Shown here in pieces: positions 1 through 42,334 of a stretch of 42,334 nucleotides of DNA. This DNA comes from Clostridia bacterium (GTDB taxonomy: Bacteria; Bacillota; Clostridia; Christensenellales; CAG-138), in the NCBI GenBank assembly GCA_017438865.1, contig JAFRUN010000003.1, forward strand, positions 1 through 42,334, read 5' to 3'. Below the pieces are notes generated by a model. It worked only from the letters and a program-made list of their open reading frames with translations, did no database searches and was not told where the DNA came from. Made by a program: the position numbers and the translations under genes. Every line of letters begins with the position of its first letter. Within the stretch, counting starts at the first letter, position 1.

Positions 1-6
1 TATAAT
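1..6 (+). promoter_or_regulatory. -10 box of the tRNA-Val gene
   Basis: TATAAT at the very edge of the window, eight bases before the first base of the tRNA. It fits a sigma-A -10 box; the -35 box lies outside the window. Confidence 0.6.
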
Positions 7-13
7 CGGGCAC

Positions 14-90
14 GGGGATGTAGCTCAGCTGGTCAGAGCGCTGTGTTCACATCGCAGATGTCTAGGGTTCGAGCCCCTACATCCCCACCA
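14..90 (+). tRNA. tRNA-Val (anticodon CAC)
   Basis: Full cloverleaf with encoded CCA, 77 nt. The acceptor stem GGGGATG pairs with CATCCCC. The anticodon stem is CTGTG/CGCAG with loop TTCACAT, giving anticodon CAC for GUG codons. The T-arm is TAGGG-TTCGAGC-CCCTA. The 3' end of this gene, from the T-loop to CCA (70-90), is repeated exactly at 265-285, and its T-loop/stem is present in inverted form at 141-150. Confidence 0.95.
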
Positions 91-124
91 AATAAAAGCC
101 CCGCCGTGTGCGGGGCTTTTATTT
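91..124 (+). terminator. Rho-independent terminator of tRNA-Val
   Basis: The hairpin AAAAGCCCCGC / GCGGGGCTTTT starts just after the CCA and is followed by ATTT. Its 3' part and the next 15 nt (115-139) recur exactly at 527-551. Confidence 0.85.
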
Positions 125-140
125 GGTCCGTACAAACAGG

Positions 141-285
141 AGGGGCTCGACTGAACGCCCGCAAAACGACACAGTGCATCGTTTTGCAGTGAAGCGGGTT
201 TGCGGCAGGTGCGAACGTGCAGCGCGGAGCGCAAACGGAAGACGCCGATATCCATTGCCGCAAACGAGCCCCTACATCCCCACCA
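141..285 (+). repeat. tRNA-tail repeat element, copy at tRNA-Val, with duplicated tRNA 3' end
   Basis: Three parts are visible. (1) 141-150 is the exact reverse complement of the tRNA T-loop/stem at 69-78. (2) 148-264 is a 117-nt core: a left block of 62 nt containing a GCAAAACGA...TCGTTTTGC hairpin, then a 50-nt variable middle bounded by the 8-bp inverted repeat TTTGCGGC (199-206) and GCCGCAAA (257-264). (3) 265-285 is an exact 21-nt copy of the tRNA-Val 3' end including CCA. A second copy with the same core length lies behind tRNA-Ser (37575-37691); the left blocks share 56 of 62 bases. No credible ORF is present. Function unknown. Confidence 0.85.
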
Positions 286-325
286 CGTCGTCGCAAGCTC
301 CGCCTGGCTTGCGACGACTTTTTTG
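286..325 (+). terminator. Terminator-like hairpin behind the duplicated tRNA 3' end
   Basis: GTCGTCGCAAGC / GCTTGCGACGAC with a short loop, followed by six T. It sits directly behind the copied CCA, in the position a tRNA terminator would take, but its sequence is unrelated to the terminator at 91-124. Confidence 0.7.
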
Positions 326-526
326 TGAAACAAACAAGTCATTGCTGCGCTTTGTTCCGCTGCGACTCCTTTCCGCAAAAGGTCCCGCTCGGTTCGCCTC
401 TCCACTTCGCTGCGCTTCGTTACAGAAGTGCCGTCGCGCGCTTCCCGCGCGTCGCCATGTTCGCTTGCAGGCGCGCTCACGACGGTTCTCTGTCGCTGCC
501 GACCTTTTGCGGTCAGCGCCTGCGGC
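326..526. other. Non-coding stretch of short palindromes
   Basis: About 200 bases between the two parts of the tRNA-Val repeat region. ORFs can be read through it in several frames, but they are arginine-, serine- and alanine-rich and have no ribosome-binding site. Short GC-rich dyads are frequent, for example GACC..GGTC near 501-514 and AGCGCC..GGCGCT at 515-529. I see no gene. Confidence 0.5.
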
Positions 527-579
527 GCTTTTATTTGGTCCGTACAAACAGAAGGGGCTCGAATGAGCGCCCCGCAAAC
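527..579 (+). repeat. Second, truncated start of the tRNA-tail repeat
   Basis: 527-551 is an exact 25-nt copy of 115-139 (end of the tRNA terminator plus spacer). It is followed by the inverted T-arm (AGGGGCTCGA, 553-562) and about 20 nt resembling the beginning of the 117-nt core, ending after GCAAAC. The rest of the core is missing. Confidence 0.75.
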
Positions 580-595
580 TTTTTTTCAAAGACAC

Positions 596-624
596 TTTCT
601 ATTTTCCGGATTGTTTGTTATACT
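596..624 (+). promoter_or_regulatory. Possible promoter of the Lgt-like gene
   Basis: TATACT at 619-624 is a good -10 box. The -35 candidate 17 nt upstream (TTTCTA) is poor. Confidence 0.35.
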
Positions 625-647
625 GTAAGCAAATCGGAGGTGTCGCA

Positions 648-1595
648 ATGGAAGCGTTCAACACAGCATTTTCCCTCGGCGGCGCGACGCTGGCGTGGAA
701 CGGCATCGTTCTTGCCGTTTCGATCCTCGTCGCCGTCGTTGTTTCCGCCGTTCTCGTCAAAAAACGCGGCGCGTACAAGGACCTCGCGCTCGACGCCTGC
801 ATCGTCGGGATCCCGACGGGGCTTTTGGGCGCGCGCCTGTTTGCCGCGATCTCCGGAAAGGTCGCGTTCGCGTCGTTCTTCGATCTCACAAAGGCAGGGC
901 TCAATCTGCCGGGCGCGCTGCTGTTCGCGGGCGTCGGGATCGCCCTCTACGCGAGGATCAAAAAACTGTCCGTCGCCGAAACGTTCGATATCCTTGCGCC
1001 GGGCGCGTTCTTCGGGCTTGCCGTCGGACGCTGGTCGGACTTCTTCCTGTGCGACGGTCTCGGACCGGTCGCGGGCGCGAACGTGCCCAAATTCTTTCCG
1101 CTCGTCACCTTTACGCCGCAGTATTTTTCCGACGGCAAAACCGTCGCGTTCGCGGTATTCTTCCTTGATTTTCTGGTCTGCGCCGCGCTCGGCGTCACGG
1201 CGCTCCTGCTGAAAAACCGCAGGGCGGGGACCGTGTCCCGCGTTTCGATCGTGATCTATCTGTTCGCCGAATTCATCCTCGAATGGCTGCGCGACGGTTC
1301 GACAAGGCAGATCGTGTTCGGCGAGGTGCGGTTCAACCAGATCGTGCTGATGGCGATGCTGCTGTTCTTCGTGGGACTTTCGCTGTACCTTGCAAGACGC
1401 GCCGAAACGCCAGCGCCGGCATCCGGAGCCGAACCGGAAAAAGAACCGGAGGAGCCCGCAAAGCCGGAGGAGCCGGAGGAGCCCGCAAAGCCGGAGGAGC
1501 CGGAGGAACCCGCGGCGGAGGAAGCGCCCGAAGAGCCCGTTCCGGAGGAATCCGCGGAGGAAGCGGACGCGCCGGGGGAGGGCGAAGCGGAATGA
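648..1595 (+). CDS. Divergent Lgt-like membrane protein with Pro/Glu-rich tail
   Basis: 315 residues with about six or seven hydrophobic segments up to residue 250, arranged like prolipoprotein diacylglyceryl transferase (Lgt), the membrane enzyme that lipidates lipoprotein precursors. Residues 127-139 (GRWSDFFLCDGLG) line up with the Lgt signature GRxGNFxNxExxG but have Asp for the key Asn and Asp for the Glu. The late segment with LEWLRDGS (211-218) resembles the conserved region near the second essential Arg. Residues 254-315 form an acidic tail with the repeat KPEEPEEPA. ATG 648 was chosen because GGAGG lies at 636-640; the in-frame upstream codon at 615 has none. It overlaps the next gene, a lipoprotein, by ATGA. 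It may be a functionally altered Lgt paralogue; the family call is fairly sure, the activity is not. Confidence 0.75.
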   Translation: MEAFNTAFSLGGATLAWNGIVLAVSILVAVVVSAVLVKKRGAYKDLALDACIVGIPTGLLGARLFAAISGKVAFASFFDLTKAGLNLPGALLFAGVGIALYARIKKLSVAETFDILAPGAFFGLAVGRWSDFFLCDGLGPVAGANVPKFFPLVTFTPQYFSDGKTVAFAVFFLDFLVCAALGVTALLLKNRRAGTVSRVSIVIYLFAEFILEWLRDGSTRQIVFGEVRFNQIVLMAMLLFFVGLSLYLARRAETPAPASGAEPEKEPEEPAKPEEPEEPAKPEEPEEPAAEEAPEEPVPEESAEEADAPGEGEAE

Positions 1596-2104
1596 AGCGC
1601 CTGCCGTTTCTGCTGCTTGCGCTGTTGCTGCTTGCGTGCAGCTCGCAGGAAGCGAAGCTCATCTATCTTCCGGAGGCGACGCCGACGCCGCAGACGGAAT
1701 TCACGCCGTCGCCCGCGCCCGAGCCCGTGCCGATCGAGATCGCGCCGGTGCAGGGCGAGGGGTTTACGACCGATGCGAACGGCATTCCGATCCTGAACGA
1801 AAAGACGCACTATTTTGAATACTATCTGACGATCAAAAACCTGCGCATCTACGAGGAAAACGGAGAAACGCTGATCGACGCGGTCATCACGAACAATTAC
1901 CCGAAAAAACTCACAGGCGGGCTTCGGATCACGTTTTGGGCGGACAGTCTCGAATACGGCTACGGCGACTTCTACACGGCGGGCGGCGGGCTCGTGCTGT
2001 TCCCCGGCGAGAACCGCGTCTATGCCGACGTGCTGACGGAGGTCGATGTGCAGATGATGCCCTTCGAGATCACGGTCTCGACGCCCTTTGTGCCGGAACA
2101 GTAA
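1592..2104 (+). CDS. Small lipoprotein of unknown function
   Basis: 170 residues. A Lys/Arg start and Leu-rich segment end in a lipobox (LLLACSS, Cys about residue 16), so it is likely anchored to the outer face of the membrane. A Thr/Pro linker (ATPTPQTEFTPSP) precedes a compact domain of about 120 residues with beta-strand character, which I do not recognise. The start ATG overlaps the stop of the Lgt-like gene, so the two are translationally coupled. That a lipoprotein follows an Lgt-like enzyme may or may not be meaningful. The long reading frame upstream in this phase lies inside the previous gene and is not used. Confidence 0.75.
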   Translation: MKRLPFLLLALLLLACSSQEAKLIYLPEATPTPQTEFTPSPAPEPVPIEIAPVQGEGFTTDANGIPILNEKTHYFEYYLTIKNLRIYEENGETLIDAVITNNYPKKLTGGLRITFWADSLEYGYGDFYTAGGGLVLFPGENRVYADVLTEVDVQMMPFEITVSTPFVPEQ

Positions 2105-2122
2105 TAAAGAAAGGAAAACCGT

Positions 2123-3352
2123 ATGAACAACAGAGCATTGAAACAGATCTTTCTCGACACCGATTTTGTGCACCGCAGCGGAACGCCGGAGGAGCTGCGC
2201 GTTGCGGAATATCTGAAGGCGCAATGCGAAGCCCTCGGCGCAAAGGCATGGATCGAGCCGTTCGCCGTGCCGATGGCGGAGATCGAGGAAGCGCATGTGT
2301 ACGCCGACGGCAAGGAGATCCCGGCGAAGGGCTTTTTCTGCTGCGGCAGCGGCGAAGTCGAGGGCGAGCTTTACTATATGCCCGCTTTGGACAAGGTCTC
2401 CGTTGCGGGCGCAAAGGACAGGATCGTGCTGCTGGATACGGCGGGGATCGGCTTTTTCGGCTATCGGGATCTCATGAAAGCGGGCGCGAAGGGCATTCTG
2501 TTCCGGTGCGGCGATCTGCACAACGGCAACCGCGACATCGACGAACGCGATCTGAGAGCCGCGGTCGTCGGCGAGGAACGGAAGGTGCTCTGCGCCATGC
2601 TGCACGCGTCGACCGCCGTCGAACTCGTCAGAAACAAAACGAAGCGCGTGCGTATTTCGATCCGACAGCGCGAATACGAGGGCGAATCGCACAACGTCGT
2701 CGCCGAACTGCCGGGCAAAAACGGCGAGTGGATCACGCTGAGCGCGCATTACGACACGACCGCGCTGTCCCACGGCTCCTACGACAACATGACCGGCTGC
2801 GTCGGTATGCTCGGCGTGCTGGACGCGCTGAAGCGCAAGCCGCTGAACTACGGACTGCGCCTCGTTTTCTGCGGCAGCGAGGAACGCGGGCTTCTGGGCT
2901 CGAAGGCGTATGTTCACGATCATGAGACGGAGCTTGACAGGATCGCGCTGAACGTCAATCTCGACATGATCGGCACGCTCATGGGCAAGTTCATCGCGTG
3001 CGTGTCCGCCGAGGACAAGCTCGCAAGCTACATCGCCTACATGGCGGCGGAGCTCGGCTTCCCGGTGAGCGCAAAGACCGGCGTGTATTCCAGCGATTCC
3101 ACGCCGTTTGCGGACAAAGGCGTGCCCGCACTGTCGTTCGCGCGGATCGCGGGCGATGCCGTCGCGCCGATCCATTGCCGCTTCGACCGTCCCGACGTGC
3201 TTTCGATGGACCGTATGCAGGAGGACATCGCGTTTATCGCGGAGTTTGTACGCCGCATGGCAATGTCCTGCGTCTGCCCGGTCGGGCGCGACATTCCCGA
3301 TTCGGTCAAAGACGATCTCGACAAATACCTCTTCCGCAAGCGCAGAGAATAA
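2123..3352 (+). CDS. M28-family zinc aminopeptidase with PA-like insert
   Basis: 409 residues. The C-terminal half carries the metal ligands of M28 di-zinc peptidases: His209 (SAHYDT), Asp221 (SYDNMTG), the Glu pair 253-254 (GSEERG), Asp281 (NLDMIG) and His351 (PIHCRFD). Residues 75-190 look like the protease-associated (PA) domain often inserted in this family. No signal peptide is seen, so the enzyme is probably cytoplasmic or released in another way. GAAAGGAAAA precedes the ATG. It lies 18 nt behind the lipoprotein gene and probably belongs to the same transcript, which ends at the hairpin at 3359. Substrate preference cannot be read from the sequence. Confidence 0.9.
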   Translation: MNNRALKQIFLDTDFVHRSGTPEELRVAEYLKAQCEALGAKAWIEPFAVPMAEIEEAHVYADGKEIPAKGFFCCGSGEVEGELYYMPALDKVSVAGAKDRIVLLDTAGIGFFGYRDLMKAGAKGILFRCGDLHNGNRDIDERDLRAAVVGEERKVLCAMLHASTAVELVRNKTKRVRISIRQREYEGESHNVVAELPGKNGEWITLSAHYDTTALSHGSYDNMTGCVGMLGVLDALKRKPLNYGLRLVFCGSEERGLLGSKAYVHDHETELDRIALNVNLDMIGTLMGKFIACVSAEDKLASYIAYMAAELGFPVSAKTGVYSSDSTPFADKGVPALSFARIAGDAVAPIHCRFDRPDVLSMDRMQEDIAFIAEFVRRMAMSCVCPVGRDIPDSVKDDLDKYLFRKRRE

Positions 3353-3384
3353 AAAACCGGACCCCTTGCGGGGTCCTTTTTTTA
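3351..3384. terminator. Bidirectional terminator between M28 and U32 genes
   Basis: GGACCCC-TTGC-GGGGTCC (3359-3376) has an A-run before it and a T-run after it, so it can serve both converging transcripts. Confidence 0.85.
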
Positions 3385-4566
3385 TATCTTTTTCCGCAGC
3401 AGATCGCCGGGCGCAAGGGGAAGACCGGTTTTGATCTTCAGCACCGCCTTGACCTTGTTCGCGATCTCCACCGGCGCGCCGGATTCGTCCTCGATCTCGT
3501 CCGCGCGCAGCACGGCGCGGGAAAGCACGGGAGAGACGACTTCGAGCGCGTCGCCGCGCGCGAAACGGTTGCGCTGCTCGACCGTCGCGACGCCGTTTTC
3601 GCAGGCGAGCACAACGCCCGCAAACCGGTGCGTCTGCGTATAGACGCCGGCGTTTGAATGATCCTTCGGCAGCTCGCCGTGATAGAATCCGGTCGTGTAC
3701 GGGCGGTGCGACACGGTGAGAAGCTCCTTTTGCGCTTCCGCAACGGTCATCGTGCCGTCGAGTACGCGCCGGTAAGCGTTCGTCACGACCGCAACGTAGT
3801 ATTCCGTCTTCATGCGCCCTTCGATCTTCAGCGACGTCACGCCCGCGTCGACGAGCTCGTCCAGAAGTCCGACGCAGCAGAGGTCGCGGCTCGAAAGAAC
3901 GTAGCTCGCATTGCCCTCCTCGACGATCGGGAAGCTCTGGTTCGGGCGTGTTTCCTCGACCAGCGCGTAGCTCCAGCGGCACGGCTGCGCACAGTCGCCG
4001 CGGTTGCCGCTTCTGCCGAGGATCGCGGAGGAGAGGAGGCACCGTCCCGAATACGCCATGCACATCGCGCCGTGCACGAACGCTTCAAGTTCGAGATCGT
4101 CTGGAATGCGCCGTTTCAGGTCCCGAATCTGTTCGATCGTCATCTCGCGCGCGAGCACGATGCGCTTTGCGCCGAGCCCGTACCACGTCATGGCGGACGC
4201 GTGGTTGGTGCAGCTTGCCTGCGTGGAAACGTGCAGCTCGAGCTGCGGACACGCCCTGTGCATGGTCGCGAGCACGCCGAGATCGGACACGATCGCCGCG
4301 TCGGCGCCGCAGTTCTTCAATTCATTCGCATAGGCGGGGAGCAGGTCGATCTCGTCCGGGTAGGCGAGCGCGTTGACCGTCACATACAGCCGCTTTCCTT
4401 TTGCGTGGACGGCGTTCGCCGCGTCCGCGATATCGTCGAACGTGAACCCCGCGCTTTTTGCGCGAAGCTGCAGAAGCGGACCGCCGAGATACACCGCGTC
4501 CGCACCGAAGCGCAGAGCCGCCGAAAGCGCCTCCTTCGATCCGACCGGCGCCAGAAGTTCCGTCAT
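3382..4566 (-). CDS. U32-family protein (TrhP/YrrO-like tRNA hydroxylation factor)
   Basis: 394 residues. The N-terminal TIM-barrel-like part begins TELLAPVGSKEAL. The U32 signature follows, with HGAMCMAYSGRC (165-176) and GNRGDCAQPCR (187-197), giving four conserved Cys (169, 176, 192, 196) likely to hold an Fe-S cluster. A C-terminal small beta-domain starts about residue 320. Members include TrhP (prephenate-dependent 5-hydroxyuridine formation in tRNA) and RlhA (23S rRNA hydroxylation); the length fits the single-unit YrrO/TrhP type, but substrate assignment is inference. The family was once called collagenase-like peptidases. ATG 4566 is preceded by GGAGG on the minus strand. Confidence 0.88.
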   Translation of the reverse strand: MTELLAPVGSKEALSAALRFGADAVYLGGPLLQLRAKSAGFTFDDIADAANAVHAKGKRLYVTVNALAYPDEIDLLPAYANELKNCGADAAIVSDLGVLATMHRACPQLELHVSTQASCTNHASAMTWYGLGAKRIVLAREMTIEQIRDLKRRIPDDLELEAFVHGAMCMAYSGRCLLSSAILGRSGNRGDCAQPCRWSYALVEETRPNQSFPIVEEGNASYVLSSRDLCCVGLLDELVDAGVTSLKIEGRMKTEYYVAVVTNAYRRVLDGTMTVAEAQKELLTVSHRPYTTGFYHGELPKDHSNAGVYTQTHRFAGVVLACENGVATVEQRNRFARGDALEVVSPVLSRAVLRADEIEDESGAPVEIANKVKAVLKIKTGLPLAPGDLLRKKI

Positions 4567-4593
4567 ATTGCCTCCGAAAAATCCGTTTTGTTC

Positions 4594-4622
4594 AGTATAT
4601 CAACCCGAACGTCCTGCGTCAA
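4594..4622 (-). promoter_or_regulatory. Sigma-A promoter of the U32 gene
   Basis: On the minus strand TTGACG (4622-4617), 17-nt spacer, TATACT (4599-4594). It lies 28 nt upstream of the start codon. Confidence 0.7.
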
Positions 4623-4693
4623 CCGCCGACCGCAGGCGGCGCGGAGGATGAATTGCGCTTCGCGCGTGAATTGCGGCTTCGCCGCATGAATCG
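4623..4693. repeat. Small palindromic repeat cluster between divergent genes
   Basis: A hairpin CCGCC/GGCGG (4623-4639) is followed by direct units starting TGAATTGCG: 4649-4666 (core GCGCTTCGCGC), 4667-4686 (core GCGGCTTCGCCGC) and a short TGAATCG at 4687. Each unit contains its own dyad. It resembles REP/BIME-type intergenic repeats in form. No coding potential. Confidence 0.6.
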
Positions 4694-4698
4694 TCCTA

Positions 4699-4727
4699 TG
4701 GACATCAAACGATCGATGTGCTACAAT
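4699..4727 (+). promoter_or_regulatory. Sigma-A promoter of the nfo-zinc transporter operon
   Basis: TGGACA (4699-4704), 17-nt spacer, TACAAT (4722-4727), 41 nt before the nfo start codon. I saw no clear Zur-type palindrome around it. Confidence 0.7.
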
Positions 4728-4768
4728 AGAGCATCATAAAATGTCTTTTTGTGGGCAAAAGGGGAATT

Positions 4769-5602
4769 ATGCTGCACATCGGCTGTCATCTGTCGCCGTC
4801 CGACGGACTTCTCAATATGGCAAAAACCGCGTCGGCGCTCGGCGCGGACACGTTTCAGTTCTTTTCGCGCAATCCGAGAGGCAGCAGGGCGAAGCCGCTC
4901 GATCAGAGCGACGCGGACGCCATGCTTGCGTACTTGAACGAAAACCGTTTCGCGCCGGTGCTCGTGCACGCGCCGTACACGCTGAACCCGTGCGCCGAAA
5001 AGCCGGAGACCGCGGCGTTTGCGGAGCTCGTCATGCGCGACGACCTTGCCCGCTGCACCGCGATGAAAACGCCGTTCTACAATTTCCATCCCGGTTCGCA
5101 CGTCGGACAGGGCGAAGCGGCCGGCATCGAAAAGACGGCGGCGCTTCTGAACCGCATTCTGGACGACACGACCGATACGACCGTTCTGATCGAAACAATG
5201 TCCGCGCAGGGCAGCGAGATCGGCGGCACGTTCGAGTCCGTCCGCGCGATCATCGACGGCGTCGAACGGAGCGACCGCGTCGGCGTATGCCTCGACACCT
5301 GTCACGTCTTTCAGGCGGGCTATGATATCGTGAACGATCTGGACGGCGTGCTGACCGCGTTCGACCGCGTGATCGGGCTCGACCGGCTGAAGTTCGTCCA
5401 CCTGAACGACGCCTTGTTCGGCTTCGGCCTGCACAGGGACCGCCACGCGCCGATCGGCAGGGGCTGCATCGGACTCGACGCGATGCGCCGCATCGTGAAC
5501 CATCCCGCGCTTTGCGCGCTGCCGTTCTGCCTCGAAACGCCGCACGACCGGCTTTCCGAATACGCCGATGAAATTTCGCTTTGCAGGGGGCTTTCGGAAT
5601 GA
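4769..5602 (+). CDS. nfo: Endonuclease IV (zinc-dependent AP endonuclease)
   Basis: 277 residues, the usual length. The enzyme cuts 5' of abasic sites in base excision repair and carries three zinc ions. All nine expected ligand positions can be seen: His67, His107 (NFHPGSH), Glu142 (LIETM), Asp176 and His179 (LDTCH), His211 (KFVHLND), Asp224 and His226 (DRHAPIG), Glu256 (CLETPH). ATG 4769 has AAAGGGG upstream; a GTG six codons earlier is possible but less well placed. It is the first gene of a five-gene string with ATGA overlaps or abutting starts that continues into a zinc-type ABC transporter, so a zinc enzyme is co-expressed with zinc uptake. Confidence 0.93.
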   Translation: MLHIGCHLSPSDGLLNMAKTASALGADTFQFFSRNPRGSRAKPLDQSDADAMLAYLNENRFAPVLVHAPYTLNPCAEKPETAAFAELVMRDDLARCTAMKTPFYNFHPGSHVGQGEAAGIEKTAALLNRILDDTTDTTVLIETMSAQGSEIGGTFESVRAIIDGVERSDRVGVCLDTCHVFQAGYDIVNDLDGVLTAFDRVIGLDRLKFVHLNDALFGFGLHRDRHAPIGRGCIGLDAMRRIVNHPALCALPFCLETPHDRLSEYADEISLCRGLSE

Positions 5603-6768
5603 ATCCGCATCTTGTTTCCGTTTTTCCCTGCGAAACGTACGCGCCCGAAACGTGCGAGGCGGCGCTTTCCGCCGTATTGGAACCGCTCGGCGGGCTCGAC
5701 TGGGTTCGTCCCGGCATGCGCGTCGGGATCAAGGCGAACCTCGTTGCGGGCGCAAAGCCCGAAAAGGCGGTCACCACGCATCCGGCGCTGCTTGCGGCGC
5801 TGACGCGGCTTCTCATTGCGCGCGGCGCGTCCGTGGTGATCGGCGACAGTCCCGGCAACCTTTTTAACGCTGCGGTGCTGAACCGCGTCTATGCGCTCTC
5901 CGGTCTTTCCGAGGCGGAGGAGGCGGGCGCGGAGCTGAACCGCGACTTCTCCGAAAAGGACGCGTTCTTTGCCGACGCGGTGCAGGCGAAGCAGTTCACT
6001 TATACCGGCTGGCTCGACGGCTGCGACGCGATCGTCAACTTCTGCAAACTGAAATCGCACGGCATGATGTCGCTGTCCTGCGCGGCGAAGAACCTGTTCG
6101 GCACGATCCCCGGCACGATGAAGCCGGAGTACCATTACCGCTTCCCGAACCCGAACGAGTTCGCGGACATGATCGTCGATCTCGACGAGTATTTCAAGCC
6201 GGTCCTGCACATCTGCGACGCGGTGCTCGCCATGGAGGGCAACGGCCCCACGCAGGGAAAGCCGAAGCACGTCGGCGCGCTGCTCGCCTCGCACGATCCG
6301 CACCGGCTGGACGTGCTCGCGGCGACGCTGATCGGGCTCGATCCCGCGGAGGTCCCGACGCTCGCGGCGGCGGCGCGGCGGAACCTTGCGCCGGCGTCGG
6401 TCGACGGCATCGAGACCGCGGGCGACTGGAAACAATTTGTGCAGACGGATTTCGAGCGGATCGAAAACCGCAACAGTCTCCTGTTCGTGGGCGGCGACAA
6501 CATTTTCGGCAGGACGGTGCGCGGCGCGATGAACCTGTGCCTCGTTTCGCGTCCGAAGGTAAAGAAACGCGCGTGCGTCGGCTGCGGCAGATGCCGCGAC
6601 GTGTGCCCGGCGCATACGATCGCGATCAAAAACAAAAAGGCGGTCATCAACCGCAGAAACTGCATCAAATGCTTCTGCTGTCAGGAGTTCTGCCCGGTCG
6701 GCGCGATGCGCGTGCACCGTTCGCCGGTCGCAAAGATCCTGACGCACGGAAGGGAGAGATCGAAATGA
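5599..6768 (+). CDS. DUF362 protein with two 4Fe-4S ferredoxin motifs
   Basis: 389 residues from ATG 5599, which overlaps the nfo stop codon. The DUF362 domain covers about residues 20-310 and includes GIKANLV, GDSPG and KLKSHGMMSLSCAAKNLFG. Two cluster motifs of ferredoxin type follow near the C-terminus: CVGCGRCRDVCP and CIKCFCCQEFCP, each able to hold one 4Fe-4S cluster. Cytoplasmic; probably an electron carrier or redox enzyme. The family has no settled function in bacteria. Its position inside a zinc operon might suggest a metal-related role, but that is a guess. Confidence 0.88.
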   Translation: MNPHLVSVFPCETYAPETCEAALSAVLEPLGGLDWVRPGMRVGIKANLVAGAKPEKAVTTHPALLAALTRLLIARGASVVIGDSPGNLFNAAVLNRVYALSGLSEAEEAGAELNRDFSEKDAFFADAVQAKQFTYTGWLDGCDAIVNFCKLKSHGMMSLSCAAKNLFGTIPGTMKPEYHYRFPNPNEFADMIVDLDEYFKPVLHICDAVLAMEGNGPTQGKPKHVGALLASHDPHRLDVLAATLIGLDPAEVPTLAAAARRNLAPASVDGIETAGDWKQFVQTDFERIENRNSLLFVGGDNIFGRTVRGAMNLCLVSRPKVKKRACVGCGRCRDVCPAHTIAIKNKKAVINRRNCIKCFCCQEFCPVGAMRVHRSPVAKILTHGRERSK

Positions 6769-7688
6769 AACGAATGCTTGCGCTGACGCTCTGCGCGCTG
6801 CTTGTCTTTTCGGCGCTTGCCTGCGGTGCGCCGGAAACGGACGCGTCGAAGCCGACCGTCGTCGTCACGATCTTTCCGCAGTACGATTTCATCCGTGCGA
6901 TCGCGGGCGACCGCGTGAACCTCGTCATGCTCGCAAAACCCGGCGGCGAGGTGCACGGCTACGATCCGAGCTTATCCGAAATGAATCTGATCCTTGCCTC
7001 CGATCTCTTCGTGTACGTCGGCGGCGAGACCGACCGCTGGGCAAAGGACCTGCTCGAAACGAACGGAAAAGGCCTGAACGCGATCGCGCTTGTCGATCTT
7101 GTCGACGCCGTTGACGAGGAACTTGCGCCCGGCATGCAGGGCGAGGCGGAGGAAGCGCCCGCAAAGGACGAGCACGTCTGGACGAGTCCCCGAAACTGCA
7201 TCCGCATCGTCGAACGGCTTTGCGGCGCGCTGTGCGCGCTTCTGCCGGACGAAGCCGATGCGATGAGGGCGAACGCCGCGGCGTACATTTCGCAGCTTAC
7301 GGAGCTCGACAGCGCGTTTCACGACGCGGTGAACGGCGGCAAACGCAATACCGTCGTGTTCGCGGAGCGCTTTCCGTTCCGCTATCTTTGCGACGAGCTC
7401 GGGCTCCGCTATTACGCCGCGCTGCCGGGCTGCTCGAGCAACGAGGAGGTCAGCTTATCGACCGTTTCGTTTCTGATCGACCGCGTGAAGGCGGAGGATC
7501 TTCCCGGCGTGTTCACGATCGAGTTCTCGGACGGACGTATCGCGAAGACGATTGCGGACGCAACCGGCTGCGAGATCTTAGAGCTGCATTCCTGTCACAA
7601 CGTATCGAAAGCGGACCTTGACGCGGGCGTGACCGTGCTCGATCTGATGCGGCGGAACCTCCAATCCCTGAAAAAGGCGGTGAATTGA
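6765..7688 (+). CDS. znuA: Zinc/manganese ABC transporter substrate-binding lipoprotein (ZnuA family)
   Basis: 307 residues. Signal segment with lipobox SALAC (Cys20), so membrane-anchored outside the cell. Cluster A-I metal-binding fold: VVTIFPQYDFIRAIAG, then His64 (EVHGYDPS) and His137 (DEHVWTSP). The usual third His (HxxFxY) is replaced in AERFPFRYL (200-208), where Glu201 is a candidate ligand, and the acidic TIEFSDGR (251-258) is the probable fourth site. The histidine-rich loop of many zinc binders is reduced to an acidic stretch (126-136). ATGA overlap with the gene before. Zinc rather than manganese is inferred from the operon and the family. Confidence 0.85.
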   Translation: MKRMLALTLCALLVFSALACGAPETDASKPTVVVTIFPQYDFIRAIAGDRVNLVMLAKPGGEVHGYDPSLSEMNLILASDLFVYVGGETDRWAKDLLETNGKGLNAIALVDLVDAVDEELAPGMQGEAEEAPAKDEHVWTSPRNCIRIVERLCGALCALLPDEADAMRANAAAYISQLTELDSAFHDAVNGGKRNTVVFAERFPFRYLCDELGLRYYAALPGCSSNEEVSLSTVSFLIDRVKAEDLPGVFTIEFSDGRIAKTIADATGCEILELHSCHNVSKADLDAGVTVLDLMRRNLQSLKKAVN

Positions 7689-8393
7689 ATGGCGTTGATC
7701 ACGTTTGAAGACGTCGGGCTGTCCTACGGCGGCGACAACGTCGCGCACGATGTGCGCTTTTCCGTGAACGCGGGCGAGTTCTGGGGCATCGTAGGCGAGA
7801 ACGGCTCCGGCAAATCCACGCTGATGAAGGCGCTTCTCGGGCTGATCCCGTGCGCAAGCGGACGGATCGTGATGGGCGAGGGACTGAAGCCGAACGAGAT
7901 CGGCTATCTGCCGCAGCAGAGCATGATCCAGCGCGATTTTCCGGCGTCGGTCGAAGAAGTCGTGCTCTCCGGCACGATCGGCTACCGCGGACTGAAACCG
8001 TTTTACGGACGACGTGAACGCGCGCTTGCGGCGAAAAACATGGAGATGCTCGGGCTTCTGCCGCTCCGTAAGCACAGCTATCAGGAGCTTTCCGGCGGAC
8101 AGCAGCAGCGGGTGCTGCTTGCGCGTGCGCTCTGCGCCACCAAGAAGTGCCTCGTGCTCGACGAGCCGACCACCGGACTCGATCCGGTCGTGACGGCGGA
8201 GTTCTACCGGCTGCTGCACACGATCAACGAAAGCGGCATGACGATCATCATGGTCTCGCACGACGTCGAGGAGGCGGTGCGAAGCTGCTCCATGATCCTG
8301 CATCTGTCCTGCCATCCGCTGTTCATCGGCACGGCGCAGGCGTACAAAAACAGTCCGGTCGGACGGAAATACTTAAAGGAGACGACGGTATGA
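7689..8393 (+). CDS. znuC: Metal ABC transporter ATP-binding protein (ZnuC family)
   Basis: 234 residues. Walker A GENGSGKS (36-43), signature LSGGQ (134-138), Walker B CLVLDEP (154-160) and the switch His in MVSHDVEEA are all intact. The start codon follows the znuA stop codon directly. It energises uptake by the adjacent permease and binding protein. The Q-loop segment IGYLPQQS is typical of this family. Confidence 0.9.
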   Translation: MALITFEDVGLSYGGDNVAHDVRFSVNAGEFWGIVGENGSGKSTLMKALLGLIPCASGRIVMGEGLKPNEIGYLPQQSMIQRDFPASVEEVVLSGTIGYRGLKPFYGRRERALAAKNMEMLGLLPLRKHSYQELSGGQQQRVLLARALCATKKCLVLDEPTTGLDPVVTAEFYRLLHTINESGMTIIMVSHDVEEAVRSCSMILHLSCHPLFIGTAQAYKNSPVGRKYLKETTV

Positions 8394-9295
8394 GCGCGAT
8401 TGCAGCCATCTTTCAGAATATGCCGGAGATCATGCTCCGCGCGATCGTCGTCGGCACGCTCGTGTCGCTCTGCGCAAGTCTTCTGGGCGTCACGCTCGTT
8501 CTGAAGCGCTATTCCATGATCGGCGACGGACTAAGCCACGTCGGCTTCGGCGCGCTTGCGATCGCGACCGTTCTGCACGTCGGCAGCGCGTCGACGGCGG
8601 TCTCGCTGCCGATCGTCACGGCGAGCGCGTTCATTCTCATGTGGCTCACGGAAAAGCGGCGTATGCAGGGCGACGCTGCGATCGCGCTGCTTTCTACCGG
8701 CGCGATCGCGGTCGGAACGCTTCTGTTCCGGTTTTCCGACAACCAGTATCAGGACATCTGCAACTCGCTGTTCGGCACGGCGTCGATGGCGCTTCTGACC
8801 GATTCCGATATGTGGATCACCGTCGGCGTTTCCGCCGTCGTGCTGGTGCTGTTCGTGCTGTTCTACACGCGCATCTTCAGCGTCACGTTCGACCGGACCT
8901 TCGCGAAGGCGACCGGCGTGCGCGTCGGCGCGTACTCGATGATGCTTGCGGCGCTGACCGCCGTGACGGTCGTGATCGGCATGAAGATGGTCGGCGCGAT
9001 CATGGTGTCGGGGCTCATCATCTTTCCGGCGCTGTCCGCGATGCGCGTAACGAAGCGGTTCCGCTCGGTCATGATCGTATCCGCCGTGCTGTCGCTCGTC
9101 TGCTTCTTTTCGGGATTCTTCCTGTCGCTTCTGATCGAGGCGCAGCCCGGTCCCGCGATCATCGCCGTCCACGTCGTTTCGTTCCTCGTCTGCGCGCTGA
9201 CCGGCTTTTTGAGAACGCGCATCCGCGCGCGCAAAAACCGCGGCATCGTCGTCGAGCCGCCGTGCAGGGCGGGGGAATCCGGTCCGGAACGATAA
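8390..9295 (+). CDS. znuB: Metal ABC transporter permease (ZnuB family)
   Basis: 301 residues with eight or nine hydrophobic helices, as usual for ABC-3 family permeases. Recognisable family segments are LVLKRYSMIGDGLSHVGFG (about 36-54) and GAIMVSGLIIFPALSA (about 202-217). The ATG overlaps the znuC stop codon (ATGA). The C-terminal 20 residues are charged and cytoplasmic. I see no terminator behind the gene; the next promoter begins 8 nt downstream. Confidence 0.9.
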   Translation: MSAIAAIFQNMPEIMLRAIVVGTLVSLCASLLGVTLVLKRYSMIGDGLSHVGFGALAIATVLHVGSASTAVSLPIVTASAFILMWLTEKRRMQGDAAIALLSTGAIAVGTLLFRFSDNQYQDICNSLFGTASMALLTDSDMWITVGVSAVVLVLFVLFYTRIFSVTFDRTFAKATGVRVGAYSMMLAALTAVTVVIGMKMVGAIMVSGLIIFPALSAMRVTKRFRSVMIVSAVLSLVCFFSGFFLSLLIEAQPGPAIIAVHVVSFLVCALTGFLRTRIRARKNRGIVVEPPCRAGESGPER

Positions 9296-9302
9296 TTTCC
9301 TG

Positions 9303-9331
9303 TTGTACTTTTGAGATCCGCGTGCTATAAT
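9303..9331 (+). promoter_or_regulatory. Sigma-A promoter of mscL
   Basis: TTGTAC (9303-9308), 17-nt spacer, TATAAT (9326-9331), 32 nt before the start codon, with AAGGGGG as ribosome-binding site. Confidence 0.8.
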
Positions 9332-9363
9332 ATATAATGTAATCTGCAAAGGGGGTTCAACGT

Positions 9364-9846
9364 ATGAAGAAATTCTTCTCCGAATTCAAGGCGTTTGCTC
9401 TGAAGGGCAATGTGGTCGACATGGCGGTCGGCGTCGTCATCGGCGGCGCGTTCGGCGCGATCGTGACCTCGCTCATCAACGACATCATCATGCCGCTGCT
9501 GGGACTCATCATCAAGGTCAACTTCAGCAACTGGGGCGTCGTGCTCGGCGACAACCCGGACGGTCTTTCGCCCGCGGCGGCGGCCGAAGCGGGACTGTCG
9601 GTCTTCCATTACGGCAAGTTCATCTCCGCGATCATCTACTTCGTTCTGATCGCGCTTGCGATCTTCCTTGTCGTGCGCGCGCTCCGCAAGGCGGAGGAAA
9701 AGGCGAAGGAGCTCAAGAAAAAAGAAGAGCCCGCGCCCGAACCCGCAAAGCAGCCGCGTCTCTGCCCGTACTGCCGTCAGGAAGTCGCCGACGACGCAAC
9801 CCGCTGCCCGCACTGCACCAGCGAGCTTCCGCCGGTCGAAGAATAA
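9364..9846 (+). CDS. mscL: Large-conductance mechanosensitive channel with C-terminal zinc ribbon
   Basis: 160 residues. The MscL part (1-110) has both helices and the pore motif GNVVDMAVGVVIGGAFG (15-31), then a charged helix at 108-122. MscL normally ends here. This protein continues through a Glu/Pro linker into a small zinc-ribbon-like segment with Cys134, Cys137 (CPYC), Cys148 and Cys151 (CPHC). The channel releases osmolytes when the membrane is stretched; the ribbon lies in the cytoplasm, five per channel if it is pentameric, and might bind a partner or sense metal or redox state (inference). Own promoter and terminator. Confidence 0.92.
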   Translation: MKKFFSEFKAFALKGNVVDMAVGVVIGGAFGAIVTSLINDIIMPLLGLIIKVNFSNWGVVLGDNPDGLSPAAAAEAGLSVFHYGKFISAIIYFVLIALAIFLVVRALRKAEEKAKELKKKEEPAPEPAKQPRLCPYCRQEVADDATRCPHCTSELPPVEE

Positions 9847-9860
9847 CCGAATGCGATCCG

Positions 9861-9891
9861 AAGGCCGCAGTTTTCGCTGCGGTCTTTTTTC
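9861..9891 (+). terminator. Terminator of mscL
   Basis: AAGGCCGCAG-TTTTCG-CTGCGGTCTT followed by T-rich sequence. Confidence 0.8.
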
Positions 9892-9932
9892 GTCCGAAAT
9901 GCATCCTTTCCGTGAACGTTGCGCGATATTTC

Positions 9933-9961
9933 TTGCATTGCCGCGTCCGGTTTGCTATACT
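9933..9961 (+). promoter_or_regulatory. Sigma-A promoter of the yigZ-type operon
   Basis: TTGCAT (9933-9938), 17-nt spacer, TATACT (9956-9961). Transcription from here excludes the in-frame start codon further upstream at 9919. Confidence 0.75.
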
Positions 9962-9999
9962 ATGATAGAAAAATTGTGCGGAAAGGCGGAGGAACCGGC

Positions 10000-10635
10000 G
10001 TGGAGACGCAGCGTGCGTACCGGACCGTTCAAAACGCGTCCGAAACCGAATATGTGATCTCCCGGTCGCGCTTTATCGGGCGCTGTTTTCCCGTGACGGA
10101 CGAGGCGGAAGCGCTTTCGATCCTCGAACGCATCCGAAAACAGCACTGGGACGCGACGCACAACTGCTTTGCCTACCGGCTGCGCACCGGCGCGGCGCGG
10201 TATTCCGACGACGGCGAGCCGCAGGGCACCGCGGGACTGCCGATGATGGAGGTGCTGAAAAAGCGCGGTCTGTACGATCTTCTGGTCGTGAGCACACGCT
10301 ATTTCGGCGGGATCCTGCTCGGCGCGGGCGGGCTTGTGCGCGCGTACACGCGTTCGGCGTCCGACGCGGTCGAAGCCGCCGGGCTCGTCTCCATGGAGCC
10401 GTGCGCGCTCTTTTCCGTATCCGTCGCATATCCGTACCGCAACGCGGCGTGGAGCGTGTTCGAGCGCTTCGGCACGATCGCGCATACGGACTACGGCGAG
10501 ACGATCACGGTGTCGTTCCGCTGCCGCACATCCGATGCGAACGCGTTTCTGACCGCGCTTTCGGACCGTACCGAAGCGCGTGTGACCGCAAAAATGACCG
10601 GCGCGGGATTCTATCCCTTTCCCGTGACCGAATAA
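10000..10635 (+). CDS. YigZ/IMPACT family protein (UPF0029)
   Basis: 211 residues from GTG 10000, placed 7 nt behind a good AGGCGGAGG. The N-terminal IMPACT domain shows [39 protein letters not shown] and [17 protein letters not shown], which are the family hallmarks. A C-terminal ferredoxin-like domain (DUF1949) covers about 140-205. Members are cytoplasmic; E. coli YigZ and yeast Yih1/IMPACT are linked to translation control and Gcn2 binding, but the bacterial function is not settled. First gene of an operon with the next two (gaps of 16 and 4 nt). Confidence 0.88.
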
Positions 10636-10651
10636 TTCTCCGGAGGGACCG

Positions 10652-13192
10652 ATGAAGCGGATCGTGTATTTCATGCTTGCCGTTCTGCTGCTCGCGGGCG
10701 CGCTTCTGCCCGCGGGCGTGTTTGCCGACGGCGATCATCCGATCACGCTCACGATCACCTGCGAAAACGTCCCGGAGCTCGAGGGCGACGGCACGATCCC
10801 GGACCTGCTTTTCACGATCCGCAACGAATCCGAAGCGGACTATACGCTCATCAACGCCAGACTCACCAGGGGCTACGAAGACCGCGAGATGCTGCTCACC
10901 GAGTTCATCACCGTGCCGGGCGGCGAGTCGAAGGAATTTCATCTGACCGACGTGCCGGTCTCCGAAAACCAGCTCAACAGGGACGTGACGTACAAGCTCT
11001 CCTGGGAGGAGAACGAGACCGTCGTCGATCCCGAGACCGACGTCTCGACGATCGTCACGCACGAGCGCGAAACGACGGCGTCGTTCCGGATCGAGAAGTT
11101 CATCGTGCCGGAGCTGTCCGTTTCCGCAAGCTGCGATCAGGTCAGCGTGCGCTATGACGAGCCGTTTACGGTCGTCTATACGATCCGCAACGACACCGAG
11201 TTCGATATGTCCGGCCTGAAGCTCGTCGATCCCGAGCAGAGCATGCTTTCGATCCCACTGCCCGATTCGGATCTTACGGCGGGGCAGACGCTCACCGTGC
11301 CGGTCGAGTATAAGATGGGCGCGCTCGATATGTCGTTTGCGCCGCAGCTCGAATACATCGCGCGCCGCCGCGAGATGACCGCCGTTGCCGACAGGAAGAT
11401 CACGGTCGAATCGGTTTTCGTTGATCTCACGATCTCAGCGGAGGAGCGTCCCGCCGCGGCGGAAGGCACGACGTTCGCGATCACGGTGCGCAACAACGGC
11501 AACCGCACGGTCACGAAGATCCGTGTGTATGACGAGATCAACACGCTCATCGGGGAAGAGTTCGACCTCGGTCCCGAGGAATTCCGCACGCTTCTGTATA
11601 CGGTGCAGCCGGCGGTCTCGTCGGATCGCGCGCGCACCGTCCGCTTCCATCTGTCGGCGATCGACTATCTGAACGAAACGATCCGTCTCGCCGATCCCAA
11701 CACCTACACCGTCGTACCGTACGTTTCGCCCGATTCCGTCCGGCTCGGGCTTTCGGTCGTGCTGCAGTCGCCGTACTACGACGAAAACGGCAAGCTGTGC
11801 GCGTCGATCCAGTTCAATATCCGCAACAACGGCGACGTCAAGATCTTCAACGCGGTCCTTTCGGAGCTTACGCTGTTCGGCAAGGTCGTTTCCTACCCGG
11901 AGCTTCGCCGCGGCGACACATATTTCACGCAGATCTACCAGCTCGACGGCGTGACCGAGCTGAAGTTCCGTCTCGACGCCTATAACCCCGCGGGAGAGCT
12001 GTGCAGCTCCGACGTCGTCCGGCTCGATCTGAGCCGCCTCAGGGAGCTTGCCGACCGCAAGCACGATCCGGTGCTGGTCTATACGACCAATCCGTATCTG
12101 CAGGACCTCGATACGCGCTACAGCGGCGTTCTGCGCGTGATCGTCGTCATTGCGCTGATCGTCGCCGCCGCCTGCGGCGTGTTCTGCATCGTGCTGTTCG
12201 CTGTCGAGATGCGCATCAAAAGCAAGCTGCCCGCCGAGTTCGAGGAGGATATGGAGCGCGTCATGCGGTCCACCAAGCGCCGCACCGAGAAGCAGCTTTT
12301 CTCCGACGCGCCGACCGAGCAGTTCGGCTATACCGCCCCGATCAAGCTGCGCAACTACGGCGAGCTGACCGAGGAGGAGGCGAAGGCGCGCCGCGAACTC
12401 TATCGGAAAGGACTTGAGGAGAATCTGCGGAAGGAGGGCGCGAGACCGGAACGTCCCGCGATCCCGCCTTCAAAACGCGATCCCGCGGACGAAACCCGGA
12501 TCACCGTGATGCGCCGCACACCGGACGCGCCGCCGAAACCGGCGCAGACCGGCGAATTCCGTCCGCCGAAGCAGGAGACGGCGCAGACCGGCGAGTTCCG
12601 TCCGCCGAAGCAGGAGACGGCGCAGACCGGCGAATTCCGTCCGCCGAAGCAGGAGACGGCGCCGGTGAAACCCGTGACGCAGCGCACGCCCGCCGTGACG
12701 CGTACCGTCATGCGGACGGACGGATCGACAAAGGCGATCCCGCTGCCGAAGGCGGCGCCCGCGATCGTTCCGGCCGTTCTTCCGAAGGCGGCGCCGGAAC
12801 CGGTCGAACCGCCGATTCCGCTTGAAACGCCGGAGCCGCCGGCCGAACGCGAGCCGCAGCATGAATTCGTGCCCGAGGCATACGTCGCGCCGATCATGAA
12901 GGCGGTGTTCGATCCGGTCGCAGAACCGGAGCCGGTCGTTGAACCGGAGCCGGAAGCGGAACCTTTGGAACGCATCGAACCGGAGCCCGCCGCCGAGCCG
13001 AAGCCGGAAGCGGAACCTTTGGAACGCATCGAACCGGAACCGGTCGCAGAGCCGGAGCCGGAAGCGGAACCTTTGGAACGCATTGAACCGGAACCCGCGC
13101 CTGCCGTGCGGGGACCGGTGCGCATCCTTGAAAAAGCCATTCCGGCAAGACGGCCGATCGTGCCGCTGCCGGTCAAACGAATGAACGGATAA
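10652..13192 (+). CDS. Large repeat-tailed membrane protein with Ig/CARDB-like outer domains
   Basis: 846 residues. Signal peptide (1-25), then about 460 residues outside the cell with several repeats of an all-beta fold recalling CARDB or S-layer-type Ig domains (TIRNES, TIRNDT, TVRNNG and NIRNNG recur in LxFxIRNNG-like strands). One membrane helix lies at about 493-518. The cytoplasmic part of about 325 residues is charged, then proline-rich. It contains three exact 13-residue repeats ([13 protein letters not shown], 631-669) and three 18-residue repeats (core [13 protein letters not shown], 767-815). The DNA repeats have 39-bp and 54-bp periods, so copy number can vary. Function unknown; a surface scaffold or signalling protein is possible. 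Confidence 0.7.
12542..12658 (+). repeat. Three tandem 39-bp repeats inside the large membrane protein gene
   Basis: Units start at 12542, 12581 and 12620 and are identical except for an A/G change in the EF codon pair of the middle unit. They encode [13 protein letters not shown] three times. Confidence 0.95.
12950..13102 (+). repeat. Three tandem 54-bp repeats inside the large membrane protein gene
   Basis: Units start at 12950, 13004 and 13058. Each encodes [13 protein letters not shown] plus a variable five-residue link. The first 34 bases of each unit are nearly identical. Confidence 0.93.
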
Positions 13193-13196
13193 ACGT

Positions 13197-14126
13197 ATGG
13201 ATTGGTACTGGATCGTTCTCATCTGTTTCGGCGCGCTCGCGCTGATCGCGCTTGCCGTCGGGTATCTGACGTTCCGCTACGCGTTTGTGGCGGATCGCCG
13301 CGTCATCGGAAAGATCTTCCGCGACCGGGAAAAGGATCCCTCGCCGCTTGTGCGTATGCGCTTTGCGACGAAGGCGTACATGGACGCGCTCGAACGCGAG
13401 GACTGGACGCAGACCGCTTCGGACGGCACGAAGCTCGCGGCATGGTTTTTCCCGCACGGCGGCACGAACAAGGTCGCCGTCATCTGTCACGGCTGGCGCA
13501 GTCTGCCGTGGTGGGATTTCGGCAGGGCGTTCGACATCGTCTACAACGCCGGATACGCGGTGCTGGCGGTCTGTCAGCGCGCGCAGGGCGACAGCGAGGG
13601 GCGGTACATGACCTACGGCGCAAAGGAGTCCGGGGACCTTCTCGGCTGGATCGAACGGCTCTGCGACCGGTTCGGCGGCGACGTGCGCATCGCGATCATG
13701 GGCGTTTCGATGGGCGGCGCGACGGTGCTGTGCGCCACCGGCAGGGAGCTTCCGGACGCGGTGAAATGCGCGGTTTCCGACTGCTCGTTCACATCCGCGG
13801 AGGATATGTTCCGCACGGCGAGCAGGGGCGGTCTGATCGTTGCGCGGCGGATCGAGGAGATCCTCATGCGGCTGTTCGCGCACGTCAGGTATGCGGACGC
13901 GTCCCCGATCGACGCGGTGAAACGCTCGAAAACGCCGACGCTGTTTGTGCACGGCGCGGCGGACGATTTCATCCCGCCGTCCATGATGAGCGAGCTGTAC
14001 GACGCCTGCGCGGCGCCGGAAAAGGCGAAATGGCTTTCGCCCGGGGCGCTTCACGCCGAAGCCGCGATGACGAACCCCGACGAATACGCCGAAGCGGTCC
14101 TGCCGTTTCTCGCGAAGCACCTTTGA
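13197..14126 (+). CDS. Membrane-anchored alpha/beta hydrolase
   Basis: 309 residues. An N-terminal hydrophobic helix (5-28) probably anchors it to the membrane. The hydrolase fold carries the oxyanion region VICHGW (95-100), nucleophile Ser171 in GVSMGG, acidic residue 256 or 257 (GAADDF) and His286 (GALHAEA). It resembles the YqkD/BAAT-like group often annotated as acyl-peptide or ester hydrolases. Substrate unknown. Starts 4 nt behind the large repeat protein, so the two are co-expressed and both membrane-bound. Confidence 0.88.
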   Translation: MDWYWIVLICFGALALIALAVGYLTFRYAFVADRRVIGKIFRDREKDPSPLVRMRFATKAYMDALEREDWTQTASDGTKLAAWFFPHGGTNKVAVICHGWRSLPWWDFGRAFDIVYNAGYAVLAVCQRAQGDSEGRYMTYGAKESGDLLGWIERLCDRFGGDVRIAIMGVSMGGATVLCATGRELPDAVKCAVSDCSFTSAEDMFRTASRGGLIVARRIEEILMRLFAHVRYADASPIDAVKRSKTPTLFVHGAADDFIPPSMMSELYDACAAPEKAKWLSPGALHAEAAMTNPDEYAEAVLPFLAKHL

Positions 14127-14134
14127 GAAAGGAC

Positions 14135-14162
14135 GCTCCCCGATCGCTCGGGGAGCTTTTTT
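14135..14162 (+). terminator. Terminator of the hydrolase operon
   Basis: GCTCCCCGA-TCGC-TCGGGGAGC followed by six T. It lies directly beyond the stop codon of the converging holin gene. Confidence 0.85.
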
Positions 14163-14353
14163 CAATACCGCTTCAGACTCGGGTTGTTGCCGTTGCAGTA
14201 GATCAGCACGGTCGCCAGCGCGACGCCGATCGCTCCGACGACGGGGTGCATGGATACGCCCGCGCTGACGAGACTGTTCACGACCGCCTCATAGACCGCG
14301 GCGGCGAGCCCGATCCAGAAGAGGACGCTCTTGTTTCGATGCTGCAGTTCCAT
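14162..14353 (-). CDS. Phage-type holin, small
   Basis: 63 residues from ATG 14353, preceded on the minus strand by AAAGGAG. Short polar N-terminus, helix FWIGLAAAVYEAVV (about 12-25), a second hydrophobic stretch VVGAIGVALATVLIYC (about 43-58), and an NPSLKRY end. Two helices and a charged tail fit the small phage holins of Gram-positive bacteria (phi LC3/r1t type; DUF-level similarity by eye only). Holins permeabilise the membrane so that endolysin reaches the wall. Last gene of a three-gene lysis cassette. Confidence 0.65.
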   Translation of the reverse strand: MELQHRNKSVLFWIGLAAAVYEAVVNSLVSAGVSMHPVVGAIGVALATVLIYCNGNNPSLKRY

Positions 14354-14367
14354 TCCGTTCTCCTTTC

Positions 14368-14577
14368 TCAAAACAGTTTTCCGATCAGATAGCCGGTCAC
14401 GCCCACGGCGATCGCCGAGAGGATCGCAAGCGTCAGCGCCTCCATGCGCCTGCCGCTTTTCTGCTCGAGCTCCCGGATGCGCGCCTCGTGGTCCGCGCCG
14501 TTTTCCGCGATCGTTTTCACATTCGTTTCGATCCGCGCGAGGGCTTCGAGGATCTCCGATATCGTCCGTTCAGCCAT
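14368..14577 (-). CDS. XhlA-like membrane-associated lysis protein
   Basis: 69 residues. The first 45 form a heptad-like amphipathic helix (ILEALARIETNVKTIAENG, then HEARIRELEQK), followed by one membrane segment (about 47-66) and a short KLF end. This is the layout of XhlA/haemolysin-like proteins of Gram-positive phages and defective prophages such as PBSX, which act together with a holin. GGAGGTG precedes ATG 14577, which lies inside the end of the endolysin gene, so translation is coupled. Confidence 0.65.
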   Translation of the reverse strand: MAERTISEILEALARIETNVKTIAENGADHEARIRELEQKSGRRMEALTLAILSAIAVGVTGYLIGKLF

Positions 14578-15292
14578 CGCGCACCTCCGTATACTGCGGT
14601 CGGTTCGTTATGTACGCCTCCGCGCCGCGCCATGCGATGCGGTACCACCCGGACGGCGCCGCGCCGAGCAGGGGATAGCGTTCGCCTTTGTGCACGATCC
14701 CGATGCAGCGCGTTTGTACGCCGCCGCCCTCGCGGACGCGGACCGAGCCGCCGCGCACATACACGAACCGTTCGCCAGCTTCGTCCTCCGTGCAGGGCAG
14801 ACGCCCGAACCGGTTCCAGTAGCCGCTTCTGCGCCGGTTTCTGACGACGCCGGCGTCGCGGCCTCTGCATTCGATCTGATCCGCTCCCGCGCAGATCCCG
14901 ACGTGCACGATCTGCTTTCCGTCGTGGTGAAAGACAAGATCGCCCGGGAGGAGCTCGTCCTCTTTGACCGGTCTGCACATCGCGTAGAGCCCGCGGCTCG
15001 ATACGTCCGTTTTCAGCACGCCGAGCTTCTTCAGCGCCCAGTAGACGAGTCCGGAGCAGTCGAAGGCGCGGATCTCTTCCGTGCCCGCCTTTCTGCGCCG
15101 GTCGAACAGCGCCTGTGCGCGCTTTGCGTTTCCGGGGCTCGTTTCTCTCCGTTCGATCCAGCCGTGCGGATCGGGCATTCCGGTAAGCAGCTCGCCGTTG
15201 CCGCCCCACACATAAACGCCCTTTCCGACCTCGTCCGAAACGGTTTCGACCAGCGCCGCCCTCAGCGCCGGTCCCTTCTTTGTGTCGTTCAT
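14570..15292 (-). CDS. NlpC/P60 endolysin with SH3b domain
   Basis: 240 residues, no signal peptide. The NlpC/P60 cysteine peptidase domain has Cys79 (FDCSGLVYW), His130 (QIVHVGI) and a polar third residue, probably Glu141 (QIECRG); such enzymes cut the peptide stems of peptidoglycan. A single SH3b wall-binding domain (about 176-235, ending GWYRIAWRGAEAYI) follows. Lack of a secretion signal together with the downstream XhlA-like and holin genes marks it as an endolysin and not an autolysin. AAAGGAG precedes the ATG. No phage structural genes lie nearby. Confidence 0.85.
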   Translation of the reverse strand: MNDTKKGPALRAALVETVSDEVGKGVYVWGGNGELLTGMPDPHGWIERRETSPGNAKRAQALFDRRRKAGTEEIRAFDCSGLVYWALKKLGVLKTDVSSRGLYAMCRPVKEDELLPGDLVFHHDGKQIVHVGICAGADQIECRGRDAGVVRNRRRSGYWNRFGRLPCTEDEAGERFVYVRGGSVRVREGGGVQTRCIGIVHKGERYPLLGAAPSGWYRIAWRGAEAYITNRPQYTEVRDG

Positions 15293-15321
15293 GTTTCACT
15301 CCTTTCCATCCCGACGCCTTT

Positions 15322-15350
15322 ATCATATCACCCGAATCCGGACGTGTTTC
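15322..15350 (-). promoter_or_regulatory. Possible promoter of the lysis cassette
   Basis: Minus strand GAAACA (15350-15345), 17-nt spacer, TATGAT (15327-15322), 29 nt before the endolysin start. The -35 box is weak. The repeat array begins just upstream of it. Confidence 0.35.
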
Positions 15351-15381
15351 CCGGAAAAAAGTCCGATTTCGTGCCGGAAGG

Positions 15382-15573
15382 AAACCTGCTTTCCGAAGAA
15401 ACCCGTTTATTGAAGAAACCTGTTTATATCAAACTGTTTTATGAAATAAACATATATAATAAACCTGTTTAATAAACCTGTTTAGTAAACTTAATAAACT
15501 TAATAAACCTGTTTAGTAAACCTTTTTCTTAATAAACAGGTTTATTGATATTTGAATATAAAAAACGGTTTAT
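15382..15573. repeat. AT-rich iteron-like array (core AAACCTGTTTA)
   Basis: About 190 bases of strongly AT-rich DNA in a GC-rich genome. The core AAACCTGTTTA is exact at 15416, 15461, 15474 and 15505; AAACCCGTTTA lies at 15399 and the inverted AAACAGGTTTA at 15534. Degenerate or half units lie at 15382, 15431, 15487, 15496, 15518 and 15563. Three copies extend to the 14-mer AATAAACCTGTTTA (15458, 15471, 15502). Spacings of 13, 13, 9, 9 and 13 occur in the dense part. The core is itself a dyad (AAAC-NN-GTTT). It lies between the endolysin gene and the divergent winged-helix gene, as a regulator-binding array or a replication origin would. Confidence 0.85.
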
Positions 15574-15661
15574 TATAAAAAACGCCTTGCCTGAAATCGG
15601 ATTTAATTCCCGGAATCCTGTCCGAAGTTTTTGTGCCATACTGGTTTCGGAGGTGATCGGA

Positions 15662-16135
15662 ATGATCGAACGAAACGCGGAAAAAACGCCTTATACGGCG
15701 GTGAAAAACAAGGTGATACGAAGCGGTATGCTGAGCGCTGAGGAACTCGGTCTGTATACGGTGATGCTGTCGAAACCGGATTACTGGGAGTTTTCGGAAT
15801 TTGTCCTCGCGCGGGAACTGAACGCCGCGCCGGCGGAGATCCGGCGGATTCTGAAACGGCTCGAACAGAAGGGCTTTGCGCGGGAAAGAACGGGATCGCG
15901 CGGTGCGGTCTGGGACCTATACGAGATCTCGTGCTTTATGGGGAATGCGGGAAAGACGGCGCCGGACGCGCCGAAGCCCGCGTCCGCCGATCCGCCCGGA
16001 CCGGAAAAGGGGGAGAGGACCATGACGAACGCCGAAATCGCGCAGCGGCTGTTCGCGGAGGCGGCGCGGCTGCGCAGCATGAACCGCGCGCTGAACGGAA
16101 GCGGGGATTGTCAGAACGGCGAAAGCAGGGTATAA
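15662..16135 (+). CDS. Winged-helix DNA-binding protein (replication-initiator or regulator type)
   Basis: 157 residues. Residues about 12-85 (from TAVKNKVIRSGMLSAEE through LKRLEQKGFARE) have the pattern of a winged-helix domain seen in phage replisome organisers and DnaD-like or plasmid replication proteins: the 'LS..E.GLY..MLS..DYW' helix pair, then a recognition helix and wing. A Pro-rich linker (about 100-117) leads to a short helix (MTNAEIAQRLFAEAARLRSM). ATG 15662 has the near-perfect ribosome-binding site GGAGGTGATC at 15649. The gene is divergent from the lysis cassette across the repeat array, which is its most likely target. Its last codons contain the promoter of the next gene. 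Confidence 0.6.
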   Translation: MIERNAEKTPYTAVKNKVIRSGMLSAEELGLYTVMLSKPDYWEFSEFVLARELNAAPAEIRRILKRLEQKGFARERTGSRGAVWDLYEISCFMGNAGKTAPDAPKPASADPPGPEKGERTMTNAEIAQRLFAEAARLRSMNRALNGSGDCQNGESRV

Positions 16136-16136
16136 T
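16108..16136 (+). promoter_or_regulatory. Sigma-A promoter reading into the pseudouridine synthase gene
   Basis: TTGTCA (16108-16113), 17-nt spacer, TATAAT (16131-16136). Only six bases separate the -10 box from ATG 16143, so transcription should begin at or beside the A of the start codon. Confidence 0.75.
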
Positions 16137-16142
16137 GACCGC

Positions 16143-17012
16143 ATGAAGATGCTGACCGTTTCCGTAACCGAACAGGAGGAAAACCGCACCGTCGAAGCCG
16201 TTTTAAAGGACGCGTTCGACGTTTCGGAATCGTACCTGCGCCGCCTGAAGCGCAGAAACGGCGCGCTGCTTCTGAACGGAGAACCGGCGTATACGACGGC
16301 AAAGGTGCGCGCGGGCGACACGGTCGCGTTCGATCCCGCAGACGAACGGAAGCTCGGACTGAAAGCCATCCCGAACCCGCTTCCGGTCGTTTACGAGGAC
16401 GAATGGCTGCTCGTGCTCGACAAGCCAAAAAACATGAGCGTACATCCGGCGCGCGATCCCGATGAACCGACGGTCGAAAACGCGCTTGCGGCGTACTTCG
16501 CCGGCAGGGACAATCCGCATCCGGTCAGCCGTCTCGACAGGGGCACGACGGGGCTGATGACGGTCGCCAAAAGCGGGTACGTCCATGCGCGGATGAAGAC
16601 GGTGCAGCGGGAAGGGAAGTTTTTCAAGACGTATCTTGCCGTCGTGTCCGGCGTGCCGGAACGCGAACGCTTTCTGATCGACGCGCCGGTCGGAGCGCTG
16701 CCCGGCTCGACGTACCGGCGCACGGTGCGCGAAGACGGGGCGGAGGCAAGGAGCTTGTGCGAGGTGCTGGAAGCAAGAGGAGACTGCACGCTGGTGCGGC
16801 TGACGCCGTATACCGGCCGTACGCATCAGCTTCGCGTGCATATGGCGTATGCGGGACATCCTTTGATCGGAGACTGGCTGTACGGCGAGCGGAGCGAACG
16901 GATCGACCGTCCCGCGCTGCATGCGGCGGAGCTGTCGTTTGCGCATCCGATGACGGGGGAGACGGTTTCGCTCGTTTCGCCGCTGCCGCCGGATATGCGG
17001 CGTCTGCTGTAA
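16143..17012 (+). CDS. RluA-family pseudouridine synthase
   Basis: 289 residues. An N-terminal S4-like RNA-binding segment (about 14-63, YLRRLKRRNGALLLNGEP) precedes the catalytic domain. Catalytic Asp132 is in SRLDRGTTGLMTVAK; further motifs are KTYLAVVSG and TGRTHQLRVHMAYAGHPLIGD. RluA-family enzymes convert uridines in 23S rRNA or tRNA; the exact site cannot be told (RluD- or YtzG/YjbO-like). The first ATG has no ribosome-binding site and sits at the predicted transcription start; a second ATG follows two codons later. Probably translated from a leaderless mRNA. Confidence 0.9.
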   Translation: MKMLTVSVTEQEENRTVEAVLKDAFDVSESYLRRLKRRNGALLLNGEPAYTTAKVRAGDTVAFDPADERKLGLKAIPNPLPVVYEDEWLLVLDKPKNMSVHPARDPDEPTVENALAAYFAGRDNPHPVSRLDRGTTGLMTVAKSGYVHARMKTVQREGKFFKTYLAVVSGVPERERFLIDAPVGALPGSTYRRTVREDGAEARSLCEVLEARGDCTLVRLTPYTGRTHQLRVHMAYAGHPLIGDWLYGERSERIDRPALHAAELSFAHPMTGETVSLVSPLPPDMRRLL

Positions 17013-17031
17013 GGACGGTCGGCGCGCGTTC

Positions 17032-17556
17032 CTACTCCAACTGCTTGCCGAGGTACAGCGCGGCGGTTTTCAGGATCGACAGCTCGGTTTCGGTGAGCTT
17101 CAGCCGCGACTCGTCGGTCGCCAGAAGAACGCTGCCCAGCACGTCGCCGTTATTGGTGACGGGAACCGCGGCAAGGCGCAGGGCGGGGGCGTTTGACAGC
17201 AGCGAAAATCCCTCCGGCGCGAACGTCGTCTGCCGGTCGCGCATGCGGTCCACGAACACCCGCGAAAGGGCTGCGTGCAGGAGCTGCTTTTTCAGCGCGC
17301 CGGAGGCGAACTGCACCGTTTCCGTGTCGGTGACTGCGGCGGAAAAGCCGAGCGCGCCGGTCAGCGCCTGACAGTACGTTTCCGCGTAATCGCCGAGCTC
17401 GCGGATGCGCGCGTACTTTTTCAGCACGACGCCGTCCTCCTCGGTGAAGATCTCGATCGGATCGCCCTCGCGGATGCGCAGAACGCGGCGGATCTCCTTC
17501 GGAATGACGATCCTGCCGAGTTCGTCGATGCGCCGCACAATGCCGGTTGCTTTCAT
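17032..17556 (-). CDS. spoVT: Stage V sporulation protein T
   Basis: 174 residues (B. subtilis SpoVT is about this long). The N-terminal AbrB-type swapped-hairpin domain is complete: MKATGIVRRIDELGRIVIP, then KEIRRVLRIREGDPIEIF. A GAF-like domain follows (about 56-170). SpoVT is a forespore regulator of sigma-G genes. GAAGGAC precedes ATG 17556. It converges with the pseudouridine synthase gene and is divergent from galE. I could not find a convincing sigma-F or sigma-G promoter. Confidence 0.93.
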   Translation of the reverse strand: MKATGIVRRIDELGRIVIPKEIRRVLRIREGDPIEIFTEEDGVVLKKYARIRELGDYAETYCQALTGALGFSAAVTDTETVQFASGALKKQLLHAALSRVFVDRMRDRQTTFAPEGFSLLSNAPALRLAAVPVTNNGDVLGSVLLATDESRLKLTETELSILKTAALYLGKQLE

Positions 17557-17620
17557 GCTTTCTGTCCTTCTTTCGCAGTTTGGAATCAGTATGGACGGAA
17601 AACGCCGTTTTGATACGCAC

Positions 17621-17649
17621 TTGCTTTTTTGCGGGCGGTCCGGTATAAT
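17621..17649 (+). promoter_or_regulatory. Sigma-A promoter of galE
   Basis: TTGCTT (17621-17626), 17-nt spacer, TATAAT (17644-17649), 28 nt before the start codon. Confidence 0.8.
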
Positions 17650-17677
17650 GATAAACAGCAAGATTTCGGAGGTTTTT

Positions 17678-18694
17678 ATGAAAAAAACGGTTCTGGTGAC
17701 GGGCGGCGCGGGCTATATCGGCTCGCATACCGTTGTTGAGCTTCTGAACGCGGGCTATCCGGTCATGATCGCGGACGATCTCAGAAACAGCAAGGAAGCT
17801 GTTCTGGACCGCATCGAAACGATCACGGGCAGGCGTCCCGGCTTTGCGAAGGTCGACGTGTGCGACAGGGACGCGATGCGCAAACTGTTTTCGGAGAACG
17901 ACTTCGGCGCGATCATCCACTTCGCGGGGCTCAAAGCCGTCGGCGAAAGCGTCGAAAAGCCGGTGGAATACTATCGCAACAACCTCGACGCGAACCTGAC
18001 GCTTCTGGAATGCATGAAGGCGTTCGACGTGCGGCACATCGTGTTCAGCTCGTCGGCGACGGTTTACGGCGTGCCGAAGGTACCGATCCGCGAGGACGCG
18101 CCGCGCTGGTGCACGAACCCCTACGGCTGGACGAAGTTCATGGGCGAGCAGATCTTTTCGGACTTCGCGCTTGCGAATCCCGAAATGTCCGTCGTTCTTC
18201 TGCGGTACTTTAACCCGATCGGCGCGCACGATTCGGGGCTGATCGGCGAGGATCCGCAGGGCATTCCGAACAACCTGCTGCCATACATCAATCAGGTCGC
18301 GACCGGAAAGCTCAAAAAACTTCGCGTCTTCGGCAGCGATTACCCGACGCCCGACGGCACCGGCATCCGCGACTATATCCATGTGGTCGACCTTGCGAAG
18401 GGACACCTGAAGGCGCTCGAATACGCCGACGCGCATACCGGCGCGATCGCGATCAACCTCGGCACCGGCACCGGCTATTCCGTGCTCGACGTCATCCGTG
18501 CCTACGAGGACGCGAACGGCGTCAGGATCCCGTATGAGATCGTCGATCGCCGGCCGGGCGACGTCGCGGAAAACTTCGCTGATCCCGCGCTCGCAAAGGA
18601 GCTTCTCGGCTGGGTTGCCGAGCGCGATCTGGTCGATATGTGCAAGACCGGATATCACTGGCAGTCCATGAACCCGAACGGGTACGATCTCTGA
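17678..18694 (+). CDS. galE: UDP-glucose 4-epimerase
   Basis: 338 residues, the normal length. NAD-binding motif GGAGYIGSH (9-17), Ser/Thr in VFSSSATVYG (122-131), catalytic Tyr149 and Lys153 in NPYGWTKFMGE, and family segments LRYFNPIGAH and GIRDYIHVVDLA. It interconverts UDP-glucose and UDP-galactose for galactose use or surface glycans, in the cytoplasm. GGAGG precedes ATG 17678; upstream in-frame starts fall before the promoter. Single gene with its own promoter and terminator. Confidence 0.96.
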   Translation: MKKTVLVTGGAGYIGSHTVVELLNAGYPVMIADDLRNSKEAVLDRIETITGRRPGFAKVDVCDRDAMRKLFSENDFGAIIHFAGLKAVGESVEKPVEYYRNNLDANLTLLECMKAFDVRHIVFSSSATVYGVPKVPIREDAPRWCTNPYGWTKFMGEQIFSDFALANPEMSVVLLRYFNPIGAHDSGLIGEDPQGIPNNLLPYINQVATGKLKKLRVFGSDYPTPDGTGIRDYIHVVDLAKGHLKALEYADAHTGAIAINLGTGTGYSVLDVIRAYEDANGVRIPYEIVDRRPGDVAENFADPALAKELLGWVAERDLVDMCKTGYHWQSMNPNGYDL

Positions 18695-18699
18695 GAAAA

Positions 18700-18735
18700 A
18701 ACAGAGCCGCCGGATGTCCGGCGGCTTTTTTTATT
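18700..18735. terminator. Bidirectional terminator between galE and the minus-strand operon
   Basis: GCCGCCGGA-TG-TCCGGCGGC with an A-rich lead and a T-run. Confidence 0.85.
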
Positions 18736-19486
18736 TCGTTTTCCGTTTGATCCGCAGGGATTCGGCAAGATAGAGCAGAAATGCCGCAAGCGTGATCGCG
18801 CCGAGATAGACGGCGATTTCGACGAAGATCCCCGCGTGCGCCGCGATCTCGCAAAACACCGGCTGCGTCGAGGGATAGAACGGCGTGATATAGAACATAT
18901 TTGCCTCGTGCCGGACGTCGTGAATGAGCAGATGGCTTATGACGTTGATCCCCTCCGCGACCGCCGCGGCGGCGAGAAACAGCACGAGCGCGGGCGGAAA
19001 CGACGCGCGCCGGCGAAGGCACAGGATGCGCAGCGCGGCGATTGCCTCGACCAGCATCAGCGCGTGATAGAGAAAACTGTGGACGAACAGCAGGATCTGC
19101 GGCCGCATCATGTCGTCGGGGATCGCGAGCGCAAAAACCGCGCCGATCGCCGAGAACGTCGAGAGGAACACGAGCGCGGCTTCCTGCGCTTTGCCCTTCA
19201 GGACCGGAACGAGCGCCGACACATACATCGCCATGCTGCAGAGCTGCCACGGGAAAAACCACATCGACGGCGTGCCGGCGTAAACATACCGGATCACGAA
19301 CCACTGCTTGAAGACCTCGGCGGCGAGCATAAAAAGACCGCAGCCGGACAGGATGCGCACAAGCGTTTTCTCCCGCGCGTTTTGCACCGCGATCCGAAAG
19401 AGGATCAGCAGCGCGGCGATGCCGAGCAGGATCAGGATATGCGCAGGCCCGCAGGGGCGCGGTGTTTCCGTAAAGGTACAGTTCAA
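18731..19486 (-). CDS. YwaF/TIGR02206-type integral membrane protein (copy 1)
   Basis: 251 residues from a TTG start with GAGGAAAG upstream. Six or seven membrane helices. The motif FPWQLCSMAMYVSALVPV (about 83-100) and later helices resemble the second protein of this type at 22130 (LPLQLCNINMMLIPIAV). B. subtilis YwaF is of this family; function unknown. Last gene of the operon PLP synthase - SDR - YwaF (15-nt gap to the SDR gene). Confidence 0.7.
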   Translation of the reverse strand: MNCTFTETPRPCGPAHILILLGIAALLILFRIAVQNAREKTLVRILSGCGLFMLAAEVFKQWFVIRYVYAGTPSMWFFPWQLCSMAMYVSALVPVLKGKAQEAALVFLSTFSAIGAVFALAIPDDMMRPQILLFVHSFLYHALMLVEAIAALRILCLRRRASFPPALVLFLAAAAVAEGINVISHLLIHDVRHEANMFYITPFYPSTQPVFCEIAAHAGIFVEIAVYLGAITLAAFLLYLAESLRIKRKTK

Positions 19487-19500
19487 CGGTCTTTCCTCGG

Positions 19501-20292
19501 TTACGCGTACATTCTGCCGAGCACCCAGTCGGCGAAGCGGGCGGGGAGGAGCTTCATCAGCACGAGCACGGCGGAATAGCCAAACCCGACCGAGCAGAAC
19601 GGCTTGGGATTCTTCTGCCGCGAGAGCCGGTAAAAGCGCTTTGCAATGCGGTCCGGGCTCATGCCGTGCTGTTCGTCGTGCTCCATCTTTGCCACGGATC
19701 GCACTTCGTTCGGGTACAGCGCTTCGTTCACCGCGTTCTTCTCGCGCATGGCGGTGAAGTCCGTTTTTACGTCGCCCGGCAGCACCGCAGCGACGCGGAT
19801 GCCGGTGCCCTTGAGCTCGTTTCGCAGCGCCATCACGACGCTGTCGATCGACGCCTTCGCCGCGGAATAGAACGCCTGATACGGGATCGGCGTGACGGCG
19901 GCGACGGACGAGGTGAACAGGATATGCCCCCTGCTTTCGCGCATGGCGGGCAGCGCGGCTTTCAGCACGCGCACCGCGCCGAACAGACACACGTCGAACT
20001 GCTTTTTCGCCGCTTCGATTTCGGTCGTTTCGATCGGACCGGAGATGCCGAAGCCCGCGTTCAGGATCAGCACGTCGATGCGTCCCGCGTCGCGCAAAAC
20101 GGCTTCGATCGCCTCTTTGCACATCGTTTCGTCCGTGACGTCGCAGGGGACGTGAACGGCATTTCCGGTCGTCTCACCGCGCCTGCTTAGATCGTACACG
20201 CGATCGCCCGCACGCGAAAAAGCGGCGGCAGCCGCTTTCCCGATCCCTTTGGACGCGCCGGTGATGACGACGATCCGGTTTTCAGATCTCAT
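19501..20292 (-). CDS. Short-chain dehydrogenase (candidate 3-ketosphinganine reductase)
   Basis: 263 residues. Classical SDR: cofactor motif TGASKGIG (11-18), NAG (78-80), catalytic Ser129, Tyr142 and Lys146 (YSAAK). The Ser-Arg-Arg after the second strand (LSRRGE) suggests NADPH. A hydrophobic C-terminal stretch (about 238-257) may attach it to the membrane, as in lipid-active SDRs. Its ATG lies inside the 3' end of the PLP synthase gene, so the two proteins are translationally coupled and probably act in sequence. If the synthase makes a 3-keto long-chain base, this would be its reductase (inference). Other lipid or polyketide-type substrates are possible. Confidence 0.8.
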   Translation of the reverse strand: MRSENRIVVITGASKGIGKAAAAAFSRAGDRVYDLSRRGETTGNAVHVPCDVTDETMCKEAIEAVLRDAGRIDVLILNAGFGISGPIETTEIEAAKKQFDVCLFGAVRVLKAALPAMRESRGHILFTSSVAAVTPIPYQAFYSAAKASIDSVVMALRNELKGTGIRVAAVLPGDVKTDFTAMREKNAVNEALYPNEVRSVAKMEHDEQHGMSPDRIAKRFYRLSRQKNPKPFCSVGFGYSAVLVLMKLLPARFADWVLGRMYA

Positions 20293-21457
20293 ATTCGGTG
20301 AACACCTCTTTGATGACGCCGAGCGCCTCGTCGAGGAGCGCTTCGGTGTGCGTCGCCATGTAGCTCGTGCGCAGCATGCACTCGCTCGGATGCACGGCGG
20401 GCGGCAGAACGGGGTTGACGTACACGCCGCGCTCGAACAGCGCTTTTTCGACGCGCAGCGTGGTCTCGAGGTCGTGCGTATACAGCGGAATGATCGGCGT
20501 CGTGCTCTCGCGGATCGCGATGCCCTCGCGCTTCAGGTTGTTCCGCATATACATCGAAAGCTCCATGAGCCGCTTCGGCAGCTCCGGCTGCTCGATCAGG
20601 ATGTGCAGCGCCTCGGTGACGGTCGCGCAGGAGGCGGGGGGGATGGACGCGCAGAAGATGAACGGACGCGAGGTGTGCCGCACATAGTCCACGATATCCG
20701 CCTTTGCCGCCATGAATCCGCCGATGCCGGCGAGCGACTTCGAGAACGTGCCCATGATGATATCCACGTCGTCGTCAAGCCCGAAGTAGTGCGCGGTGCC
20801 CTTGCCGCCTTCGCCCATGACGCCGAGACCGTGCGCGTCGTCGACCATGACGCGCGCGCCGTATTTCTTCGCGAGACGGACGATCTCCGGGAGGTTCGCA
20901 ATGTCGCCGCCCATCGAGAAGACGCCGTCGGTGACGATGAGGCGTCCCGCCTTGTCGGGAACGTTCGAGAGCTTCTTTTCGAGGTCCTCCATGTCGTTAT
21001 GGCGATAGCGCACCATATCGGCGTAGGAGAGCTTGCAGCCGTCGTAGATGCTGGCGTGGTTTTCGCGATCGCACAGGATGACGTCGCCGCGTCCGGCGAT
21101 CGCGCTGATGATTCCGAGATTGCTCTGGAATCCGGTCGAGAAGGTCATGCAGGCGTCCTTGCCCAGAAACGCGGCGAGCTCGCGTTCGAGCTGCGTGTGC
21201 AGCACGAGCGTGCCGTTCAAAAATCGCGATCCCGCGCAGCCGGAGCCGAATTTGCGTAATGCTTCGACGCCCGCTTCGATCACGCGGGGATGCGTGGCAA
21301 GCCCGAGATATCCGTTCGAGCCGAGCATGATGCGGCGCTTGCCTTCCATCATGACTTCGGGCGCCTGCATGCTTTCGAGCTCGTGGAAATACGGGTAGAT
21401 GTCCTTTGCACGGATCTCATCGAGAACCGGATTGTGACATTTTGAAAACAGATCCAT
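20282..21457 (-). CDS. Alpha-oxoamine synthase, serine palmitoyltransferase-like
   Basis: 391 residues, PLP fold type I. It condenses an amino acid with an acyl-CoA. PLP lysine Lys240 (GTFSKSLAGIGG), His134 (NHASIYDG), Asp206/207 and His209 (VDDAHGLG) are in place. The segments GSGCAGSRFLNGTLVLH (71-87) and KDIYPYFHELES match, from memory, the Bacteroidetes-type serine palmitoyltransferases better than BioF or Kbl. Acyl-CoA and amino acid choice cannot be proven by eye; glycine C-acetyltransferase or AON synthase remain alternatives, but no bio genes lie next to it and the overlapping partner is an SDR, not threonine dehydrogenase. AGGAGG precedes ATG 21457. Confidence 0.8.
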   Translation of the reverse strand: MDLFSKCHNPVLDEIRAKDIYPYFHELESMQAPEVMMEGKRRIMLGSNGYLGLATHPRVIEAGVEALRKFGSGCAGSRFLNGTLVLHTQLERELAAFLGKDACMTFSTGFQSNLGIISAIAGRGDVILCDRENHASIYDGCKLSYADMVRYRHNDMEDLEKKLSNVPDKAGRLIVTDGVFSMGGDIANLPEIVRLAKKYGARVMVDDAHGLGVMGEGGKGTAHYFGLDDDVDIIMGTFSKSLAGIGGFMAAKADIVDYVRHTSRPFIFCASIPPASCATVTEALHILIEQPELPKRLMELSMYMRNNLKREGIAIRESTTPIIPLYTHDLETTLRVEKALFERGVYVNPVLPPAVHPSECMLRTSYMATHTEALLDEALGVIKEVFTEYEI

Positions 21458-21491
21458 CGGAATCCTCCTTTCTGAAAAAAATCCGTTTGCT

Positions 21492-21520
21492 ATTATAGTA
21501 TACTTTTCGTCCGAATGCAA
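21492..21520 (-). promoter_or_regulatory. Sigma-A promoter of the oxoamine synthase operon
   Basis: Minus strand TTGCAT (21520-21515), 17-nt spacer, TATAAT (21497-21492), 34 nt before the start codon. Confidence 0.85.
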
Positions 21521-21603
21521 GAAAGAGATCGTTTTTTTTCGGCGATCCGGCCCGTTCGCGCAAAAAAATCCCGCGGTCATTTCCGAAACTTTGAAAAAAG
21601 GGC

Positions 21604-21631
21604 TTGCTTTTTTTCCGAGAATGTGTATAAT
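21604..21631 (+). promoter_or_regulatory. Promoter of the tRNA-Val/6S/tRNA-Gln unit
   Basis: TTGCTT (21604-21609), 16-nt spacer, TATAAT (21626-21631), 12 nt before the tRNA. The same boxes and 16-nt spacing occur before tRNA-Ala. Confidence 0.8.
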
Positions 21632-21643
21632 AAGATTCCGCAA

Positions 21644-21720
21644 GGGGTTATAGCTCAGTTGGTTAGAGCGCCACGTTGACATCGTGGAGGTCATTGGTTC
21701 GAGCCCAACTAACCCCACCA
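21644..21720 (+). tRNA. tRNA-Val (anticodon GAC)
   Basis: 77 nt with encoded CCA. Acceptor GGGGTTA/TAACCCC, anticodon stem CCACG/CGTGG, loop TTGACAT, anticodon GAC. In the T-stem (ATTGG/CCAAC) the outermost pair is an A-C mismatch; the other tRNAs here have none. Confidence 0.94.
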
Positions 21721-21726
21721 TTGTGG

Positions 21727-21904
21727 AAATCCTGCGGTGTGCGTTACGTTTTTTGTGATAAACCCACAGAGTGATTACGGGAAAGCACGCGTCGGTCGAC
21801 CTAAAATCAGGCCCGCTTCGACGGGAAGATTGCGGGCTCCGCAGTGTACCCACCTGCCGAGTGGCGGGTATTATCACCCCGAAACGGACGGCATAGCGGG
21901 ATTT
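21727..21904 (+). ncRNA. ssrS: 6S RNA-like structured RNA
   Basis: About 178 nt between two tRNAs. The closing stem AAATCCTGC (21727-21735) pairs with GCGGGATTT (21896-21904), then TGTGC with GCATA. A second long stem pairs GTGATAAACCC with GGGTATTATCAC, with an open region between, and hairpins such as CCCGC-TTCGA-CGGG form the apical part. GGTGTGCGT near the 5' end and CGGCAT near the 3' end match the positions of conserved 6S segments (UGUUCGC and CGGCAU in E. coli). 6S RNA mimics an open promoter and holds RNA polymerase in stationary phase. It lies 6 nt behind tRNA-Val and 12 nt before tRNA-Gln with no promoter of its own that I can see. Confidence 0.72.
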
Positions 21905-21916
21905 TCATGAGGATAA

Positions 21917-21990
21917 TGCCGAATTGTGTAATGGTAGCACCTACGACTCTGACTCGTATTGTCTAGGTTCGAATCCTAGTTCGGCAGCCA
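21917..21990 (+). tRNA. tRNA-Gln (anticodon CTG)
   Basis: 74 nt with encoded CCA. Acceptor TGCCGAA/TTCGGCA, anticodon stem TACGA/TCGTA with loop CTCTGAC, anticodon CTG for CAG codons. T-arm CTAGG-TTCGAAT-CCTAG. Confidence 0.95.
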
Positions 21991-21991
21991 C

Positions 21992-22029
21992 GTCGCCGCG
22001 GACAGAAATCGTCTGCGGCGATTTTTTTG
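21992..22029 (+). terminator. Terminator of the tRNA/6S unit
   Basis: TCGCCGCGGAC / GTCTGCGGCGA (21993-22021) with one wobble, followed by seven T. Confidence 0.88.
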
Positions 22030-22066
22030 CGCTTCGTCCCCGTTTCCGGGGAACAGCGGCGGGGGA

Positions 22067-22095
22067 TTGACATTTTTCGTAAAAATCGGTATTCT
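22067..22095 (+). promoter_or_regulatory. Sigma-A promoter of the second YwaF-type gene
   Basis: TTGACA (22067-22072), 17-nt spacer, TATTCT (22090-22095), 34 nt before the start codon. Confidence 0.75.
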
Positions 22096-22129
22096 GTTAG
22101 GGTAATCTTTCGATTCGGAGGAGTATCGT

Positions 22130-22912
22130 ATGTCACAGGAATCGTTCTGGATCATGCGGACGTTCAATCCGCTGTTCTTCGCCTGCTTCGCGTTCTTCAT
22201 CGCGCTGCTTGCGATCGCAAGTCTGATCCTCAGAAATCGCAGCGAAAAGACGCGTCGGATCGTTCTGATCGTCGCCTGTCTCGTCACGTTCGTCGGCTTC
22301 TTCATCTATAAATACTTCCTGTCCATCGACACGGAGTACGACAAGCTCGTCATCGAAACGCGCGGCGGATTCACCTGGTGGGCGGAGCTGCCGCTGCAGC
22401 TTTGCAACATCAACATGATGCTGATCCCGATCGCCGTCGCGACGAAGAGCCGTCCGCTGATGAGCTTCGGCTTCTTCATGGCGCCGCTCGGCGCGCTGAT
22501 GGCGCTCCTGAGCCCCGCGGTCGGATTCGACGGATATTCGATCTTTCTCCCGCGCATGCTCGGCTTCTACGGCACACATTTCATGATCATCATCGAGGGA
22601 CTTGCGCTCGCAACGTTCGGGCTCTACCGTCCGAAGTTCCGCGACTTCCCGAAGACGATCCTGACGATCGTGATTCTGATGCTTCTGATCACCGGCGTCA
22701 ACCTGCTTCTGATCAAGTGCCATATCTATGAACGTGCAAACTATTTCTTCACGATGGAGCACGAGGGAATCTCGATCCTCAAGCTGTTCTGGAGCTGGAT
22801 CCCCGTGCCGGTGCTGTATCTGCTGCCCGGCGCCGTAATTCTCGTCGCCTACATGTCGCTCGTGACGACGCCGTTCGCGATCGCCGACGCCGTCAAGAAG
22901 AAAAAGGCATAA
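22130..22912 (+). CDS. YwaF/TIGR02206-type integral membrane protein (copy 2)
   Basis: 260 residues, about seven membrane helices. The motif ELPLQLCNINMMLIPIAV (about 84-101) and the segment GFYGTHFMIIIEGLALA parallel the protein at 18731-19486 (FPWQLCSMAMYV and HSFLYHALMLVEAIAAL), so the two are distant paralogues 3 kb apart. Function unknown. GGAGGAG precedes the ATG; it is a single gene with its own promoter and terminator. Confidence 0.75.
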   Translation: MSQESFWIMRTFNPLFFACFAFFIALLAIASLILRNRSEKTRRIVLIVACLVTFVGFFIYKYFLSIDTEYDKLVIETRGGFTWWAELPLQLCNINMMLIPIAVATKSRPLMSFGFFMAPLGALMALLSPAVGFDGYSIFLPRMLGFYGTHFMIIIEGLALATFGLYRPKFRDFPKTILTIVILMLLITGVNLLLIKCHIYERANYFFTMEHEGISILKLFWSWIPVPVLYLLPGAVILVAYMSLVTTPFAIADAVKKKKA

Positions 22913-22923
22913 CCGCATTCCAC

Positions 22924-22955
22924 GGGATCCCCCGGATCGGGGGATCCTTTTTTTG
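22924..22955 (+). terminator. Terminator behind YwaF-type copy 2
   Basis: GGGATCCCCC-GGAT-CGGGGGATCC followed by seven T. Confidence 0.88.
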
Positions 22956-23002
22956 TACGCGATATGCTTTCGGAAAAATAACGAAAATGTATATTTTCCC
23001 TC

Positions 23003-23050
23003 TTTCCGAACGGAAAGAAAGGTGTTATACTTGATACAAGTATAAGTATA
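23003..23050 (+). promoter_or_regulatory. Promoter with two palindromes before xdhA
   Basis: TATACT (23026-23031) is a good -10 box. It is part of the perfect inverted repeat TATACTTG-ATA-CAAGTATA (23026-23044), followed by one more AGTATA (23045-23050). Seventeen bases upstream of the -10 lies TTTCCG, itself the left half of the perfect dyad TTTCCG-AA-CGGAAA (23003-23016) and a poor -35. The arrangement suggests regulated transcription, with an operator over the -10 box and a second protein-binding site at -35. Confidence 0.6.
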
Positions 23051-23067
23051 CGCAGAAAGGAATCGGT

Positions 23068-25377
23068 ATGAGCATCGTTGGCAAAAGCGAGATCCGCGTG
23101 GACGCGTTCGACAAGGCGACCGGGCGGACCAAGTACTATGAGGACCGCATGCCCGCGGGCGCTTTGTATGCGCGCATCAAACACAGCGAGATCGCGCACG
23201 GGTTCGTGAAGTCGGTCGACACCTCCGAAGCCGAAAAGATCAAGGGCGTCGTCAAGGTCCTGACCTGCTTCGACGCGCCGGAGATCGACTTCCCGACGGC
23301 GGGGCATCCGTGGTCGATGGATCCCGGGCATCAGGACGTCGCGGACCGCCGGCTTCTCAACACGCACGTTCGCTATTACGGCGACGACGTGGCGGTTGTC
23401 ATCGCGGAGGACGAGGTTTCCGCCGTGCAGGGCGTCCGTGCGATCAAGGTCGAATACGAAGCGCTTCCGTTCGTGCTGGACGTGCAGAAGGCGATGGAGG
23501 ACGGCGCGCCGCAGCTTCACGAGGGGTATCCGAACAACATTTTAAAGCACACCTCGGTCCGCAAGGGCGATTACGCCGCGGCGATCAGGGAACCGGGGCT
23601 TAAAAAGGTCGAGGGCTGGTACGACACGCCGACGGTGCAGCACTGCCACATCGAGAACCACGGCTGCTTCGCCTACGAGGAGAACGGCCGCATCACGGTC
23701 GTGAGCTCCACGCAGATCCCGCACATCGTGTGCCGCGTGGTCGGGCAGGCGCTCGGCCGCCCGTGGGCGGACGTGCAGGTCATAAAGCCGTACATCGGCG
23801 GCGGATTCGGCAACAAGCAGGACGCGCTCTATGAACCGCTGTGCGCATGGTGCAGTACGCAGGTCGGCGGCAGACCGGTGCGCATCGACTGCTCGCGCGA
23901 GGAGACGTTTGTTTCTAACCGCGTGCGTCACGCGATCCGCTTCCATATCGTAAGCTGGATCCGCCCCGACGGCAGCATGGCGGCAAGAAAGGTGGATCTC
24001 TATTCCAATCAGGGCGCGTACGCAAGCCACGGACACAGCATCGTCGCGAAGGCGATGGGCTCGTTCCCGCAGCTCTATCCGTGCGACAACATGGAATGCG
24101 ACGCGTACACGGTCTATACGAACATCCCTGCGGCGGGCGCGATGCGCGGCTACGGCATGCCGCAGGCGTCGTTCGCGAACGATTCCAACATCGAGGAATG
24201 CGCGCACGCGGTCGGCATGGATCCGGTCGAATACCGGAACCGGTACATCATGCCTTTGGGGTTCGAGGACGGATTCAGCAAGAACGTCAACTATTACGAT
24301 TCGCACCGCGAATGCCTTGAAAAGGGCAAGGAACTGATCGGCTACGACGAGAAGATCAGGGAATTCGCAAAGGATACCGGCGATATCCGCCGCGGCATCG
24401 GCTGCGCCTCGTTCTGGTACAATACGGCGGTCTGGCCGATCGCGCTCGAGACCTCGTCGAACCGTATGCTTCTGAATCTCGACGGCACGGTGACCATGCA
24501 GTGCGGCGAGACCGAGATCGGGCAGGGCGCCGACACCGCGTTCGCGCAGATGGCGGCGGAAGCGATCGGCTTAAAGAGCTATAAGGACGTGCGCGTCGTC
24601 TCCTGTCAGGACACCGACACCACGCCGACGGGCCTCGGCGCCTACGCCTCGCGGCAGACGTATGTGGCGGGCTTCTCGATCCGGCAGACCGCGGAGATCC
24701 TCCGGAACAAGATCTTCGCCTACGCCGAAAAGCTCACGCGGCAGTCGGTCGGCAATATGGACGTCAGGGACGGAAACGTCGTGCGCAAGAACGACGTCAA
24801 GGTGCTGATCTCGCTTTCCGAGCTTGCCATGACCGCGCAGTACAATCCCGCCGACAGCGAGCACATCACGGCGGAAAGCACGTTTACGATCAAGAACAAC
24901 GCGTATTCGTTCGGGTGCACGTTCGCCGAGGTCGAGGTCGACATCCCGATGTGCAAGGTCACGGTGAAGAACATCGTCAACGTGCACGACTGCGGGAACC
25001 TCATCAACCCGGCGCTCGCGGAAGCGCAGGTGCACGGCGGTATGTCGATGGCGATCGGCTACGGTCTCTCCGAACAGCTTCTGTTCGACCAAAAGACCGG
25101 CAGGCCTCTGAACAACAACCTTTTGGACTACAAGCTGTCGACGGTGATGGACCATCCGGACCTCGAAGCGGCGTTTGTCGAGAATCCGGAACCCACGAGC
25201 GTGTTCGGTACCAAGGCGCTGGGCGAGCCGCCGGCATGCTCCGGCGCGCCCGCGATCCGCAACGCGATCTACAACGCGACCGGCGTTGCGCTGCACAAGC
25301 TGCCGATGAACCCGCACAACCTCTTTGCGGCGTTCACCGAGGCGGGACTGATCCACGATTCCTGGCAGGAGGGCTGA
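23068..25377 (+). CDS. xdhA: Xanthine dehydrogenase-family molybdenum subunit
   Basis: 769 residues, as in three-subunit enzymes of the xanthine oxidase family. Molybdopterin-cytosine-dinucleotide and active-site motifs are seen: PYIGGGFGNKQ, AAGAMRGYG, GETEIGQGAD, and the C-terminal TKALGEPPACSGAP with the likely base-catalyst Glu. These enzymes hydroxylate purines or other N-heterocycles. It forms an operon with the FAD and Fe-S subunits (3-nt gap, then 1-nt overlap). No cofactor-maturation gene or permease lies next to it. Purine oxidation is the default guess; another heterocycle, or nicotinate, cannot be excluded. Confidence 0.9.
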   Translation: MSIVGKSEIRVDAFDKATGRTKYYEDRMPAGALYARIKHSEIAHGFVKSVDTSEAEKIKGVVKVLTCFDAPEIDFPTAGHPWSMDPGHQDVADRRLLNTHVRYYGDDVAVVIAEDEVSAVQGVRAIKVEYEALPFVLDVQKAMEDGAPQLHEGYPNNILKHTSVRKGDYAAAIREPGLKKVEGWYDTPTVQHCHIENHGCFAYEENGRITVVSSTQIPHIVCRVVGQALGRPWADVQVIKPYIGGGFGNKQDALYEPLCAWCSTQVGGRPVRIDCSREETFVSNRVRHAIRFHIVSWIRPDGSMAARKVDLYSNQGAYASHGHSIVAKAMGSFPQLYPCDNMECDAYTVYTNIPAAGAMRGYGMPQASFANDSNIEECAHAVGMDPVEYRNRYIMPLGFEDGFSKNVNYYDSHRECLEKGKELIGYDEKIREFAKDTGDIRRGIGCASFWYNTAVWPIALETSSNRMLLNLDGTVTMQCGETEIGQGADTAFAQMAAEAIGLKSYKDVRVVSCQDTDTTPTGLGAYASRQTYVAGFSIRQTAEILRNKIFAYAEKLTRQSVGNMDVRDGNVVRKNDVKVLISLSELAMTAQYNPADSEHITAESTFTIKNNAYSFGCTFAEVEVDIPMCKVTVKNIVNVHDCGNLINPALAEAQVHGGMSMAIGYGLSEQLLFDQKTGRPLNNNLLDYKLSTVMDHPDLEAAFVENPEPTSVFGTKALGEPPACSGAPAIRNAIYNATGVALHKLPMNPHNLFAAFTEAGLIHDSWQEG

Positions 25378-25380
25378 GCT

Positions 25381-26268
25381 ATGTACGATTTGAAGGCATT
25401 GTATGAAGCGGAGAGCGTCGAGCACGCGATCCGGCTTCGTCTGGAGCATCCCGAGGCGCAGATCATTGCGGGCGGCAGCGACGTGCTGGTGCAGATGCGC
25501 GAGGGCAAGCGCGCGGGAAAGGAACTGATCAGCATCTACGGCATCGACGCGATGCGCGGCGTCACGATCGACGAAGACGAAAACATCCGCATCGGATCTT
25601 TGACGAGCTTTTCGCACATCACGCGCGATCCGATCATTCAGAAGTACATCAACGTGCTGGGCGAGGCGGTCGACATGGTGGGAGGACCGCAGATCCGGAA
25701 CATCGGCACCATCGGCGGCAACACCTGCAACGGCGTGACGAGCGCGGACTCCGCGTCCACGCTGCACGCATGGGAGGCGATCGTCGAGCTGACCGGCAAA
25801 AACGGCGTGCGGCGGCTGCCGATCGGGGACTTCTATATCCGGGCGGGACAGGTCGATATCCGCGCGGAGGAGGGCGAGATCCAGACCGCGATCCTGATCC
25901 CGAAGGCAAGCTACGAAAACACGTTCGGATACTACATCAAATACGCGATGCGCAACGCGATGGACATCGCGACGCTCGGCTGCTCGGTCAACGTTCGCCT
26001 TTCGCCCGACAAAAAGACCGTTGCGCGCGCCCGCATCGCCTACGGCGTGGCGGGCCCGGTTCCGATGCGCGCGCAAAGCGCGGAAGCCGTCGCAAACGGC
26101 GCCGAAATCGGCAAGGAAATGATCGACCGGTTCGGTCTTGCGGTATTGAACGACATCAACCCGCGCGACTCGTGGCGCGCGAGCAAAGCGTTCCGTCAAC
26201 ACATCGCGGTCGAGATGGCGAAGCGCTGTCTCTTTGAATCGATCAAGCGCGCGGGAGGTGAGATCTGA
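25381..26268 (+). CDS. xdhB: Xanthine dehydrogenase-family FAD subunit
   Basis: 295 residues. FAD-binding (CO-dehydrogenase flavoprotein type) with AGGSDVLVQM near residue 30, the central QIRNIGTIGGNTCNG (about 104-118), and a C-terminal domain from about 190. It passes electrons from the Fe-S subunit to NAD or another acceptor. Ser replaces Thr in the usual AGGTDL motif, a mild change. Second gene of the operon. Confidence 0.9.
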   Translation: MYDLKALYEAESVEHAIRLRLEHPEAQIIAGGSDVLVQMREGKRAGKELISIYGIDAMRGVTIDEDENIRIGSLTSFSHITRDPIIQKYINVLGEAVDMVGGPQIRNIGTIGGNTCNGVTSADSASTLHAWEAIVELTGKNGVRRLPIGDFYIRAGQVDIRAEEGEIQTAILIPKASYENTFGYYIKYAMRNAMDIATLGCSVNVRLSPDKKTVARARIAYGVAGPVPMRAQSAEAVANGAEIGKEMIDRFGLAVLNDINPRDSWRASKAFRQHIAVEMAKRCLFESIKRAGGEI

Positions 26269-26759
26269 TGGCACAGTATAAGCTGATTCACTGCACGATC
26301 AACGGCAAAGAGGTCGAAAAGATGGTCGACGTGCGCGCGTCGCTGACCGATCTGCTCCGCAACGATTTCCACCTCACTTCGGTCAAAAAAGGGTGCGAGG
26401 TCGGCGAGTGCGGCGCGTGCAACGTGCTGATCGACGGCGAGGCGTTCAATTCCTGCATCTATCTGGCGGCGTGGGCGGACGGCAAGCACATCCGCACGCT
26501 CGAATCGCTGACCGGTCCGGGCGGCGAGATCTCCGACATTCAGCAGGCGTTCATGGAGGAGACCGCGATCCAGTGCGGCTTCTGCACGCCCGGCTTCATC
26601 ATGACGGCGGTGGAGATCCTGGAGACCAAAAAGCTCTACACGCGCGACGAGCTCCGGAAGCTCCTGTCCGGGCACCTTTGCCGCTGCACCGGGTACGAGA
26701 ACATCCTGAACGCGGTCGAGAAGACGATGAAACGGCGCCTCGGCGTTCCGGTCGAATGA
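26268..26759 (+). CDS. xdhC: Xanthine dehydrogenase-family 2Fe-2S subunit
   Basis: 163 residues, normal length. Plant-type 2Fe-2S domain with CEVGECGACNVLIDG and a fourth Cys at about residue 64 (NSCIY), then the helical 2Fe-2S domain with QCGFCTPG and CRCTGYENI. The start overlaps the stop of the FAD subunit by one base, with GGAGGTGA as ribosome-binding site. Confidence 0.93.
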   Translation: MAQYKLIHCTINGKEVEKMVDVRASLTDLLRNDFHLTSVKKGCEVGECGACNVLIDGEAFNSCIYLAAWADGKHIRTLESLTGPGGEISDIQQAFMEETAIQCGFCTPGFIMTAVEILETKKLYTRDELRKLLSGHLCRCTGYENILNAVEKTMKRRLGVPVE

Positions 26760-26774
26760 TTGAAACGATCCTGA

Positions 26775-26798
26775 CCGCTCCCGAACGGAGCGGCTTTT
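26775..26798 (+). terminator. Likely terminator of xdhABC
   Basis: CCGCTCC-CGAAC-GGAGCGG followed by CTTTTCC; the T-run is short. Confidence 0.6.
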
Positions 26799-26853
26799 CC
26801 GTTGAACGGGCAACTGTTCAGCAAAAGTTTGCATTTCTGTCGCAAATTCGGGG

Positions 26854-26882
26854 TTTACCGCGCGGGAAATCTGTGGTAGACT
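26854..26882 (+). promoter_or_regulatory. Promoter of the L,D-transpeptidase gene
   Basis: TTTACC (26854-26859), 17-nt spacer, TAGACT (26877-26882), 22 nt before the start codon. Confidence 0.6.
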
Positions 26883-26904
26883 AATACGGATTTAAGAGGT
26901 AACC

Positions 26905-27900
26905 ATGAAACATTCGACTCGAATTGCGATTTTTATATTTGTTTTCGTCCTGTCGGTCGCCATGATCGGCTGCGATTTCTTTACGCCGAACCAGGTCGTC
27001 GAGGCGACGCAGGAGCCGGTCGTGACGCCGGAACCCGTTCCCGACGTGATCGAAACGCCCGCGCCCGCGGAGGAGGTCGTTGTCTCCGCGCCCGAAACGC
27101 CGGTGCTTCCGACGCTGCCGCCGACGCCCACGCCGTCGCCCACGCCGCTCCCGACGCCCACGCCGGAACCGACGGAGATCCCGTTCTCGTACTATGCGCC
27201 GACGGTCAACATGACGTTCGAGGAGCTGGTCGGTTCGCTGGACGACTTCAACGAGGACGATCCGAACAACGAAAGCACGTTCCGTATGCCGCTGGGCTAT
27301 CCCGCGCCGGACACATACCGCATCATCGTCGACCTCTACTGGCAGGTCGTTATGGTCTATACAAAGGATCCGGAGACCGGCGCGTACACCGTGCCCGTGC
27401 GCTATATGCTCTGCACCACCGGCAGCACCCGCGTCGGCAGCGAAACCCGCACCGGCAAGTTCAAGATGCAGAAGACGCGCGTGCGCTTCGGCAAGTTCGC
27501 GTCCTCACCCGAATCCGCGCAGTACTGGTCGCTGATCTTCAGCAAGACCTATTTCCATTCGACGCTCTACAACAAGCGCCGCGATCTGACCTCCGTGCAG
27601 AAGCTGTCCTACGAATCGCTCGGCAAAAAGGCGTCGCACGGCTGCATCCGTCTGACCGTGCCCGACGCGCGCTGGATCTTCTACAACATTTGCTACGACA
27701 CCGAGGTCGAGATCCGCAAGGGCAGCAAGGACGACGCCGAGACTGCCGCGATCCGCGCGCAGCTTCATCTGGCGCCGTGGAAGGACGACGCGATCATCTC
27801 CGTCGCCAACACGCCGTATACCGACAACTGGCGCATCGAGGACGTGAAGATCGAGATGCCCTACGTCCACGCGACGCAGCCGCCGGTCAAGAAATCATAA
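26905..27900 (+). CDS. L,D-transpeptidase (YkuD) lipoprotein
   Basis: 331 residues. N-terminal hydrophobic segment with probable lipobox AMIGC (Cys about 24), then about 70 residues rich in Pro, Thr and Glu (PTPTPSPTPLPTPTPEPTE) acting as a wall-spanning linker. The YkuD domain starts near residue 135; the catalytic motif SHGCIRL (244-250) has Cys247 and His245. Such enzymes form 3-3 cross-links in peptidoglycan or attach proteins to it. The position upstream of spoIVFAB might fit cortex or spore-wall work, but it has its own vegetative-type promoter. AAGAGG precedes the ATG. Confidence 0.88.
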   Translation: MKHSTRIAIFIFVFVLSVAMIGCDFFTPNQVVEATQEPVVTPEPVPDVIETPAPAEEVVVSAPETPVLPTLPPTPTPSPTPLPTPTPEPTEIPFSYYAPTVNMTFEELVGSLDDFNEDDPNNESTFRMPLGYPAPDTYRIIVDLYWQVVMVYTKDPETGAYTVPVRYMLCTTGSTRVGSETRTGKFKMQKTRVRFGKFASSPESAQYWSLIFSKTYFHSTLYNKRRDLTSVQKLSYESLGKKASHGCIRLTVPDARWIFYNICYDTEVEIRKGSKDDAETAAIRAQLHLAPWKDDAIISVANTPYTDNWRIEDVKIEMPYVHATQPPVKKS

Positions 27901-27913
27901 ATCCGATCAAAAC

Positions 27914-27942
27914 GAAAGCGACGCGGACGCGCCGCTTTTTTG
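27914..27942 (+). terminator. Terminator of the L,D-transpeptidase gene
   Basis: AGCGaCGCG-GA-CGCGcCGCT with one internal mismatch, followed by a T-run. Confidence 0.65.
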
Positions 27943-27944
27943 CT

Positions 27945-27974
27945 GTCATGTTTTCCCGTTTTCCCGCGTAAAGT
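27945..27974 (+). promoter_or_regulatory. Candidate sigma-E promoter of spoIVFAB
   Basis: GTCATGTT (27945-27952) is close to the sigma-E -35 consensus GTCATATT. After 14 nt, CGTAAAGT (27967-27974) is a partial match to the -10 CATACAAT. spoIVFAB is a sigma-E operon in B. subtilis. The better-looking TTGACA at 27975 is too near the gene to serve as a sigma-A -35 box. Confidence 0.4.
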
Positions 27975-27997
27975 TTGACAGCAAGGGGGGAATCGGA

Positions 27998-28642
27998 ATG
28001 AAGCTTGACGAAATGAAGGTACAGTACGATAAAAGCCGCGACGGGTTCACGCGCGAGTCGTCGTTCGATGTCAAACGCGAGAAGCCGCTGCCGAAGATCA
28101 ACATCAACGGGATCGCGGTAAAGGTCGGGCTCTGCGCGGGCGTGCTCGCGCTGGCGTTCATCGTGCGCGCGTTCGGCGTCGGCGCGCCGAAGCAGCAGAC
28201 CGTTGCGGAGGTCAATTCGCATTCGGACGGGACCGGCGAACAGAACGAGGAGAACGTGCCCGGTAAGCTCAGATATGTGGAGGCGTCCGCATCGAAATGG
28301 GCGGCGCCGGTGCGTTCGACCGATATCGAGCTGATGCGCGAAGGGCAGATGCTGCGCTTTACCGCGGGCGCGTCGGACGTTCTTTCCTGCATGGACGGAC
28401 GCGTGCTCTCCGTGGGCACGGACGAAACGCTCGGCGACTATGTGCGCGTACAGTCGGAATCGGACTGCGAGGCGTTCTATTACGGCTTTGAGACGGTCGC
28501 GGTGAAGGAGGGCGATACCGTAAAGGCGGGCGACGCGCTCGGCACGGTGGCGCCCGGCAGGTCGCTCTATCTGAAGGTTTATCAAAGCGGCGCGCCGCAG
28601 GATCCGACCGCCTACGTCGATCTGTCGCTGAACCGCGAATGA
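27998..28642 (+). CDS. spoIVFA: SpoIVFA-like protein (degenerate M23 domain)
   Basis: 214 residues. Cytoplasmic N-terminus of about 36 residues, one membrane helix (about 42-60, VGLCAGVLALAFIVRAFGVG), then an outer domain with LytM/M23 fold features (LSCMDGRVLSVGTDETLGDYVRV, VAVKEGDTVKAGDALGTV). The catalytic metal ligands of M23 peptidases are not seen, as in SpoIVFA, which holds and inhibits the protease SpoIVFB in the outer forespore membrane. The call rests on this plus the overlapping spoIVFB gene and the downstream rplU region. AAGGGGGG precedes the ATG. Confidence 0.78.
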   Translation: MKLDEMKVQYDKSRDGFTRESSFDVKREKPLPKININGIAVKVGLCAGVLALAFIVRAFGVGAPKQQTVAEVNSHSDGTGEQNEENVPGKLRYVEASASKWAAPVRSTDIELMREGQMLRFTAGASDVLSCMDGRVLSVGTDETLGDYVRVQSESDCEAFYYGFETVAVKEGDTVKAGDALGTVAPGRSLYLKVYQSGAPQDPTAYVDLSLNRE

Positions 28643-29514
28643 CGTTTTCGCTCGGCGGAACGCGCGTCCGCGTGACGTTCGCCGCCGTCCTGCTTTCCGC
28701 GTTCTGCATCGTCGCGGGGGAGTGGCGAACGCTGCTTTTCGCGCTGCTGTCGCTTTCCGCGCACGAGGCCGCGCACGCCGTCGCGGCGTGCAATCTCGGC
28801 TGTCCGGTCGCGGAGATCACGCTCTGGCCGTTCGGGGCGGTTATGCGCCTCGACCGGCTGTTTCTTTCCGACCGGAACGAGCGGATCGTCGCCGCGGCGG
28901 GACCGGTCGGCTCGCTCGCGTTCGCGGGGATGCTGAAACTCGCCGGACTCGTTCTGCCCGCGCGCGAATGGTGCGACACACTGGCCGGCGCGAATCTTCT
29001 GCTCGCGCTGTTCAATCTCCTGCCCGCGTTTCCGCTGGACGGTGGGCGGATCTTTCGCACGCTTTTACGGAAAACGCTTCGGGAGCGTACGGTAAAAACG
29101 CTGATGCTGGTCCTGACCGCGCTGATCGCCGCCGGCATGCTTGCGCTCGGCGCCGTGCTCGTATCAAGGGGGTATGGGACGTGGTCGCTGTTTCCGATCC
29201 CGCCGGTCCTGCTCGTTTCGGCGTGGCGGGAATGGCGCGCGCCGGAGACGGGGATCGTCGCGCGCGTCACGGAACGGCGGGAACGGCTGCGCGCGGGTTC
29301 GGCGGAAAAGGCGCAGATCGTCGTGCTCCCTGCGGAAGCGAGCGTCGGCGAAGCGCTTTCCGCGCTGTCCGCGCCGCGGTTCACGTTCGTGCGCGTGCTG
29401 TCCGCCGGCGGATTTGCCGAGCTCGACGAGCGCGCGATCCTGTCCGCCGCAGCAAAATTCGGCCTGCATACGCCGCTGAAAACCGTGATTTTGCAATTGA
29501 CCGCGGGGAAATAG
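28639..29514 (+). CDS. spoIVFB: SpoIVFB-type intramembrane metalloprotease
   Basis: 291 residues. Site-2 protease family M50: HEAAH (42-46, an HExxH zinc motif) and NLLPAFPLDGGR (126-137) with the third ligand Asp134. About six membrane helices, then a C-terminal CBS-like region (about 225-290). SpoIVFB cleaves pro-sigma-K in the mother cell. ATGA overlap with spoIVFA. The last residues of the gene contain the -35 box of the next operon. Confidence 0.88.
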   Translation: MTFSLGGTRVRVTFAAVLLSAFCIVAGEWRTLLFALLSLSAHEAAHAVAACNLGCPVAEITLWPFGAVMRLDRLFLSDRNERIVAAAGPVGSLAFAGMLKLAGLVLPAREWCDTLAGANLLLALFNLLPAFPLDGGRIFRTLLRKTLRERTVKTLMLVLTALIAAGMLALGAVLVSRGYGTWSLFPIPPVLLVSAWREWRAPETGIVARVTERRERLRAGSAEKAQIVVLPAEASVGEALSALSAPRFTFVRVLSAGGFAELDERAILSAAAKFGLHTPLKTVILQLTAGK

Positions 29515-29541
29515 CGTGGTATACTTTATCAGTTAAAGTAT
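29497..29541 (+). promoter_or_regulatory. Promoter and palindrome before the radical SAM gene
   Basis: TTGACC (29497-29502), 17-nt spacer, TATACT (29520-29525). Overlapping and following the -10 box is the perfect inverted repeat ATACTTTA-TCAGT-TAAAGTAT (29521-29541). The ATACTT half-site also occurs in the xdhA operator. Confidence 0.65.
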
Positions 29542-29559
29542 GCACTCGAGGAGAAACGG

Positions 29560-31392
29560 TTGGACACACGGATCACGGACGAGCTGTTGAGCCGCGTCGA
29601 AAAGCCCGCGCGCTATATCGGCAGCGAATGGAATATGGAACGCAAGGAGGTCTATGACTTCCGCTTTGCGCTGTGTTTTCCGGACGTGTACGAGATCGGC
29701 ATGTCGCATCTCGGCAGCCGCATCCTGTACCGTGTGCTGAACGATATGGAGGGCGTCTTCTGCGAACGCTGCTACGCGCCGTGGACGGATATGGAGCAGG
29801 CGCTGCGCGAGCGGAACGTGCCGCTGTTCACGCTCGAAACGAAATCGCCGCTGCGCGATTTCGATATCGTCGGCTTCTCGCTGCTCTACGAGATGTGTTA
29901 CACGAACGTGCTCACGATGCTGGAGCTTTCGGACATTCCGTTTCTTTCCGCGGAACGCGACGAACGGTATCCGCTCATTGTCGCGGGCGGGCCCTGCACC
30001 TGCAACCCCGAGCCGGTCGCGGAGATCTTCGACGCGATCCTTCTGGGAGACGGCGAGGAGCTTGAGCCGGAGCTTGTCGAATGCGTGCGAAAAGCAAAGC
30101 GCGAGGGCATCGGAAAGGCGGAACTCCTGAAACGGCTTGCGAAGATCGGCGGCGTGTACGTTCCGTCGTTCTATGAACCGGTCTATGAAAACGGACGGTA
30201 CGTCCGCACGGAACGGCTGGACGACGCTGCGCCGGCACATCCGCAGAAGCGCGTCGTCCGCGACCTCGATTCCGCAAAGTACATCGGGAAACAGCTTGTG
30301 CCGCATATGCAGATCGTGCACGACCGCGTCGCGGTCGAGGTCATGCGCGGCTGTACGCGCGGCTGCCGCTTCTGCCAGGCGGGGTACATCTACCGTCCCG
30401 TGCGCGAGCGCACGAAGGAAACGCTGCTCAAACAGACGCGCGATCTCGTCGCCTGCACCGGCTATGACGAGGTCTCGCTGCTGTCGCTTTCGACCGGCGA
30501 CTACTCCGAGCTGCACGCGCTTCTGCCGCAGATCATCGACGACATGGCGGCGCAGAAGGTTTCCGTTTCGCTGCCGTCGCTGCGCATCGACTCGCTTTTG
30601 AAGGACGATCTCGAAAAGATGCAGACGGTGCGGAAGGGCGGTCTGACGTTCGCGCCGGAAGCGGGCACGCAGCGCATGCGCGACGTCATCAACAAGAACG
30701 TCACGGAGGACGATCTTCTCCGCGCGGTGACCGACGCGTTCACGGCGGGCTGGTGCGGCGTGAAGCTGTATTTCATGATCGGACTGCCGACCGAAACGGA
30801 CGAGGACATCCTCGGCATCGCGGAGCTTGCGAGGAAGGTTTCGAACGCGTTCTACCGCCTGCCGAAGGACAGGCGCGGATCGGGCTTCCGCGTGACGGTT
30901 TCCGTGTCCACGTTCGTTCCGAAGCCGTGGACGGCGTTCCAGTGGTGCGCGCAGGACCGGCAGGAGGAGATCGTGCGGAAGCAGCAGCTTCTGAAAACCG
31001 CTCTGAAGGGCGTGCGCGGCGCGGAGCTGCATTGCCATCCCTCGGTGCTTTCGGTGCTTGAAGCGGTGTTTTCGCGCGGCGACAGACGCCTTGCGGGCGT
31101 GCTGATCGACGCGTACCGGCGCGGCTGCCGCTTCGATTCGTGGGCGGAGCATTTCAAGCCGGACGCATGGGCGGCGGCGTTCGAGGCGAACGGGCTCGGC
31201 ATGGACGAGTACGCGCACCGGGAGCGCGATACGGAGGAGCCGCTGCCGTGGGAAACGATCGACGCGCTCGTCACGGTATCGTACCTGAAGCGCGAATGGG
31301 CGCGCGCAAAGGAAGCGCGCACGACAAGAGACTGCAGACAGGGCTGCAACGGATGTTTCGGAGAACATTGTGAAGATTATTGCCGCGTTTGA
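29560..31392 (+). CDS. Radical SAM protein with B12-binding-like N-terminus (TIGR03960 type)
   Basis: 610 residues from TTG 29560, with CGAGGAG upstream. Residues about 30-190 resemble a cobalamin-binding-like domain (FALCFPDVYEIGMSHLGSRI, IVAGGPCTCNPEP). The radical SAM core has the cluster motif Cys265, Cys269, Cys272 (RGCTRGCRFCQAG). A C-terminal Cys cluster, CRQGCNGCFGEHC, lies at the end. In Clostridia this family accompanies the DUF2344 protein and RNase G, as here; a role in tRNA or rRNA modification is suspected but not established. The next gene starts 23 nt before this one ends. Confidence 0.85.
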   Translation: MDTRITDELLSRVEKPARYIGSEWNMERKEVYDFRFALCFPDVYEIGMSHLGSRILYRVLNDMEGVFCERCYAPWTDMEQALRERNVPLFTLETKSPLRDFDIVGFSLLYEMCYTNVLTMLELSDIPFLSAERDERYPLIVAGGPCTCNPEPVAEIFDAILLGDGEELEPELVECVRKAKREGIGKAELLKRLAKIGGVYVPSFYEPVYENGRYVRTERLDDAAPAHPQKRVVRDLDSAKYIGKQLVPHMQIVHDRVAVEVMRGCTRGCRFCQAGYIYRPVRERTKETLLKQTRDLVACTGYDEVSLLSLSTGDYSELHALLPQIIDDMAAQKVSVSLPSLRIDSLLKDDLEKMQTVRKGGLTFAPEAGTQRMRDVINKNVTEDDLLRAVTDAFTAGWCGVKLYFMIGLPTETDEDILGIAELARKVSNAFYRLPKDRRGSGFRVTVSVSTFVPKPWTAFQWCAQDRQEEIVRKQQLLKTALKGVRGAELHCHPSVLSVLEAVFSRGDRRLAGVLIDAYRRGCRFDSWAEHFKPDAWAAAFEANGLGMDEYAHRERDTEEPLPWETIDALVTVSYLKREWARAKEARTTRDCRQGCNGCFGEHCEDYCRV

Positions 31393-32050
31393 AAAGACAA
31401 AGGAGCTCAGCTACACCTCGCACCTCGACGTGCAGCGCACGCTGCAGCGCGCGTTCCGCCGCGCCGGGCTGCCGCTGGCGTTCTCGAAGGGCTTCAATCC
31501 GCATCCGAAGCTGTCCTTTGCGACCGCACTTGCGACCGGCTATACGAGCGCCGGGGAATGGCTCGAGGTCGAGCTGGACGGCGAGATCACGCCGGAATCG
31601 TTCATCGACCGCGTGAACGCCGCATTGCCCCTCGGCATGCGGTTTGTATCCGCGTTCGCCGCGGACGACGGCTTCGGCACGCTCTCAAAAATGCTCGTCG
31701 CGGCGAAATATCTCATAACCCTGTATATGGACGCGCCCGTCACATTTGAACAAGTCGACGCGGCGGTCAGAGCGATCACGGAAAGCGACGAAGTGATCGT
31801 GGAAAAGAAGACGAAAAGCGGCGTGAAACCCGCAAACATTCGTCCCGAAATTTTGGAGGCGGAAGTCGTTTCCGCATCGGATCGCACCGCAGTCGTTGCG
31901 GTCGCGGGCGTTCTGACGGCTGCCGGCGGACTTCGCGCGGAGACATTCGCGCGGGCGATGTTCGAACGGCTGGACCTTGTCGGACGCTTCACGGCGCACC
32001 GGACCTCGCTGTGCTTTACGGGATCCGACCGGCTTTTCGCGCTCCGGTAA
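31370..32050 (+). CDS. DUF2344 (TIGR03936) protein, partner of the radical SAM protein
   Basis: 226 residues from GTG 31370, inside the end of the radical SAM gene. Family hallmarks: LSYTSHLDVQRTLQRAFRR near the N-terminus and AFSKGFNPHPKLSFA. In many bacteria the domain is fused to the radical SAM protein; here they are separate but overlapping genes, which supports a physical partnership. The reaction is unknown to me. Confidence 0.85.
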   Translation: MKIIAAFEKTKELSYTSHLDVQRTLQRAFRRAGLPLAFSKGFNPHPKLSFATALATGYTSAGEWLEVELDGEITPESFIDRVNAALPLGMRFVSAFAADDGFGTLSKMLVAAKYLITLYMDAPVTFEQVDAAVRAITESDEVIVEKKTKSGVKPANIRPEILEAEVVSASDRTAVVAVAGVLTAAGGLRAETFARAMFERLDLVGRFTAHRTSLCFTGSDRLFALR

Positions 32051-32065
32051 AAAGGAAGGTTTTTT

Positions 32066-33577
32066 ATGAATAAGGAAATTCTGGTTGACGCCAACGCGTT
32101 CAATACGCGCGTGGCGGTCGTCGAGGACGGCACGCCTGTCGAGCTCTATGTGGAGCAGGAAGGCAGTGAACGCCTCGTCGGCAACATCTATCTCGGCAAG
32201 GTGCAAAACGTCCTTCCCGGGATGCAGGCGGCGTTTGTGGACATCGGGCTCGAGAAGAACGCGTTTCTGTACGCGGGCGACGTGTTCACGCCGGGCGACG
32301 CCTACGATGAACTCGAAAACATCCCCGAAACGCGCAAGATCAGCGATATGCTGAAGCCCGGCCAGAGCGTGGTCGTGCAGGTCGCAAAGGATCCGGTGGG
32401 CACGAAGGGCGCGCGCGTGACCACGCATCTCACGCTTGCTGGACGCTCGCTTGTGCTGATGCCCACGGTGGAATACATCGGCGTAAGCCGCCGTATTGAA
32501 AAAGAGGACGAGCGCACGCGGCTGAGAAAGCTCATCAAGGAACTGAAGCCGGAGGGCATGGGCGTGATCGTCCGCACCGCCTCCGCCGGACGCACGAAGG
32601 AAGCGTTCACGGAGGAGCTCGACAGTTTGAAGCTCCTGTACGCTGAGATCCAGAAGAAGGCGAAGACGATGAAGGCACCGAAGCTCCTGCACGAGGAGCA
32701 GAGTCTTCTCTACCGCACGGTGCGCGATCTTCTGATGCGCGACGTGGACCGGCTGTTCGTCAACGACCGCGACGCGTATAATGAGCTTTGCGAGATCGCG
32801 TCCGTCATGGCGCCGAAGCTCAAGGCGCGCATTCTCTTCAAGGACAGCGAAGCGCTGTTCGAGCGCTGCGAGGCGGAGAGCAAGATCGACAAGGCGCTTG
32901 CCCGCAAGGTCTGGCTGAAGAGCGGCGGATACCTGATCATCGACCGCGCGGAGGCGCTGACCGTCATCGACGTCAACACCGGCAAGTTCGTCGGCAAGGA
33001 CAACCTCGAAAAGACGATCACCGCGACCAACTGCGAGGCGGCGACGGAGATCGCGCTGCAGCTGCGGCTTCGCGACATCGGCGGCATCGTCATCATCGAC
33101 TTCATCGACATGGAGAAGGAGTCGAACCGCCAGCTCGTGCTGCAGACGCTGAAAAACGCCATGCACGACGATCACACGCGCTCGCATGTGTTCGGCTTCA
33201 CGCGGCTGGGGCTCGTGGAGCTCACGCGCAAAAAGACCGGCAGAAGCATCGGCGACACGCTGAAGGTCACCTGCCCGTGCTGCGAGGGCGAGGGAAAGGT
33301 GCTCGCACCGCATACGGTGTTCAACAAGCTGCGCAAGCAGACGCTGCAGATCCTGAAGAGCTCGAGCATCCGCCGGATGTATATCGAGGTGCATCCGGAC
33401 GTCAAGGCGGCGATGGAGTCGCTGTGCAAAAAGAACGGCACGCTGTTCCCCGAGGTCGAGAACGTTTCGTTCTACGTCCGCGCAAACGAGAATATGCATC
33501 CCGAAAAGTACACCGTGCGTCCGCTGCCGGACAAGAAGGTCGCCGAGGCGAAGCGCCTCTGCACGGTGCTGCATTAA
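32066..33577 (+). CDS. rng: Ribonuclease G/E family
   Basis: 503 residues, RNase G-like in length (no long C-terminal scaffold). An S1 domain is inserted early (about 35-125: GNIYLGKVQNVLPGMQAAFVDIG). Catalytic Asp302 (IDVNTGKF) and Asp345 (IIDFIDM) are in place, and the zinc-link CPCC starts at residue 403. It processes rRNA and mRNA. Position before rplU is common in Clostridia. AAGGAAGG-type ribosome-binding site. Confidence 0.93.
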   Translation: MNKEILVDANAFNTRVAVVEDGTPVELYVEQEGSERLVGNIYLGKVQNVLPGMQAAFVDIGLEKNAFLYAGDVFTPGDAYDELENIPETRKISDMLKPGQSVVVQVAKDPVGTKGARVTTHLTLAGRSLVLMPTVEYIGVSRRIEKEDERTRLRKLIKELKPEGMGVIVRTASAGRTKEAFTEELDSLKLLYAEIQKKAKTMKAPKLLHEEQSLLYRTVRDLLMRDVDRLFVNDRDAYNELCEIASVMAPKLKARILFKDSEALFERCEAESKIDKALARKVWLKSGGYLIIDRAEALTVIDVNTGKFVGKDNLEKTITATNCEAATEIALQLRLRDIGGIVIIDFIDMEKESNRQLVLQTLKNAMHDDHTRSHVFGFTRLGLVELTRKKTGRSIGDTLKVTCPCCEGEGKVLAPHTVFNKLRKQTLQILKSSSIRRMYIEVHPDVKAAMESLCKKNGTLFPEVENVSFYVRANENMHPEKYTVRPLPDKKVAEAKRLCTVLH

Positions 33578-33601
33578 AGCCGAAAAAAGCTGATAAAATC
33601 T

Positions 33602-33631
33602 TGAAAAAAGTCGTTGACAACGGCTTTTTTC
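33602..33631 (+). terminator. Terminator of rng overlapping the rplU -35 box
   Basis: AAAAAAGTCGTT-GAC-AACGGCTTTTTT forms a hairpin with an A-run and T-run. The loop and flanks spell TTGACA, the -35 box of the next promoter. Confidence 0.7.
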
Positions 33632-33642
33632 TGTGTTATAGT
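33614..33642 (+). promoter_or_regulatory. Sigma-A promoter of rplU-prp-rpmA
   Basis: Perfect -35 TTGACA (33614-33619), 17-nt spacer, TATAGT (33637-33642). Transcription would start about 33650, leaving an 80-nt leader. Confidence 0.85.
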
Positions 33643-33647
33643 CATGC

Positions 33648-33715
33648 GGTGAGCCGCTTCGGAGCGGTATTTAAGTGCGCCTGCGGGCGCCTCCGTATTT
33701 GAGCGAGTCTGGGAA
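33648..33715 (+). promoter_or_regulatory. Probable L21 leader RNA
   Basis: The leader holds two compact hairpins, CCGCT-TCGG-AGCGG and GCGCC-TGCG-GGCGC, then a conserved-looking single-stranded stretch TTTGAGCGAGTCTGGG before the ribosome-binding site. L21 leaders upstream of rplU-prp-rpmA are known in Firmicutes and are thought to mediate autogenous control by L21. The match is by position and shape, not by a covariance search. Confidence 0.6.
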
Positions 33716-33731
33716 GAAGGAGGAAGCACAA

Positions 33732-34037
33732 ATGTACGCAATCATTCAGACCGGTGGTAAACAGTACAAGGTTCAGGTCGGCGACGAAGTTCTCGTGGAG
33801 AAGCTCGACGCCGAAGTCGGCACCGAAGTCACTCTGGATGTTCTGCTCGTCGCAGACGGCGAAACCGTCACGGTCGGCAAGCCCGTGGTGGAAGGCGTCA
33901 AGGCAACCGCAAAGGTTCTCGAGCACGGCAAGGGCAAGAAGGTCATCGTCTTCAAGTACAAGCCCAAGAAGAACATCCGCAAGAAGCGCGGCCATCGTCA
34001 ACCGTTCACCAAGGTTGAGATCACCGCGATCGGCTGA
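33732..34037 (+). CDS. rplU: 50S ribosomal protein L21
   Basis: 101 residues, complete. [18 protein letters not shown] at the start and [17 protein letters not shown] near the end are diagnostic. GAAGGAGGAAG precedes ATG 33732; in-frame starts further upstream lie in the leader and are not used. Confidence 0.98.
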
Positions 34038-34040
34038 TCC

Positions 34041-34370
34041 ATGATCACCGTGACCGTCACCCGCGAAAACGGCAGCCCCGTCGGGTTTCACGTTTCCGGG
34101 CACGCGAATATGGGTGAGTACGGGGAAGACCTCGTGTGCGCGGCGGTTTCCGCCGTTGTGCAGACGGCGATCCTCGGGATCACGGAAGTTTGTCACATTC
34201 AGGCAGGCGTTTCCGTCGAAGAAGGAAACACGACCTGCATTCTCGAAAAGGGTGCGGATCCGGATGAGATCCAAAGGGCGGGCATCGTCTTTGACACGAT
34301 GATCGCGGGCTTAAGGAGCATTCGGGCGTCGTATCCCGGGACCCTCAAATTTCGGAACAAGGAGGTTTAG
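34041..34370 (+). CDS. prp: Ribosomal-processing cysteine protease Prp
   Basis: 109 residues (YsxB family). Catalytic His21 (SGHANMG) and Cys33 (EDLVCAAVSAV) are present. Prp removes the N-terminal extension of L27 in Firmicutes. It lies 3 nt behind rplU and 3 nt before rpmA, and the L27 encoded next carries the expected cleavage motif. Confidence 0.95.
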   Translation: MITVTVTRENGSPVGFHVSGHANMGEYGEDLVCAAVSAVVQTAILGITEVCHIQAGVSVEEGNTTCILEKGADPDEIQRAGIVFDTMIAGLRSIRASYPGTLKFRNKEV

Positions 34371-34373
34371 ATC

Positions 34374-34667
34374 ATGTTTCAGATGAATCTGCAGCTTTTT
34401 GCACATAAAAAGGGCGTCGGTTCCTCCCGTAACGGCAGAGACAGCGAATCGAAGCGTCTCGGACCGAAGCGTGCGGACGGTCAGTTCGTTCTCGCCGGCA
34501 ACATTCTCGTTCGTCAGCGCGGCACGCACTTCCATCCCGGCACCAACGTCGGCATCGGCAAGGATGACACGCTGTTCGCGAAGATCGACGGCATCGTCCG
34601 TTTCGAGGTTCGTCACGCGGGCAAGAAGACCGTGAGCGTGTACGCCGAAGAGCAGGCCGAAGCATAA
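34374..34667 (+). CDS. rpmA: 50S ribosomal protein L27 (precursor)
   Basis: 97 residues from ATG 34374, preceded by AAGGAGG. The N-terminus [18 protein letters not shown] holds the Prp cleavage site after LQLF; mature L27 would begin with Ala-His-Lys-Lys. ATG 34383, three codons on, is a possible alternative start. Confidence 0.97.
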
Positions 34668-34682
34668 TCAAAAATACAGTCG

Positions 34683-34711
34683 GAAAGAGCGTTTTATACG
34701 CTCTTTTTTTA
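34683..34711 (+). terminator. Terminator of rplU-prp-rpmA
   Basis: AAGAGCG-TTTTATA-CGCTCTT followed by a T-run. Confidence 0.85.
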
Positions 34712-34773
34712 TGGATTTCGTGCAACGGATATGGTATCATATGATGCAGAAAAAAGCGGAGGAAACGGTTCCC

Positions 34774-35220
34774 ATGATCGGATTGCGGCATTTTTGCAGA
34801 GAGGACGCGGAAACCGTCCGGTCGAAGACTGTTCCCGAAATGCATCCGGACGAGGTCGAACGCATGATCGCGGACTGGAACGCGGGAGTGTTTGAGGGAC
34901 GGTATTTTGAGATGTTCGCCGTCACGAAGGACGGGCGGATCGTCGGCAGCGCGTCCGTAGCGGAACGCAGTCAGAGCGCCGTGTCGTTCGGGATCGAGAT
35001 TTTCCCGGAGGAGCAGGGAAAAGGGATCGCCCCGGAAGCGATGCGCCTTCTTTCGGAACAGGCGAAGGAGAAAGGGTACCGCGCCGTTCTCGATCAGGTG
35101 CGGACGGACAACGCGGCAAGCATCCGGCTGCACGAAAAGGCCGGCTTCGAATCCGACGGATACGCGTACCGCAACCGGCGCGGGCATGAAGTCGTCCTGT
35201 ATCTGAAACTGCTGTACTGA
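34774..35220 (+). CDS. GNAT-family N-acetyltransferase
   Basis: 148 residues from ATG 34774, behind GCGGAGG. Acetyl-CoA binding segment FPEEQGKGIAPEAMRLL (Q/RxxGxG/A type), then NAASIRLHEKAGFESDG near the C-terminus. Substrate unknown. Fifteen nt before the kinase-like gene, so probably co-transcribed with it. In related genomes obg often occupies this place after rpmA. Confidence 0.85.
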   Translation: MIGLRHFCREDAETVRSKTVPEMHPDEVERMIADWNAGVFEGRYFEMFAVTKDGRIVGSASVAERSQSAVSFGIEIFPEEQGKGIAPEAMRLLSEQAKEKGYRAVLDQVRTDNAASIRLHEKAGFESDGYAYRNRRGHEVVLYLKLLY

Positions 35221-35235
35221 TCGGAGGGAGCGCAA

Positions 35236-36255
35236 ATGGACGCAGAGCTCATAAGGATATTCGGGCTGTTTTTCGACGACGCGCCGAAGGCGGTGCGTTC
35301 GATCGAAACCGGTCACGGCGAGGAGGATTTCCGCGCCGCCTTTCTCATTGAAACGGACGGGGGAAACAAATATGTATTGAAGCTCGCGGACAACGATTTC
35401 ACGTTTCCGGAGAAGATCGCCGTGTGGAAGCGGACGGTCGAAGAATACCGGAAGCTCGGATATTACTGCCCGACGATCTTTAGAGACCGGACGGGCGGCT
35501 TTCCGCGTGTCGCATACCACGGGCGCAGATGCGTCGCCTACGCCGAGGAATTCGCGCCGTACCGTCCCGCTTCGGACCGTCTCTCCGGTGAAGAATGTGA
35601 TGAGGATGCGCTTTATGAGACCTACAAGGGCGATATCTGGCGGATGACCGCGCGGGTTGCGGCGCAGCACTTCGATTATACGGATGATCCTTCGGCGTAC
35701 TGCCTGTTTGAGACGTTCTGTCCGAGCGACGAGACCGACGAAGTGCTTGATAACGCGCTTGAATGGAAGAAATACGCGGACACGCTGCCCGAACGATTCC
35801 GGGAACAGACGGAACGGATCTGGAAGCTCTGGACGGAGAACCGCGCCGCGCTCGAGCCGGTCTACCGGACGCTTCCGACCTCCGTGTTTCAGGCGGACCT
35901 CAATCCGACGAACATTCTGCTCGACGACAGCGGCAGATTCGTCGGCGTGTATGATTTCAACCTCTGCGGAAAAGACGTGTTTCTGAACTACCTGATGCGC
36001 GAGAACTACGCGGGATTCGAGAAAGAGATCGACATGATCCGCGACGCGCTGAAGATCTCGACCGCGTATTATCGCTTCTCGGAAGCGGAAAAGGACGCGG
36101 CGCTGATGCTGTACCGCTGCCTGAAACCGCTCTGGTACAGCAGGACGGAGGATCTCAAGGCGCTCGGCGGCGACGAAAAAGCGGTCGGGGAATTCCTCCG
36201 TAAAACGGAATTCTATCTGACCGCGGAGATCGATTTCAGATCTTATATGGAATGA
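35236..36255 (+). CDS. APH-type phosphotransferase-like protein
   Basis: 339 residues. Protein-kinase-like fold of the aminoglycoside/choline kinase superfamily: YVLKLADND (Lys about 50) in the N-lobe, and VFQADLNPTNILLDDSG with VYDFNLCG in the C-lobe. In the usual HxDxxxxN motif the His is Gln (QADLNPTN), while the catalytic Asp, Asn and the metal-binding Asp (DFN) remain. It may phosphorylate a small molecule; antibiotic resistance should not be assumed. GGAGGGAG precedes the ATG. It converges with the next gene at a 6-nt distance and has no terminator. Confidence 0.78.
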   Translation: MDAELIRIFGLFFDDAPKAVRSIETGHGEEDFRAAFLIETDGGNKYVLKLADNDFTFPEKIAVWKRTVEEYRKLGYYCPTIFRDRTGGFPRVAYHGRRCVAYAEEFAPYRPASDRLSGEECDEDALYETYKGDIWRMTARVAAQHFDYTDDPSAYCLFETFCPSDETDEVLDNALEWKKYADTLPERFREQTERIWKLWTENRAALEPVYRTLPTSVFQADLNPTNILLDDSGRFVGVYDFNLCGKDVFLNYLMRENYAGFEKEIDMIRDALKISTAYYRFSEAEKDAALMLYRCLKPLWYSRTEDLKALGGDEKAVGEFLRKTEFYLTAEIDFRSYME

Positions 36256-36261
36256 CGCGGA

Positions 36262-37164
36262 TTACCGGTGGATATACATGCGCGTCAGATCCGGTTCGCC
36301 GTCGCCCTGCACCATGCAGAGGAATTCCCAGCCGTAGCGCTCATAAAAGCCTGTGTGGTCGGTGACGAGGTAGACGGGGGAGATTCCGTGCGCGCGCAGA
36401 TCCTCGACCGCCGTATTGAGGAGCGCGCCCGCGATCCCGCGGCGGCGGTACGCTTCGTCCGTATAGACCGCGCAGACGTTCGGCGCGAGGTCCTTCCGGT
36501 CGTGAAAATCGTTTTCGATCACGCCGAGCCCGCCGGCGATCGTTTCGCCGTCGAGGCACAGATACCAGCCGTACTCGGTTTCGCCGGAAAGATACTCGTC
36601 CATGCAGGCAAGGTACGCCTCTTTCGGCACGCCCCATTTTGAATGGAACCATTCCGCGGCGCGGTCCTTAAGTTCGGGACGCTCGCGCAGGGTGATGAAA
36701 CGGAGCGCGGAGGAAAGATCGAGACGATAGATCCGGTGCGGGGCAATGCCGTCGTAATAGAACACATAATCCTTCGGCGGCTCGACGGTTTCCAGAAGAC
36801 GCGCGCCGAGATGTTCGATCGTGCGGATCGAAGCGGCGTTGTCGAAATCGCAGGAGAAGATCAGATGATCCATGCCGTGTGCCGCCGCGACGGGTTCGAG
36901 CATACGGCAGGCATCGTATGCGTAATGATGCCCGCGGTACATCTCGTCGATCTCATAGCCGACGTTTCCGTTGTAGCGGGAGTGATAATTGTGCCCGAGA
37001 CGCAGCGAAATCGCACCGACGGTTTCGCCGGTCGCTTTCAGGACGATGTTCCAGTAATAGAACGGCAGGATCCTGTCGTCGCCCGCGTCGGTTTCGATGA
37101 GATCAAGGTCCAGAACCGGACCGGAAATGTGAAAGAACTCCTTGCGGAACGGTGCTTCGGACAT
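36262..37164 (-). CDS. Double GNAT acetyltransferase
   Basis: 300 residues with two GNAT halves. The N-terminal half (about 1-150) has EIDEMYRGHHYAYDACRML and NAASIRTIEHLGARLLE; the C-terminal half (about 155-300) has VYTDEAYRRRGIAGALLNTAV and TGFYERYGWEFL. The second half keeps the RRxGIA acetyl-CoA motif better than the first. ATG 37164 has AAGGAGG upstream; in-frame starts further back would run into the tRNA-Ala terminator. Substrate unknown. Confidence 0.85.
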   Translation of the reverse strand: MSEAPFRKEFFHISGPVLDLDLIETDAGDDRILPFYYWNIVLKATGETVGAISLRLGHNYHSRYNGNVGYEIDEMYRGHHYAYDACRMLEPVAAAHGMDHLIFSCDFDNAASIRTIEHLGARLLETVEPPKDYVFYYDGIAPHRIYRLDLSSALRFITLRERPELKDRAAEWFHSKWGVPKEAYLACMDEYLSGETEYGWYLCLDGETIAGGLGVIENDFHDRKDLAPNVCAVYTDEAYRRRGIAGALLNTAVEDLRAHGISPVYLVTDHTGFYERYGWEFLCMVQGDGEPDLTRMYIHR

Positions 37165-37188
37165 GGGACGCCTCCTTTGAATCGGTAT

Positions 37189-37222
37189 AAAAACAGGGCT
37201 GCAACCGAAATTGCAACCCTTT
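37189..37222 (-). terminator. Terminator of tRNA-Ala
   Basis: On the minus strand AGGGTTGCA / TGCAGCCCT with a short loop, followed by GTTTTT. Confidence 0.75.
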
Positions 37223-37298
37223 TGGTGGAGCATAGGAGATTCGAACTCCTGACCTCAACATTGCGAACGTTGCGCGCTACCAACTGTGCTAATGCCCC
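37223..37298 (-). tRNA. tRNA-Ala (anticodon CGC)
   Basis: 76 nt with encoded CCA. Acceptor GGGGCAT/ATGCTCC, anticodon stem CAACG/TGTTG, loop TTCGCAA, anticodon CGC. T-arm AGGAG-TTCGAAT-CTCCT. Unlike tRNA-Ser next door it has no repeat tail. Confidence 0.95.
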
Positions 37299-37311
37299 GC
37301 GAACAGAAAAC

Positions 37312-37339
37312 ATTATACACGGTTTCCGAAAAAAAGCAA
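37312..37339 (-). promoter_or_regulatory. Promoter of tRNA-Ala
   Basis: Minus strand TTGCTT (37339-37334), 16-nt spacer, TATAAT (37317-37312). Confidence 0.8.
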
Positions 37340-37379
37340 GGGGTTTTTCAAAAATATTTTCGGGATCGGAAAATATATC

Positions 37380-37408
37380 TTGCTTTTTTTAACGGTATGT
37401 TGTAAGAT
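37380..37408 (+). promoter_or_regulatory. Promoter of tRNA-Ser
   Basis: TTGCTT (37380-37385), 17-nt spacer, TAAGAT (37403-37408), 22 nt before the tRNA. Confidence 0.65.
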
Positions 37409-37430
37409 AGCAAAGGTGTCCGAACGCCTT

Positions 37431-37522
37431 GCAGAGATGGCTGAGCTTGGTCTAAGGCGCACGACTGGAAATCGTGTATACCAGGAATGGTATCGAGGGT
37501 TCGAATCCCTCTCTCTGCGCCA
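37431..37522 (+). tRNA. tRNA-Ser (anticodon GGA)
   Basis: 92 nt with long variable arm (ATACC/GGTAT) and encoded CCA. Acceptor GCAGAGA/TCTCTGC, anticodon stem CACGA/TCGTG, loop CTGGAAA, anticodon GGA. Its 3' end is duplicated at 37695-37712. Confidence 0.96.
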
Positions 37523-37558
37523 CGAAAACAACCGCCCGATCCGGGCGGTTGTTTTCAT
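37523..37558 (+). terminator. Terminator of tRNA-Ser
   Basis: AAAACAACCGCCCG-AT-CCGGGCGGTTGTTTT (37525-37555) followed by CATTT. An almost identical copy is at 37713-37748. Confidence 0.88.
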
Positions 37559-37565
37559 TTTGGAT

Positions 37566-37712
37566 GAGGGGATTCGACTGAGCGACCGCAAAACGACGCA
37601 GTGCGTCGTTTTGCAGCGAAGCGGCTTTGCGGCAGGGCGGAGTGCACAGCATGGAATGCGGGCATGACAGCCCGATATCCACCGCCGCAAAGGGATCCCT
37701 CTCTCTGCGCCA
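37566..37712 (+). repeat. tRNA-tail repeat element, copy at tRNA-Ser, with duplicated tRNA 3' end
   Basis: 37566-37577 is the reverse complement of the tRNA-Ser T-loop/stem (37501-37511) with one extra G. The 117-nt core is 37575-37691; its hairpin GCAAAACGACGCA-G-TGCGTCGTTTTGC is perfect over 13 bp, and the 8-bp inverted repeat TTTGCGGC/GCCGCAAA bounds a 50-nt middle (37634-37683). After the core the tRNA-Ser 3' end with CCA is repeated (37695-37712). The left block matches the tRNA-Val copy in 56 of 62 bases; the middle is much less conserved except for its last ten bases (CCGATATCCA). No gene. Confidence 0.87.
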
Positions 37713-37785
37713 CGAAAACAACCGCCCGATCCGGGCGGCTGTTTTCATTTTGGATGAGTGGATTCGACTGAGCGACCGCAAAACG
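37695..37785 (+). repeat. 91-bp direct repeat of 37505-37595
   Basis: Covers tRNA-Ser 3' end, terminator, spacer, inverted T-arm and the first 21 nt of the core. It differs from 37505-37595 at only two positions (37739 and 37759). The period is 190 bp, so the locus looks like one and a half tandem units. Confidence 0.93.
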
Positions 37786-37815
37786 GACTGTCTGATTCAG
37801 ACGGTCGGTTTTTGT
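37786..37815 (+). terminator. Terminator-like hairpin ending the repeat region
   Basis: CTGTCTGA-T-TCAGACGG with one wobble, then a T-rich run. It replaces the rest of the second core copy. Between here and the bioY promoter I see only short GC-rich dyads. Confidence 0.55.
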
Positions 37816-37861
37816 TTTGGATGCTGCGTCGCGGCGAATCGCCTGCGGCGTTTGTCCGCTC

Positions 37862-37890
37862 TTGAAGAAAAGAAAACAAGGTGCTATAAT
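37862..37890 (+). promoter_or_regulatory. Sigma-A promoter of bioY
   Basis: TTGAAG (37862-37867), 17-nt spacer, TATAAT (37885-37890). The start codon follows after seven bases, so the mRNA should have no or almost no leader. Confidence 0.75.
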
Positions 37891-37897
37891 ACTTCTC

Positions 37898-38437
37898 ATG
37901 GAACGGAAGAAACCCGGATTCAAAACAGCAGAGCTTGCATATATCGCCCTCGGCGCCGCGATGATCACCGTGTGCGCATGGATCACCGTGCCGTTTACGG
38001 TGCCGTTTACGATGCAGATCTTTGCCGTGTTCTTTTCGCTGATCCTGCTTGGCGGGCGAAACGGAACGGTCTCCGTCGCGGTGTATCTGCTGCTCGGCGC
38101 GATCGGGATCCCGGTCTTTTCGGGCGGCAAGGGCGGCTTTTCCGTGCTGATCGGACCGACGGGCGGCTATCTCTGGGGTATGCTGCTGATCGGCGCGGCA
38201 TACTGGATCGCCGCACGTTTCTTCGGGAAAAAACTGTGGTTCGAGATCGGCGCGCTGCTTGCGGGGCTTGCGGTCTGCTATCTGTTCGGCACGGTCTGGT
38301 TTTCCGTTCTGAACCCGGACCGCGGCTTCTTCGCTTCGCTTCTCGTCTGCGTCGTGCCGTTCATCGTTCCGGACCTTCTGAAACTTGCGCTTGCGGTCCT
38401 GCTCGGACGAAAGCTGCGGGAACGCATTCCTGCGTAA
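37898..38437 (+). CDS. bioY: Biotin transporter substrate-binding subunit BioY
   Basis: 179 residues, about six membrane helices. Family features: ITVPFTVPFTMQIFAVFF near the N-terminus, LGAIGIPVFSGGKGGFSVL, and GPTGGYLWG. BioY binds biotin and works alone or with an energy-coupling (ECF) module encoded elsewhere. Its ATG lies at the predicted transcription start with no ribosome-binding site between. No biotin synthesis gene or BirA-type operator is visible near it. Confidence 0.92.
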   Translation: MERKKPGFKTAELAYIALGAAMITVCAWITVPFTVPFTMQIFAVFFSLILLGGRNGTVSVAVYLLLGAIGIPVFSGGKGGFSVLIGPTGGYLWGMLLIGAAYWIAARFFGKKLWFEIGALLAGLAVCYLFGTVWFSVLNPDRGFFASLLVCVVPFIVPDLLKLALAVLLGRKLRERIPA

Positions 38438-38442
38438 CGTAA

Positions 38443-38465
38443 GAGAGGCGAACGCCTCTTTTTTA
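38443..38465 (+). terminator. Terminator of bioY
   Basis: AGAGGCG-AA-CGCCTCT followed by six T. Confidence 0.85.
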
Positions 38466-38477
38466 TACTTTGTTCAC

Positions 38478-38506
38478 TTGTTTTTGCGCGTTGACCGGTT
38501 TACAAT
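38478..38506 (+). promoter_or_regulatory. Promoter of the 2-hydroxyacid dehydrogenase gene
   Basis: TTGTTT (38478-38483), 17-nt spacer, TACAAT (38501-38506). Confidence 0.65.
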
Positions 38507-38527
38507 AAAGACAGGGGAGGGATGGTT

Positions 38528-39475
38528 ATGCAGATCGTGATCCTGGACGGATATTGCGTGAATCCGGGCGACACGGACTGGTCGCCTTTGAAGAAACTCG
38601 GGACCGTTTCGGTCTACGACCGCACGCATCCCGATATGGTCGCGCAGCGGCTGCGCGGGGCGGACGCGGCGTTTGTGAACAAGGTGAAGCTCCCGCGGGA
38701 GATCCTGTTCAACGCGCGGCAGCTGAAGTTCGTCGGCGTGCTTGCGACCGGATACGACGTCGTCGACGTCGCCGCGGCAAGGGAGCGGGGGATCGTCGTG
38801 ACGAACGTGCCGACCTACGGCACGGAGGCGGTGGCGCAGCACGCGTTCGCGCTGCTGCTGGGACTGTGCTCGCACGTCGAATACCATTCGTCGCGCGTAA
38901 AGCAGGGCGCATGGACGGCGTGCCCCGATTTCTCGTGGTGGGAGATCGCGCCAGCGCTTTTGTACGGCAAAACGATGGGCGTCGTCGGCTGCGGACGGAT
39001 CGGTTCGCGCGTTGCGAAGATCGCGGACGCGTTCGGCATGCGCGTGCTCGGAACGGATGCGGTCGAGCATCCCGGCTTTGCGGGCACCTATGTTCCACTG
39101 GAAACGCTACTCCGGGAATCGGACGTGATCTCGCTGCATTGTCCCGCAAAGGCGGACACGGTCGGCATGATCCGCAAAGAAACGATCGCAAAGATGAAGG
39201 ACGGCGCGATCCTGATCAACACGTCCCGCGGGAGTCTGGTCTGCGAAGCGGACGTATGCGACGCGCTGAACGCGGGAAAACTCGCGGGCTACGGCACGGA
39301 CGTCGTCAGCGAGGAGCCGATCAAGCTCAAGAACCCGCTGATGAAGGCGAAAAACTGCATCATCACCTCGCACTATGCGTGGTCGCCGGAGCCGATGCGG
39401 CAGCGGATCATCGACATTTCCGCCGCAAACCTCGAGGCGTTCCTTGCCGGAAATCCGGTCAACGTCGTGAGCTGA
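38528..39475 (+). CDS. D-isomer-specific 2-hydroxyacid dehydrogenase
   Basis: 315 residues. NAD-binding motif GVVGCGRIGSRVA in the middle, catalytic Arg (INTSRGSLV), Glu (VVSEEP) and His (TSHYAW). Closest by eye to glycerate/hydroxypyruvate or 2-ketoacid reductases of about 315 residues; the true substrate is open. ATG 38528 is preferred to ATG 38522 because GGGGAGG ends only one base before the latter and seven before the former. Single gene. Confidence 0.88.
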   Translation: MQIVILDGYCVNPGDTDWSPLKKLGTVSVYDRTHPDMVAQRLRGADAAFVNKVKLPREILFNARQLKFVGVLATGYDVVDVAAARERGIVVTNVPTYGTEAVAQHAFALLLGLCSHVEYHSSRVKQGAWTACPDFSWWEIAPALLYGKTMGVVGCGRIGSRVAKIADAFGMRVLGTDAVEHPGFAGTYVPLETLLRESDVISLHCPAKADTVGMIRKETIAKMKDGAILINTSRGSLVCEADVCDALNAGKLAGYGTDVVSEEPIKLKNPLMKAKNCIITSHYAWSPEPMRQRIIDISAANLEAFLAGNPVNVVS

Positions 39476-39489
39476 ACGGGATTTCTTCC

Positions 39490-39509
39490 GCCCCTTCGGG
39501 GGCTTTTTT
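39490..39509 (+). terminator. Terminator of the dehydrogenase gene
   Basis: GCCCC-TTCG-GGGGC followed by six T. Confidence 0.82.
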
Positions 39510-39552
39510 CATTTGATTTACGGATTTGCCATCCCGAATTCACAATTCCCAC

Positions 39553-39581
39553 TTGCAAAAATCGGATTTTCGGGGTAAACT
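39553..39581 (+). promoter_or_regulatory. Promoter of tilS-hpt-ftsH
   Basis: TTGCAA (39553-39558), 17-nt spacer, TAAACT (39576-39581), 29 nt before tilS. Confidence 0.65.
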
Positions 39582-39610
39582 TAGAACATCTATTCTCGGA
39601 GTTGTGTATC

Positions 39611-40921
39611 ATGTTGCTGTGGACCGATTCGACATGGACCGCGTGCGGCGTTTCCGCTTCGGACGGCGTGCTGGTCGCTCTGTCGGGCGGCGCGGACTCC
39701 GTGGCATTGCTGCTGGAGCTTATCGGGCTCCAAAAGGACGGTCGGATCTCGCGGTTGGAGGCGGCGCATCTGCATCATGCGATTCGCGGTGCGGAAGCGG
39801 ATGCCGACGCGGAATTTGTGTGTGCGCTGTGCAGTCGGCTCGGCGTTCCCCTCGTTTCGGAACGGATCGACGTGCCGCGCATCGCAAGGGAGACCGGCGT
39901 ATCTCTGGAGCTTGCCGCACGGAACGCGCGCTACGCCTTTTTGGAGCGCGTCAGATCGGATCGGGATCTCGACTGCATTGCAACCGGACATCATCGGGAT
40001 GATCAGGCGGAGACGTTTCTGCTGCATCTTCTGCGCGGAAGCGGCACCGACGGTCTTGCCTGCATGCGGCTTCGTTCCGGACGGCTCGTCCGCCCGCTGC
40101 TGTATACGGACAGGGCTTCGATCCTTGCGTATCTCGAAGAGATCGGACAGGACTTTTGCACGGATTCCACCAATTTCGAGACGGATGCGACGCGGAACAG
40201 GATCCGGCTGCGCGTGCTGCCGGCGCTCGAAACGGTCAACCCGAACGTGAAGCGCGCGCTGAGCGACGCCGCGCGGCATATCGCGGAGGACGCGGATTAT
40301 CTGAACCGGCTTGCGGACGAGGCGGAAAGGAACTGCGGCGCAAACCGCGAAAAGCTGTCGGCGCTGCCGCGTCCGGTGCGGCTCCGCGTGCTCAGGAGGA
40401 TGCTTCCGTATACGGACTTCACGGGCGCGGACCTCGACCGGCTCGACGCGCTGCTTGCGGGAAACACCGGCGATACGGCGACGCTGAAAAACGGCGTGAC
40501 CGCATGGCTCGACGCAAACGATCTGCGCATCGGCGCCGAAGCGGCCGAGCCGTTCTCGATCCCGCTGCCGCGGGAGGGAAGCGCAAAGCTCCCGCACGGC
40601 GTTATGTATGCGGAAACGGTCTGCCGCGCAGCGATCCCCTGCGAAGGAACGGACGCGTACATCGACGCGGACCGGCTGGCCGGCGAAACATACGTCCGCA
40701 ACCCGGCGCCCGGCGACCGGTTCACGCCGCTCGGGATGCGAGGAACAAAGCTGCTGAGCGATTATCTCACGGACCGCAAGGTCCCGAGGTTTGAACGAAC
40801 GATGCCGGTCGTGTGCGACGGGGCGGGGATCGTCTTTGTCGCGGGACACACGGTCGATGAGCGGATGCGCGTCACCGCGGATTCGACGAATATTCTGCAT
40901 TATCATTACGAGGAGGACTGA
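39611..40921 (+). CDS. tilS: tRNA(Ile)-lysidine synthetase
   Basis: 436 residues. PP-loop motif LSGGADS (24-30), then HLHHAIRG and the family segment GHHRDDQAETFLLHLLRGSG. C-terminal TilS domains follow (NPAPGDRFTPLGMRGTKLLSDYL). The enzyme attaches lysine to C34 of tRNA-Ile(CAU). CGGAG precedes ATG 39611; a TTG three codons upstream is less well placed. First gene of the tilS-hpt-ftsH string typical of Firmicutes. Confidence 0.94.
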   Translation: MLLWTDSTWTACGVSASDGVLVALSGGADSVALLLELIGLQKDGRISRLEAAHLHHAIRGAEADADAEFVCALCSRLGVPLVSERIDVPRIARETGVSLELAARNARYAFLERVRSDRDLDCIATGHHRDDQAETFLLHLLRGSGTDGLACMRLRSGRLVRPLLYTDRASILAYLEEIGQDFCTDSTNFETDATRNRIRLRVLPALETVNPNVKRALSDAARHIAEDADYLNRLADEAERNCGANREKLSALPRPVRLRVLRRMLPYTDFTGADLDRLDALLAGNTGDTATLKNGVTAWLDANDLRIGAEAAEPFSIPLPREGSAKLPHGVMYAETVCRAAIPCEGTDAYIDADRLAGETYVRNPAPGDRFTPLGMRGTKLLSDYLTDRKVPRFERTMPVVCDGAGIVFVAGHTVDERMRVTADSTNILHYHYEED

Positions 40922-40923
40922 CT

Positions 40924-41478
40924 ATGTGGGGCAAGGCGTTTATGGCACAGGACGTTAAGGAAGTTTTGCTTTCCGAAGAACAGATCAAAAAGCGCGTGCA
41001 GGAGCTGGGCGACCAGATCTCGAAGGACTACGAAGGACAGGAGGTCATCGCGCTGTGCGTTCTGAAGGGCGCATGCGTCTTCTATGCGGACATCTGCCGC
41101 GCGATCACCGTGCATCTCAAGATGGACTTCATGAGCATTTCGAGCTACGGCGACGCGCAGAAGACCAGCGGCATCGTCCGCATCAACAAGGACATGGACA
41201 CCAGCATCACCGGCAAGCATGTCCTGATCGTCGAGGACATCATGGACAGCGGTCTCACGCTTTCCTACATGAAGCGGATGCTCGAGGAGCGTCAGCCCGC
41301 GTCGATCCGCACGGTCTGCTTTCTCGACAAGCCCGAGCGCCGCGAATGCGACATCACGCCGGATTACTGCGGCTTCGTGATCCCGAACGAGTTCGTCGTG
41401 GGTTACGGTCTCGATTACAAGCAGAAATATCGCAATCTGCCCTTCGTGGGCGTGCTGAAGCCCGAGATCTACAGCTGA
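40924..41478 (+). CDS. hpt: Hypoxanthine phosphoribosyltransferase
   Basis: 184 residues. PRPP-binding motif VLIVEDIMDSGLT and flanking LKGACVFYADI, SISSYGDAQKTSG and VGYGLDYKQKYRNLPFVG are all typical. It salvages hypoxanthine and guanine. GGAGG lies 8 nt before ATG 40924, two bases after the tilS stop; ATG 40942 is an alternative. Confidence 0.95.
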   Translation: MWGKAFMAQDVKEVLLSEEQIKKRVQELGDQISKDYEGQEVIALCVLKGACVFYADICRAITVHLKMDFMSISSYGDAQKTSGIVRINKDMDTSITGKHVLIVEDIMDSGLTLSYMKRMLEERQPASIRTVCFLDKPERRECDITPDYCGFVIPNEFVVGYGLDYKQKYRNLPFVGVLKPEIYS

Positions 41479-41518
41479 TCCGGGGCAAACGGGACTTTGT
41501 CCCTGAACGGAGGATAAT

Positions 41519-42334
41519 TTGGAATTCGATCCGAACAACAATCAAAACAACAACGGCGATCCCGGAAAGCGCGGCTTTACCGGACGCCGCCTCATTACGC
41601 TGCTCGTCTGGGCGCTGATCCTTGTTGTGCTGATCTTTATGGTCACCAACGGATGCTCCTCGAACGGGCCGAAGGAGATCAAGTACGCGGAATTTGCGGA
41701 CCTCTATCAGCAGGGAAAGATCAAGGCGGTCTATGAGGTGATCGGCGGCGGAACGTATTACGGACTCACGACAGACAGCGAGCTCGACGCGACCGCTCTG
41801 CCGCGGAAATCGGACTTTGTGCTGTATCTCGACAACGACGTGTTCGCACGCTACATGGCGACGCTCGTGTCGGCGCAGAAAGGCATCGATCCGGACAAAG
41901 TCACTTCGGTCGACTACGGCTTCGTGATGCAGAGCGCGCTGCCGGAGGGTACGCCGTGGTGGTATATCGCGCTGCAGTTCGTTCCGTTCCTGTTCTTTGC
42001 GGCGATGCTGGTCATCTTCATGTACCGCCAGCGCGGCGACCGTCAGGTGATGAACTTCTCGAAATCGCGCGCACGGCTCAACGATCCGGCGAAGGGCAAG
42101 GTGACGTTCAAAGACGTCGCGGGACTCGTCGAGGAAAAGGAAGAACTCAAAGAGGTCGTCGATTTCATGCGCGATCACAAGCGCTTTACCGAAAACGGCG
42201 CGCGGATCCCGAAGGGCGTTCTGCTCGTCGGACCTCCGGGCACCGGCAAGACGCTGATGGCGCGTGCGGTCGCGGGCGAAGCGGGCGTTCCGTTCTTCTC
42301 GATCTCCGGTTCCGACTTTGTCGAGATGTTCGTC
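41519..42334 (+). CDS. ftsH: ATP-dependent zinc metalloprotease FtsH (5' part, cut by window end)
   Basis: 272 codons are present from TTG 41519, preceded by GGAGGAT. Asn-rich cytoplasmic N-terminus (NNNQNNNGD), first membrane helix (about 26-44), an outer domain of about 100 residues, second helix (about 145-160), then the AAA domain with [20 protein letters not shown], Walker A GPPGTGKT and [10 protein letters not shown] at the edge. The zinc site lies beyond the window. FtsH degrades membrane and regulatory proteins. Behind hpt by 40 nt, the common Firmicute order. Confidence 0.94.

Follow-up and report, generated by a model that had tools for sequence, protein, structure and literature searches.

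A gene-less, folded unit with ends fitted to tRNA and tmRNA genes in Clostridia: a candidate family of mobile DNA

Two tRNA genes in the window, i.e. the whole 42,334-nt stretch analysed here (contig JAFRUN010000003.1 of a Clostridia bacterium from the gut), are each followed by a short unit in which no gene was found and whose ends are copies of part of the adjoining tRNA, one inverted and one direct. That this unit is fitted to tRNA 3′ ends, and that such sites occur both occupied and empty, is well supported. As far as our searches reach, the element is real, widespread in scattered lineages, and undescribed among the literature searched. The reading that we hold to be somewhat better than even is that it is a gene-less, site-specific insertion element of tRNA and tmRNA 3′ ends, mobile DNA rather than a working RNA.

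The unit and its parts

An earlier note on this DNA had described two cores of 117 nt, at 148-264 and 37575-37691. Sequence comparison bears out this length for both. The left 62 nt of the Val and Ser cores are identical at 56 positions, as had been reported, and all 117 at 89 positions, ungapped; within one mononucleotide-shuffled window, the Val half found no ungapped 62-nt match better than 31, and hence the similarity lies far beyond chance. Also present in both cores are the 8-bp inverted repeat TTTGCGGC/GCCGCAAA, with a spacer of exactly 50 nt, and the central hairpin GCAAAACGA..TCGTTTTGC. ARAGORN and Rfam agree with the note on the neighbouring genes, tRNA-Val(cac) at 14-90 and tRNA-Ser(gga) at 37431-37522. 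The boundaries drawn at that time are too narrow, the 117-nt cores being the middle of a larger unit. Three features had been missed. The left core edge (GGGGCTCGA in Val, GGGATTCGA in Ser) is an inverted copy of the T-loop and T-stem of its own tRNA; the nucleotides to the right of the cores (265-285 and 37692-37712) are direct copies of nt 56-76 of that tRNA, exact for Val and with three changes for Ser; and the gap between tRNA and core is filled by a hairpin.

The unit thus runs in the order tRNA CCA end, P0 hairpin, inverted T-loop/T-stem copy (antiT), folded body and direct tRNA copy (the far copy), the last extending from tRNA position 56/57 and mostly to CCA. P0, between CCA and antiT, has up to 19 bp, and in 13 of 27 rows its palindrome extends over the CCA of the tRNA, which is matched by a TGG. 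Units measure ∼175-200 bp in the genus, and the portion recognised elsewhere in the phylum ∼90-180 nt. The same genome holds two further copies, one behind tRNA-Leu(taa) and one behind tRNA-Leu(gag) on contig C62. Including the Leu(taa) copy (GGGATTTGA), the left edge is the reverse complement of the adjoining tRNA's T-loop and T-stem in three copies; the far copy reaches CCA in Val and Ser and is degenerate before CCA in Leu(taa). The features of the window are as follows.

14..90, + strand: tRNA-Val(cac), target gene (ARAGORN, Rfam)
70..90, + strand: left direct repeat, tRNA-Val nt 56-76 (CGAGCCCCTACATCCCCACCA), an exact 21-nt repeat of 265-285
88..126, + strand: P0 hairpin, terminator-like by eye, starting at the tRNA's own CCA and ending in TGG (fold)
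142..150, + strand: antiT, inverted T-loop/T-stem copy, 5′ strand of P1 (10 of 11 positions)
151..194, + strand: P2 hairpin with tandem G.A between covarying pairs (alignment, covariation)
198..265, + strand: P3 stem (198-206 with 257-265), enclosing P4, P5 and the CGATATCCA motif at 246-254 (alignment, covariation)
265..285, + strand: right direct repeat, duplicating tRNA-Val nt 56-76; the 3′ strand of P1 is made of its first bases
532..578, + strand: remnant of a second unit, comprising P0 tail, antiT and start of P2 (91% over 46 nt)
37431..37522, + strand: tRNA-Ser(gga), second target gene (ARAGORN, Rfam)
37502..37522, + strand: left direct repeat, tRNA-Ser nt 56-76 (sequence)
37524..37556, + strand: P0 hairpin of the Ser copy (fold)
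37569..37577, + strand: inverted T-loop/T-stem copy GGGATTCGA of the Ser unit
37578..37691, + strand: folded body of the Ser unit, P2, P3, P4 and P5
37692..37712, + strand: right direct repeat, tRNA-Ser 3′ end with three changes (sequence)
37713..37785, + strand: second, truncated Ser unit, comprising P0 copy, linker, antiT and start of P2 (97% over 32 nt)

Other features were also noticed. A 6S RNA gene occupies 21726-21906 of the window, flanked by tRNA-Val(gac) and tRNA-Gln(ctg). A second repeat family (CGTCGTCGCAAGC...GCTTGCGACGACTTTTTT) stands right after the CCA of tRNAs or far copies, at 286-531 of the window and at loci L058, L011, L049, L149 and L155 (the last two by reading); it has a terminator-like hairpin of its own, and other genomes of the genus contain partial matches to it (69-88%). 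A third, interspersed repeat (GAGGATTCCCCTTGAGGGGAAGCTCC...) lies downstream of the Leu(taa) copy, at ∼4031-4081 of G000:C62, and recurs in many genomes of the genus.

Distribution and position at tRNA genes

To count relatives of the element we used three covariance models, R1 (E <= 0.01), R2 (E <= 1e-4) and R3 (E <= 1e-5). With R1, they were found in 21 of the genus's 23 genomes, with only weak matches in one, G015, and in 71 of the 103 genomes of the family, representing 15 of 26 genera, with 0 to 20 matches per genome. With R2, 55 of 396 sampled genomes of the order had matches (22 of 142 genera). R3 detected the element in 10 of 391 sampled genomes of the class, six of them from the order to which the window belongs and four from a single other family, and in 8 of 398 sampled genomes of the phylum, in five families outside the class; because R3 misses the window's own copies at this threshold, the class and phylum counts are lower bounds. 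An earlier figure of 19 of 23 genus genomes, from a sequence query, was discarded in favour of the R1 count, as an unrelated repeat and a sigma-factor gene within the query had raised it artificially.

A 21-base pattern matched 26 stretches in genome_contigs. Twenty were from metagenome-assembled genomes labelled Clostridia or Clostridiales, many of them from ruminant forestomachs, and one was from Christensenella sp. UBA3792; five, from unrelated phyla and with no tRNA called there, look like chance matches. No match was seen in viral contigs with two patterns or in phages with one query, and the sole match of that same query in plasmids was weak (Rhizobium, covering 57%). Rfam scans of the window and 24 other loci returned no family for the element above the gathering threshold, and no paper describing such an element was found among the open-licence literature, which does not imply absence from print elsewhere.

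The note had proposed a search for many copies directly behind tRNA genes, and its expectation was largely borne out. We placed 110 matches (42 in genus and family, 24 in the order, 24 in the class and 20 in the phylum) and tallied their upstream neighbours on the same strand. A tRNA or tmRNA ends within 150 nt upstream in 77 cases and at 151-500 nt in 12 more; six matches lie at a contig start, and for 15 no such gene was called within 500 nt. For six of these 15 (L092, L104, L226, L280, L300 and L304), ARAGORN overlooked a T-arm and CCA end lying immediately upstream, that of L300 being assigned to a tmRNA 3′ end through a weak Rfam match; among the remainder are copies without a recognisable adjoining tRNA. 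The only tRNA information in the covariance models is that of the T-arm copies in P1. G1037, a single-contig genome, has five matches, at tmRNA, Ser(tga), His(gtg), Leu(gag) and Gly(tcc), the last separated from its tRNA by an open reading frame resembling a transposase. Three copies (L306, L318 and L329) stand between two tRNA genes on the same strand. Those copies that are situated within tRNA operons are probably transcribed. The linker of L306 is just 22 nt, with no evident P0 hairpin.

The ends were also assessed without any model, by looking behind the tRNAs of the fetched loci for an antiT of 9 nt with at most one mismatch together with a far copy of 14 nt with at most two. Matching ends were found behind 104 of 273 distinct tRNAs, compared to 0 of 273 when another tRNA served as reference. 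As the loci were fetched because of the element, 104/273 is no frequency, and the control is what counts. It is thereby shown that units recognised by their ends fit the local tRNA and not another. The targets comprise 28 kinds of tRNA, plus tmRNA. AntiT is exact in 90 of the 104 units; for the far copy, the first nucleotide is nt 56 or 57 in 89 units and the last is exactly A76 in 73 (numbered back from A76). Because the far copy duplicates the tRNA from nt 56/57 onward, the tRNA is left intact and its 3′ end is present a second time beyond the body; this second 3′ end is the displaced target fragment by which islands are recognised. Between these repeats lie only P0, antiT and a body of 48-236 nt (104 units), with neither an integrase gene nor the multigene length of an island.

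Fold, site occupancy and relatedness of bodies

The fold was derived from 17 of the 20 complete genus copies, two with a different P2 and one near-duplicate being omitted. These 17 align nearly gap-free, and 15 of them measure 135 or 136 nt. In the consensus, P1 is formed by antiT with the direct copy, P2 contains tandem G.A between covarying pairs, and P3 encloses P4 and P5. Compensatory changes, in which both sides differ and pairing is kept, occur in 25 of the 44 base pairs within the genus; the stems vary as the note had proposed as support, and the fold covaries as that of a structured RNA should. Paired cells make up 96.8%, compared to 83.6% in shuffles and 35-46% with partners slid. Four of five pair measures were reached by 0 of 500 shuffles, and the fifth, the number of pair types, showed no excess (278/500). 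Folding z-scores of the window copies are -3.84 and -4.45 as DNA; as RNA, with slightly different boundaries, they are -2.42 and -3.11, with -1.75 for the Leu(taa) copy.

Departures from this plan were also seen. L046, L053 and L059 (in G014, G022 and G005) have an extra ∼53-57 nt of similar sequence in the P3-P5 region. The Leu(gag) copies L038, L042 and L050 (in G018, G004 and G021) have a quite different hairpin in place of P2, and the total length in L042 and L050 is still 135-136 nt.

Filled and empty sites were compared at two tRNAs. Among 21 tRNA-Val(cac) loci, which do not include the window's own filled site, 15 are empty, 4 are filled, 1 holds a remnant and 1 lies at a contig edge. 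The 20 tRNA-Leu(taa) loci comprise 8 that are plainly filled, 7 that are empty and 5 that are interrupted, partial or at contig ends. Flanks are conserved in some pairs of filled and empty genomes; those of G001 (empty) and G011 (filled), for instance, are 95.7% identical over 1242 nt on the downstream side and 88% over 276 nt on the upstream side. At tRNA-Val, the upstream flanks of G022 (filled) and G018 are 75% identical over 808 nt. In G022, the terminator past the far copy matches the one directly after the tRNA in G018 at 30 of 34 columns, compared to 21 of 36 for P0. The analogous comparison of G014 with G018 at Leu gives 39 of 49 columns for the terminator and 24 of 50 for P0; orthology of these loci is not established, and the comparison is weak because a similar terminator recurs behind another tRNA (Val of G020). 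The Val comparison of G000 with G016 (25/43) does not decide. As the far-copy terminator resembles the empty site more than P0 does, the unit probably brings its own P0 along and displaces the old 3′ end in the manner of an island, although this rests on little. A site in G009 (Leu) seemingly keeps P0 and the tail of a far copy with the body lost, consistent with imprecise loss.

We asked how closely bodies follow their tRNA locus, using 23 bodies of the genus (4 of 27 rows, truncated or odd, were dropped) and leaving gaps uncounted. Bodies at the same tRNA in different genomes have a mean identity of 0.865, which 441 of 5000 label shuffles attain; the mean is 0.857 (2651 of 5000) for different tRNAs in the same genome and 0.856 where neither is shared. 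The nearest body is at the same tRNA in 12 of 23 cases, with a shuffle mean of 4.9 (19 of 5000 reach it); with gaps counted, the number is 8 of 23 (731 of 5000). The highest identity between bodies at different tRNAs is 93.5%, for Gly(tcc) and Ser(gct) of G075. These means and nearest-body counts indicate that bodies follow the locus only loosely, the sequences bearing a trace of inheritance with the locus plus the marks of much exchange, with ends fitting the local tRNA. Units may insert with target-fitted ends, or resident units may exchange bodies. The empty sites, the body identities and the nearest-body counts would all be compatible with resident elements among which bodies are exchanged and which are lost at times.

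Units also repeat in tandem, many at ∼150-260 nt spacing, and several arrays end in a truncated copy. Open frames separate the copies at four loci (L234-L237): a sigma-70 region 2 protein at L235, a treble-clef repeat protein at L236, an SdpI/DUF1648 protein at L237, and frames of up to 163 codons within ∼1.46 kb at L234. Other tandem units follow each other without room for a gene. In G048 (L269, G048:C19, ∼700-15970), ∼15 kb appears to split the element's far copy of the tRNA-Gly(ccc) 3′ end, as if this far copy, instead of the tRNA, had been the landing site. The 15-kb stretch carries a large serine recombinase, a phage capsid protein, a D5-type primase and a type I methylase. Reading by eye the open reading frames listed for 20 stretches with copies (family, order, class and phylum), we noticed no shared recombinase; nor was a recombinase, excision product or circle seen.

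Competing explanations and known systems

Where the coding strand is the RNA, an excess of G-U over A-C is expected in its stems. The acceptor and T stems of tRNAs at the fetched loci (183 distinct tRNAs) show this clearly, with G-U and A-C at 118:8. For the element stems, the ratios are 12:10 in alignment A2, 18:30 in A4, which is partly misaligned, and 7:1 in A5; Fisher P values against tRNA are 1.4e-5, 2.8e-14 and 0.44, A5 being indistinguishable from tRNA. The + strand folds better in 7 of 17 and 10 of 20 cases, the − strand folding as well. From these base counts and predicted folds, the window's type leans towards DNA, and the short type may be either. The conserved tandem G.A would mark the + strand as the relevant one, if only one matters. 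A low content of G-U as such was rejected as proof of DNA: it is 2.3-3.7% in the elements, but 4.6% in tRNA stems, 3.3% in P0 and 12.2% in 6S. A hammerhead-like or group I intron identity was likewise put aside, in that the core bases which these ribozymes need seem by eye not to fit, and Rfam reports neither in the stretches scanned.

The earlier note had left the choice between a non-autonomous mobile element at tRNA 3′ ends and a structured RNA. We find the former the better guess, on the direct repeats of the tRNA end and the empty sites, movement itself being inferred. The RNA alternative would have the element made by read-through of tRNA transcripts, P1 keeping the antisense T-arm off the tRNA or sensing tRNA 3′ ends. 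We judge it unlikely, though it would account for the strongly covarying fold, for the tandem G.A conserved between covarying pairs, for the tRNA or tmRNA lying within 500 nt upstream on the same strand in 89 of the 110 placed matches, for the copies inside tRNA operons and for the G-U excess of A5. It sits poorly with the terminator-like hairpin that parts tRNA from body in the genus, with related species that lack the element at the same tRNA, and with the absence of an Rfam family in the stretches scanned; and two of the three alignments have no G-U excess of the kind seen in tRNA, while the + strand is not the more stable.

Covariation and constancy of length also bear on the notion that the units are scars of larger tRNA-targeted islands, in which the far copy would be an old attR and the body a remnant of the island end. 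A near-constant length and a covarying fold across the genus are not decay, the inverted copy is left unexplained, and open reading frames listed near phylum-level copies resemble, by reading, ordinary chromosomal genes. We regard this origin as improbable, even with the ∼15 kb of serine recombinase and phage-like genes between copies in G048, and even though a 20-bp direct repeat of a tmRNA 3′ end and insertion in the middle of the T-loop are what islands leave (PMC3146451, PMC4383910). We give just as little credence to a neutral origin, in which template-switching during replication beside the naturally palindromic T-arm would create and perfect palindromes and slippage would yield the tandem units. 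The spacing of the tandem units and the inclusion of the tRNA's CCA in the P0 palindrome would suit such a process, as would the predominance of double changes among changed pairs (single-side fractions of 0.17 and 0.08, versus 0.71 in 6S, at unequal divergence). However, conserved mismatches and loops stay uncorrected, and the same body is picked up by a single model behind many tRNAs and across many genera, indicating that the body is homologous rather than made anew each time.

If the element is mobile DNA, as we favour, a recombinase provided in trans would insert it at the T-loop, around positions 55-57, in the way of tRNA-targeted islands. In one strand, antiT is able to pair with the direct copy as P1 and close a body with hairpins P2 and P3-P5; this folded strand, with P1 rebuilding part of the tRNA 3′ end as a duplex, would be the form recognised. 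The ends might come to match through target duplication followed by hairpin-templated correction, or through the exchange of bodies among long-resident elements. A bolder version, which we consider doubtful, would make the family an undescribed, phylum-wide class of mobile DNA that has no gene, has its ends rewritten for each target and has one body fitting almost any tRNA; the fold would be an attC-like site carrying the tRNA 3′ end as a duplex, the tRNA gene would act as attI, and genes would be gathered between copies in places.

Whichever explanation holds, units of this family are devoid of genes and fall short of the 2-kb limit set by an island finder, and they occur at at least 28 kinds of tRNA plus tmRNA with locally fitted ends. 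Movement with fitted ends would call for an enzyme whose insertion of DNA copies the target in both orientations, and this would be a reaction of a new kind. Should the family be immobile, scattered lineages of the phylum have for some reason preserved a single-strand fold next to their tRNA genes.

tRNA genes are classical landing sites of mobile DNA. The known riders of tRNA genes are multigene islands with an integrase, as set out in PMC4383910; there, Islander defines islands by a regenerated target and a displaced fragment, tests for an integrase gene and rejects candidates of <2 kb. According to PMC3146451, the ssrA islands of Dehalococcoides have a 20-bp repeat, insertion in the middle of the T-loop, tandem islands and a serine recombinase, and PMC3119063 presents an archaeal prophage end with a 22-nt tRNA duplication, an ordinary case. 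The element resembles tRNA and tmRNA islands (PMC4383910, PMC3146451) in the regenerated target, the displaced 3′ fragment at the far end, the direct repeat of ∼20 bp, its probable insertion in the T-loop and tandem units. It differs from them in that no gene was found in its typical unit, which is <∼200 bp and has an inverted target copy at the left end, and in that it has a covarying fold and is one family at many different tRNAs.

The attC sites of integrons are palindromic and fold as a single strand with their outer arms pairing, and cassette arrays consist of a gene plus a folded site. The element is likewise palindromic, with a single-strand fold and pairing outer arms, and has open frames between copies at four loci, but it lies at tRNA genes, its ends follow the tRNA and many tandem units have no gene between them. 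An integron-like reading draws on few cases of a gene between copies. MITEs and REP/PATE sequences are short, non-coding, palindromic and multicopy, as the element is; its ends, unlike theirs, are not fixed but are copies of each target, its direct repeat is ∼20-21 nt from one defined tRNA position, and the 0 to 20 matches per genome in the family set it further apart. Casposons share with it inverted ends and direct repeats at tRNA 3′ ends, whereas the element's unit has no gene and its inverted end derives from the target. That the element is categorically new is our judgement, one that a paper elsewhere could overturn, and it rests on the feature that sets the element off from these systems: ends derived from the target in both orientations.
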